Part shown: piece after piece, positions 1 through 40,232 of the stretch
Layout of the letters: the number at the start of each line of letters is the position of its first letter
How positions within the stretch are numbered: position 1 is the first letter of the stretch
IMG/VR virus record: IMGVR_UViG_3300037485_000804
Span: 1-40,232 of that record
Direction: 5' to 3' (one strand)
Source: a virus
Length of the DNA: 40,232 nucleotides
Translations under genes and position numbers: made by a program
The notes under the pieces: generated by a model
What the model saw: the letters and a program-made list of their open reading frames with translations, nothing else
Databases searched by the model: none
Told to the model about the DNA's origin: nothing

Positions 1-207
1 ATCGGCGGGGAAGAACTCCTCCATCACTTCCTCAACCGACTTCTCGCCAAGCGCCATGAGCAGTTGCCGCGTCGTGTACTCTGCGTTCAGCGTGCCCGCC
101 ATTGGGAAGCCGCCAAGCGTCGCCGCCTGCACGACAGCACCAACGCGAGCCACAACGTCACGCTCCACAAGGTCCGGGAACGTGATGTCAACGTGCGTGT
201 TGATCGG
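1..207. repeat. Left copy of 207-bp terminal direct repeat
   Basis: This stretch recurs at 40026-40232. The copies are identical except at positions 100 and 102-109, where nine of ten consecutive bases differ. The repeat lies within the portal gene, and the reading frame continues across the join. It shows that the contig closes on itself (circular assembly) or is terminally redundant. Whether it is a physical terminus or only an assembly overlap cannot be told from the sequence. Confidence 0.93.
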
Positions 208-1497
208 ATCATCGCTCGCCTCCTCTCCCTCTGCCGGGATGCCGGGATCGTAGACGAAGGTCAGCTCGTCCCAGGCGTCGAGTTCGTCGTGCCCGGATAG
301 GCCCTCGATATTGCCGGCGCGTGCCCGTGCCTCGACCGCGAAGCCGATCACGTTCTCAAGGATCTCGGACCACACGCGCTGGCGGACGAGGAAGCCCAAC
401 TCAGTAGGACGGTCGAGTGACTTCGCGGTAGCGAGCGTCCCCACGCTGGCGTCACCGAAGAACGTCTCGGGGAATCCCGTCGCAGCGCAGACCATCAACA
501 GCAAGCGACGGCCATCGGCGGGCGAGGTCGTTGCTCCCGCCGTCTTTACCGGCTGCAAGGAGGCGCTGTCTCCTGTCTCGATGAACGTAGAACCCGTGGA
601 GGGTGCCGGATTGTAGCCGTCGCTTGAGATCGCCGAATCGAGCTTCGTCTTGACAGCCGCGCGTTGCGTCGCGCCGCCCTTCGTGACGACCTTCCACGCG
701 AAGCGAGCAAGCGATCGCGTGATGGTTGCCCAGTTCGCGAGGAACTCGTTGTACGTGCGTGCCCAGTCGTGTGCCGAGTACAGCTCCGACAGGCCGAAGC
801 GTTGGTTGCCCACGCAGTTGACTCGGACGTGGTAGACCGGCTGCGTCCAGTCGATCCTACGGCCCTTGTATGCCTGCGGCTTGTCCTTCGGGGTGTACTG
901 CCAGTCGGGATGAATGACTTCCTCTGTGGAGCCGCCCTGCGATCCCAGGACCGTCTCCGTGGCGATGCGAGTCCGCGCGTAGTACCACGGCTCCTTCGCG
1001 TCGTCCGGGTTCGAGATCACGTCTTGGATCTCGTCGAATGGGATCGATCGCACGCGCACAAGGCCCGAATCGTTCGTGAAGAATGCAAAGAAGAGATTGC
1101 CGTTGATCCGCAGATCGACGTCTAGCGCGCCCATCGAGAGCGGCGTCGCAATCTCCGCGCGGTTCTTCTCGTCGGCAAGGAACTCCTGCACGACGAAGTC
1201 AACGATATCGTTCACCGCGACGATCGTTACTCCTTGGCCGAAGATGTAGGAGACGGAGAGATCGACGGCGCGGCGGATCAAAGGCGACTTCAAGTAGAAG
1301 AGCATTGACTCTCGCGCGATCTTGCGCAAGGCGTCTCGCGAGAACTCGACCTGAGTTGTTCCTAGCAGCCGGTCCCAGCCTCGCTCTTCCAGATCGAATT
1401 CGAGTTCGGCTATCCGCTCGGTGAGGTTGGCCTCGGTTACTCGAAGTCGATCCTCTAGGCCTTCGATGGAGCGTTCGACGATCCCCGTCACGGCCAT
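1..1497 (-). CDS. Portal protein, N-terminal 499 residues (runs off left edge)
   Basis: Portal proteins form the dodecameric ring at one head vertex through which DNA is packaged and to which the tail attaches. The frame is open from ATG at 1497, preceded by GGAGG five bases upstream, to base 1, and resumes at the right end (40232 to 39912), giving 536 residues when closed through the terminal repeat. The N-terminus has an acidic coiled-coil-like stretch followed by a portal-like core ('SPLIRRAVDLSVSYIFGQG' and 'DVDLRINGNLFFAFF'), which suits the SPP1/HK97-type portal size. The next gene is a MuF minor head protein, the usual partner of this portal class. A stem-loop region precedes the gene. 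The terminal-repeat mismatch block changes Phe-Pro-Met here to Thr-Val-Leu in the right-hand copy. The family call rests on position and pattern, not a search. Confidence 0.85.
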   Translation of the reverse strand, partial: MAVTGIVERSIEGLEDRLRVTEANLTERIAELEFDLEERGWDRLLGTTQVEFSRDALRKIARESMLFYLKSPLIRRAVDLSVSYIFGQGVTIVAVNDIVDFVVQEFLADEKNRAEIATPLSMGALDVDLRINGNLFFAFFTNDSGLVRVRSIPFDEIQDVISNPDDAKEPWYYARTRIATETVLGSQGGSTEEVIHPDWQYTPKDKPQAYKGRRIDWTQPVYHVRVNCVGNQRFGLSELYSAHDWARTYNEFLANWATITRSLARFAWKVVTKGGATQRAAVKTKLDSAISSDGYNPAPSTGSTFIETGDSASLQPVKTAGATTSPADGRRLLLMVCAATGFPETFFGDASVGTLATAKSLDRPTELGFLVRQRVWSEILENVIGFAVEARARAGNIEGLSGHDELDAWDELTFVYDPGIPAEGEEASDDPINTHVDITFPDLVERDVVARVGAVVQAATLGGFPMAGTLNAEYTTRQLLMALGEKSVEEVMEEFFPAD

Positions 1498-1557
1498 CAG
1501 CACCTCCAGACTCAGCAAGCCTAGAGTAATTGGACACGATGGAGTGCTGAAGAGCAA

Positions 1558-1629
1558 ACGCGCCGCATGATTGCACGGCGCGTCTGCCTCCTGTGGAGAG
1601 GAGAAAGGCCCGTTCTAGCCAGGAACGGG
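1558..1629 (-). terminator. Two stem-loops between the SEC-C gene and portal
   Basis: There are two perfect inverted repeats: an 8-bp stem (1558-1565 with 1576-1583, loop 10) and a 7-bp stem (1609-1615 with 1623-1629, loop 7). Read on the minus strand, the first is followed by GTTTGCTCTT, a weak U tract. They occupy the only gap between the small-gene operon and the portal gene, so a terminator or attenuator fits. Neither has a clean run of U, so the call is tentative. Confidence 0.4.
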
Positions 1630-1637
1630 AGAGGTGC

Positions 1638-1853
1638 TCAATGTCCGCAGCATCGCTTGCTCTTCTTGCCCGATCCGCATTCGCATGGCTCGTTGCGCCC
1701 GACCTTCGGAGCCTTCCTAGTGATGACGCCCGTACTCGGCATGAACTGATCTTCTGCGTGTTGCGCGAGGAACTTCTGCGCCCGCTTCGATGCGCCTACG
1801 CGGAGGCGTTCTAGCGCCCCTTCCTTGCGGTCGTTAGACTTCGGTCCGCTCAT
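1638..1853 (-). CDS. Small SEC-C motif metal-binding protein
   Basis: This is a 71-residue protein ending in a SEC-C zinc-binding motif: C57-x-C59 then C68-C69-G-H, context '[16 protein letters not shown]'. SEC-C motifs occur at the C-terminus of SecA and in many small proteins, where they bind zinc and mediate protein contacts. The N-terminal 50 residues are basic and unrecognised. The start at 1853 is chosen because AAGGA lies eight bases upstream; an ATG three codons earlier would sit on top of that site. It is the last gene of the small-gene operon and overlaps the preceding gene by about 20 bases. Confidence 0.75.
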
Positions 1854-2028
1854 GGTCTGCATCCTTCCGCTTCACTACGCGGGCCGTCCGCTTGATCCAA
1901 TCGACCTCAATGTCTTCGTCCGCCTCAACGTGAAGCGGAGTTGAGAAGATCATTCGATCGACCATGCTGCCTTGCCATCGTTTGTCGAACTGTCCGACCT
2001 CGATAATGGTTCCGAAGTCCTGCGTCAT
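1834..2028 (-). CDS. Hypothetical small protein
   Basis: This 64-residue protein is not recognised. The start is ATG 2028 with AAAGGA upstream. The sequence is acidic in the middle ('[10 protein letters not shown]') and basic at the end, with no cysteine pairs, signal peptide or membrane segment. It is translationally linked by overlap to genes on both sides in the 3298-1638 operon. Confidence 0.65.
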
Positions 2029-2240
2029 GTCAGATCCTTTCCCCTCCATCCGTCGCAACTGTCCTCATCTCCGACGGCGATAGCCTCGGGATGGATATTG
2101 CAAATGAAGAAGCCGAGGCCATTCGGTGAATACCATCGGTGATGCTTCTCCCACGATCGATTCGCGCACGTGTAGCAGATGCGCGGCGTGAATCCTTGCT
2201 TGATCAAGAACAGCGTGATCGCCTTCTTCATCCCGTTCAT
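2025..2240 (-). CDS. Hypothetical cysteine-rich small protein
   Basis: This 71-residue protein has C22-x2-C25, C47, H50 and C62, spaced as in a small zinc-binding fold. The C-terminal part ('FFICNIHPE' and 'DEDSCDGW') looks like a conserved phage motif, but I cannot name the family. ATG 2240 has GAGGA upstream. It overlaps neighbours by four bases at each end, so translation is probably coupled. Confidence 0.65.
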   Translation of the reverse strand: MNGMKKAITLFLIKQGFTPRICYTCANRSWEKHHRWYSPNGLGFFICNIHPEAIAVGDEDSCDGWRGKDLT

Positions 2241-2590
2241 GGCATCCTCGGCTCTACCGGATCCCAGTCACCGACCGTAGAGTAGATCGCGACGAGCACG
2301 CGGTCGCCCTCTTTGACGAACGCGGGGGACGGGATCGAGACGGTGTGCTGCGAGTCCGTGATGATCGGCCCGACGCGTCGCAGGCGGATCGTCACGAGAG
2401 GTTTGATGATAGCGTAGGTCGGATGAATCCCTATGGGCTCGCCGGCGGGCATTGCCGCGATTGCCTTCTCTAGGTTCTCAATCGTCAACGGCAGTGGTGT
2501 GGTAGACCCCGGCGCGTTGTTCTCTTCCAGCGCCCGCTCTCGTATCGTCGGCGGCTTCACTGTTGACTTCGACGGAATCCCTCTAGGCAT
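2237..2590 (-). CDS. Hypothetical protein
   Basis: This 117-residue protein is not recognised. The start is ATG 2590 with GGAGG five bases upstream. The N-terminal third is proline- and threonine-rich and looks disordered. The C-terminal part is beta-rich ('IRLRRVGPII', 'DRVLVAIYSTVGDWDPVEP'). It overlaps the next gene by four bases (ATGA). Confidence 0.65.
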   Translation of the reverse strand: MPRGIPSKSTVKPPTIRERALEENNAPGSTTPLPLTIENLEKAIAAMPAGEPIGIHPTYAIIKPLVTIRLRRVGPIITDSQHTVSIPSPAFVKEGDRVLVAIYSTVGDWDPVEPRMP

Positions 2591-2903
2591 GTTCCCTCCA
2601 CTCGCGTTCCGTGAATAGCTCCTCGTCTTCATCCTTGACGAACACCTGAACTCGCTCGGGATCATTCCACTGCGCCGTCCTGATCGCAGCAATCAAGTGG
2701 TCCCAATTCATGTAGTTGAACGCTGCGAGATAGATGTCGCACTCCATGTGCTTCTCGCCCCCGACGTACTCGCTGTCGCTTGCGGGGGTGCGCGTGAACG
2801 GAGTGTGCCCCTTCTCAAGCAGGTAAGCGTTCACTTCCTCGATGCGTTTCTGAGGGTACTCTCCGCACCCATGTGTCAGGATCACGTTCATCACTCGGCT
2901 CAC
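2583..2903 (-). CDS. Hypothetical protein
   Basis: This 106-residue protein starts at GTG 2903, with GAGGAGG four to nine bases upstream. It alternates hydrophobic strands and helices ('MNVILTHGCGEYP', 'CDIYLAAFNYMNW', 'RVQVFVKDEDEE'), like a small alpha/beta protein. The aspartate-containing second segment loosely recalls short nucleoside-processing folds, but I would not assign a function. It sits mid-operon among small genes. Confidence 0.65.
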   Translation of the reverse strand: MSRVMNVILTHGCGEYPQKRIEEVNAYLLEKGHTPFTRTPASDSEYVGGEKHMECDIYLAAFNYMNWDHLIAAIRTAQWNDPERVQVFVKDEDEELFTEREWREHA

Positions 2904-2912
2904 GTTCCCTCC

Positions 2913-3053
2913 TCACTTCGCTGCGCTTCGTAGTATCGTCACGGTGATCGCAAACGCAATCGCCAGCACGACGTAGAACAGAATCGTCTCGCTACAGGTG
3001 AACGGCGGATCGACGATGCGCGACCCGTGCTCCACCACGAACTCGGGGATCAT
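2913..3053 (-). CDS. Small single-pass membrane protein
   Basis: This is a 46-residue ORF read directly from the minus strand. It starts at ATG 3053, whose ATGA overlaps the upstream gene's stop, and ends at TGA 2913. Residues 1-20 are polar. Residues 22-41 ('ETILFYVVLAIAFAITVTIL') form one strong membrane helix followed by a short basic tail. Translation is probably coupled, since there is no good independent ribosome site. It fills what would otherwise be a gap in a compact operon. Its function is unknown. Confidence 0.6.
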   Translation of the reverse strand: MIPEFVVEHGSRIVDPPFTCSETILFYVVLAIAFAITVTILRSAAK

Positions 3054-3298
3054 CGTACCCAGACCCCCGTCGCACGCTGAATCGCAATCACGCGCCGCGC
3101 AGCCTTCGTGTCCCGCTTCGGCGTCCGCATCGTCGAGAGGTCCACCGTGACGCGACGCTTGCCGCCGAGTGCGCGATCGGTTGGGCCGTCGTGATCGAAC
3201 GTGACCGCCTTCAGCACGATCGCATCGACGTTGCGGTGTAGGTCAACGGCAGCCGCTTCGAGGCTCTTATACTTGTAGCCTTGCGGTTTGTGGCCCAT
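3050..3298 (-). CDS. Hypothetical basic protein
   Basis: This 82-residue basic protein is unrecognised. The start is ATG 3298 with AAGGAG upstream, rather than a start 84 bases earlier with no ribosome site that would run through the stem-loop at 3316-3364. It has many Arg and Lys residues in its C-terminal half ('RTPKRDTKAARRVIAI'), which would suit nucleic-acid contact. Its stop overlaps the start of the small membrane protein. Confidence 0.65.
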   Translation of the reverse strand: MGHKPQGYKYKSLEAAAVDLHRNVDAIVLKAVTFDHDGPTDRALGGKRRVTVDLSTMRTPKRDTKAARRVIAIQRATGVWVR

Positions 3299-3315
3299 CA
3301 GTCTCCTTGTTTCCG

Positions 3316-3364
3316 TGGTGGCGGGGGTTGCATCGGGGTCAGCCGTCCAACTCCCCCGCCACCA
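3316..3364 (-). other. Strong intergenic stem-loop (12-bp stem)
   Basis: A perfect 12-bp GC-rich inverted repeat (3316-3327 with 3353-3364, 25-base loop) lies between the ribbon-helix-helix gene and the next gene. On the minus-strand transcript it ends about 16 bases before the ATG at 3298. No U run follows, so it is more likely an RNA-stability or translational element than a classical terminator. Confidence 0.6.
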
Positions 3365-3416
3365 TTTGAGCGGAGGTGACATCGGGCCGCCTTGGCGTAC
3401 CGTCCTCCGCTCTTGC

Positions 3417-3584
3417 TCACTTCTTCTCAGCCCTCGCCACGTACTCCGACAGGGCCTGCACGACGAGGTAGCTCACCGAGCGATCCTGCGCCTTGCAGAT
3501 CTTCACGAGTCTCTCGACGATCCCCTCGCCCTGCTTCGCCTTCGGGATGTAGACTGATAGCTTTGTCGTGTCCGTCTGCTGCAT
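3417..3584 (-). CDS. Ribbon-helix-helix DNA-binding protein
   Basis: This 55-residue protein has the Arc/MetJ-type layout: a short beta strand ('KLSVYIP', residues 8-14) followed by two helices ('GIVERLVKICKAQD' and 'VSYLVVQALSEYVARA'). Such proteins dimerise, insert a beta ribbon into the major groove and usually act as repressors. ATG 3584 has AGGAGG nine bases upstream. It is the first gene behind a strong promoter at 3735-3707, whose spacer holds three tandem GAGTA repeats, a plausible operator, so autoregulation is likely. It is the only classical transcription factor visible in the genome. Confidence 0.8.
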   Translation of the reverse strand: MQQTDTTKLSVYIPKAKQGEGIVERLVKICKAQDRSVSYLVVQALSEYVARAEKK

Positions 3585-3706
3585 CCTGTCGCCTCCTGTC
3601 GATGATGGTGAACCTGAGTGGCGTGCCTTCAATGTGCGAGTCGTTGTCGCGTCCAGCGTAGCGCCCTCGATCGCTCCACGTGTGCATGTCGCCCCCTATC
3701 GCCGTC

Positions 3707-3735
3707 AATATACTCTACTCTACTCCCGGCGTCAA
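3707..3735 (-). promoter_or_regulatory. Sigma-70-type promoter of the small-gene operon
   Basis: On the minus strand a TTGACG -35 box (3735-3730), a 17-bp spacer and a TATATT -10 box (3712-3707) each match the consensus at five of six positions. The terL stop codon lies inside the -35 box. It should drive the ribbon-helix-helix gene and the following small genes down to about 1638. Confidence 0.75.
3711..3725 (-). repeat. Three tandem GAGTA repeats in promoter
   Basis: On the minus strand GAGTA occurs three times with no gap, running through the promoter spacer into the first two bases of the -10 box. Ribbon-helix-helix repressors commonly bind short direct repeats, and such a gene follows immediately, so this is a candidate operator. 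The operator role is inferred. Confidence 0.55.
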
Positions 3736-5045
3736 TAGGGCGAGATAGGTCGCCAGTCGTCTACCATCACGACCTCTTGCTCCTCGGCCACTTCGATGAA
3801 GAGTTCGGTCGCGGCCCAGACTGTAGCGTCTGCCCTGTTCGGCGACTCGCCTTCACCCGGAACCCATCCCGTCATCTCTTCCTCAAGCTCGGGGAACTCG
3901 CCGCAGTGGACGCCTCGCCCTTGTTCGTAGAGCGCGGCAACGGGTTCGGCGCGCACGGCCTTCCCTCTCGACGCATGGACGGCCTTGTAGCTCACGTTCG
4001 GATCGCACTGCCGGATGTTCGACTCGACGAGATCGCCGCCGTTGTTCACCTCGCCGATGATGCGGTCAGCGTGCCAGCGACGATAGGCACGCACAACGAT
4101 CATGCCCCACTCGTGCGGAGAGTAGCGCCCGGATAGATCCTCGAGCACGTAGAACCAGTTGCCAAGTCTGCCGGCAACGATGATCCCCGTCTCGTCGCTC
4201 TTCTTCGTCTGCGTCACCGCAGGATCTACAGCCACTACGATGCGATCCATGCTCTCGGGCAGCTCTCGGCGCTGAATCCAGTCGCCCTTCCAGAGCGCCC
4301 CCTCTGTGTCCGTGCCCCACAGCCCGAGCAAGAAGCGGTCGCGCTTGTGCTTCGATAGGCGACCGAGGACAGACTCGATGTAGCCCGCCGGCAGGTTCGC
4401 TCGGTTGTCTTCCGGGTTCATCAAGAGCGAGGCGTAGTCGGATGGATCGGCAAGAGGCCCGCCGTCCATCGGGTCTACGTGATCAATCCACAGGCGATGC
4501 GTCCAGTGCTTCGCGCGGGGCGGATTTTCGTCATAGTAAGCCTTGAGGACTAGCCCGGAGTTCTCCGCGAGCCGTGTCCGTGCCGTCTCCACTGAATCGT
4601 AGGTGAGCTGGCTGCACTCGTTGAACAGGATCGTCGAGAACTCGTGGCCGAGCACCTTCTCGGTGCGGTCCTTGTCGTCGAGTCCACCGATCCAGATCTG
4701 TGACCCGTTCGGAAACTCGACGTAGTAGTCGGTATGGTTCCACGTCACGGGCAGATTCGGGCACGCCATCGCCAGCACCTTCGGAAGCGTGTCCAACCAG
4801 ATCGAGGTCTTGCAGTGGTTGAAGTGGCGGCGCAAGACGAGGTGACGAGACTTTCGTTTCACCGCACGGCACACCATCGCGTAGAGGTGGATAACTGTCT
4901 TCCCCGAGCGACTGCCGCCGTAGAGGAGCACCTGGGTAGCGGAGCCAGCTAACAGGGCAATGGCTTCATGCTGCGTGGCTGTCTTGGCGAAGCGCCTAGA
5001 GCTTGGCGTCTTCGGCGTCAAAGTGGACCGTGATCGGGCCGCCAT
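3732..5045 (-). CDS. terL: Terminase large subunit
   Basis: This is the ATP-driven DNA-packaging motor and headful/cos nuclease. In 437 residues it shows the N-terminal ATPase with Walker A 'GGSRSGKT' (43-50), Walker B 'STILFNE' (137-143, catalytic E143) and a coupling segment 'YYDENPP' (170-176). The C-terminal RNase H-like nuclease has acidic residues in 'AVDPAV' (D274), 'GEVNNGGD' (E332) and 'NRADATVWA' (D406). Length and motif spacing are normal. The annotated ATG at 5045 overlaps terS by 50 bases and has no good ribosome site, so translational coupling to terS or a slightly later non-ATG start is possible. Its 3' end carries the -35 box of the next promoter. Confidence 0.96.
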   Translation of the reverse strand: MAARSRSTLTPKTPSSRRFAKTATQHEAIALLAGSATQVLLYGGSRSGKTVIHLYAMVCRAVKRKSRHLVLRRHFNHCKTSIWLDTLPKVLAMACPNLPVTWNHTDYYVEFPNGSQIWIGGLDDKDRTEKVLGHEFSTILFNECSQLTYDSVETARTRLAENSGLVLKAYYDENPPRAKHWTHRLWIDHVDPMDGGPLADPSDYASLLMNPEDNRANLPAGYIESVLGRLSKHKRDRFLLGLWGTDTEGALWKGDWIQRRELPESMDRIVVAVDPAVTQTKKSDETGIIVAGRLGNWFYVLEDLSGRYSPHEWGMIVVRAYRRWHADRIIGEVNNGGDLVESNIRQCDPNVSYKAVHASRGKAVRAEPVAALYEQGRGVHCGEFPELEEEMTGWVPGEGESPNRADATVWAATELFIEVAEEQEVVMVDDWRPISPY

Positions 5046-5388
5046 CCTTGCCAGTCACCTCGACGGCTGCTTGGTCTTTCCATCCGTAGTTGTTCTTGAG
5101 GACGAAGATGTGCCCTGGTCCCCATCCGTCACCGCGCAGCATCCGTTCCGCTGTTGCAGCCTCTATTCTAGCCTTGGCTTTCTTTATAGGATCAGAAAAC
5201 TCAGTCCTGTCCTGATATTCCAGCAGGCCCTCTATGGTCAAGTCGAGGTGCAGGCAGAGTCCTAGAACGGTCCACGGCTGGAGGACGGTGGCGAAGTAGG
5301 AGTCGATTCGCGTCTCCATCTGCGCGACGGACGTGAACTTGCGCGGGCGGCCTCCGGCGTGCTTCGGCTTGTCGATGTTCGTTGTCAC
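4996..5388 (-). CDS. terS: Terminase small subunit / DNA-packaging protein
   Basis: The small subunit recognises phage DNA and feeds it to TerL. It has 130 residues. The basic N-terminus ('GGRPRKF') and helical body, with a conserved tail 'AERMLRGDGWGPGHIFVLK' then 'NNYGWKD', resemble the GP3-type packaging proteins found just upstream of this terminase class. GTG 5388 is chosen because AAGGTGA lies four bases upstream; the longer frame adds nine residues without a site. The gene follows the MazG-like gene with a four-base overlap and precedes terL. Confidence 0.85.
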   Translation of the reverse strand: MTTNIDKPKHAGGRPRKFTSVAQMETRIDSYFATVLQPWTVLGLCLHLDLTIEGLLEYQDRTEFSDPIKKAKARIEAATAERMLRGDGWGPGHIFVLKNNYGWKDQAAVEVTGKDGGPITVHFDAEDAKL

Positions 5389-5627
5389 GGTTTCACCTTG
5401 CTGGAAGTATAGCACTCCCGATAGGCGGCGACAGCCATCGCAGCGACTTGGATCAGCTCGTCGCGCCCGTCTTCGTCACGGCGCACCTTCTCCCAGAACT
5501 CGTCGAGTTCTTCGAGGATCACGGCGTAGGCTTCGTGCTGGCTGTGGAAGGCGGGAAACTTGGCGCGAGCGCGTTCGATCTCGTCTTCGATGGCGACTCC
5601 GATCTCCTTCAGGGTTCGTGGTTGCAT
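5385..5627 (-). CDS. MazG-like protein
   Basis: This is an 80-residue all-helical protein. The motif 'ILEELDEFWEKVRRDEDGRD' followed by 'ELIQVAAMAVAAY' resembles the EExxE...ExxD metal site of MazG-like nucleotide pyrophosphohydrolases, but the last acidic position appears as Gln/Ala, so catalytic activity is doubtful. MazG proteins remove non-canonical or signalling nucleotides, and phage versions are common. ATG 5627 overlaps the methyltransferase stop (TGATG), with GAGGAG upstream. Confidence 0.65.
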   Translation of the reverse strand: MQPRTLKEIGVAIEDEIERARAKFPAFHSQHEAYAVILEELDEFWEKVRRDEDGRDELIQVAAMAVAAYRECYTSSKVKP

Positions 5628-6628
5628 CACGACTCCTCTTCGTCTGCGTCCGTGTCGTGCTCTTCTTGTGGAGCGAACAGCAACGGATCGTCCTGCGGAG
5701 CGTCCGACATTGCAGCGGAGACGTTCTTCATCGCCTGGTTGAAGTAGGTCGGTTTGAGTTCGATACCGATACCCTTGCGTCCGGCTTTCACCGCACCGTA
5801 GACCTCGGACCCTACTCCCATGAACGGAGTCAAGATCTTCTCGCCAGGATTCGACCAGAGGACGATGCAACGGTCGATCACGTCGAGTTGCAACGGGTGG
5901 ACGTGCTTCTCGTCTTCGGCGTCACGTGCCGCCTTGTATGGCAACACGCGCGACACACGCACGTCGTCCCAGAAAGCCGAGGCGTACTGCCTCCAGATCC
6001 AATGCGAGTACCGATTCTGGATCTGGTTTCCTGTCCATCCCTTGAACTTCGACAGCTCGCCGGGGATCTCACGCTCGCCGGCATAATCGAGGAGGCCCAC
6101 CGGATGCGTGATCGGAGTCTTGTTCTCCCCATCACGCCGGAAGATGAGGAGGTAGTCGGCAGAGGCACACGAACAGCGCGACGAGTCTTCGACGATTCCT
6201 CGGTGCGCTAGGTTCTTTGCCATCGTCCGATTGCGCACGGCGAGCGGTTCCTTCCAGATGTGGTATCGGCAGACGTACTGCCAACCGAGACGACGATGCA
6301 GGCGGATGATGTCTCCAGGGAAGTCGGTCAGCGCGTCGCATCCCGTGTTCCCTGTTGGCACGTCGGCGCAGTGGACGGCCGTGATCCGTCCCGGCATGGT
6401 CACGCGGGCGAGTTCCTGGACAACGAACTCGTAGTGTGCGAAGAACTCGTCGTAGTCCTTGCAGTTCGACAAGTCTCGCTCGCTGGATGAGTAGTGGTAT
6501 AGACCCGCGAACGGCGGCGAGTAGATTGACAGGTGAATCGACGCCTCCGGCAACGTCGGCATGACCTCCATGCAGTCCCCACAGTAGATCGCGTACCGAT
6601 CGGTGATCACTTGATCTTTCACAGCCAC
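5627..6628 (-). CDS. DNA (adenine-N6 or cytosine-N4) methyltransferase
   Basis: This 333-residue enzyme has the beta-class motif order. The catalytic motif IV 'SPPF' (residues 37-40) comes first, and the S-adenosylmethionine pocket comes late as 'FMGVGSEVYGA' followed by 'GIGIEL'. SPPF/SPPY is typical of N4-cytosine enzymes, but N6-adenine cannot be excluded. It has an acidic C-terminal tail. GTG 6628 overlaps the helicase stop by ten bases. No matching restriction nuclease lies nearby, so it probably protects phage DNA from host restriction or marks its own DNA. Confidence 0.9.
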   Translation of the reverse strand: MAVKDQVITDRYAIYCGDCMEVMPTLPEASIHLSIYSPPFAGLYHYSSSERDLSNCKDYDEFFAHYEFVVQELARVTMPGRITAVHCADVPTGNTGCDALTDFPGDIIRLHRRLGWQYVCRYHIWKEPLAVRNRTMAKNLAHRGIVEDSSRCSCASADYLLIFRRDGENKTPITHPVGLLDYAGEREIPGELSKFKGWTGNQIQNRYSHWIWRQYASAFWDDVRVSRVLPYKAARDAEDEKHVHPLQLDVIDRCIVLWSNPGEKILTPFMGVGSEVYGAVKAGRKGIGIELKPTYFNQAMKNVSAAMSDAPQDDPLLFAPQEEHDTDADEEES

Positions 6629-8061
6629 GATGGAATCTCCGCCTCCTTGGTGAATCCGTCTACGCGCTTGATTGCCAACTCGTCGGCCATGTGCCGAACG
6701 AGAGAAGAGAACATCCGATCCGCTTGCTCTGCCTTGCGTTGCAGGTTCTCCAGCACCTTCGCGCCGCCCTCCGTTGTCACGATGTCAACGACCACGGGCC
6801 GCTCTTGTCCGAAACGCCACGATCTCCGCACTGCCTGGTAGTACTGCTCGAACGAGTGCGACGGGAAGAAGGTCATATGGGCGCAGTGCTGCCAGTTGAG
6901 GCCCCACGCTCCAATTTTAGGTTTTATGACAAGGACTCGTGTCTGCCCGTGAGAGAAGGCCAAGAGCCGTTCCTCCTTCTCTTCCAGCGTGTCCGATCCG
7001 CTGACCTGCACTGAGTCATGAATCATCTTGGCGAGCAGGTTCCCCTCGTCGTTGAGATGGCACCAGCAGACCGCCGGCTGTCCGGTATCGTTCACGAGTT
7101 CGGCGGCCATCTCACAGCGTTCCTCGATGGTGCGGCGCTGTTCCTCGCGCTCTTCTTGGAGTCCCTGCACAGGGAGATCGAAAAGCCATCCTGGGCGCGT
7201 CCGTCTCGCCTGGACGATGTGCTGCCGTTCCTCAAGCGCCGGGAGGATGAAGCGGGTGTCGTTGAAGCCTAGGTCAGATGGGCGTCGCATCGCGCGTCCC
7301 CACGAACAGACCCAGCGCCAGAACTGCTCTTCGGCGTGGCCTTTGAAGCGCCACTTTCCTCGATCTCCCCCAGCTGACTGACTCGCCCATCCTGTCCTCT
7401 GCGCCGTCCATCGGCGGACAGGCTTGATCGTGTTCTGATCGTTCTTGAAGAACCGTCCGAGCATGTCCATGTGCCCGAGGTAGCCCAGCGCCTCGCTCGA
7501 CGTACCCAGTTCGATGTAGTCATTCGGGGCCGCCGTCGCCGTGCAGAGTAGGCGGTACTCCAACTTCCGCATGAAGTCCGTCACGATCTGCCGGTGGACC
7601 CCGCTGAAAGACTTGATCGCACTCGACTCGTCGCACACCGCCCCCGCGAAGTCCTGCGAGTTGAAGTGGTGCAGTCGTTCGTAGTTCGTGACCGAGATCC
7701 CCGGACACGCCTCGCCATCCACCGCACGCCGGACTTCGATCCCGAACTTCATGCCCTCTTCGATCGTCTGCGCCCCGACCGCCAGCGGCGTGATGATCAA
7801 CACTGGCCGCCCCGTCTTGCGGACTACGTTCTCTGCCCAGACAAGCTGCATCGGCGTCTTGCCGAGGCCACAGTCCGCGAAGATCGCCCCGCGTCCCTTG
7901 CGACATGCCCACTCGACGAGCGCCGCCTGGAAGTCGAAGAGGAAGTCCGGCATCCACACGGGATCGAACCCGAACTCTCCACCGAGGTGCGTCTTGAGGT
8001 CGAGGAACTCGCGGTACCCGAGAGCCGTTTCATGCCTGCCATCCGTTTCCACCTTGTTCAC
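6619..8061 (-). CDS. SNF2-like superfamily 2 helicase/translocase
   Basis: This 480-residue protein has both RecA-like lobes of an SF2 ATPase: Walker A 'GLGKT' (65-69), motif II 'DESS' (144-147), motif III 'TATAAPND' and a C-terminal motif VI 'QAVRRSWRFGQ'. The pattern matches SNF2-type double-strand translocases common in phage replication regions. GTG 8061 has GGAGG five bases upstream and overlaps the preceding stop (GTGA). It is followed directly by the methyltransferase. A role in replication, recombination or remodelling of phage DNA is inferred. Confidence 0.9.
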   Translation of the reverse strand: MNKVETDGRHETALGYREFLDLKTHLGGEFGFDPVWMPDFLFDFQAALVEWACRKGRGAIFADCGLGKTPMQLVWAENVVRKTGRPVLIITPLAVGAQTIEEGMKFGIEVRRAVDGEACPGISVTNYERLHHFNSQDFAGAVCDESSAIKSFSGVHRQIVTDFMRKLEYRLLCTATAAPNDYIELGTSSEALGYLGHMDMLGRFFKNDQNTIKPVRRWTAQRTGWASQSAGGDRGKWRFKGHAEEQFWRWVCSWGRAMRRPSDLGFNDTRFILPALEERQHIVQARRTRPGWLFDLPVQGLQEEREEQRRTIEERCEMAAELVNDTGQPAVCWCHLNDEGNLLAKMIHDSVQVSGSDTLEEKEERLLAFSHGQTRVLVIKPKIGAWGLNWQHCAHMTFFPSHSFEQYYQAVRRSWRFGQERPVVVDIVTTEGGAKVLENLQRKAEQADRMFSSLVRHMADELAIKRVDGFTKEAEIPSWL

Positions 8062-8306
8062 TCGATCCTCCAGACGCGGACGCCACCGTCCACTTTGCGA
8101 ACGGTGAAGCGCACTCCCTGCTTGTTCCTGTAGTACGGTGCGAGGGACCGCAAGCTCTTCAGAACGTCGGGACGACCACCCAAGTACGGCACGAAGAACG
8201 AGTCCCCTACATCCATAGACGTGAACGGATACACTCGTTGCCCGTGCCCTCCGGCGTTGCTGTGATCTGGCACCGGTATCCCCTTGTCGACTGGTATCGT
8301 ATTCAT
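8058..8306 (-). CDS. Small phage protein at head of leaderless transcript
   Basis: This 82-residue protein has the pattern 'YPFTSMDVGDSFFVP' and C-terminal 'RFTVRKVDGGVRVWRIE', seen in small early phage proteins of unknown function. It is basic overall, with no cysteines or membrane segment. ATG 8306 lies only six bases after the -10 box of a good promoter and has no ribosome site, so it is probably translated from a leaderless mRNA. Its stop overlaps the helicase start (GTGA), so it leads the helicase, methyltransferase, MazG-like and terminase operon. Confidence 0.75.
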   Translation of the reverse strand: MNTIPVDKGIPVPDHSNAGGHGQRVYPFTSMDVGDSFFVPYLGGRPDVLKSLRSLAPYYRNKQGVRFTVRKVDGGVRVWRIE

Positions 8307-8312
8307 GCCGGC

Positions 8313-8341
8313 ATCTTACGTCTTGGTATTCACCCTGTCAA
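8313..8341 (-). promoter_or_regulatory. Promoter predicted to give a leaderless mRNA
   Basis: On the minus strand a perfect TTGACA -35 box (8341-8336) is followed by a 17-bp spacer and a TAAGAT -10 box (8318-8313). The ATG of the next gene starts at 8306, seven bases after the -10 box, which is where transcription normally begins. There is no Shine-Dalgarno sequence between them. Confidence 0.75.
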
Positions 8342-8395
8342 GCGTCATCGTTTCGCGTCCCTTTGTGGGCTGTTCTGCCCACCGTTTTTCCCCAT

Positions 8396-8573
8396 CCCAA
8401 AGACCCCTATACAGAGACCCTCTTTGGGTCTCTTCTGTCTATAGGCCAATCCAAAGACTCTTTGGGACGCAGTACGTTGCTACAGTACGCTCGTTGACCT
8501 TGTTCGCTAGGCAGGCAACCCAAAGGCACTCCACGTCTTTGGGTTCGGGCCGTGAATCCAAAGACGTCTTTGG
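8396..8573. repeat. Array of four CCAAAGA/TCTTTGG dyads
   Basis: Within the 315-base gap between the primase stop (8622) and the promoter at 8341 there are four inverted repeats built on the same half-site. They are 8396-8403 with 8421-8428; 8451-8456 with 8460-8465; 8517-8525 with 8537-8545; and a perfect 16-bp palindrome at 8558-8573. A further 8-bp stem, 8413-8420 with 8426-8433, is nested in the first. Nothing else is visible in the gap. Replication origin, operator cluster or RNA hairpins are all possible. Its position next to the primase-helicase gene and upstream of a promoter favours an origin or a regulator-binding region. Confidence 0.75.
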
Positions 8574-8621
8574 GGTAGCTAGACCTCGCAACACTACGCG
8601 CGTTGCTATCGTTTCTCGCCA

Positions 8622-10670
8622 TCACAGGTTGCTCCAGTCTTTGGCTTCGTGATCGGCGACCAAGGCACCCCAGTACCCTCGGTCGAGGCGTGCGACGAGG
8701 TGCTTTCCACGGAGATACGTCAAGGTCGCGCTGATCTTGTTCTGCTCTACTCCTAGCGCCTCTGACATCTGCTTCGGGCTTTGCTTTCCGTTCTCAGTCA
8801 GGTGGTGAACGATCCTAGTCGTCAGGCTTCTGGCGCTTTCCATTGAAGGCAGAGCCGCCACGTCCTCACGAGTCACGGCAACCGAGTCTGGCGAGAAGGT
8901 GAATCGGAACCCAAGCGGACGCTCACGCCGTCCGTAGTTCATCTTCTTGTGAACGAGTCCGACGAGGATCGTGTCCTCTTCGTCTTCCTGATCGCGGCGA
9001 ATCTCCCAGAGAGACCGCGTGAGGAACTGGAAGACGCCGGACCCAAAGACAGACGCGCCCGCCGTGTTCGCGGTGTGCTTGGGCGCGTGGCCGATGAGGA
9101 GAGACGTTGCTCCGAAGGATCTCAGAGCGGTGAACAGTTCGTTCGCTACCTGGGGAGAAGACGGATCTCCACCAGCCGCGGGAATCAGGCTGTCCACGAT
9201 GATGAGGTCCGGCGTCCCCTTCACGCTGGCCTTGATCGCGTCCACGTCAGAGAAGAGCGGTCGTGTGCATCGGCGGTACTGGAATGGAACCGTCGGGAGA
9301 TTCATGCCGCGCTGTAGCATGTTCAGTCGTTCGCGCACTACGTCTCCCGTGCCCTCCCAGTCGAGATAGAGGAGCGACTTCAGCGGTGCGTCTATCCGTA
9401 GCCCTAGCGCCTCAGCTTCCTTCGATCCAGAGACGGCGAGGTACGTGATCAGGAGAGCGAGGTATGACTTCGCGGTCCCTTCCTGCCCGAATAGGATCAC
9501 CGGATGATGCTCGATCAACAGAGGCCAGAGTGCGAACCGCGTCGCCGCTACTTGCTGGCCGGCGAGGATGTCTTCGACTGGCTCCCCGCCCTGAACGTAG
9601 GTTGTCACGACCGAGCATAGGAACTCGATCATCTGATCCCAGTTGAGTTCGGACACCTTCTTGGCAAGGTCGGTAGCCAACTCGGTGCGTGATCGTAGGG
9701 CCGTGAACGTGAACTGCGCCGCGCGGAGTGATCGCGCCGTGCCTGGGAGAGTCGTCTCGATGGAAAGGTGCCCCGCGATGCGCCCGTCCGAGTGTTCCTT
9801 CAGGCCGCGCGCCTCGGCCTTGACCTGCTTTGCAATCCATTCGACTGTCACGGTACGGTCGCGCTTCGTCACGAGTGGAGCGGTCAGATCCTCTTCAATC
9901 AACTCGCGGACCAAACTCGAAGATGTTGCCTCTCCTGATTGTGCGGATCGTACCAGTTGCGCGATACGTTCTCTCGTCGTATCTGCAGCATCACCTTTGT
10001 CTGGAGCGTCTTGCCATGAGACCCACCGGATAGATGCGCCCTCAAGTACCTTGGCGATCTTGTCCATGTGCTTGCGTCCTTCGATGTCGTTGTCCGGCCA
10101 AAAGACAAGATCGAAGCGCGATAGGTGAGTAAGGATCTGTGGAACTGGAGTCGTTGCAGCTCCACAGACAGTCCCCACGGCAACGAAGCCAGCAGCCCGG
10201 ACTGCGTCTGTCGCCTTCTCTCCCTCGCACAGGACGACCGTAGCACCATCAGGGAGCTCCTTGAGAAGCTCGGTGCCGTATAGGGGCATGTTCACGATCC
10301 CGAACTTCTTCAGCCCCTTCGTGCCATCCTTCTCCCACCAGATTTTCTTCTCTTCTCCGGGAGAGTCCGCCCTCCAGTGTGCCGCGATCAACTTTCCTTC
10401 CATGTCGCGGATGTCCCAATGCCTTTCGAGGCGACCGGAGTCGGTTTCAACGAACAGGTCAGACATCGTGGTATGCGCCGCCGCGACGATGGACTCCGGC
10501 GAGCAGCCAGAGAAGCACTTCAGGAGGACTTGCCCGTTATCCCCGCGCCCGATACTGAGACTCGGATTCTTGTCATCGTGGGCTGGACATCGTGCCATCC
10601 ACTGATCTGTCCCGGACGCCTTGACGTCCTTCAACAGACCGAGGAAGGCTCGGACTGGATCTGTTCCCAT
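8622..10670 (-). CDS. Primase-helicase with C-terminal winged helix
   Basis: This 682-residue replication protein starts at ATG 10670, with GGAGG six bases upstream. Its order is: a CHC2-type zinc finger (C28, H31, C52, C56); a TOPRIM catalytic core with 'CEGEK' (E149) and 'WPDND' (D193, D195); a linker; then a RecA-like ATPase with Walker A 'GQEGTAKS' (395-402) and Walker B 'DLIIVDSL'; and a C-terminal winged-helix region ('SPKQMSEALGVEQNKI'). It should synthesise primers and, probably, unwind DNA. No polymerase gene is present, so it probably recruits the host replisome. It has its own promoter and a structured leader. The winged helix might recognise the dyad array just downstream. Confidence 0.92.
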   Translation of the reverse strand: MGTDPVRAFLGLLKDVKASGTDQWMARCPAHDDKNPSLSIGRGDNGQVLLKCFSGCSPESIVAAAHTTMSDLFVETDSGRLERHWDIRDMEGKLIAAHWRADSPGEEKKIWWEKDGTKGLKKFGIVNMPLYGTELLKELPDGATVVLCEGEKATDAVRAAGFVAVGTVCGAATTPVPQILTHLSRFDLVFWPDNDIEGRKHMDKIAKVLEGASIRWVSWQDAPDKGDAADTTRERIAQLVRSAQSGEATSSSLVRELIEEDLTAPLVTKRDRTVTVEWIAKQVKAEARGLKEHSDGRIAGHLSIETTLPGTARSLRAAQFTFTALRSRTELATDLAKKVSELNWDQMIEFLCSVVTTYVQGGEPVEDILAGQQVAATRFALWPLLIEHHPVILFGQEGTAKSYLALLITYLAVSGSKEAEALGLRIDAPLKSLLYLDWEGTGDVVRERLNMLQRGMNLPTVPFQYRRCTRPLFSDVDAIKASVKGTPDLIIVDSLIPAAGGDPSSPQVANELFTALRSFGATSLLIGHAPKHTANTAGASVFGSGVFQFLTRSLWEIRRDQEDEEDTILVGLVHKKMNYGRRERPLGFRFTFSPDSVAVTREDVAALPSMESARSLTTRIVHHLTENGKQSPKQMSEALGVEQNKISATLTYLRGKHLVARLDRGYWGALVADHEAKDWSNL

Positions 10671-10696
10671 ACTTCCCTCCGTTGCGCGTGAGGAAT

Positions 10697-10751
10697 GCGG
10701 GGCCTTCCGCCGTCGCAACGACGGCACCAGGGCCGCGGCTTCCGGCCCCGC
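10697..10751 (-). ncRNA. Structured 5' leader of the primase-helicase mRNA
   Basis: Between the promoter (10789-10760) and ATG 10670 lies a 55-base element. It has an 8-bp outer stem (10697-10704 with 10744-10751) and, inside it, a 7-bp hairpin with a 3-base loop (10709-10715 with 10719-10725). An alternative stem, 10731-10735 with 10743-10747, would compete with the outer one. No U run follows. It could be an attenuator or regulatory leader. I do not recognise it as a known riboswitch. Confidence 0.5.
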
Positions 10752-10759
10752 TTGTCTCT

Positions 10760-10789
10760 ATCCTACGCCTTCTCCCCTCCCGTAGTCAA
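10760..10789 (-). promoter_or_regulatory. Promoter of the primase-helicase gene
   Basis: On the minus strand a TTGACT -35 box (10789-10784), an 18-bp spacer and a TAGGAT -10 box (10765-10760). The same TAGGAT box and 18-bp spacing occur at 16157-16128, so the two may be co-regulated. The -35 box begins three bases after the upstream gene's stop codon. Confidence 0.6.
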
Positions 10790-10791
10790 TC

Positions 10792-11229
10792 TCAGCCGAG
10801 GCGGACCTCGAGCCGCATGAAGTGCCACTGATCCGGCCACCACGATGGCGGACTCCACATCTTCGCGTCGTTCTCGGCAGGCTGCGCCCAGTTCGGATCA
10901 TGCCCCCAGTAGTCCATCGTCAGGAAGGCGCTCGCAGGGTACCAGCCCAGGCCGAGCGCGTGGAACTGCGCGACGTGGTTGCGTTCGTGATAGAGGATGT
11001 ACGGGCGCTCTTCGGGGTTCGTCGCCGAGTCGATCCAGATGGTGGAGCCGAATGTGCAGGCGCTTGCCGGCGCGCCGGGTGCGATCACAACGAACGTCGG
11101 ATCGAGGAAGAGCGTCAGACGCACGGGCGTCGCCTCGAAGCCGATGCGCCAGTCATGAACCTCGACGGCACTCGGGCCGGCGATCGATAGCGCGAAGACG
11201 AAACACGCGACGGATAGAATCCAGTTCAT
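10792..11229 (-). CDS. Secreted protein with HExxH motif
   Basis: This 145-residue protein has a clear signal peptide (hydrophobic 3-19, Ala-Gly-Pro-Ser-Ala cleavage region) and a motif 'YHERNHVAQ' whose H81-E82-x-x-H85 matches zincin metallopeptidases. A third ligand is not obvious; Asp or His in 'DYWGHDPN' could serve. Many Trp and Pro residues lie in the C-terminal half. Its ATG overlaps the radical SAM stop (ATGA) with GGAGGA upstream, so the two are translationally coupled. It would act in the periplasm or outside the cell. It could be a peptidase used in lysis or one acting on the radical SAM product; neither is shown. It is short for a typical peptidase. Confidence 0.6.
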   Translation of the reverse strand: MNWILSVACFVFALSIAGPSAVEVHDWRIGFEATPVRLTLFLDPTFVVIAPGAPASACTFGSTIWIDSATNPEERPYILYHERNHVAQFHALGLGWYPASAFLTMDYWGHDPNWAQPAENDAKMWSPPSWWPDQWHFMRLEVRLG

Positions 11230-12230
11230 CGTTCCTCCATCCTTGATTCGTGAATACGAGCCCACTCGTTGTTGTAGTCGATGCACACGTCCAGGCAGTT
11301 CGCCTTGCAGATCGGGTCGTCTTGCGTGTTGTGCGTCGCGGCCCAGTTCGCCCTGTCCGCTCGCATCCCGATTCCGACAGGGCCGATCGGATTACCTCCC
11401 TCCCGCATGTAGATCACGCAGGGGAAGTGGAACCGCCCCGCGATAACGCTGTCATCCAGCGCAAGAGCGCACCTATCAGAGTCCGTCTTCTGAAGGCCCC
11501 GAACATTGCGACCGCTTGCGATGTGTCCCGCCCTGTATGCCAGGATCGGGTGCGCCGCGATGATCTCCGGGGCCACCTCATTGACTGCGCTTAGAACGCC
11601 GTCCCACTGAGCCGCAGAGATGATCCTGATGTCTGCGACCCCGAGGCTGTGCGCGAACTCGATAACGCGCGGCAACTCCGGTAGGGTTTTCTCCGTGGCA
11701 ACGATCCCAACGGTGACATACGTTCGCTTGGAGATCGTCTCGATGTTGTAGACAAGCCTATCCCAGTCATCCTCAACCGTGAGCCCGCGCCCGGACATCT
11801 CCTGCGCCCCGGAGGCGCAACAAGCGTCAAGGGAGATCGAGAAGTCATTCACCCCTGCAGCTAGAAGCTCAACGTACTTGATGAGCTTGGCCGAACCGTT
11901 CGTCGAGACCGCTATCCTCTTCACTCCTCCGGCTCGCGCCATTTCCACAAGTTCAACCATGTGCGGGTACATCGTCGGCTCGCCGCCAGAGAAACGCACA
12001 TTCCTGAGCCCCCCACGAATCCACTCGCCGAGCGCGAGGCGAGCGAACTCCACGCCCATCTCACCTGCACAGTCTGGACGAAGACCCCGGCAATACGGGC
12101 AGGAGAAGTTGCACTTGTCGGTGACGATGAGTTCACACCGCCACATAGGTGACGTGGCTGAACTTCCTTCCGCGCGGAGATTCTCCATCGTGTAGAATCC
12201 GCACTTCGATAGATCGATCCTTCCCATCAT
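11226..12230 (-). CDS. Radical SAM protein with C-terminal cysteine (SPASM-like) region
   Basis: This 334-residue enzyme has the CxxxCxxC cluster motif at C40, C44 and C47 ('DKCNFSCPYC'), a 'SGGEP' SAM-binding motif (81-85) and 'ISLDA' later in the barrel. C-terminal cysteines in 'DRCAL', 'HFPCV' and C308-x3-C312-x3-C316 resemble a SPASM or twitch region that holds extra iron-sulfur clusters, as in peptide-modifying radical SAM enzymes. ATG 12230 is preferred over the longer frame because AGGA lies just upstream. It is coupled by ATGA to the HExxH gene. The substrate is unknown; a peptide modification role is inferred only from the SPASM-like tail. Confidence 0.85.
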   Translation of the reverse strand: MMGRIDLSKCGFYTMENLRAEGSSATSPMWRCELIVTDKCNFSCPYCRGLRPDCAGEMGVEFARLALGEWIRGGLRNVRFSGGEPTMYPHMVELVEMARAGGVKRIAVSTNGSAKLIKYVELLAAGVNDFSISLDACCASGAQEMSGRGLTVEDDWDRLVYNIETISKRTYVTVGIVATEKTLPELPRVIEFAHSLGVADIRIISAAQWDGVLSAVNEVAPEIIAAHPILAYRAGHIASGRNVRGLQKTDSDRCALALDDSVIAGRFHFPCVIYMREGGNPIGPVGIGMRADRANWAATHNTQDDPICKANCLDVCIDYNNEWARIHESRMEER

Positions 12231-12244
12231 GCTTCCTTGCCTCC

Positions 12245-12595
12245 TCAGTCCCTTGGATCGGGACCAATTACCGGTCTCCACTCTTCCGGCTCGTTGACCG
12301 CCATCACAAAGTTCGGCTTGGCGGAGTGCTCTCCGTAGACCTCCGCCTCTTCGGGGAGAGTGAACGGGCCGATGACTTGCTGCACGCCGTTCTCAAGACT
12401 GCCGACCACGTCTGTCATCACCGCGATGTTCTCGTCCTTCTCCGCGAGTTCGGCGCGGAGAGAGGCCTTCTCTCTTGCCTCTAGTTGGATCGGTGCGGTT
12501 CCCGCTTCCAGGCACTCAGGGCATTCAGATGGGAGGTCCACGTCGTCGTCCCATTCTCCGTGTATCGCACACCAGCGCGTGATGTAGCTACTCAT
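12245..12595 (-). CDS. Small zinc-ribbon-like protein
   Basis: This 116-residue protein starts at ATG 12595, with GGAGGTGG upstream. The N-terminus has C9-x2-H12 and C25-x2-C28, a four-ligand zinc-ribbon-like arrangement. The centre is a coiled coil ('REKASLRAELAEKDENIAVM') and the rest is acidic. The coiled-coil segment resembles the 'RAELAEKDARIERL' stretch in the next upstream gene, so the two may share ancestry or pair with each other. Function unknown. Confidence 0.65.
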   Translation of the reverse strand: MSSYITRWCAIHGEWDDDVDLPSECPECLEAGTAPIQLEAREKASLRAELAEKDENIAVMTDVVGSLENGVQQVIGPFTLPEEAEVYGEHSAKPNFVMAVNEPEEWRPVIGPDPRD

Positions 12596-12992
12596 GCTCC
12601 ACCTCCAAGGCCGCGTCAATGGTGGCGAGCGCGGCGTACAGATCGTCCCATCGAGCAGGCCACGCATATCGCCCTGCCTCGGCATAGTCCATCCCGGTAA
12701 GTGGATGCGCTTGCGCGATCTCTAGCAGCGTTTCCAGCGTTATTGGGGCCACCCTTGTAGTGGTCGGGGCGCCGGAGAGGGCGGCTACGGCGATCTTGTG
12801 AGACGCTCCTAGCCTACCGAATGAGCCACCCAGAATCTCTTGGTGACGCTTGATGTGTTCCAGCGCCGCCGTGAGCCTTTCGATCCGCGCGTCCTTCTCC
12901 GCGAGTTCGGCGCGGGCCGATGCCTTGACAACGTGGTTGTCGATGTCGCCGTGATCGACTAGCTCGATGGCCTTCTCGATCCAACTTCCCAT
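12588..12992 (-). CDS. Hypothetical coiled-coil protein
   Basis: This 134-residue protein starts at ATG 12992, which overlaps the RecA-like gene's stop (TGATG), with AAGGAGG upstream. It has a central coiled coil ('RAELAEKDARIERLTAALEH') and a C-terminal helical part with many Ala and Trp. The family is unknown. Coupling to the Sak4-like gene suggests an accessory role in replication or recombination, but nothing in the sequence proves it. Confidence 0.65.
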   Translation of the reverse strand: MGSWIEKAIELVDHGDIDNHVVKASARAELAEKDARIERLTAALEHIKRHQEILGGSFGRLGASHKIAVAALSGAPTTTRVAPITLETLLEIAQAHPLTGMDYAEAGRYAWPARWDDLYAALATIDAALEVEHE

Positions 12993-14146
12993 CACGCCTC
13001 CTTGCTCTGATCTGCGAATGGGTTCTCGTCGCTCGGCACCGGCAGATCCGCCTTGACCGCCGCGACCTTCGCGTACACGTCGCTCGCATCGTCCTTGAGA
13101 AGCGGAAGCGAACCGCGCAGCACCGCGAGGCCGCGCTCCAGTTCCGGCAGCTTCGACTCGCTGACCTTCGTCCACGAGCGGGTCTCGAAGATCGCATGAA
13201 CGAGGTCAGTCTTCGTCGTCTTCGAGTCCTTGTCCTGGCCGGGATAAGCGCGCTTCAACTCCTCCTCGATCTCCTCCAAGCAGATCGTTCGCGCCTTCTC
13301 GATCCTCTGCATAGCCTCCGAGTTCGACGAGAAGAGCGGTGCGCTCGTCTTCGTGTCCACCCCAAGGTGCTTGCCGCCGAGGTTCAACGCCTGGAAGTGC
13401 GGCTCGAACGTCGCGTAGTCGGGGAAGTCGAACTCCATGCCGTTCAGCACGTCGGCGCGATCCTTGATCACGGTCGCCCGGATGATGCGATCCGACGAGA
13501 TGCGGATGCCGGAGCGTTCCTTCTTGTTCTTCGCCTCACGGAGTGCGTCTTGGCTCGCCGTCATCGACTCCATCTGGAGAACGAGCGACGGCTCGTAGCC
13601 GAACTCCTTCTCGGCTCGCATCCGCGTGCCCGTCTTCGTGATCTCCCGGCGTCCCTGATCGTCGAAGAAGTCCTCGTACTCATCCTGCGAACGCCCGCAG
13701 ACGATGATGTGCGCGTGCGCGTTCACGAACGGCGTGGCGTATCCCTTCCTCCACTCGTCCTTGATCACGGCCCAGTCCTCGAACTGGAGCCGCGTCCGCT
13801 TCATCTTCTCTGCGAATGCCGTCCGAATCTCGTCCCAAAAGTGCGACACCGAGTCGATCACGAGGACCGCTCCAGCGGCCTCCGCTTCCTCGATAGCCGG
13901 GGCAAGCGTTCGGAATGCCCTCGTCTTCAACTGGAGGAACGGAACGCCCTCCTGCTTCATCCTGGCGACGAAGAAGTCCGAGCCGGTCTCCGTGTCAACG
14001 AAGGCGATCGGTGCCGTCTTCTCGGTCAACCGTGCCAGCCCCACCGCAATCTTCATTGCCGTGGTTGTCTTCCCGCTTCCCTGCGGCCCGTAGAGCCCCA
14101 CCTTACCGAACGCCAGCAGGTTCTCCGCTTCCTGGAATAGCTTCAC
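12992..14146 (-). CDS. RecA-like AAA ATPase (Sak4-type)
   Basis: This 384-residue P-loop protein has Walker A 'GPQGSGKTT' (20-28) and Walker B 'AVLVIDSV' (93-100), with an early sensor region 'FVDTETGSD'. The architecture matches phage AAA_24/Sak4-type single-strand annealing ATPases, which act in replication-coupled recombination. The C-terminal 120 residues are charged and helical and end in 'ENPFADQ', which recalls the acidic tips that SSB-like proteins use for contacts. GTG 14146 has GGAGG upstream. It lies in the early region with the primase. Confidence 0.85.
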   Translation of the reverse strand: MKLFQEAENLLAFGKVGLYGPQGSGKTTTAMKIAVGLARLTEKTAPIAFVDTETGSDFFVARMKQEGVPFLQLKTRAFRTLAPAIEEAEAAGAVLVIDSVSHFWDEIRTAFAEKMKRTRLQFEDWAVIKDEWRKGYATPFVNAHAHIIVCGRSQDEYEDFFDDQGRREITKTGTRMRAEKEFGYEPSLVLQMESMTASQDALREAKNKKERSGIRISSDRIIRATVIKDRADVLNGMEFDFPDYATFEPHFQALNLGGKHLGVDTKTSAPLFSSNSEAMQRIEKARTICLEEIEEELKRAYPGQDKDSKTTKTDLVHAIFETRSWTKVSESKLPELERGLAVLRGSLPLLKDDASDVYAKVAAVKADLPVPSDENPFADQSKEA

Positions 14147-14156
14147 CTCGCGCCTC

Positions 14157-14507
14157 CTATCTGTGTCCGTAGTGTTCGATGATCTTGATCGCTTCGTCCG
14201 ACGGACCGTCTGTCTTCTTCGTTCTCCACTCCTTGATGCTAGTTGCCGACCAGGGTAGATCGAGTTTCAGTAGCTGACGCGCGGCATTGTAGGCTTTCTG
14301 GCGAGACGGATAGCGCCCAGCCGCCATTCCTGTCCCGATGTGCGTCAACGTCAGGCCATCAAGTGTTTCGTCTGCTAGGCCGAAGACACCGTCGCAGATG
14401 ATCGTCCCCTCGATCGTGCGCCACTTCTTGTACGGCGCTCCTGTCCGCTTTGAGTAGGCGAGCACGTTGATCTTGTACTCGCCCGGTGTTGGGTTCACGC
14501 TCTGCAT
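14157..14507 (-). CDS. Hypothetical protein
   Basis: This 116-residue basic protein starts at ATG 14507 with GAGGAGG upstream. It alternates strands and helices ('EYKINVLAYSKRTG', 'YNAARQLLKLDLPW') without recognised motifs. It lies directly upstream of the Sak4-like ATPase in the same operon. Confidence 0.65.
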   Translation of the reverse strand: MQSVNPTPGEYKINVLAYSKRTGAPYKKWRTIEGTIICDGVFGLADETLDGLTLTHIGTGMAAGRYPSRQKAYNAARQLLKLDLPWSATSIKEWRTKKTDGPSDEAIKIIEHYGHR

Positions 14508-14794
14508 TGCGCTTCCTCCTCACTCGCTTCGATCATCCGAGCCCGGTACGAATCCGAGCGTAGACACACCGCTAGAACGTGCTTGCACACTCCACCTTGC
14601 TGCACCGCGTACCGCTCCCAGTTCTCGCAGTCGCACCGCCAGCCGCCGTCGTCTCGCCACTCGACGAGATGGCCGTTGACGCTCCAGCCCGCTGGGATCT
14701 CCTTGACCTCGCGGAGTAGCGGCAAGGCGCGCCGAAGGAAGGGCCATAGCCCCCGCTCGGTGATCGTCTCGACGGACGGCGCGACGTAGGTCAT
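14495..14794 (-). CDS. SWIM zinc-finger protein
   Basis: This 99-residue protein has a SWIM-type motif CxCx(n)CxH: C54-x-C56, then C70-x-H72 ('GGWRCDCENWERY', 'GGVCKHVLAV'). SWIM domains bind zinc and DNA or proteins and are often joined to SNF2 ATPases. Here the motif is in a free small protein, while the phage also encodes an SNF2-like helicase. ATG 14794 has only a weak ribosome site and probably depends on the gene just upstream, whose stop lies four bases away. Confidence 0.75.
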   Translation of the reverse strand: MTYVAPSVETITERGLWPFLRRALPLLREVKEIPAGWSVNGHLVEWRDDGGWRCDCENWERYAVQQGGVCKHVLAVCLRSDSYRARMIEASEEEAQCRA

Positions 14795-14798
14795 GTGG

Positions 14799-15110
14799 CT
14801 ATTCTTCGTCTCCAACGAACCATGCGAGCACCGGCTTGAGCGCCTTGTTGAAGCGCCACGCCAGCCGCTCGAACTGCGACTGCCTCCGCGCCACTCCACC
14901 CCACACCGCCCTAGGAGCCTGCATCCTCACGGCGTCTTCAAGCAGCATCTTCGTGTCTCTCAGCTTCACTTCTTCACCGCCTTCGTTGCGCGTTCCCGGC
15001 GGAGTAAACGAGACGAGATGTAGACGCCCCGGCCCTTTATCTTTAGTATCAACTTCCTCGCAAAGATAGTACGTCTGCCCCTTGACGCGTTCTAGCACCC
15101 TGTACTTCAC
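14799..15110 (-). CDS. Hypothetical basic protein
   Basis: This 103-residue protein starts at GTG 15110, with GGAGGG upstream, overlapping the preceding gene. The N-terminus is beta-rich ('KYRVLERVKGQTYYLCEEVD'). The C-terminus is basic and helical ('RRQSQFERLAWRFNKALKP'). No family is recognised. Confidence 0.65.
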   Translation of the reverse strand: MKYRVLERVKGQTYYLCEEVDTKDKGPGRLHLVSFTPPGTRNEGGEEVKLRDTKMLLEDAVRMQAPRAVWGGVARRQSQFERLAWRFNKALKPVLAWFVGDEE

Positions 15111-15307
15111 TGTCCCTCCTCCATCCCCGCGATGTACCCGCGATAGGCTTCCGTCTGCGCGTAGTGCTCCAGCGCCCGCTCGATCAGCTCCCGGTACGTC
15201 CCGCCCGCCGCCTTCCACTCGCGCAGCGCCTGAGCCGCCGTGCTATCCGCGCCAAGGTGGAAACCGCTCACCGCCACACTCGCTTTATCCAGCGTCGTTG
15301 GTCGCAT
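15107..15307 (-). CDS. Hypothetical small protein
   Basis: This 66-residue helical protein starts at ATG 15307 with GGGAGGG upstream. No known motif is visible. It overlaps the next gene by four bases. Confidence 0.6.
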   Translation of the reverse strand: MRPTTLDKASVAVSGFHLGADSTAAQALREWKAAGGTYRELIERALEHYAQTEAYRGYIAGMEEGQ

Positions 15308-15422
15308 CTTCCCTCCCAGTTCCGTTGCAGTCAGGGCACTTGGCCTCGCCGTCACCGCTGACCCCGCGCCACTCATAGCGCACGTTGACGACGCCGGTTC
15401 CGTTGCACGTCGCGCACTTCAT
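15285..15422 (-). CDS. Small DnaJ-type zinc-finger protein
   Basis: This is a 45-residue protein made almost entirely of two CxxCxG units (C3-x2-C6-x-G and, about 25 residues on, C-x2-C-x-G: 'CATCNGTG' and 'CPDCNGTG'), the zinc-binding unit of DnaJ cysteine-rich domains. It is probably a minimal zinc ribbon. ATG 15422 has GGGAGG upstream and overlaps the previous stop (TGATG). Confidence 0.75.
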   Translation of the reverse strand: MKCATCNGTGVVNVRYEWRGVSGDGEAKCPDCNGTGREDATNDAG

Positions 15423-15763
15423 CACGACCTCCCGAGGTCTTCGCGCAGCTCGACTACTTGCGGCACCGTTGACGGGCCTCCGCGCTCTTTGGCGATGTAG
15501 TAGAGCAGATCGACAGACTTGATGTCTGTTTCGATCCACAATCCCGACAGTTCTATCTGAGTCCGATGATCGTCCACCGAATCGGCGATCAGCCGTGCCT
15601 GCTCCTTGCACGCCCGCAGCGTCGTGCGCAACTGATCCAACATCCCGATCTCTTCCGCCAGACCCACCTTCGCCACTTCGTCCTCCTCGTCTCTGAATTG
15701 GTCCTCTCCGTAGTGCCCGGTGATGTAGTTGTCGAGGTCTTGAGACATCCGACGATCTAGCAT
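15422..15763 (-). CDS. Hypothetical acidic helical protein
   Basis: This 113-residue acidic protein has a central helical stretch ('LRTTLRACKEQARLIADSVD'). No family is recognised. ATG 15763 has AGAGGGG upstream; an internal ATG five codons later is also possible. Confidence 0.6.
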   Translation of the reverse strand: MLDRRMSQDLDNYITGHYGEDQFRDEEDEVAKVGLAEEIGMLDQLRTTLRACKEQARLIADSVDDHRTQIELSGLWIETDIKSVDLLYYIAKERGGPSTVPQVVELREDLGRS

Positions 15764-15779
15764 GGCCCCTCTCTCCGCG

Positions 15780-15923
15780 TCAACCCATCACACGGACGTA
15801 GACGTAATCCCCGCCAGCGATCTTGCGTAGGTCTGCGACCTTCTCCGCGTCCTCTGGTGATAGCGTGATGGTTACTTGATGCTGGTTGTCTGCGATTGAG
15901 AGCTGGACTTTCTGTTGCGTCAT
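15780..15923 (-). CDS. Small hypothetical protein, first gene of the early operon
   Basis: This 47-residue ORF was read from the minus strand: ATG 15923, TGA ending at 15780, with AGGAGG eight bases upstream. It begins Met-Thr-Gln-Gln-Lys-Val-Gln-Leu, contains a helix 'SPEDAEKVADLRKIAGG' and ends 'VYVRVMG'. It is the first open frame after the promoter at 15982-15954. It could be a small DNA- or protein-binding factor; function unknown. Confidence 0.65.
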   Translation of the reverse strand: MTQQKVQLSIADNQHQVTITLSPEDAEKVADLRKIAGGDYVYVRVMG

Positions 15924-15953
15924 CCTCGTCGCCTCCTGTGGTTGCATACATAC

Positions 15954-15982
15954 ATATTGCCATATTGACGGGAGGATGTCAA
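15954..15982 (-). promoter_or_regulatory. Candidate early promoter
   Basis: On the minus strand a perfect TTGACA -35 box (15982-15977) and 17-bp spacer lead to CAATAT (15959-15954), a poor -10 match. The first early gene starts at 15923. The -35 box is convincing; the -10 box is weak. Confidence 0.5.
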
Positions 15983-16019
15983 GAGGTTCCGAGGCTTGAA
16001 GACGATTTGCAGAAAGCGT

Positions 16020-16047
16020 GGAGCGGGCCAGGTGAGTGACCCGCTCC
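16020..16047. other. Stem-loop in early leader
   Basis: A perfect 8-bp stem (16020-16027 with 16040-16047) with a 12-base loop lies between the two early promoters. Transcripts from the upstream promoter would carry it. No U run follows on either strand, so its role is unclear. Confidence 0.5.
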
Positions 16048-16127
16048 GTGGAGCAAGGAGGCTCGATCGCATGAAAGCGTCGAGAAGATGGATAGGTCGA
16101 GGGCTCTCCATCTCGCCTATCGCGCCA

Positions 16128-16157
16128 ATCCTACCACCAACCGGCCACAGAAGGCAA
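16128..16157 (-). promoter_or_regulatory. Upstream early promoter of the TAGGAT type
   Basis: On the minus strand TTGCCT (16157-16152), an 18-bp spacer and TAGGAT (16133-16128). It shares -10 sequence and spacing with the primase promoter at 10789-10760. Confidence 0.45.
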
Positions 16158-16238
16158 TAGCTCCCTGCGGTACTGCGCGATCAATCGTAGGGCCGATTGC
16201 TTGCCACGAAACGGGTGGAGGGTAGGAAGATGAGGGCC

Positions 16239-16255
16239 AAAAAGGGTGCGGCCCT
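16239..16255 (-). terminator. Weak intrinsic terminator at end of late operon
   Basis: On the minus strand a short stem AGGG/CCCT (16255-16252 with 16246-16243) around a 5-base loop is followed by a run of five T (16243-16239). It lies about 60 bases after the last late gene. The stem is short, so termination may be partial or helped by neighbouring hairpins. Confidence 0.4.
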
Positions 16256-16311
16256 GCCGGGGAGGAAAGTAGCCGGTCAAGGCCGCATGGCCTGGGAAGC
16301 GCGCAGGCCCC

Positions 16312-16995
16312 CTAGCAGATTGCTTTTTGTACCATGATCGCTTGCAAGTAAGGCCCGCTCGTCTGACCCCACTGGTTCATGGGCGTCACTTCGATCGTGA
16401 CCGCGATCTGTCCGACCGCCGGCTGAGTCGGAGCGGTTCCTCCGCTCGATTGCTGCGGAGGGTTGCACGCCTTCGACGTCGCCAACGACGGCACGAACAC
16501 GACCGTCTGCGCTTTGTAGGGCACGAACACGTCGCATCCGATCGACGCTCCGATGGCCGAGTACGGGCGCTTGCCGCACAGGTAGACGTCGAAGACTCCG
16601 CTCGGGACGAAGACGCCGTCGCACTGCGGGAGTCCGTCGTGCCCGTAGACCGGCATCTCTTCCTTGGTATCGTCACGCCACGACCGCACCATCACGCCGT
16701 AGGGTCCGGTGAGGTTGTCGTCCATGCCGTAGTGAACCGTCTCCCCCAGACATCCGGCCTCTTGTGGCGTTGTCTGGAAGATCAGGCGCTCGCCCTCGTC
16801 ATAGACTGGCTTGAGCGAGAGGAAGCCGTGATAGCTCGGAGCTGGCTTCGGCTTCGGCGCCACGACTCCACCATCCGGCAACGGGATACCACCGGAAGGC
16901 TTCGCGCCCCGCCGATACATCACGTACCCGCCGACGAGCACGACGAGGACGATCACCGCCCCGATCGTAGACCAGAAACTCTGAACGTCAGCCAT
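16312..16995 (-). CDS. Membrane-anchored protein of the lysis-like cluster
   Basis: This 227-residue protein has an N-terminal membrane helix (about residues 9-26, 'TIGAVIVLVVLVGGYVMY'), a basic stop (RRGAK) and a Pro/Gly linker, then a beta-rich exported domain with about six cysteines that could form disulfides. It is the last gene of the late operon, after two other membrane proteins, where lysis genes usually lie. It is not a recognisable endolysin or spanin. It could instead be a virion or surface-exposed host-envelope protein. Confidence 0.65.
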   Translation of the reverse strand: MADVQSFWSTIGAVIVLVVLVGGYVMYRRGAKPSGGIPLPDGGVVAPKPKPAPSYHGFLSLKPVYDEGERLIFQTTPQEAGCLGETVHYGMDDNLTGPYGVMVRSWRDDTKEEMPVYGHDGLPQCDGVFVPSGVFDVYLCGKRPYSAIGASIGCDVFVPYKAQTVVFVPSLATSKACNPPQQSSGGTAPTQPAVGQIAVTIEVTPMNQWGQTSGPYLQAIMVQKAIC

Positions 16996-16998
16996 GAG

Positions 16999-17367
16999 TT
17001 ATCGTCCCTTCTTGGCGAGCTTCGTCACAACTGGCGCAGCCGTCCGCGCCCGAACCGTCGCGGTAGACGTGACACTCGGCGTCTCAACCATTCCGCCTAG
17101 CGACAGATCGAACTTCGCGGCCAGCTCCTTGTAGATGACCTGAGCCGTTGCGAAGACTGCCGAGCCTCCGGTGAAGATGACCCACGGCGTAGACAGCAGC
17201 ACCGCCCATCCGGTCGTCAGCCCCGTCACGAGCACGCCGAGACCGAGCGAGACAAGGACCGCAGCCCACATCATCGCACGCCCTTCGAGCTTGAACAGCG
17301 CCTTGATGCTCTGCAACACGAACGTCGCCAGACCACCCGCTACGAGATACAGCACATCGCCTAGCAT
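16999..17367 (-). CDS. Putative holin (three membrane helices)
   Basis: This 122-residue protein has three hydrophobic segments (about 4-22, 31-50 and 54-75) and a basic, Thr/Ala-rich C-terminal tail ending 'KLAKKGR'. This matches the size and layout of class I holins, which permeabilise the inner membrane at the end of infection. ATG 17367 has AGGAGG upstream. It sits between two other membrane proteins after the tail genes. Holin families share little sequence, so the call rests on topology and position. Confidence 0.6.
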   Translation of the reverse strand: MLGDVLYLVAGGLATFVLQSIKALFKLEGRAMMWAAVLVSLGLGVLVTGLTTGWAVLLSTPWVIFTGGSAVFATAQVIYKELAAKFDLSLGGMVETPSVTSTATVRARTAAPVVTKLAKKGR

Positions 17368-17380
17368 GTACGCCTCCTGC

Positions 17381-17435
17381 GCCGCGTCACGCGGCCTACT
17401 TGTGTGTCGTATACCTGCACCCGCCTTGCGGCGGG
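17381..17435 (-). other. Two stem-loops between membrane-protein genes
   Basis: A 6-bp stem closed by a GCAA tetraloop on the minus strand (17420-17425 with 17430-17435) starts one base after the stop codon at 17437. A second 6-bp stem (17381-17386 with 17390-17395) sits just before the next gene's ribosome site. They may tune transcript stability or limit holin translation. Confidence 0.5.
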
Positions 17436-17436
17436 A

Positions 17437-17796
17437 TCATTTCCCAGGGAAGAAGAGCAGCTTGGCGAGAGTGAGCGCCCATCCGCTCGCAATCCCGATC
17501 CCCCAGAGGATTATAGCGCGCCGCTCCTTCTTCTTCAGTTCGATCTCATCGGACAGACGCTTCGCGGCTGCGATCACGTCAAGCACTTTGGCCTCTTCAA
17601 GGCGCTTGACGTAGGCGTCGCTTCGAGCGATCGTCGTTACAAGGGCCTCCGTCCCGTTGCCCTCAGTGAGCTTGCGGATGATCTTCCCAACGCCTGCGCG
17701 TGTCTCCTCGCCATCCGACTTGATCGAATCGAGCTTGTCGTTGACGAGCGCCATTCGTGCGACACACAGGGCCTCGGTGATCGAATCGTCTGCCAC
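17437..17796 (-). CDS. C-terminally anchored membrane protein, possible lysis protein
   Basis: This 119-residue protein has a long charged helical N-terminal part ('VLDVIAAAKRLSDEIELKKK') and one C-terminal membrane helix ('AIILWGIGIASGWALTLAKL'). This resembles phage proteins of the holin/antiholin or hemolysin XhlA type, which have an N-terminal coiled coil and C-terminal helix. GTG 17796 has GGAGG five bases upstream. The longer open frame overlaps the propeller gene and has no ribosome site. Confidence 0.6.
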   Translation of the reverse strand: MADDSITEALCVARMALVNDKLDSIKSDGEETRAGVGKIIRKLTEGNGTEALVTTIARSDAYVKRLEEAKVLDVIAAAKRLSDEIELKKKERRAIILWGIGIASGWALTLAKLLFFPGK

Positions 17797-17819
17797 TAGA
17801 TCCTCCATCATATCGCTTG

Positions 17820-18908
17820 TCAGAAACCCGCCGCTTTCTCTCCTGGCGTAACGACTAGGCCGAAAAGCTGTGCGTTCAAGTACGGTCGCCACGTCCACAC
17901 GAGTGACCCCGCCGAGTTGACCTTGCGGACCGCGTTCTCCGTCGTCGATCCGCCTGCCACGTACCACGTCCCGTACACGTTGCCGAACTGATCCACGGTG
18001 CAGCCTTGCGCGCACGCCGTGCCCCCCGGCGAGTACGACCACACCCGCGCACCCGTCGAGAGGTTGAACTTGTAGAGCGACTTCCCGTAGGCACCGCCCG
18101 CGCCCGTCGCGCAGTATCCGAAGCCATCATGTCCTACCCGCACGTTGTGAACGTCGGTGCAGATCGCCGCGGGAGACCCCCATCCGTAGAGGTTGTAGTT
18201 GTAGCCAGCCGTTGAGATCTTGATGAGGTTGCCAGCGTTCGTCCCGATGTAGAGATCCGGCAAGCCCTCGTCAATGGCGATGCCCGACACGTCGCCGTAG
18301 GTGCTAGTGAAGATCAGGGTGGAGTTGCCATTCGACGTGATGAGACGGTATACCGCATCCTTGGCCCATCCGGTGCCCGCGTAGAGACGCCCTGCGCTGT
18401 AGTCAACGGCGAGCGCGTAGACGGCGTAGTTGGCCCCGAGAGACTTCGACCACAGAGGAGATCCGCCTCCGGGGTTGAACTTCCGCACCGTGCCGTCCAG
18501 ACATCCCGTGTAGACGTATCCATCAGCATCCACGCAGACAGACGTGACGGTAGTCGCGTGATCGTAGGACCACGAGACAGCACCGGAGAGGCTCAGGCAA
18601 TAGACGTAGTTGCCCGCCGCCCAGTAGGTGACGCCGTGATTGTCGCAGGCAACGTCTACCGGGTCCGTGATGCCTCCTCCGTAGACGGGCCATCCTGCGA
18701 GATCCGTCGGCGTATCGTCCAGCCCGTACAGCCGGTCGCTCGTCTGCTCGCAGACGAAGAGGTACTTGGCGAACGGGATGCCCTTCCACGCGCCGCCTAC
18801 ATTGCACCAATTCGTTGATACGGGCTTCCACGCGCCTGCAATCTTGACGTACTCGTTGACGATCGGCTTCCAGACACCCGCCACTTTCGCCCACTTCCCG
18901 GTCGCCAT
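17820..18908 (-). CDS. Beta-propeller tail fibre/adhesin
   Basis: This 362-residue protein begins with three short Trp repeats of the type 'VAGVWKPI', 'IAGAWKPV', 'VGGAWKGI', a head seen in phage tail appendages. It continues as repeated units of the kind 'VSWSYDH...VTSVCVDADGYVY' and 'PLWSKSLG...VYALAVDY', typical of PQQ/WD-like beta-propeller blades, about six of them. It is probably a distal tail protein that contacts the host surface. It follows another tail gene by eight bases. ATG 18908 has AGGAGA upstream. Confidence 0.8.
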   Translation of the reverse strand: MATGKWAKVAGVWKPIVNEYVKIAGAWKPVSTNWCNVGGAWKGIPFAKYLFVCEQTSDRLYGLDDTPTDLAGWPVYGGGITDPVDVACDNHGVTYWAAGNYVYCLSLSGAVSWSYDHATTVTSVCVDADGYVYTGCLDGTVRKFNPGGGSPLWSKSLGANYAVYALAVDYSAGRLYAGTGWAKDAVYRLITSNGNSTLIFTSTYGDVSGIAIDEGLPDLYIGTNAGNLIKISTAGYNYNLYGWGSPAAICTDVHNVRVGHDGFGYCATGAGGAYGKSLYKFNLSTGARVWSYSPGGTACAQGCTVDQFGNVYGTWYVAGGSTTENAVRKVNSAGSLVWTWRPYLNAQLFGLVVTPGEKAAGF

Positions 18909-18916
18909 ATCGTCTC

Positions 18917-19384
18917 CTACGGTTCGTACTGGCAGTACACGTCGCCGTTGTTGCCCTCAGTAGTCGGGGCGACGGTTCCAAGGATCACGTTGCGGAATCG
19001 TGCCGTCGTGTAGGACGTGTCGATGTGGCCCACCGCGCCGCCCGTCATCGTCCCGCCCGCAATCGGAAGGTACAGCGCAGGCACGCCGTCAATCTGCCCC
19101 TGCAACACGGCGTCTGCGGCGACACGCGCGGATGCCTCTGCCGTCACGTTGAACTTGAGGGCGATGTCCTCTTCGGCGCTTGGCGCAACGACGCGCGCGC
19201 GCCCGTAGGCGTCACGAATCAGGAGCTTGCTCGGGTCTGCCGTCGAGACCGCGCCGTGGACGCCCGTCGATAGGTCCATGTGGTCCGTCTTGATGTAGCT
19301 GAGATTCGCCCCGATTGCGTTCAGGTGCGTGTCAGCTACACCGTCTGCGCTAGTCCAGTCGAGTTTCGGCGCTGTCCAGGCCAT
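18917..19384 (-). CDS. Tail fibre-like protein
   Basis: This 155-residue protein starts 'MAWTAPKLDWTS' and 'DTHLNAIGANLSYI', a head common in phage fibre or receptor-binding accessory proteins. A Gly/Ala-rich region ('LPIAGGTMTGG') resembles tail-fibre repeats, and the C-terminus is 'GNNGDVYCQYEP'. It lies between the large tail-tip gene and the propeller gene. It is probably a minor fibre subunit or trimerising base. Confidence 0.7.
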   Translation of the reverse strand: MAWTAPKLDWTSADGVADTHLNAIGANLSYIKTDHMDLSTGVHGAVSTADPSKLLIRDAYGRARVVAPSAEEDIALKFNVTAEASARVAADAVLQGQIDGVPALYLPIAGGTMTGGAVGHIDTSYTTARFRNVILGTVAPTTEGNNGDVYCQYEP

Positions 19385-19393
19385 GATGCCCTC

Positions 19394-22300
19394 CTAGTCT
19401 GTTTCCCCAGTGGCATAGATACTGATGGCATATGCGGTGGAACGGTAGGTATTCTCCCCGAGCGTACCATCAATGCCAGATAGGAACCACGTAGACCCGC
19501 CACTGGCGTCCATCTCAATGCCGCCAGAGTCATAGTGAACTCCGATATAGTCTCCTGTTCCTACCGCGAGACTAACCACATACGTCCTTACCGCGCCCGC
19601 TGTGACATTCCCGATAGTTGCTACTGCGCGTGGTGTGAACACTGATCCACTCTTAGAGAATGTGGCGACCTTCACTCCCGTCGCGCTACTGGCGAACCAC
19701 AACTCTACTGAGGTTATCGTGCCAGAGTTGTTCGCAGGATTTGTCCCGGAGATGAAGGTGTGTCCAGATGTTCCTTCGTTGCCTCTATTTGTGGCCCCAG
19801 GACCAATATCGATCGGCCCTGGGGGAGTCAAGTGTTTAGCCACAGAACCAACCGTAGACACAACAGCGGAGGAGATCGCCTTGTAGTATGCTGCCTTCCT
19901 ACCGACAGACCCAATCGTCCCCGCCGTCGCAACCGCTAGACCCTTCTTCTGTACGGGTACGTCAATCATCGTCCCAACCGTCCCCACGGTAGCGACGATC
20001 ATCTTGTCCGTGCGCGCCCCGAGTTGCTGCGCCGTCACGAGGATCTCCAGGCCGCCATCGTAGGAGATGTCCTGCCCAACGATGCCGAACTGCGCCGTGG
20101 TTCCGCCGATCCGCGAGTCCATGCACGTCACGCGGTCACCGAGAAGCTGCGCGATGTTCCCGCGTGCCCGCATCACGAGGTCGCGGCGCGGGTTGCGATA
20201 GGAGACGAGCAAGGCGTCGGCCACTTCCTGCGCCCGCGTCTCGGACTGCCAGAACTCGGAGGAGATGACTTCGGGTAGAGTCTGCTTGCCGTTCTGCCCG
20301 ATAGAGTCGGCGTCTTGAGCGACGCAGATACGCTTGTTCACCTCTTCCAGCGTCTTGCCGCGTACCGTGACGCTCGTCACAGTCTCCGGCGCGGCGCCTG
20401 CGTTGGAATAGGTGATCGAGATGCCCCATGAGTACGCGCTGTAGGCGCTCACGGTCACGTCTGCGCCGCCGACGATCACCGGGGCAACGATGTCCTGGCA
20501 TGGCGAGACGGTGAAGAAGTGCGTCTTCGTCTTCGTGCTGCCCGCTGGAATCGTGATGACTTCGGTGTCTACTACGATGTCCTGTTCGGCGCTCAGTTCA
20601 CGCGGAGTTGCGCGGGTCTCAACGTAGTTCACCATCTGCGTCCACGCGAGCGGCCTATCGAACTCGAACACGTTGCCCGTCGTGTAGGCGTAGGCGTTGA
20701 GCGTCGGAGCGGTGTAGATATCCAGCACGACCTTGCCGTCACGGTCGCAGTAGCACTGACCGAGCGCGGCGGCGGCGATTCTGCGTAGCGCCTCGCGGTG
20801 CGTCATCTGATCGAACCAGGCGTAAGGGATCGTGATGAGGTCGTAGCCTGCATCAATGATCCAGTCTGCCGAGGTCAGGCCGGCGTCCGTCATCACGCGA
20901 ATGGCGAGGTCTTGCAGGCTCTCGCTCGTGTAGACTTGCGAGGTCGAGTAGGTCGTCGTCTGCAACCGCGAGAGCATGTCCTGTCCGCTGACCTCCGCAT
21001 AGATCTCCGCATCCGGGGCGTTCCAGTCGCGCGAGTAGAAGACGCCAAGCGGATACCAGCGCCGCACGCCGGACGGGATCAGATCGACTCCGAGCCAAGC
21101 CTCGATCGCGCGGTTGTTCTTGAGCAGACCGTAGAGGCGGCTGCCCGTGTTGCCCGGATCGAAGGTGCCGTCGATGTTGTTGAGGCGCACCGTGATCTCC
21201 GAGGCCGCTAGGTTGCCCTGCGGAATCGTCGTGCCCGTGAACTCGCGCTGTTCGGTGACGTGAACCGTCACGAGTTCCCCGTCTTCGCTCAGGTACGTCT
21301 CTTCCAGCATCGTGAAGAACTGGGCGATCTTGCAGACCGAATCCCCGCGTGACCACTTCGTGATCTCAAGCTCCTGCTTGGCGATGCCAGTGTGCGTCGG
21401 GGAGAGCGGGAGATCGTAGAGGTAGTAGGCGTTGCCAATCACCGTCTGCGTGTGCTGTAGGACGTTCGCCGCATCGTAGAGCTTCACGGTGAAGTCCACT
21501 GGGTACTCGTTCAGCTTGTCATCGCCTACCACGAGGATCGACTCGACGGTGCGCGCCGCGTGCGTGAGCGTGAGCTTCGGGTACGTCGGGACGAAGACGT
21601 ACGTCACGGAGTCGGATAGCTGCGTGCCCCACCATCCGACCGAGCGAGACTGATCTCCAGGGAGCGGGTGATAGGTTCCGTCCAGCACATTGCGGTGCAG
21701 TGAGAACCACTTGTAGTCCTCCGTTGTGACGTTGTCTACGGTCTGGTCGGTGTAGGTGTAGTCGCCAACGGCATCCGCCGCCGTCTCCACGCCAGCCGAG
21801 AAGTACGGGTCCGTGTAGGTGATCCGAACCTTGGCGTAGAGCTTGCGGAAGGTATGATTCATCGCGTAGACGATGTCATAGAGGGAGTCGGTCACGGTTC
21901 CAATCGTCCCGACTTGCGCCCTGATGGTGCGGAAGACCTTGCGCGAGACGGTAGCGACGACGGATGCACCGCTTGATAGGACTTGCCCCGCCGTGGCCCA
22001 GATCGTGCCGACAGTCGAGACGACAGCCGTAGCGATTGTCCGCGTGATGGCCCGCCGCGCTACGCCGATCGTTCCCACAGTCGTCGTGATCGCTCGCGTG
22101 ACGGAGATCGGCCGCATCGTCCCCACGGTTCCGACCGTTCCTATAGGCTTCTTACCGATCGTCAGCGGGCGGATGCCGAGACCGACGGCGGTAGCGGTTC
22201 CCTTCAAGATGCGTCCCGTGCTCCGGGCGACCGTGCCGACCGTGCTCACAATCCCAGCGGCGATCGCCTTCGTGAAGACCGAGCCACAGATGAGGCTGCT

Positions 22301-23026
22301 GACGGTGGAAACGGTTCCGATGATAGCTCGGGAGACTGAGATCGGGCGCATCGTGCCGACAGTTCCCACCTGGGTTGATATGCCACGGAAGACCCTGCGG
22401 GAGACAGTAGCAACGACGGACGCGCCAGCGGAGACTACTTGTCCTGCCGTGACCAAGATCGTGCCAACGGTCGAGACGACGGCGGTAGCTACAGCCTTCG
22501 TGACGGCTCGCCGCACTACTCCGACAGTGGCGACGGTCCCAGCGGAGACGTATTTCGTGATCGCTCGCGGTACGGTGCCAACGGTAGAAGCCGTTCCGGT
22601 GATCGTCCGCGCGATGGCCCGTCCGACAGTTCCGACCGTCGCCGAGGCTCCCGTGAGGTTCTTGCCGATTGCGCGTCTAACGGTGCCGACTACCTCTACA
22701 GCGGCAACCGCAAGCGCCTTGATCACAACAGAGCCGCGCGTGAGCGTTCCGACAGCCTCCACCGTGCCCAGTCCGACGGTCTTGGACGATGCCCGCTTGA
22801 CCGTTCCCGATGTGCTAGAAGTGCCCTCTAGTGCCTTACCTACCGTGAGCGGTCTGATAGCTGCGCCTACAGCGGTGACGACAGCGGATAGCCGTCTCGC
22901 TGCGCCGCGTTGAGTGGAGCCAACCGTGGAGACGGTAGCCGTGGCGATGGTCTTCGTGTAGGCGACGGTGGCTTGCTCGCCCGTCGCGCCCCATCTGATA
23001 ACTCCCCAACGCTGCCTACCCCACAT
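19394..23026 (-). CDS. Large tail-tip protein with Val-Gly repeat region
   Basis: This 1210-residue protein has three parts. Residues about 20-385 are built from 18-21-residue repeats around 'STVGTV-R-AI', rich in Val, Thr, Ala and Gly with a periodic Arg/Lys. Residues about 390-1000 form a mixed core ('DQTVDNV', 'HPLPGDQSRSVGWWG', then hub-like 'VRLNNIDGTFDPGNTG' and 'LGVFYSRDW') resembling the central tail tip or baseplate hub of siphoviruses. Residues about 1005-1065 repeat the Val-Gly motif, and the end is a beta-sandwich that could bind sugar. It lies downstream of the tape measure and small tip genes. Its 5' end is disturbed by an HNH gene. ATG 23026 has only a weak ribosome site. Confidence 0.8.
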   Translation of the reverse strand: MWGRQRWGVIRWGATGEQATVAYTKTIATATVSTVGSTQRGAARRLSAVVTAVGAAIRPLTVGKALEGTSSTSGTVKRASSKTVGLGTVEAVGTLTRGSVVIKALAVAAVEVVGTVRRAIGKNLTGASATVGTVGRAIARTITGTASTVGTVPRAITKYVSAGTVATVGVVRRAVTKAVATAVVSTVGTILVTAGQVVSAGASVVATVSRRVFRGISTQVGTVGTMRPISVSRAIIGTVSTVSSLICGSVFTKAIAAGIVSTVGTVARSTGRILKGTATAVGLGIRPLTIGKKPIGTVGTVGTMRPISVTRAITTTVGTIGVARRAITRTIATAVVSTVGTIWATAGQVLSSGASVVATVSRKVFRTIRAQVGTIGTVTDSLYDIVYAMNHTFRKLYAKVRITYTDPYFSAGVETAADAVGDYTYTDQTVDNVTTEDYKWFSLHRNVLDGTYHPLPGDQSRSVGWWGTQLSDSVTYVFVPTYPKLTLTHAARTVESILVVGDDKLNEYPVDFTVKLYDAANVLQHTQTVIGNAYYLYDLPLSPTHTGIAKQELEITKWSRGDSVCKIAQFFTMLEETYLSEDGELVTVHVTEQREFTGTTIPQGNLAASEITVRLNNIDGTFDPGNTGSRLYGLLKNNRAIEAWLGVDLIPSGVRRWYPLGVFYSRDWNAPDAEIYAEVSGQDMLSRLQTTTYSTSQVYTSESLQDLAIRVMTDAGLTSADWIIDAGYDLITIPYAWFDQMTHREALRRIAAAALGQCYCDRDGKVVLDIYTAPTLNAYAYTTGNVFEFDRPLAWTQMVNYVETRATPRELSAEQDIVVDTEVITIPAGSTKTKTHFFTVSPCQDIVAPVIVGGADVTVSAYSAYSWGISITYSNAGAAPETVTSVTVRGKTLEEVNKRICVAQDADSIGQNGKQTLPEVISSEFWQSETRAQEVADALLVSYRNPRRDLVMRARGNIAQLLGDRVTCMDSRIGGTTAQFGIVGQDISYDGGLEILVTAQQLGARTDKMIVATVGTVGTMIDVPVQKKGLAVATAGTIGSVGRKAAYYKAISSAVVSTVGSVAKHLTPPGPIDIGPGATNRGNEGTSGHTFISGTNPANNSGTITSVELWFASSATGVKVATFSKSGSVFTPRAVATIGNVTAGAVRTYVVSLAVGTGDYIGVHYDSGGIEMDASGGSTWFLSGIDGTLGENTYRSTAYAISIYATGETD
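21930..22492 (-). repeat. Long imperfect internal duplication in tail-tip gene
   Basis: A stretch of about 107 bases at about 21930-22036 recurs at about 22386-22492, offset by 456 bases with most bases identical. The encoded segments both read 'ATAVVSTVGTI', then 'TAGQV', then 'SAGASVVATVSR' or 'SSGASVVATVSR'. Neighbouring units ('RPISVSRAI', 'RPISVTRAI'; 'IRPLTVGK', 'IRPLTIGK') show that a larger block was duplicated. Coordinates are approximate. Confidence 0.75.
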
Positions 23027-23028
23027 TT

Positions 23029-23514
23029 CTAGTTACCGCCGCCTTGTATTCGAGGCTTGTTCGCAGCGAACACCCCACACATTCTACTAGATGCCTCGTC
23101 ACGGATGCGGACCGCTTCACATAGATCAACGAATATGCCGAGGTATACGGTGCGGTGATCTACCGTAATCGTTGCTTGCCACTTGCTGCGATCTCGGCGC
23201 CACGCGATTCCAAGGTACCCCGAGACGCCATATGGAACATGCGTCCTATGACTCCCGTTTTGGCTGCGGGTACAGATCCGCAGGTTCTTTCTCCTGTTGT
23301 CCAGCCCGTTTCCGTTGACGTGATCGACCTGAAGATGATCTGGGCACTGCATCAACTCCCGGTGCATGTAGAACGTGGTCCGGCCAGTTGCGTTGCGCTC
23401 TGTGCGTCGAGCGTATCCTTTGCCGCTGTACCACCACCGATACCGAGACAGGCTGTTGTAGTCCGCGTCATCCACCAAGACTTCTCGCCCGCACGGTAAC
23501 GGAATAGACTTCAC
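23029..23514 (-). CDS. HNH homing endonuclease with AP2-type DNA-binding domain
   Basis: This 161-residue protein has an HNH nuclease core ('MHRELMQCPDHLQVDHVNG', then 'GLDNRRKNLRICT'; His and Asn of the active site visible) and a C-terminal AP2-like DNA-binding domain ('GVSGYLGIAWRR' and 'WQATITVDHRTVYLGIF'). This is the usual layout of free-standing phage HNH endonucleases. GTG 23514, four bases after GGAGG, gives the family-typical N-terminus Met-Lys-Ser-Ile-Pro-Leu; the open frame extends nine residues further. It sits immediately before the tail-tip gene, with a relic of that gene's start upstream, and is a mobile invader. Confidence 0.88.
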   Translation of the reverse strand: MKSIPLPCGREVLVDDADYNSLSRYRWWYSGKGYARRTERNATGRTTFYMHRELMQCPDHLQVDHVNGNGLDNRRKNLRICTRSQNGSHRTHVPYGVSGYLGIAWRRDRSKWQATITVDHRTVYLGIFVDLCEAVRIRDEASSRMCGVFAANKPRIQGGGN

Positions 23515-23558
23515 ATATCCTCCCATCTCGTCGTGCCCCACCTATTTCTTCCCCACAT
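23511..23558 (-). pseudogene. Relic 5' end of the tail-tip gene
   Basis: Fifteen codons from ATG 23558 read MWGRNRWGTTRWEDM before a stop. The intact tail-tip gene starts MWGRQRWGVIRWG. The two starts lie 532 bases apart, on either side of the HNH gene. This looks like a leftover of the recipient gene's start after insertion of an endonuclease cassette that brought its own tail-gene 5' end. A functional short peptide cannot be excluded. Confidence 0.6.
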
Positions 23559-23563
23559 CTATC

Positions 23564-24649
23564 TCAACTCCAAAGCATCACTTGCCCCAGCGCAAGCTCC
23601 TCTGCCCCCCACGCGGCAATCCCATCATTCTGCGAGTAGTAGTCCGCCTTCACCCAAGCATCCGCTCGAGCAACATTGGAGATTCGCACTTCATCCATCG
23701 TCCCAGCGATAGTTGCGGTGTACCCCCCGAGCCCTCCTCTACCGATGCTGTGAATGGTTGGAGTGCTTAGGTTCATAGTCAGAGAGTTTTGATCTGCTCC
23801 GACAGCAGCTCCGTCTACCCATAGGTTCGCCCGCCCAGATGAGAAGAACCCTGTCAGAAAGTGCCACGTTCCGTTTGTGAACGCACTGCTGGACGCGAAT
23901 ACCTGCGCGGAAGTGGCATTCATACCTCTCAGACGTACCGCCTTGTCTGAGTGCACATAGAATTGGAAGTTCTGCACGTCCGTAGCAGGACAGTGCGCAT
24001 ACAGCCCATCTAGCACTGCGTAATCCGCGCAATTCAGCCAGAAGCTAACCGTACCCGCAGTTGTCATCGCCGCAGCAGCTTTCGATACGTCGATGTAATC
24101 GTTTGATCCATCGAAAGTCTGCGCTGAGGCGATCTTCCCACTGGTTGTTACCGTCGGTTCGTTGGCTCCCTTCTTCGCCCCGTCCCGCGAGTTACTTGTA
24201 GAGTCCTCCACCGTGCTTGTAGTGAGATCCCCCATGTGATAGACGCCCCAGAAGTTAGAGTCCCAGACTTCCGTCCGGCCTCCTGCATCTGCGACATAGG
24301 TTGTATTCGCTGCGTGATCCGCATCGTAGTACAGATAGATGATCGTGTTAGACGCCCCGGCAACCACCCAATCAGACTTCGATACCCAGAGGATAGCCAC
24401 CTCGTTTGCGTCGTTCCACTTCTCGATCTCGACGTAGAGTTCAGTCGTCCCGTCGTCCTTCGTCACGGCGATCTTTGTCCGATTGTCGTCCGATGCCAGT
24501 TCGTCAAAGATGCAACTCACGTCAGCGTTTCCAGTCCCGACAGACGTTCCAAGTTCCAGCATCAGCGGGAAGTGCGTCAGGTTTGCATCCACCTGCGCGT
24601 GGGATATGGTGATCGTTACTCTCTTTCCCCATCCACTAAGCCATGCCAC
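23564..24649 (-). CDS. Tail adhesin with DUF2341-like and LamG-like domains
   Basis: This 361-residue protein. The N-terminal half ('TITISHAQVDANLTHFPLML', 'TELYVEIEKWN', 'IIYLYYDAD') fits DUF2341, and the C-terminal half ('FDGSNDYIDV', 'GTVSFWLNC', 'MDEVRISNVAR') fits a concanavalin-like LamG sandwich. This pair is common in secreted or phage adhesins that bind polysaccharide. GTG 24649 is favoured over GTG 24658 because AGAGGTG lies six bases before it. The C-terminus ends shortly before the relic tail-gene start. Confidence 0.8.
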   Translation of the reverse strand: MAWLSGWGKRVTITISHAQVDANLTHFPLMLELGTSVGTGNADVSCIFDELASDDNRTKIAVTKDDGTTELYVEIEKWNDANEVAILWVSKSDWVVAGASNTIIYLYYDADHAANTTYVADAGGRTEVWDSNFWGVYHMGDLTTSTVEDSTSNSRDGAKKGANEPTVTTSGKIASAQTFDGSNDYIDVSKAAAAMTTAGTVSFWLNCADYAVLDGLYAHCPATDVQNFQFYVHSDKAVRLRGMNATSAQVFASSSAFTNGTWHFLTGFFSSGRANLWVDGAAVGADQNSLTMNLSTPTIHSIGRGGLGGYTATIAGTMDEVRISNVARADAWVKADYYSQNDGIAAWGAEELALGQVMLWS

Positions 24650-24660
24650 GCCAATCACCT

Positions 24661-25449
24661 CTAGTCATACGTGTACTCGATCACGAAAGAGAACTGCGTC
24701 GTCAACGCATCAGGTGCCGCGCCCATCCTCCACAGAATGCACTTGCCACTAGCCACTGTCGCGTCATCAAAGGAGGACGTGATCGTCACCACGCCCGCCG
24801 TCGTGTCACAGACATCAATGACTGCCGCGTTCCCCAGCCCGATGAAGGCATCGGCCCACATAAGGTCGATATCCAACTCTGTGGTCGGGTCCGCGTCACA
24901 CGTTATCTGGATCTTCGTGATCGTGATTGCGGCATCCGTGGCTGGCCAGATACAGATGTGGGCGTCCACGTTATCGTAGAAATCTTTGGGTTTCGACACG
25001 GTTCCACGCAGGTACTTCTTGACTTGCTGCGCTGGAAGTTCCGCCGCAGTGATCGCGCTAGCCGATGCCAGCTTCCCGCTCGTCCCATTGGCCTTGAAGA
25101 AGTGCCCGCTCGTCGCCGACGCTGGCCCCATGATGCGCTTCGATACGTCCTCACCCATGCAGACGCAATAGACGTAGGAACCAACCGGGAATGTGTAGGT
25201 GCCATCTCCAGTACTGTACAGTTTCCCAGACAATCCGACTTGCGTTGCTCCAGTCAAGTCATTCGTCGTTACTCCGGTGTAGGTGACTAGCGCCCAGTGC
25301 GACCCATCCGTTGTCTGTACTCGGACGTGTCCGCCGCCAGTATCGAACAGGCCGATGGCGGATAGTTTGACGGAGGTATCGGTCCCGAGAACGAACTCCG
25401 TCCCAAGAACCCCCTCTACCTCATTGGGGACCGCAAACGGTTCCGCCAT
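24661..25449 (-). CDS. Tail/virion structural protein
   Basis: This 262-residue protein is beta-rich. The C-terminal half ('DAHICIWPATDAAITITKIQ', 'MGAAPDALTTQFSFVIEYTY') has the look of virion decoration or tail-fibre proteins that occur beside tail tips. No enzyme motif is seen. ATG 25449 has GGAGG eight bases upstream. It lies after a strong intergenic stem-loop. Confidence 0.65.
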   Translation of the reverse strand: MAEPFAVPNEVEGVLGTEFVLGTDTSVKLSAIGLFDTGGGHVRVQTTDGSHWALVTYTGVTTNDLTGATQVGLSGKLYSTGDGTYTFPVGSYVYCVCMGEDVSKRIMGPASATSGHFFKANGTSGKLASASAITAAELPAQQVKKYLRGTVSKPKDFYDNVDAHICIWPATDAAITITKIQITCDADPTTELDIDLMWADAFIGLGNAAVIDVCDTTAGVVTITSSFDDATVASGKCILWRMGAAPDALTTQFSFVIEYTYD

Positions 25450-25464
25450 AGTACGCCTCCTCTA

Positions 25465-25488
25465 GGGGTCTACCGCACGGCAGACCCC
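25465..25488 (-). other. Strong intergenic stem-loop in tail operon
   Basis: An 11-bp stem with one G-U pair (25465-25475 with 25478-25488) lies between two tail genes, just before a ribosome site at about 25458. A second overlapping stem (CCCCG/CGGGG) covers the upstream stop region. There is no U run. RNA processing, stability control or attenuation are possible. Confidence 0.55.
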
Positions 25489-25501
25489 GCACAGCCCCGT
25501 G

Positions 25502-25903
25502 CTACGCGGGGTTCGTGTACTGCGCCTTGATCGTGAACTGAATCGAGTCGCCGACGTTCACGTTGATCACGTCAAACGTCGCGCGCAGGTATAGGTATCC
25601 CGTCGTGCTTGAGAGGTGGTTGAACAGCCCCGCCTCGGTGATCGCCTTGCCTGCGCCAGCGCACGCGATGACTCCGACCACCTGATAGGTGTCGCCCGTG
25701 GTCGTCGTCGTCACGACGGTATCCGTGCCGACCGTTCGTGCCTCCGCTCCGGGAGATTCGAGGACCGTGTTGATCGCCGCCGCCGCCGTCGTCCCAACTC
25801 CCCAGTGAACCCAGTGCGGACTCCCCACAGTTGGGGTTGCCAACAGCCTATCCGCCGTGATTGCCAGCCCGTTGTCTACCACGTACACTACATCAGCCGC
25901 CAT
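25502..25903 (-). CDS. Tail fibre-like protein
   Basis: This 133-residue protein has the C-terminal pattern 'ITEAGLFNHLSSTTGYLYLR' and 'DSIQFTIKAQYTN', which recurs in phage tail and fibre proteins. The N-terminus is 'NGLAITADRLLA'. It is probably a minor tail-tip component. ATG 25903 has GGAGG upstream and overlaps the previous gene by 11 bases. Confidence 0.7.
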   Translation of the reverse strand: MAADVVYVVDNGLAITADRLLATPTVGSPHWVHWGVGTTAAAAINTVLESPGAEARTVGTDTVVTTTTTGDTYQVVGVIACAGAGKAITEAGLFNHLSSTTGYLYLRATFDVINVNVGDSIQFTIKAQYTNPA

Positions 25904-26096
25904 GTCCAGCCTCCTTCTTCTGTTCCTTCTTCAACAGGGCGTTGATGCGCGCCCGTGCTTTCTTGCCCTTCTCAAGGTTCGCAGGATCGTCGCGCCCCTC
26001 GCCGGCAATAGTCCCAATGTCAATCCGCGTCCCGTCCGCCTTGATCAGGACGGCAGAGACTGACGCCTTCGGTCGCTCTACCTTGCCTAGAAACAT
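25893..26096 (-). CDS. Small basic tail-region protein
   Basis: This 67-residue protein with a basic helical end ('KGKKARARINALLKKEQKKE') starts at ATG 26096, which shares its A with the preceding stop (TGATG), and has GAGGAGG upstream. The longer open frame overlaps the previous gene and is not supported. The family is unknown. Tight coupling places it in the tail-tip group. Confidence 0.7.
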   Translation of the reverse strand: MFLGKVERPKASVSAVLIKADGTRIDIGTIAGEGRDDPANLEKGKKARARINALLKKEQKKEAGHGG

Positions 26097-26482
26097 CAGA
26101 CCTCCTCTAGTTGAAACGTCACCGGCTCCCAGAGCCACCGATCCTTCGTCAGCATCCGCACCCGCGAGAACGGTCGAAACTTCACCGCGTAGGTCGTCAG
26201 CGTCGCGTCCTCTTCCTCGATGATCAGAGATAGCGGCGTAGTGACTCCGCTCGCGTAGAGGGCCAAGAGTGCGTCGAGCGCATCCTGACCGACTGCGCCC
26301 GTGCTGTACGCGATCGTGAAGCGCGTCTTGGTTGCGATGTTGTCTATCACCAGTGCGCCATTCGCCACGCGGCCCTCGCGGTTGATCTCGAAGTCCTCCC
26401 ACGCGATCGAGAAGCCATCCGAGACGAACAGCGATTCCGCGCCCGTCAAGCCCAGCCAGAATCTACCCGCGCTCGCGCTCAT
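26096..26482 (-). CDS. Minor tail protein
   Basis: This 128-residue beta-rich protein ends 'RWLWEPVTFQLEEV', a C-terminus shared by small tail proteins encoded just after tape measures. ATG 26482 overlaps the tape-measure stop (ATGA). It is probably a distal tail or hub-linking protein. Confidence 0.65.
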   Translation of the reverse strand: MSASAGRFWLGLTGAESLFVSDGFSIAWEDFEINREGRVANGALVIDNIATKTRFTIAYSTGAVGQDALDALLALYASGVTTPLSLIIEEEDATLTTYAVKFRPFSRVRMLTKDRWLWEPVTFQLEEV

Positions 26483-29112
26483 ACGGCCTCCAGTCCTAGC
26501 CGGACCTTCTCACGCTGCACAAGCGGCAGGGCGATACGCCCGAACGTCTTGCCGTCTACCTGGAGGATCATCGGCCTATCCGCGCCCATGCCCAGTTCGG
26601 ACATCGCATCGTAGACGCCAGCCTGCACCGCCTCGGCAAACGCGCCGTAGTCCATCGCCTGAGCGAAGCCCTTCGCTCCGATGGGCTCGCCGCCATGCAC
26701 GACGGCCAGTTGAGGCTCGCCCATCGCACCAGAGACGATGCCGCCGGAGGCGTAGCCCTTGACGCCCGTCGTCGTGTGGACAAGCCCGCCACCGTACTGC
26801 TGCCCGAGTAGGTTCTCGGTGATCCACTTGTTGAGGTTGGCCGTGAAGTTTGCCGCGCCCTGCGACGTTCCCAGCCACAGCGGGAGCAGCCATCCGAAGG
26901 CGCTGACGAGTCCGCTTAGAGACAGCTGCATCGCGGCGACTCCACCCTGCACGGAAGCCGAGGCCGCACCCATCGCGCTAGTGATCCCTGGGACGAACTT
27001 CCCGAAGAGAACATCCGTGACGAGTTGCGCCGCCTTCTCTAGTCCCGTCTTGAGAAGATCGTTCCACATCTTATCCCAGACTCCGCGCACGTCGTCGCCG
27101 TGAGTAACCCAAGCGTAGAGGCTATCCCCGAGCGCGGAGGTCAACCCAGACTGCGCCTCGTTCTGCATCGTCTCAAGCGAGTCGAGTACCCCCTGCGCGA
27201 GGAGATTGGTAGCGGAGATAACGCCGGGCGTCCCTTCCGTGATCCCCACGCCCAAGCCGGCAGCAACGTCGCGCCCGATCTCCGCTGTCTTCTTCGACGG
27301 TGACTGTGACTCGAAGGTTAGTCCCAGAGTGTCAATCACGGAGTCTCCCATGAAGGTGACATCATCGAGAAGACTGGGCATCCCTTGACCGAGACCGAAT
27401 GACAACCCTTCCGTGAGGCTGACGCCAAGAGCAGATCCAGCATCGGCAACGGTTGTCTCACCTTGTCCTATGGCGTCAACCATCGCTGCCACAGCAGCGT
27501 CACCAGCATCTGTAGCGGCCCCCGTGATCGTCGCCTCGGATGCCGCCAGTCCGTCGGCGTACTGTTGCGCCGAGTCCTCTCCAATGCCAAGCCACTTCTT
27601 GAGGAAGCCCGGCATCCACGAGGTGAGCGCATTGATGAGCGAGTCCCAGGCGCTCGCAAAGAACTCCGTCACGCGATGCCACGCGCCTTGGATGCCTTGC
27701 CAGATCGCATCGACGAGGCCCTGCCCCCACGCGAGGAACTTGTCCCACAGGCCAGCGAAGAACGTCTCAACCGCTGCGAACGCTCCCGAGAAGATGTTCA
27801 CGACGGGATCCCAGAAAGCATGGAAGATCACGTTGAGTGCATCGAAGAGGCCAGTGAAGAATCCCTTGAGCCCATCCCATGCCCCGGCCCAGTCTCCTCG
27901 GAGGAAGGCCAGCACGCCACCAAGAAGCGAGAGGATGGACTTAACGACGGGACCAACGATGGAAAGCACTACCTGAATCGACGTCCCCACAATCTCGAAG
28001 AACGCCTTGATGTCGTCCGCGTGGTCCGCGAGCCACTGGATGACCGGCTGCAACGCCTCCATGATCTTGCCGCCGAGGTCGATCTTGAGGTTATCCAGCG
28101 TAGTCTTCATCCGAAGCATACGCTGTTCGGTGGACTCAGCCATGTTGTCATAGGAATCAGCAACGATCCCTGTACTAGCCGCCATCTTGTCGAGGTTGTT
28201 CGTGAGGAGTGCCGCCTGATCTCCTGTCGTGAGCATGACCATCTTCGCGGCTTCGATGTTCGTAAAGAGATCTGTGAGCGGTGTTCCCGTCTCTTCTGCG
28301 TTGGTCGCGATCATTCCGAGCGCCTCGGCCAACGTACCGCCGCTGGCGATGAAGTCTCTGACCGTTGTCCCACTCAACTCTTGGAACAGCGCGGCGATCT
28401 TAGTTGTCGGATCGGACAATTCATCCATCGCCGACTGGATACCAGAGATCGCCGTCCTGGTAGGAACTCCTTGCTGTGCGATGGTGGTGATGTACGCGCC
28501 AAGCTCGTTGAAACTGATTCCCATGTCCTGAGCGACCGGAAGCAACTTTGCGAACGTCGTCTGTAGTGTCCCGATGTCCGTGTCTCCCGCCTCGGCTACG
28601 CTGAAGAAGAGGTCGGCAACGCGACTGGTCTCAGTGAAGTCTCCCCCGAGGCCCTGAATCGTCTTGGCGAGGGCACTACTAGCCGTTCCGAGATCGACCT
28701 TCAATAGCCTGGACAGCTCTGATGCAGTACCAAGGAACTCTTGGATGTTCTCTTCAGGGACACCGATGTCTCCAACAACGTCCCAGGCCACGGCAATGTC
28801 CTTCGCGGCGATGCCGTACTGGTTGGACACCTCCATGATGTCCGCAACCATCCTATCTTTCTGCTCGGCGGTGAGGCCCATGTCTGCGAAGACTCGATCG
28901 ACGGTGCCCTCGAACTCGACGAACGCCTGCGTGGAATCCTTCAGGAAGTCGAAGACGACCTTGGCTGCGAATGCGGCGACGAGGGCGGTTCCAATCTTGG
29001 CGATTGTCTGCTGCAATCCGCCCATCTTCTGGCCGGCAGCATCGACGCCAGAGTTGAGTCCGGCCATGTCCGCCGTGATCCCGATGCCTAGAGTTCCGAG
29101 TAGCGTTGCCAT
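26479..29112 (-). CDS. Tape measure protein
   Basis: This 877-residue protein sets tail length and is ejected into the host. The N-terminus ('GIGITADMAGLNSGV', 'KIGTALVAAFAAKVVFDFLK') and the adjoining region ('LFFSVAEAGDTDIGTLQTTF', 'TRTAISGIQSAMDEL') are typical of TP901-type tape measures. The centre has hydrophobic helices ('VVLSIVGPVVKSILSLLGGV', 'LFDALNVIFHAFWDPV'). The C-terminal part ('MPGFLKKWLGIGEDSAQQYA', 'LTFESQSPSKKTAEIGRDV') is the standard conserved end. It follows the frameshifted chaperone genes, as expected. Confidence 0.95.
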   Translation of the reverse strand: MATLLGTLGIGITADMAGLNSGVDAAGQKMGGLQQTIAKIGTALVAAFAAKVVFDFLKDSTQAFVEFEGTVDRVFADMGLTAEQKDRMVADIMEVSNQYGIAAKDIAVAWDVVGDIGVPEENIQEFLGTASELSRLLKVDLGTASSALAKTIQGLGGDFTETSRVADLFFSVAEAGDTDIGTLQTTFAKLLPVAQDMGISFNELGAYITTIAQQGVPTRTAISGIQSAMDELSDPTTKIAALFQELSGTTVRDFIASGGTLAEALGMIATNAEETGTPLTDLFTNIEAAKMVMLTTGDQAALLTNNLDKMAASTGIVADSYDNMAESTEQRMLRMKTTLDNLKIDLGGKIMEALQPVIQWLADHADDIKAFFEIVGTSIQVVLSIVGPVVKSILSLLGGVLAFLRGDWAGAWDGLKGFFTGLFDALNVIFHAFWDPVVNIFSGAFAAVETFFAGLWDKFLAWGQGLVDAIWQGIQGAWHRVTEFFASAWDSLINALTSWMPGFLKKWLGIGEDSAQQYADGLAASEATITGAATDAGDAAVAAMVDAIGQGETTVADAGSALGVSLTEGLSFGLGQGMPSLLDDVTFMGDSVIDTLGLTFESQSPSKKTAEIGRDVAAGLGVGITEGTPGVISATNLLAQGVLDSLETMQNEAQSGLTSALGDSLYAWVTHGDDVRGVWDKMWNDLLKTGLEKAAQLVTDVLFGKFVPGITSAMGAASASVQGGVAAMQLSLSGLVSAFGWLLPLWLGTSQGAANFTANLNKWITENLLGQQYGGGLVHTTTGVKGYASGGIVSGAMGEPQLAVVHGGEPIGAKGFAQAMDYGAFAEAVQAGVYDAMSELGMGADRPMILQVDGKTFGRIALPLVQREKVRLGLEAV

Positions 29113-29113
29113 C

Positions 29114-29440
29114 TCAGCCTCGCTTGATGTGCTTCTGCAATTCAGGAGACGCGCGGTAGAGCGCGGAACGATCCGGTGCCTCGTCTGCCGAAGAGACGAT
29201 CAGCGGCTTCGGACGCGGCAGACTCTTCTTCGATAGCGCCGCTCCGTAGGCTCCGATTACCGTCTCCGCTAGCACCTGCGCACCCCTTCTCTCTTCCTCT
29301 TCGCCCATGCCGAGATACCAGTACCAGTCGTCTATCCCATGCTCGTCTAGCCAGTAGTTCGGCGTCGTCCCCCGGTACAAGATCGACAGCCGAGCCAGTA
29401 TCCGGCCGAGTTCGATGCTTACGACCCGGCCGCCGGTGCG
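29114..29440 (-). CDS. Tail assembly chaperone extension (gpT-like), made by -1 frameshift
   Basis: These 109 codons are read in the -1 frame after slippage at 29446-29440, extending the upstream chaperone to about 225 residues. The sequence is Trp- and Tyr-rich near the start ('YWLDEHGIDDWYWYLGMGEE'), like gpT-type extensions, and ends 'SPELQKHIKRG'. It has no ribosome site of its own, so it is expected only as the fusion. In lambda the longer protein binds the tape measure and recruits tail tube subunits. Confidence 0.8.
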   Translation of the reverse strand, partial: RTGGRVVSIELGRILARLSILYRGTTPNYWLDEHGIDDWYWYLGMGEEEERRGAQVLAETVIGAYGAALSKKSLPRPKPLIVSSADEAPDRSALYRASPELQKHIKRG

Positions 29441-29790
29441 TTTCCCTCCTTCGTTGCCTCCTCGGTGACGCGCTTCTTGAGCGGTTCGAGCGTGAAGTCG
29501 ATGAACGCCATGAGCTGATTGAGGTCGGCGTGATCGAGCAGCCAATCCACCGTGATCTCCGTGTCGTGAACCTGCGCGATGCGGGCCACGATGGAGATGG
29601 ACTTCACGAGCCGTTCCTCTCCGCTGTACTTCTCCATCTCGTCAGCGAACTTGGCGGCTTCCAAGAGGACGCGGGCGGGGATCGTCGTCACGTCAATCAC
29701 CCGCCCGCCAAGTCGTGCCTGACGCTGCGCCGGGACCAGCTTATCGAAGTCTCGGATCACCGGCCCGATGTCTAGCTTCTTCGCTTCCAC
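29419..29790 (-). CDS. Tail assembly chaperone (gpG-like)
   Basis: This 123-residue helical protein is encoded between the tail tube and tape measure. Such proteins coat the tape measure before tube assembly. GTG 29790 has GGAGGA upstream. The slippery heptamer overlaps residues 115-117, near the C-terminus, so most ribosomes make this short form and a fraction make the fusion. The C-terminal tail is disordered ('KEGNAPAAGS'). Confidence 0.85.
   Translation of the reverse strand: MEAKKLDIGPVIRDFDKLVPAQRQARLGGRVIDVTTIPARVLLEAAKFADEMEKYSGEERLVKSISIVARIAQVHDTEITVDWLLDHADLNQLMAFIDFTLEPLKKRVTEEATKEGNAPAAGS
29440..29446 (-). promoter_or_regulatory. -1 ribosomal frameshift site GGGAAAC
   Basis: The heptamer G GGA AAC is in the correct phase for the upstream chaperone frame. 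Both tRNAs can slip to GGG AAA, after which the -1 frame is open for 109 codons. Lambda uses GGGAAAG at the same place in its tail genes. It lies 21 bases before the 0-frame stop region. Confidence 0.85.
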
Positions 29791-29807
29791 GCTTCCTCCT
29801 TAGTCCC

Positions 29808-30848
29808 CTACGTCGTGTGCTGCGAGTCGGTGATAACAAAGAGCTGCTCGCCAGCGGTGAGCGTCGTGTCACACTTGCCGATCATCTTGATGGGACACAG
29901 CGCAGGATCTCCCGCGTCATCTGCCGGGAAGTTGATCGTGATGCCTCCGTCCGGTGTAGCGGAGAAGATGTCGAGAACGAGCGTCAACCCGGCGTCGTTC
30001 GTGTTCGTGAACCGGCAGTAGCGAGCGGTGAAGGTGGTCAACCCGCCGCCCTTGAGGGTCTTGCTGGTGCTCGGCGTGTAGCTGTAGTCGGTGAGCGTGG
30101 TGTCGCCCGAAGCGATTCCGCCGCGCGTGATCGTGAACGATCCCAGATCGCCAGGAACTTCTGCCGTGCAGGTCTCGTTGACCGTGATCGAGTTCGTCCC
30201 GGTGATTGCCGTGATCGTCTTCACTCCGTTGTTTCCGACCTTGTTCGCGCCGGAGACGATGATGTGGTCTCCGATGGCAAGCGCAGCGAACGTCCCGGCT
30301 GCTGTGACGTAGGTCTTCGCCGGAGTAGCGACCGTGATGTCGGCCAACGCCGTGCAGATCGCCGCAGGATACGCGCGGGAGATCGTCGTCTGACCGGCAG
30401 CGTTGAGTCCGATCGCGTAGTCGCAGTCACGCACGAGCGTCACGGTACCCGCTGCGTTCGTCACGACGATGGACCCGACTTCCGTACCTGCCCCCATCGG
30501 GTGCGTCAGCGCCGTCTCGGTCGTGCCCGTCAGGATGTGAACCTCATCGGTGATGGCAACCGGAGCTCCGGCTACCGCCGCTGCCGTCAGGACGCCAGCG
30601 TAGAAGCTGCCGAGGTTCGTGAAGTTGACTTCCATGAGATCGGCGGAGAACGCAGCCTGCTCGTTCGCTGCCGACTCGCGGATCACGCCAGCGTTGTCAG
30701 ACTTCGTTGTGATCTTGTCGAACGTGTACTCGAACACGCCATTGCGAATCGCCCCGACGTTCACGAGTGCGCCCGCGTTGGCCCCCATCTCGAACTTGGC
30801 CGAACCGAACCGGATGGTCTCGGCATGTTGCGTAGTGGTTTGCGCCAT
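29808..30848 (-). CDS. Major tail tube protein
   Basis: This 346-residue protein begins 'AETIRFGSAKFEMGA', reads through beta-rich segments ('KITTKSDNAGVIRE', 'GLTTFTARYC') and closes 'LTAGEQLFVITDSQHTT', as in siphovirus tail tubes. The centre (about 120-260) is Thr/Ala/Val-rich and Ig-like, probably a surface-exposed insertion. It lies between the tail terminator and the chaperone genes. ATG 30848 has AAGGAGA upstream. Confidence 0.85.
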   Translation of the reverse strand: MAQTTTQHAETIRFGSAKFEMGANAGALVNVGAIRNGVFEYTFDKITTKSDNAGVIRESAANEQAAFSADLMEVNFTNLGSFYAGVLTAAAVAGAPVAITDEVHILTGTTETALTHPMGAGTEVGSIVVTNAAGTVTLVRDCDYAIGLNAAGQTTISRAYPAAICTALADITVATPAKTYVTAAGTFAALAIGDHIIVSGANKVGNNGVKTITAITGTNSITVNETCTAEVPGDLGSFTITRGGIASGDTTLTDYSYTPSTSKTLKGGGLTTFTARYCRFTNTNDAGLTLVLDIFSATPDGGITINFPADDAGDPALCPIKMIGKCDTTLTAGEQLFVITDSQHTT

Positions 30849-30857
30849 GTCTTCTCC

Positions 30858-31238
30858 TTATGTTTCCTGGTAGGTCAACTTGAAGTCAACGGGCACGGTG
30901 AAGCGCCCGGTCTCGGGATCTCGTAGGTCGAGATCGTTCACCTCGCTGCAATAGACCACCCGCAACCCTGCGGAGGTTCCCTTCTTCTTTCCTGCCGCGT
31001 TCGTGAGGGCCGTTGCGACTGCCCGCGCCTCGGTTGCCGTTGCCGCCCAACACGTCACCTGGATGCGCACGGTGGCGAATTGGATCTCGTCGTGCCGGTA
31101 GCGGCTAACCCTGGCGTAAGTGCAAGCGGGTAGGACTGGCGTCTGCGGCAACAGCATCGGATAGAACCGCACGCCGATCAATCCGGCAAGCGTCGGGTCC
31201 GCAATCGCCCAGGCTCGCAACGCGCTCTCAGGTTCCAT
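30858..31238 (-). CDS. Tail terminator / completion protein
   Basis: This 126-residue protein begins 'EPESALRAWAIADPTLAGLI' and later reads 'RIQVTCWAATATEARAVATA', the pattern of gpU/DUF3168-like tail terminators that cap the tube at the head-proximal end. Its start shares a base with the previous stop (TAATG). Its position before the tube gene is typical. Confidence 0.75.
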   Translation of the reverse strand: MEPESALRAWAIADPTLAGLIGVRFYPMLLPQTPVLPACTYARVSRYRHDEIQFATVRIQVTCWAATATEARAVATALTNAAGKKKGTSAGLRVVYCSEVNDLDLRDPETGRFTVPVDFKLTYQET

Positions 31239-31717
31239 TACCCTCCCGCACTCTTCACGACTTGAAGGAGCGCCTTCTTGAACGTGTCGGTGACTTGCTG
31301 GTGATTCTCGTCCATCGCGGGCCGCATGTAGGGCGAGAAGCCGTACTTGTGCGCATACGGCAGGAACTCCTGCGCCACCGCGTAGACCACGTTGGTTGCC
31401 ACGTATGCCGTAGCCTGCCCTCCTGAGCCTAGCTCTTGCTTGAGGCTGTCTGAGGACTGCTGTACGAGACCGCCCTGCGTCTGAGTGACCGGACCCGACG
31501 TGCCAAGCGGATCGGTGCCGACTCCCGGAGTGATCGAACGCGCGAGGTTGCCGGTCAGACGCGGTGCTCTCCGCTTCGCATCGTTCGATACGACGAACGC
31601 AGACGCCAAGAGCGAGGCGGCTACGGCCTGGTTGACATCGACCTTGAGGGCGTCGAGCTTCTTCAGGATCTCCGGCAGTCCCTTCACCGTGAGCTTGAAG
31701 CTAGCAGCCTCGGACAT
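31238..31717 (-). CDS. HK97 gp10-like neck protein
   Basis: This 159-residue protein has 'LTVKGLPEILKKLDAL', 'AKRRAPRLTGNLARSI', 'YAVAQEF' and 'SPYMRPAMDEN', the signature of the HK97 gp10-like family that joins head and tail. It has a Gly/Gln-rich insertion around residues 80-105. It starts at a TAATG overlap. Confidence 0.88.
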   Translation of the reverse strand: MSEAASFKLTVKGLPEILKKLDALKVDVNQAVAASLLASAFVVSNDAKRRAPRLTGNLARSITPGVGTDPLGTSGPVTQTQGGLVQQSSDSLKQELGSGGQATAYVATNVVYAVAQEFLPYAHKYGFSPYMRPAMDENHQQVTDTFKKALLQVVKSAGG

Positions 31718-32082
31718 TACGTCACCACCCTCGTCAAGAGCCGCGTCACCATGCCGTGACTCGATGCCTGCACCAAGAGGATCTCCCAGTTCACGCCGTC
31801 AAGAACAGCCCGCATCTTCTCGGTGATGTCCGTGTGGTGCGAGGGCAGCGAGATCGTGTAGTTGGATACGACGTAGGTCTCATCCGCCCGCTTGATCTCT
31901 TGCCCGCCCGTTGGCCCATGCGCGCAGGGGAGACCAACGTGCCCGGCGAAGTTCGCCCAACTGACAGTGATCTCCCCTGTGACCGCATCCACATTCTCGG
32001 TCGCCTGTTGAATCGTGACGGTGGACGGGTAGAAGTCTGCCAGTCGCGCCATCATGTCGGCGTGGAACAGGGGCCGCGTCAC
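31717..32082 (-). CDS. Head-closure / stopper protein
   Basis: This 121-residue protein is beta-rich ('STVTIQQATENVDAVTGEI', 'YTISLPSHHTDITEKMRAVL'), like SPP1 gp16-type head-tail adaptors that close the portal channel. GTG 32082 overlaps the previous stop (GTGA). The connector order supports the call. Confidence 0.75.
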   Translation of the reverse strand: MTRPLFHADMMARLADFYPSTVTIQQATENVDAVTGEITVSWANFAGHVGLPCAHGPTGGQEIKRADETYVVSNYTISLPSHHTDITEKMRAVLDGVNWEILLVQASSHGMVTRLLTRVVT

Positions 32083-32465
32083 TCCCTCACCGCCTCGTTC
32101 ACGTACTGCTCTCGATCGTGAACAGCGCCGAGCGCCATCTCCGCAACGTCGAAGCCGCTGTCCGTATTCGCGGCCTCGTCGTCATTGTCGCTCGTCTCAC
32201 GTAGGCGGTTCGCCCGCTGCCGCATCTCGCGGGCAACGGATGCGCCGTCTGTCGTCACGTCCAAGAGCGAAACAACCTTGAGGACTAGCGCCTCGTCTAC
32301 TGCGATGGTGTCGATGGCTTCCGCCGCCGCGTAACGTAGGCGTCCAGGGTAGATGTCGATGAACGCCTGGATCTCCGCATCTGTGAAGATGGCGTTTGCG
32401 GCTACGCGGTCAGGAATCAGCAAGCGAACTGTCCCGATGTCAGTCGCTAGATCGTAGGTGAACAC
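32079..32465 (-). CDS. Head-tail connector (adaptor)
   Basis: This 128-residue mainly helical protein reads 'TVRLLIPDRVAANAIFTDAE', 'IQAFIDIYP', 'AAAEAIDTIAVDEAL', a pattern shared by gp6/gp15-type portal adaptors. It is first of the connector genes after the capsid. GTG 32465 has GTGAGG upstream. Confidence 0.75.
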   Translation of the reverse strand: MFTYDLATDIGTVRLLIPDRVAANAIFTDAEIQAFIDIYPGRLRYAAAEAIDTIAVDEALVLKVVSLLDVTTDGASVAREMRQRANRLRETSDNDDEAANTDSGFDVAEMALGAVHDREQYVNEAVRE

Positions 32466-32468
32466 GCC

Positions 32469-32672
32469 TCACCCCCTACTGTGTACCCGCATGTGCGACA
32501 CGAGCGCCCGATCGTTCATGAACCGCCTCCCGCACATCTCGCACGGTATTCCGCTCTCCGGGTCTTGCCCCGCCTCGATCCGTTTCAGCGTGTCTCGTAT
32601 TTCCTCCAGCGTCGCGAGGATCGCATCGAAGAACTCCTGATCCCGCGTGATCGCCACGAGCCGCTTGGCCAC
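32469..32672 (-). CDS. C2H2 zinc-finger protein in the head operon
   Basis: This 67-residue protein has a classical finger: C44-x2-C47, twelve residues, H60-x3-H64, context 'CEMCGRRFMNDRALVSHMRV'. The finger includes the usual Phe and Leu core positions. An N-terminal amphipathic helix ('FFDAILATLEEIRDTLKRIE') could mediate oligomerisation. GTG 32672 has GGGAGG upstream. It may bind DNA or capsid proteins. C2H2 fingers are unusual in bacteria but occur in phage structural regions. Confidence 0.8.
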   Translation of the reverse strand: MAKRLVAITRDQEFFDAILATLEEIRDTLKRIEAGQDPESGIPCEMCGRRFMNDRALVSHMRVHSRG

Positions 32673-32681
32673 GTCACCTCC

Positions 32682-33542
32682 CTAGAAGTCATACGCATGG
32701 ACGCCAAAGAAGAACGTCAACGTCGCATCGTCAGTAGCGTTCCAGATGACAACGCGAACCCAGTTGTCCATCGTCAGCCGCGGCATCTTGATGTCACGAG
32801 CAATGCGCGTCGTGTCGGTATTGGTTCGCGTGTAGAGGAAGTCCGTGTACTGAAGCGCCGTGATCGCGTCCGTCACCGACTGAGCCACCGTGCCCCATAC
32901 GACCCGTCCACGGTACATAGTGTTCGAGGTATTCGCCGTAATGAGGATCTTGTCGAAGTCGGCGCAGACCAATCCCGTTCCGAGCTCCGTGAGTACGTCC
33001 GTCACGTTGAAGCACTTCGCGGGGTCGGTTCCAGCCGTTCCCCATGCGTTGTCTCCGCTTGTGGCAACGAACCCAGTCATCGACTCCGCGTTGCACCAGA
33101 TCGTAGTCTGGTCGGCATTCTTACCATACCAGACGACCCGGTTATGGACGTGCTCTTCGGAGTGGTCGGCGTCCGCTGCGACAGTGGCTAACTCCGTCAC
33201 GAGCTGCTTGACGTAGGCCATCATCAGATCGGTGCCTGTCACTGCTCCGGTTGCTGCCGCCGTGTCGAGAGCGCCAACGACCGAGGCGAGTGCCGCTCCG
33301 TCTGTGCCCCGCATCGCCGTCGTTGGAACGAGGTTGAGGGTCGTCACTAGCTGCTTGATGTAGGTCATCGCCGTTCGGTCAGCAGTGATCGCACCAGTAC
33401 CCGCACCATCCGCAAGCGCACCGAGTACCGCCGCGAGCGCCGCACTGTCCGTCCCGCGCATCGCCGTCGTCGGGATGGCCGTCAGCTTCGCATCCTGCGC
33501 CGCCGTCAATCCGCCGGTAGCAGCACCGCTAAACTGAGCCAT
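32682..33542 (-). CDS. Virion fibre-like protein with tandem repeats
   Basis: This 286-residue protein has two copies of a unit with period 49 (residues 24-32 and 73-81 both 'PTTAMRGTD', then similar Ala-rich helices and 'IKQLVT'/'VKQLVT'). They are followed by a beta-rich C-terminal domain ('NRVVWYGKNADQTTIWCN', 'FDKILITANTSNTMYRG'). This suits a head fibre or decoration protein with a shaft and a globular tip. ATG 33542 has GGAGG upstream; the longer frame has no site. Confidence 0.65.
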   Translation of the reverse strand: MAQFSGAATGGLTAAQDAKLTAIPTTAMRGTDSAALAAVLGALADGAGTGAITADRTAMTYIKQLVTTLNLVPTTAMRGTDGAALASVVGALDTAAATGAVTGTDLMMAYVKQLVTELATVAADADHSEEHVHNRVVWYGKNADQTTIWCNAESMTGFVATSGDNAWGTAGTDPAKCFNVTDVLTELGTGLVCADFDKILITANTSNTMYRGRVVWGTVAQSVTDAITALQYTDFLYTRTNTDTTRIARDIKMPRLTMDNWVRVVIWNATDDATLTFFFGVHAYDF

Positions 33543-33834
33543 ACGGCACCTCCACGATCCACTCCACCGCATCTCCGTTCGTCTCCACGTCCACCCACAA
33601 GTCGTTCAGGTTGTCCGTGAAGAGAGAGACCGACACCCCAGGGGCGAGGCTGAAGCTATGCGCCTCAGCCGTCGCCTTAGAGTGTCCAATCCAAAGCCTA
33701 CTCGTGTTCGTGTCACGCGCCTTCACTACCAGAGCCATCCCGTTACCGATCGACAGATCCGGTAGCTGCTCGGCGGTGATGGCAGCAGCAATCGCCTGAG
33801 ATCCAACTCGGAACTTCGTCATGCTGTCCGCCAC
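33529..33834 (-). CDS. Small virion protein
   Basis: This 101-residue beta-rich protein ('FRVGSQAIAAAITAEQLPDL', 'LAPGVSVSLFTDNLNDLWVD') resembles small decoration or fibre-base proteins found next to capsids. GTG 33834 has AGGAGGT six bases upstream. It overlaps the following gene by 14 bases. Confidence 0.65.
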   Translation of the reverse strand: MADSMTKFRVGSQAIAAAITAEQLPDLSIGNGMALVVKARDTNTSRLWIGHSKATAEAHSFSLAPGVSVSLFTDNLNDLWVDVETNGDAVEWIVEVPYGSV

Positions 33835-33845
33835 GACTACACCTC

Positions 33846-34973
33846 CTAGGTGTGAACCTGAGCATAGGTAGCGCGCGGATCGAGCGCCGTTCCGCCTCCG
33901 ACCACGCGAACTCTGTAGAACACGTTATCCGACGCGAAGTCCCCATCAAACGGGGAGATCAGCGAGCCAGTCGGCGAGACCTTGTCGGAAGACTTCATGC
34001 AGATCTCCGGTGCCTCGTGTCCGCGCAGCCGTGCCCACTCTGCGGCCCAGCACTGCGTCGTGTCGGCGAACAGGTACCACGTGCCGTTGCGGTTGCCCGA
34101 CGTATCGACAATCGGGAGCCACGGGTTCACGATGAGCTGAAGGCCCATCTGCGGCAGCACGTTCGTCGCGGGGATCGGAGCCGCTGCGGTACTGAGGATC
34201 AGCGTGCTCGTCAGGATGGCCCGTGCACGAAGCTCCAGGCTGGGCGGTACGACGAGGTACTTGCCACGCAGACCAAGCGGATCGCCGTTCGGTCCCGCCT
34301 GCGCTGCCAAGAGGCCGAGCGTCGTTTCGAGGTTCGCAATCGTGAGATCGAGTACCCCGACGTTCGTGCAGGTGGAGCCATCCGGCAACGTGATCGGTGC
34401 GGCGTACATCGTGGCAATCGGCCCCGTGGTCGTGGTGGTGAGGCCCGTCATGCCCTGCGCCTCGGTGTTGATCGCGGCATCAGCGTACCGCTGCGCGATG
34501 TCCGAGAACGCTCCGAGGCCATCGTTGATCAGGGCCTCCCACGAGATGTCGAACTGCGCGCCGCGCTTCGAGACCTGAATCGACGTCCGATTCTGCGTCG
34601 GCTTCGTCGAGACGAGGTACTCGCCCTTCTCAGACACGGGCGGCAGCAACCCCGTCAGGCCGTCGAGACGGTCACGGGTATGCGCGTTGAAGTTCGGCAC
34701 GGTCGTCTGCTTGATGTACATCGACATGTCGATCTTCGAGAATCTGTAGCGGGCAACGAGTTCGCGTTCGATCGTCGCGCCGAACAGGAGAGGAAAGTCA
34801 GAGGTGGTGATGGCTTCCTTCATCAGGTACTCGTGGCGGTGCGCCGGGAGGTGATCAGCGTTGCGGATCATGTCGAGACAGCCCGCAATCTGAGCCTCGC
34901 TGAATCGCTGACTCGGGACGGGTGCGAAGCCGAGCTTCGTCTCGTCCATGACTTCGGTGAATGTGTTTCCCAT
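33846..34973 (-). CDS. Major capsid protein
   Basis: This 375-residue protein is in the right place and size for an HK97-fold capsid, with features of the Mu gpT-like group: 'FPLLFGATIERELVARYRFS', 'QVSKRGAQFDISWEALINDG' (the P-domain-like helix), 'KYLVVPPSLELRARAIL' and 'VLPQMGLQLIVNPWLP'. ATG 34973 is chosen because AAGGAG lies five bases upstream within the preceding gene's last codons; a GTG two codons earlier is too close. A protease and scaffold lie upstream. Confidence 0.93.
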   Translation of the reverse strand: MGNTFTEVMDETKLGFAPVPSQRFSEAQIAGCLDMIRNADHLPAHRHEYLMKEAITTSDFPLLFGATIERELVARYRFSKIDMSMYIKQTTVPNFNAHTRDRLDGLTGLLPPVSEKGEYLVSTKPTQNRTSIQVSKRGAQFDISWEALINDGLGAFSDIAQRYADAAINTEAQGMTGLTTTTTGPIATMYAAPITLPDGSTCTNVGVLDLTIANLETTLGLLAAQAGPNGDPLGLRGKYLVVPPSLELRARAILTSTLILSTAAAPIPATNVLPQMGLQLIVNPWLPIVDTSGNRNGTWYLFADTTQCWAAEWARLRGHEAPEICMKSSDKVSPTGSLISPFDGDFASDNVFYRVRVVGGGTALDPRATYAQVHT

Positions 34974-34975
34974 GT

Positions 34976-35167
34976 TCACTCCTTCTTGTCAGGGTCCGCT
35001 TCCTGGGCGGACGGGATTGCCTGCGCCGTCTCCTCTTGTGCGAGGACGGCAAGCAGATTGTCCAGGGCCTCGATAGCGCCACTGAACGCACTAGCCTGGG
35101 AAAGGGCTTTCTCCTTCCCCCTCACATACGTCTCTCGCTGGGCCTCAAGGATCGGGCGCGTCAGCAT
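34976..35167 (-). CDS. Small coiled-coil protein upstream of capsid
   Basis: This 63-residue helical protein ('ILEAQRETYVRGKEKALSQA', 'AIEALDNLLAVLAQEET') starts at ATG 35167 with GGGAGGG upstream. Its last codons form the ribosome site of the capsid gene. Small coiled-coil proteins of this kind often precede major capsid genes, but their role is not known to me. Confidence 0.65.
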   Translation of the reverse strand: MLTRPILEAQRETYVRGKEKALSQASAFSGAIEALDNLLAVLAQEETAQAIPSAQEADPDKKE

Positions 35168-35176
35168 CAGCCCTCC

Positions 35177-36205
35177 CTAGGTGCTGTAGAGTTGCAGGTA
35201 GTGGATGACTCCGGCCACGTTCACGGCAATCGTTCCGCTCGGCGTGTTCAACGTATCGGAAGCGACACCGCCGCAGACCGTGAAGGCGTCGAGTTCGAGC
35301 AGCGCCTCAAGGGTTCCAGCCGTGCCGGAACTGTTGACGTGGATCGCGGAGCGCCGCGCAGGAGTTGCCCCCGGCACGCCCTCCATCATGATGTCCAGCC
35401 CGCGGGCGAATGGAGCGATGCCGCCGCTCTTGTTGTCCGCGTCGAGCTTGAGGGCCGTCATCGAGGACACCGTTGCGTCCGTCGCTTCGTCGCGCACAAC
35501 CTTGAACTCCGCTCCCGTGATCTCTCCACCCGTGGCGACGAGGTTATCGACGATCCGCACGTTCAGACCGTGGATCTGCTCGCCAGCCAGAAGGACCGTC
35601 GCCGGAGCGAGACACGCTTCGAGCATTCGGTTCTTCCGCAGGGCGCTGTCGCCTTCGAGCAGCATGTTCCCCGTGGTCGCTCCCGACGTGTAGCCGGAAC
35701 CGAAGTGGAGATGGTAGTTCACCGGAATCGGGCTGTTGTGGACCTTGACCGCAGCGAGCGTCGGTGTCGTGACGTGCGCCGAGACGGTGCCCAACAGGTA
35801 CCCGAACGGCCGGAACGCCGAGTAGTCGCTCTGCCCGGAGAGGATCGCCGTCGATGTTCCCGGAGTCACCTTGATCGAAACCGGATCGCCCGCGCCAAGC
35901 GCCAGCGCAATCCCGTCCGTCGTGCCATCCGAGACGCATCCGAGCACGTTGAGGAACCAGATCCCTTCCGTGTCGATCGTGATGATGTCCGTGGCGGCTG
36001 CGGCGCTGTTCATCGCAACGCCCGCAATCCCGGAGGATACCGCCCCGTCCGAGACGAGTACCGGATCGCCCTTGTCAACGAAGCCGTCTGCGGCGTGGTA
36101 CGGGTGGATTAGCATCGACTCTTCGATGGAGATGTAGCGTCCCTCGTTGGTCGAGCTGCACTCGTCTCCCGCCGTCTTCCCTGTTGCTACGAATCTTGCA
36201 GGCAT
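35177..36205 (-). CDS. Capsid decoration protein (DUF2190-like) with C-terminal extension
   Basis: This 342-residue protein has N-terminal residues about 30-125 ('GDPVLVSDGAVSSGIAGVAM', 'TDIITIDTEGIWFLNV') that match the small capsid-cement family DUF2190. The remaining about 200 residues ('VNYHLHFGSGYTSGATTGNM', 'TALKLDADNKSGG', 'ALLELDAFTVCGG') are beta-rich and may form a surface knob. ATG 36205 has AAGGAGG upstream. It lies between scaffold and capsid. Confidence 0.8.
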   Translation of the reverse strand: MPARFVATGKTAGDECSSTNEGRYISIEESMLIHPYHAADGFVDKGDPVLVSDGAVSSGIAGVAMNSAAAATDIITIDTEGIWFLNVLGCVSDGTTDGIALALGAGDPVSIKVTPGTSTAILSGQSDYSAFRPFGYLLGTVSAHVTTPTLAAVKVHNSPIPVNYHLHFGSGYTSGATTGNMLLEGDSALRKNRMLEACLAPATVLLAGEQIHGLNVRIVDNLVATGGEITGAEFKVVRDEATDATVSSMTALKLDADNKSGGIAPFARGLDIMMEGVPGATPARRSAIHVNSSGTAGTLEALLELDAFTVCGGVASDTLNTPSGTIAVNVAGVIHYLQLYST

Positions 36206-36214
36206 GGTACCTCC

Positions 36215-36646
36215 TTACCCGCGCACGGCGAGGTCCGCCAGTGCTTCGGCCTTTTCCTTCGTATCGCCACGCGCCATGAATGACGCAATCATGGACTCGC
36301 GCAGCTTCTTCTTGCCGCCGTCATCCGGCTCGCCGCCGCCCATGCCGGTGATCCGCTTCGACTTCGTCAGGCTCTCCAGGTACGCCTTCTCGTCCTTGAC
36401 CCGCACTGCGACAAGGGCCTTGAGGGCGTCCGCATCGAGCTTGCCTTCCTTCATCGGGGCGCTCGGCTTCAACGACTCGACGAGCCGCGTGCGGGTGATC
36501 TCCGGGAGCGTCGTCTCCTTCGCAACTTCCGCAACGACGATCTCCTGAGCCTCGCGCAGCACAGCCGCCTCGGTGAGTCGCTGGTTGTCAACCTTCAAGC
36601 TGGCGATCTCCGTCTCGAGGGCCGTCAGCTTTTCCTGTTCCGCCAT
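36215..36646 (-). CDS. Nested scaffolding protein (internal start)
   Basis: An in-frame ATG at 36646, with AGGAGG five bases upstream, lies inside the protease gene and would yield its last 143 residues. That product is a charged coiled coil ('EQEKLTALETEIASLKVDNQ') and a helical tail, as expected for a scaffold. Lambda makes its scaffold Nu3 in the same way from within protease gene C. Production from this start is inferred. Confidence 0.7.
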   Translation of the reverse strand: MAEQEKLTALETEIASLKVDNQRLTEAAVLREAQEIVVAEVAKETTLPEITRTRLVESLKPSAPMKEGKLDADALKALVAVRVKDEKAYLESLTKSKRITGMGGGEPDDGGKKKLRESMIASFMARGDTKEKAEALADLAVRG

Positions 36647-37255
36647 GTCAACCTCCTGTGTCGGGGCGGCAGTGTCGCCACTGGCCCACTCAACGAACCT
36701 GTCTAGTTCCGTCTTCCCATCGCCTTCGATGAAGGAAGGGACTGCTTCTCTGAACGCCTTCACGGACTCGTCGGCTTTGCTCCTTGCCGACTCCATCATG
36801 GGTACTGCAACGCCGCCGGCTCCCGCTTCGGTCACGAAGTCAACGCTCCGGCTGTGGGAGAACTTCTCGGCGACCATCTTCTTTGCCCCGCTGACAACCT
36901 TCTCCGTTCGGTCTCCGAATGCCCGAATGCTGAGACCGGCATACGGGGCCACGGAGTCGATGACTTCACGGTAGTAGGGCACCACGTCAATGACACCGTA
37001 GGCCCCCTCGCCCATCGGACCCGTCTTCTCATAGGTCGTCTCGGTGATCTTGCCGATGAGATCCGTCAGGTCGCCCTCTGGCCGCTTTCGCTCCTCCTCT
37101 GCTGTTTGATGGTTCCAGAATACGGGACGACCACGGAAGACCGGATGGTCGCGTTCGAGTTGCGGGGCCTCATAGTAGGCAGAGGACCCTTGCCCCGGAG
37201 CGATGATCCGTACCTTGATCGTCCCGCCCTCACTCACGAATCGTCTCTTACTCAT
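36215..37255 (-). CDS. Head maturation protease fused to scaffold
   Basis: This 346-residue protein has an N-terminal domain (about 1-190) with 'IKVRIIAPGQGSSAYYEAP', 'VFWNHQTAEEE' and 'YAGLSIRAFG', where His in 'NHQ' and Ser in 'GLSIRAFG' fit the His/Ser pair of prohead proteases. The C-terminal part is a coiled coil and tail used as scaffold. ATG 37255 overlaps the previous stop (ATGA) with GGAGG upstream. The protease should digest the scaffold once the shell is built. An internal start encodes the scaffold alone. Confidence 0.8.
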   Translation of the reverse strand: MSKRRFVSEGGTIKVRIIAPGQGSSAYYEAPQLERDHPVFRGRPVFWNHQTAEEERKRPEGDLTDLIGKITETTYEKTGPMGEGAYGVIDVVPYYREVIDSVAPYAGLSIRAFGDRTEKVVSGAKKMVAEKFSHSRSVDFVTEAGAGGVAVPMMESARSKADESVKAFREAVPSFIEGDGKTELDRFVEWASGDTAAPTQEVDMAEQEKLTALETEIASLKVDNQRLTEAAVLREAQEIVVAEVAKETTLPEITRTRLVESLKPSAPMKEGKLDADALKALVAVRVKDEKAYLESLTKSKRITGMGGGEPDDGGKKKLRESMIASFMARGDTKEKAEALADLAVRG

Positions 37256-37974
37256 GATGCCTCCGACGGTAGCGGAACGATGCACGCCGTCTCGGTGAAT
37301 AGGACTTCTCTCGTATCGCTCGATGACTCACTGATGCCCTCCGGCATCTCGCTCGATTCCTTGTCCGGGTTCGCCTTCTTCCACGCGGCACGCACCTTCG
37401 CCTTCACGCCAGGAAGGTCCTCTGCCAGGATGTCCACCTTCTGCCCTCGGAATCCCCCCGGTCCCAGCGCCGCCGCTGCCGCGCCAACGATCGCAGAATC
37501 AGGATCACCTCCGGGCGTCTTCGTGAGACGCAACTTCCACGTACCAGGCTTGAACGCCGACGGCACGTAGGCGAAGTCCTCCGCCGTGAAGCCGTCCGCG
37601 TCTTTCATCGCTACCGCCTCAGCGATCGAGCGTGATGCCGTTTGCTTGGCTTCGGACGCCACGGCTGCCTCAGGAGTACCCCCCGACACCGGATCGCCAT
37701 CGTCGTCTGCGATGATCCCGGCCCACGTCGAGAGGAGTGACTGCCGGAATGTCTCGACCTTCGCCTTGACCTCATCGGGCATCTTCGGATGGCCGGCCAC
37801 GGCACGCGCCGCCCGCAGGAATCCCTGGACGGTCTGCCGCACGGACCCCTCACTGAAGACGGCCTCAAGCACCTTCTCGCCTAGCGACTCGTGCTCTCGC
37901 ATCGCCTCCGTTACGACGCCATTCGCCTGAGTGATGGCCTTCGCCTCTACGTCGTCAATCGCCAACGGTGCCAC
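37252..37974 (-). CDS. Head morphogenesis-region protein
   Basis: This 240-residue protein has a C-terminal half with the conserved phage motif 'DFAYVPSAFKPGTWKLRLTK', 'PGGDPDSAIVGAAAAAL' and 'LPGVKAKVRAAWKKANPDK', found in proteins beside prohead proteases. The N-terminal half is helical. GTG 37974 is favoured because GGGGGTGA precedes it by five bases. Its role is probably head assembly; no catalytic site is visible. Confidence 0.7.
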   Translation of the reverse strand: MAPLAIDDVEAKAITQANGVVTEAMREHESLGEKVLEAVFSEGSVRQTVQGFLRAARAVAGHPKMPDEVKAKVETFRQSLLSTWAGIIADDDGDPVSGGTPEAAVASEAKQTASRSIAEAVAMKDADGFTAEDFAYVPSAFKPGTWKLRLTKTPGGDPDSAIVGAAAAALGPGGFRGQKVDILAEDLPGVKAKVRAAWKKANPDKESSEMPEGISESSSDTREVLFTETACIVPLPSEAS

Positions 37975-37986
37975 CCAACTCACCCC

Positions 37987-39771
37987 CTATGATTCAGCCA
38001 CTTGGTAGAGTCCACTGCAACGGCAGTTATGTGTTATAATCCCCTCGGCGCAGTAGTAGCCGTCCCGAGTCTGGAGGTTATAGACATGCCCATGCCACGG
38101 AATGAGATCGACACTGACAACCTGATCCGCGAATACCTGTCCGGCAAGACTCAGGTAGAGCTGGCGTCCATCTTCGGCGTCAGCCAAGGAACCGTCTGTA
38201 GTCGTCTGAATGCAGCCGGGATCCGCGGGCGTAGGAACAAACGCGCGGGATGGATATACCCCGATCGCATTGTCGTTCCCATTGAATCTATCATCCATCG
38301 CTACACATCCGGCGAGCAGATTGCCACGCTTGCCGCCGAACTTGGTGTCAGCCGCACTGTTGTGACCAGCCGTCTCGTTGAGGAAGGAATCCCCATTCGT
38401 GGCCGCACTGAGACGAACCGCATCCTGATGGCGCGCCGGACGCCGGAAGAGAACCGCCGCAATACCGAGTCGGCCCATGCCGCTGTACGCGGGCGTAAGG
38501 TGTCTCTTGAAGAGCGATCCAAGATTGCAAAGACGAGAGAGCAGATTCCGTCCAACGTCGGACGATGGGAGGGCGCTCTCGCTGAGATGTTGTCCACTCA
38601 GGGTGTAGCTACTGTCCCGCAGAAGGCCATCGGCCCATACAACTGCGACCTCGCTGCCTACCCCGTCGCCGTGGAAGTCTTCGGCGGCAACTTCCACTTC
38701 TTCGGACGGCACTTCGCACGTCTTCCCAAACGCACTCACTATCTCCTCAATGGTGGATGGAGCGTCTTCATGGTGGTCGTGCGTCGGGACTGCCCAATAA
38801 CCGAGGAGACTGCAAGCAACCTCGCTACCCACATCAAGGACATGCGCCGGTACCCATCCTACCCGCGTGAGTATTGGGTGGTTCTCGGTACAGGAGAGTG
38901 TCTTGCCGGAGGCAGTGCGGATGACGACGAGGCGGCCATCGAACATACGCTTTGTCGCGCCCGCGATGCTGTCCAGCGTCACCCGCATCGTCCCCGGTAG
39001 GCATCTCGGATGCCCAGGCGGGAACGGATCTCCGCTCTGGAAGTTCTCGCCAGTCGGAATCCACCCCTGAGCCTCGTTCGGGCCGCAGATCTCTTCGCAC
39101 GCATCGCCGCCGACCGTTGACCATGACTTCTCCATCGTGATGCCCGCCGCTTCGATGTCCTTGACGAGATCGTAGGAACCGTTCTCGTAGGCCATCGCGT
39201 TCTCGTTGACGGCGATCACCTGCGCCCGATCGACTGAGAAGATGCCCGCGCCGCGAATCTCTCGGGCGACTGATCCGTAGTCCTTGCCCGTCTTCAGTCC
39301 ATTCGTCACGATGTCACGGATGCCGGTGCGCGTTGCATCGCTGATCTGCGTCACGCGCGCCCCGACGTTCTTCTCTGCCCAGGCGATCGCTCGCGGGCTT
39401 CCCATCGTGAACGAGGTCTCAACGCCCATCGTCCTTGCGAGATCCTGGTATCCGAACAGCTTCGCCTCACGCAACGCTCGGGCGATGATCATCGAACTCT
39501 CCGCGCGGGTAGCCGTGAAGACCTCCGCTTCGATCTCATCGAGGACGGGATCGTAGGCGGCTTCCTTGACTTCCGTTGTGAGGAAGTGACTCGCCAGCTT
39601 CGTGAACCCCTTGAGGTAGAGATCACGTTGCCGGCGCAGGAGCGCGGTCACGTCGCGTTCTAGGCGCTTGATCGCGGCCTCGCGGCGTGCCTTTGCCTGC
39701 GCCTTCGTCATCTTGGTTGCCTCGCGGAAGACGGCAAGCGCGGAGTTACGAAGCGGAGACGTAGACGCCAC
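37987..39771 (-). CDS. MuF-type minor head protein interrupted by an intein
   Basis: This is a 594-residue precursor. Residues 1-256 and 583-594 form a MuF/SPP1 gp7-like minor head protein, which sits at the portal and helps DNA ejection. The extein has the family features 'AQVIAVNENAMAYENGSYD', 'KSWSTVGGDACEEICGPNE' and the terminal 'GDPFPPGHPRC' motif. That motif is split after Arg256 by a 326-residue intein (C257 to N582). Splicing restores His-Pro-Arg-Cys-Arg-Cys-Ser-Gly and a 268-residue mature protein. The start is GTG 39771 with GAGGTGA upstream. It overlaps the small gene before it by 26 bases. The opposite strand of the intein encodes an endonuclease. Confidence 0.93.
   Translation of the reverse strand: MASTSPLRNSALAVFREATKMTKAQAKARREAAIKRLERDVTALLRRQRDLYLKGFTKLASHFLTTEVKEAAYDPVLDEIEAEVFTATRAESSMIIARALREAKLFGYQDLARTMGVETSFTMGSPRAIAWAEKNVGARVTQISDATRTGIRDIVTNGLKTGKDYGSVAREIRGAGIFSVDRAQVIAVNENAMAYENGSYDLVKDIEAAGITMEKSWSTVGGDACEEICGPNEAQGWIPTGENFQSGDPFPPGHPRCLPGTMRVTLDSIAGATKRMFDGRLVVIRTASGKTLSCTENHPILTRVGWVPAHVLDVGSEVACSLLGYWAVPTHDHHEDAPSTIEEIVSAFGKTCEVPSEEVEVAAEDFHGDGVGSEVAVVWADGLLRDSSYTLSGQHLSESALPSSDVGRNLLSRLCNLGSLFKRHLTPAYSGMGRLGIAAVLFRRPARHQDAVRLSAATNGDSFLNETAGHNSAADTKFGGKRGNLLAGCVAMDDRFNGNDNAIGVYPSRAFVPTPADPGCIQTTTDGSLADAEDGRQLYLSLAGQVFADQVVSVDLIPWHGHVYNLQTRDGYYCAEGIITHNCRCSGLYQVAES
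38032..38040 (+). promoter_or_regulatory. Extended -10 promoter for the antisense endonuclease
   Basis: TGTTATAAT is a perfect extended -10 element (TGn followed by TATAAT), 46 bases before the endonuclease ATG. No good -35 box is visible, which extended -10 promoters do not require. The same bases encode the intein's last block (Ile-Ile-Thr-His) on the opposite strand. Confidence 0.65.
38086..39000 (+). CDS. Homing endonuclease (HTH repeats plus Vsr-like nuclease) antisense to the intein
   Basis: This 304-residue protein is the only plus-strand gene called. Two helix-turn-helix units lie at about 10-40 ('TQVELASIFGVSQGTVCSRL') and 66-96 ('IATLAAELGVSRTVVTSRL'). The nuclease core has W161-E162, 'NCDLA' (D188), 'VAVEVFGGNFHFFGRH' (E197, H204, H209) and 'KRTHYLLNGGWSVFMVVV'. 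These match the Vsr-like PD-(D/E)XK fold used by some homing endonucleases. ATG 38086 has GGAGG eight bases upstream; an open frame extends 28 codons further back but without a site. It ends with TAG inside intein codon 2. Its codons align exactly with the intein's codons on the opposite strand. Confidence 0.85.
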   Translation: MPMPRNEIDTDNLIREYLSGKTQVELASIFGVSQGTVCSRLNAAGIRGRRNKRAGWIYPDRIVVPIESIIHRYTSGEQIATLAAELGVSRTVVTSRLVEEGIPIRGRTETNRILMARRTPEENRRNTESAHAAVRGRKVSLEERSKIAKTREQIPSNVGRWEGALAEMLSTQGVATVPQKAIGPYNCDLAAYPVAVEVFGGNFHFFGRHFARLPKRTHYLLNGGWSVFMVVVRRDCPITEETASNLATHIKDMRRYPSYPREYWVVLGTGECLAGGSADDDEAAIEHTLCRARDAVQRHPHRPR

Positions 39772-39937
39772 GATTCACCTCGACTCCCTGGGACTTGAGC
39801 ACGATCATTCCCGCGTAGCCAATGGCCGCCGTCCCAACGGCGCGCAGCATGTCACCGCTCGGCAGCGCAAGCACCTTCTCTTCATCCGTCGAGAGGAAGA
39901 CCTTGAAGACGCTAGGCGGTACTCGCAGCTTCGGCAA
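39746..39937 (-). CDS. Small protein between portal and minor head protein
   Basis: This 63-residue protein starts at TTG 39937, supported by AAGGAGG six bases upstream. The middle is hydrophobic ('AVGTAAIGYAGMIVLKSQGV') and could be one weak membrane helix or a beta-rich fold. It overlaps the portal end and the minor head start by 26 bases each, so translation is coupled. Function unknown. Confidence 0.7.
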   Translation of the reverse strand: MPKLRVPPSVFKVFLSTDEEKVLALPSGDMLRAVGTAAIGYAGMIVLKSQGVEVNRGVYVSAS

Positions 39938-40232
39938 CGCCAGCCTCCTTCAACAGCGCCAGGTGCTCCTTGATCGCCACGCGCAGCGCCTCGCTCGTCG
40001 GCGCACTGTCAACCGGCTCCTCCTGATCGGCGGGGAAGAACTCCTCCATCACTTCCTCAACCGACTTCTCGCCAAGCGCCATGAGCAGTTGCCGCGTCGT
40101 GTACTCTGCGTTCAGCGTGCCCGCTAGAACCGTCCCGCCAAGCGTCGCCGCCTGCACGACAGCACCAACGCGAGCCACAACGTCACGCTCCACAAGGTCC
40201 GGGAACGTGATGTCAACGTGCGTGTTGATCGG
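39912..40232 (-). CDS. Portal protein, C-terminal part (continues from left edge)
   Basis: These 106 codons with the stop finish the portal gene that begins at 1497. The last 37 residues, including the Ala-rich end 'LKEAGVAEAASTA', are found only in this copy; the rest duplicates the left end. The variant residues here are Thr-Val-Leu where the left copy has Phe-Pro-Met. Confidence 0.85.
   Translation of the reverse strand, partial: PINTHVDITFPDLVERDVVARVGAVVQAATLGGTVLAGTLNAEYTTRQLLMALGEKSVEEVMEEFFPADQEEPVDSAPTSEALRVAIKEHLALLKEAGVAEAASTA
40026..40232. repeat. Right copy of 207-bp terminal direct repeat
   Basis: This matches bases 1-207 except at 40125 and 40127-40134. See the left copy. Confidence 0.93.

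Follow-up and report, generated by a model that had tools for sequence, protein, structure and literature searches.

A probable homing intein in a phage MuF-like head gene, with a predicted endonuclease gene lying antisense to it in exact codon register

Canonical inteins carry their nuclease as an in-frame fusion (PMC3943268). The phage element analysed here resembles canonical homing inteins of the PI-SceI type in its Hint blocks, its precise insertion into a conserved gene, its predicted homing nuclease and the existence of empty alleles, but the nuclease is a separate antisense gene with a putative promoter, ribosome site, start and stop of its own. Because a search for an in-frame nuclease found none, we class the element as a variant of the homing intein rather than a canonical one. 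The ShiLan element (PMC11855218), an HNH endonuclease concealed out of frame within a phage methylase, likewise has its homing nuclease encoded in an alternative frame while the insertion stays open in the host frame, but this is on the same strand, with an HNH enzyme and with no detectable splicing element or ribosome site. Antisense homing-endonuclease genes are also known from the nuclear group I introns I-DsqI and Dir.S956-2 (PMC9548176); these too lie antisense to a self-splicing element and are thought to be expressed from their own promoter, but there the element is an RNA intron, the gene sits in a peripheral segment and no two-strand protein coding is involved (PMC9548176).

With I-Bth0305I and the EDxHD/Vsr-like homing endonucleases, the protein predicted here shares the catalytic domain, judged by profile and fold matches to structure 3r3p, and the use of separate DNA-binding modules; 3r3p was deposited as a mobile intron protein, whereas our gene lies antisense in an intein and its DNA-binding part consists of two HTH units. 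Inteins split in two, with a nuclease gene standing free in between, were reportedly described as 'fractured genes' by Dassa in 2009. These have a related nuclease type and likewise keep the nuclease apart from the splicing protein, but the host gene is reportedly in two halves there, while here a continuous intein fully overlaps the nuclease gene. A preprint by Gosselin et al. (2025) reportedly deals, to go by its title, with non-canonical inteins of actinobacteriophages, and its survey group is said to include Gordonia relatives of our element; the 'Non-canonical inteins' of Gorbalenya (1998) is likewise said, by title, to concern unusual intein architectures. Our literature search found no published intein with an in-register antisense nuclease, though these last two works may overlap with ours and priority is uncertain.

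The locus lies near the end of the window, by which we mean the whole stretch of viral DNA analysed (40,232 nucleotides, IMG/VR record IMGVR_UViG_3300037485_000804), and comprises the following features.

37987-39771, minus strand: MuF-like head morphogenesis gene, 594 aa precursor (Phage_Mu_F 1.7e-5; PHROG head families)
38026-39003, minus strand: class-1-type intein of 326 aa, C1 to N326 with Cys as the next residue, inserted in HPR/CRC of MuF (the slash marks the insertion point here and below)
38809-39003, minus strand: N-terminal splicing region of the intein, blocks A and B, about residues 1-65; the minus-strand protein is better conserved here
38140-38808, minus strand: intein linker, disordered over much of its length in the model; its substitution pattern favours the plus strand
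38026-38139, minus strand: C-terminal splicing region of the intein, blocks F and G, about residues 289-326
38086-39000, plus strand: predicted gene for an antisense homing endonuclease of 304 aa, running from ATG to TAG inside the intein and in exact codon register with it
38113-38214, plus strand: first HTH unit, residues 10-43 (Pfam, AlphaFold model)
38281-38382, plus strand: second HTH unit, residues 66-99 (Pfam, AlphaFold model)
38563-38916, plus strand: EDxHD/Vsr-like nuclease domain of the PD-(D/E)XK superfamily, residues 160-277 (profiles, AlphaFold, Foldseek)
38032-38040, plus strand: putative extended -10 promoter element TGTTATAAT, complement of the block G codons Ile-Ile-Thr
38073-38077, plus strand: putative Shine-Dalgarno sequence GGAGG, complement of the block F codons Asn-Leu-Gln

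A first-pass annotation, made from the letters of the sequence, had proposed an intein with blocks A, B, F and G at this place in MuF, and its coordinates and blocks proved exact: A is CLPGT, B TENHPIL, F GHVYNLQ and G GIITHN/C, with the Cys of the C-extein as the +1 residue. The intein occupies MuF residues 257-582, from C1 (TGC, 39003-39001) to N326 (AAC, 38028-38026). A close relative, L002, is intein-less and 89% identical over MuF 1-257; its empty site reads PPGHPR/CRCAGLYQVSES, and the MuF end reads PPGHPRCRCAGLYQVSES before the stop. C1, T39, H42 and N326 are invariant across 38 inteins. Profile matches to the precursor include Pfam Intein_splicing (E=1.3e-5, under the curated cut-off), weak matches of TIGR01445 and TIGR01443 to the intein, and PHROG 15127, a head protein family that covers N-extein, intein and C-extein together (5e-41). 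In the AlphaFold model the splicing halves have pLDDT >90 and residues 125-287 are unstructured with pLDDT <50; the top Foldseek matches of the model were all inteins, which points to a Hint fold. Searches of the sense-frame linker with Pfam, TIGR and PHROG profiles gave no match to a nuclease family, and the linker peptide, which need only stay open, probably exists as a side effect of coding for the nuclease.

The same annotation had placed a 304-codon gene on the opposite strand, in exact register and wholly within the intein, and this arrangement is borne out by coordinate phase (38002-37987=15). The start codon of this gene, ATG at 38086, lies opposite CAT, the His codon of block F, and its TAG stop (38998-39000) complements CTA, the Leu2 codon of the intein, as had been noticed from the letters. 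Both expression signals that had been claimed for it, a ribosome site of its own and an extended -10 in the block G codons, could be located at the positions listed above. To set an expectation for promoter elements, the synonymous codons of the minus strand were resampled in 152 block F-G regions of related loci. TATAAT occurs in 56 of the 152 regions (9.2 expected) and the extended -10 TGNTATAAT in 21 (1.1 expected), with 17 of these 21 exactly 45 nt from the ATG; only some one in three loci have promoter-like boxes. Shine-Dalgarno counts from loci that were themselves found by a Shine-Dalgarno pattern are biased, so they were repeated on 92 loci found by nuclease peptides only: 61 have the sequence where 17.2 would be expected, and in 70 the His position of block F holds a start codon (ATG, GTG or TTG). 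Start codon, Shine-Dalgarno sequence and extended -10 are thus placed in blocks F and G far above the synonymous-codon expectation.

The plus-strand protein of the window matches nuclease families weakly, and we identified it through a profile of its family and a structure model. Single-protein searches with it found no match in viral contigs or the PDB, while Pfam recognised its HTH domains and, weakly, a Vsr-like nuclease (PF18741, E about 0.1). Among 18 family members, REase_MTES_1575 matched 12 (best 5e-7) and DUF559 matched three, and the family profile matched two PDB entries, 3hrl (3.2e-5) and 3r3p, the catalytic domain of the homing endonuclease I-Bth0305I (4.7e-5). In the AlphaFold model of the window protein (mean pLDDT 89.8), two HTH units and linker helices accompany a nuclease core of helices and strands, and Foldseek again placed 3r3p first (probability 1.00, TM 0.63 on the target, with a modest E of 0.016). 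Conserved residues in the nuclease domain are E162, Y185, N186, D188, E197 and R216; for pattern searches the closer sub-alignments A3 and A4 were used, since the diverse alignment (A1) varied too much. Of these residues, E162, D188, E197 and R216 are candidates for the EDxHD catalytic set. Family profile and model together support a homing endonuclease of the EDxHD/Vsr-like type with two HTH units, which agrees with the two HTH units and Vsr-like core of the first-pass annotation; a lack of any nuclease-profile match, which that annotation had named as counting against its own reading, is not what we found, since the family matches both nuclease profiles and solved nucleases.

Relatives of the gene are widespread. 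A tblastn search with the plus-strand protein detected relatives in 147 phage records (E <= 1e-3), most of them lying antisense to head genes, in phages of Salmonella, Gordonia, Pseudomonas, Vibrio, Idiomarina, Aggregatibacter and other hosts; matches in Bacillus phages covered the HTH part only. A nuclease HMM built from 21 of these tblastn relatives located the gene in 241 fetched loci, and the two-strand layout is common to >170 distinct relatives in other phages. The MuF profile matches the extein in 141 of the 152 non-redundant loci with resolved junctions, and in these loci insertion is mostly at H-x-N/C-R-C codons. Exceptions include two other MuF sites (in L018 and L005), a gene in L015 that resembles a dCMP deaminase and a small gene in L261. 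The L018 member (1623-3560, minus strand), from Escherichia phage fEg-Eco06, sits at TSTT/CRARDG, and since its nuclease groups with those of L206 and L209, a shift in nuclease specificity is suggested. Virus Rctr197k (L015:616-1968, minus strand) has the same two-strand intein in a gene annotated as head morphogenesis, though by our reading of its sequence, and with no profile match, the extein reads like a dCMP deaminase. L261 may hold a family member in a small non-MuF protein, at the junction GDDPYE/CAAYSG. Other GenBank records call the MuF gene an NAD+--asparagine ADP-ribosyltransferase, and GenBank names of the host gene are unreliable, L015 being one example. In Salmonella phage vB_StyS-sam (L028:2021-2598), GenBank places small open reading frames inside the intein, one of them on the plus strand within the antisense nuclease.

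Signs of mobility come from relatives. Salmonella phages W5_chr3 and TS6 have a 272-aa intein in common that differs at 6 of 816 nt (99.3% identical). The 69 nt upstream of it are identical in the two phages, identity farther out is 88%, and on the downstream side differences begin again after 11 nt; within the 69-nt flank, all 11 differences between W5 and the intein-free Shemara agree with TS6. The intein-free MuF genes of Shemara, VSiP and St162 are 816 nt shorter, which is the length of the W5 272-aa intein, and no other recognisable nuclease was detected in the intein of W5_chr3 and TS6. This flank has the co-conversion pattern of homing and points to a recent transfer, in these relatives rather than in the lineage of the window.

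The same evidence bears on whether the plus-strand protein, with the layout just as described, might do something other than homing, either as a domesticated regulator of MuF or as a nuclease directed against co-infecting phages. Two HTH units and antisense transcription could well regulate MuF, and we saw no broken nuclease copies, though our searches favour intact ones. We nevertheless consider such a role unlikely, given that the putative active-site residues are near-invariant, that intein transfer with flanking co-conversion appears recent and close relatives are intein-free, and that one insertion motif dominates over very diverse phages. Nuclease divergence also correlates less with that of MuF than with that of the intein: the coefficients are 0.40 and 0.56 for the splicing regions against 0.30 for the MuF N-extein, with part of the 0.56 arising because the N-splicing region physically overlaps the nuclease gene.

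The intein frame is kept open opposite the nuclease almost throughout the family. The in-register antisense frame is free of stops over the nuclease in 240 of the 241 loci, where all other frames contain stops, and the 173 non-redundant intein-borne copies have 0 antisense stops where about 1389 would be expected from base composition. The routinely broken antisense frame that the first-pass annotation had held to count against its reading is thus not what homologues have. In 22 low-GC loci, TTA, CTA and TCA occur 0, 0 and 0 times in the nuclease and 117, 56 and 81 times in the N-extein of the same genes. Comparison of homologous sequences, and not the window by itself, confirms that the two-strand coding exceeds chance.

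These counts leave little room for a real nuclease opposite a sense frame that goes unused, with MuF simply interrupted or the intein present as split halves and the openness of the linker incidental. Split inteins with free-standing nuclease genes between their halves have reportedly been described, but a continuous in-register frame in 240 of 241 loci, with none of the roughly 1389 expected stops, makes this very improbable, as does the N-terminal splicing region, which 168 of 174 non-redundant loci carry on that one unbroken frame. The sole exception among the 241 loci argues in the same direction. In Acinetobacter phage BUCT629 (L024) the nuclease gene is free-standing (1830-2723, plus strand) and convergent, with a few bases of overlap, with an intein-free MuF gene (2717-3430, minus strand) that holds the insertion motif CKC. 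This nuclease has 12 antisense stop codons (TTA, CTA or TCA) against 13.5 expected. Because it nests among intein-borne copies in the tree (support 0.77, on a long branch), it seems to have lost the antisense-frame constraint after escaping from an intein. The contig of L225, which also carries a two-strand MuF intein, has a different intein in a terminase-like gene (1-1753, plus strand) whose in-register antisense frame contains several stops, a useful control.

Within the nuclease region, substitutions between 29 pairs of relatives fall at plus-strand codon positions 1, 2 and 3 at rates of 0.245, 0.141 and 0.350. In the linker it is the third plus-strand position that changes most, and identity is 0.719 on the plus strand against 0.554 on the minus strand. 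In the N-splicing zone the order is reversed, with minus-strand identity at 0.746 and plus-strand identity at 0.702, and the first plus-strand position changes more than the third. The pattern indicates that selection preserves the nuclease across the linker, whereas in blocks A and B it preserves the splicing protein.

The window itself has 61% GC, and opposite its minus-strand open reading frames there are eight other plus-strand ones of 250 aa or more, seven of them in register (27463-28566, 13196-14140, 34961-36112, 29715-30926, 33852-35180, 16327-17100 and 5333-6211). These seven are probably GC-driven shadows, and they caution against taking any single antisense open reading frame as a gene. 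Because eight ordinary genes here carry such long antisense frames, the open frame in the window alone is weak evidence; the layout drawn by the first-pass annotation stands, but the open frame in this one sequence adds little to it. The annotation's remark that it knew of no described antisense arrangement is to be set beside the antisense nuclease genes of nuclear group I introns (PMC9548176). That the plus-strand frame is itself only a chance shadow of a GC-rich gene, over an ordinary intein with an unrecognised linker, is most improbable of all and is rejected, since those eight neighbours in its favour are outweighed by the match of the family to solved nucleases and the confident fold of the window protein in the model, the better conservation of the plus strand in the linker within a zone-wise substitution pattern, the conserved Shine-Dalgarno and -10 signals, and the occurrence of the element in AT-rich phages, in which such a frame could not stay open by chance.

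We therefore hold with high confidence, short of certainty, that the locus is a homing intein, mobile by means of a nuclease encoded in a separate, independently expressed gene on the opposite strand in exact register, with splicing, expression and cleavage as predicted steps. The sense strand would be translated within MuF and the intein, which has the residues needed, would excise itself. Antisense transcription would begin from the extended -10 hidden in block G, and the nuclease would be translated from the Shine-Dalgarno sequence and ATG hidden in block F; both sets of signals are conserved. The two-HTH EDxHD/Vsr-like nuclease may then cut the intein-free MuF genes of co-infecting phages at the HPN/CRC codons, and repair of the cut gene would copy the intein with some flanking DNA, consistent with the co-conversion pattern in the Salmonella phages. 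Each strand would constrain the other: the intein linker stays open because the nuclease avoids TTA, CTA and TCA codons, and the linker peptide would have little sequence constraint of its own. A nuclease made independently of the late head gene and its promoter could act early in infection, which we suggest as the likely gain from this arrangement.

It seems probable, though with appreciable doubt, that these loci represent a widespread and undescribed class of homing inteins in tailed phages, in which a whole nuclease gene lies antisense in register and the splicing motifs double as expression signals, freeing the nuclease from the late head gene. They offer a clear natural example of two full-length proteins encoded antisense to each other in register and maintained in many divergent phages. 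The nuclease copy that stands outside an intein and has lost the constraint serves as an internal control, and the loci also provide a quantitative test bed for the evolution of overlapping genes. The family may supply site-specific nucleases of a new group, aimed at a conserved head gene. An intein that houses its nuclease as a gene with its own expression would change how phage head genes are annotated and, possibly, when homing takes place during infection.
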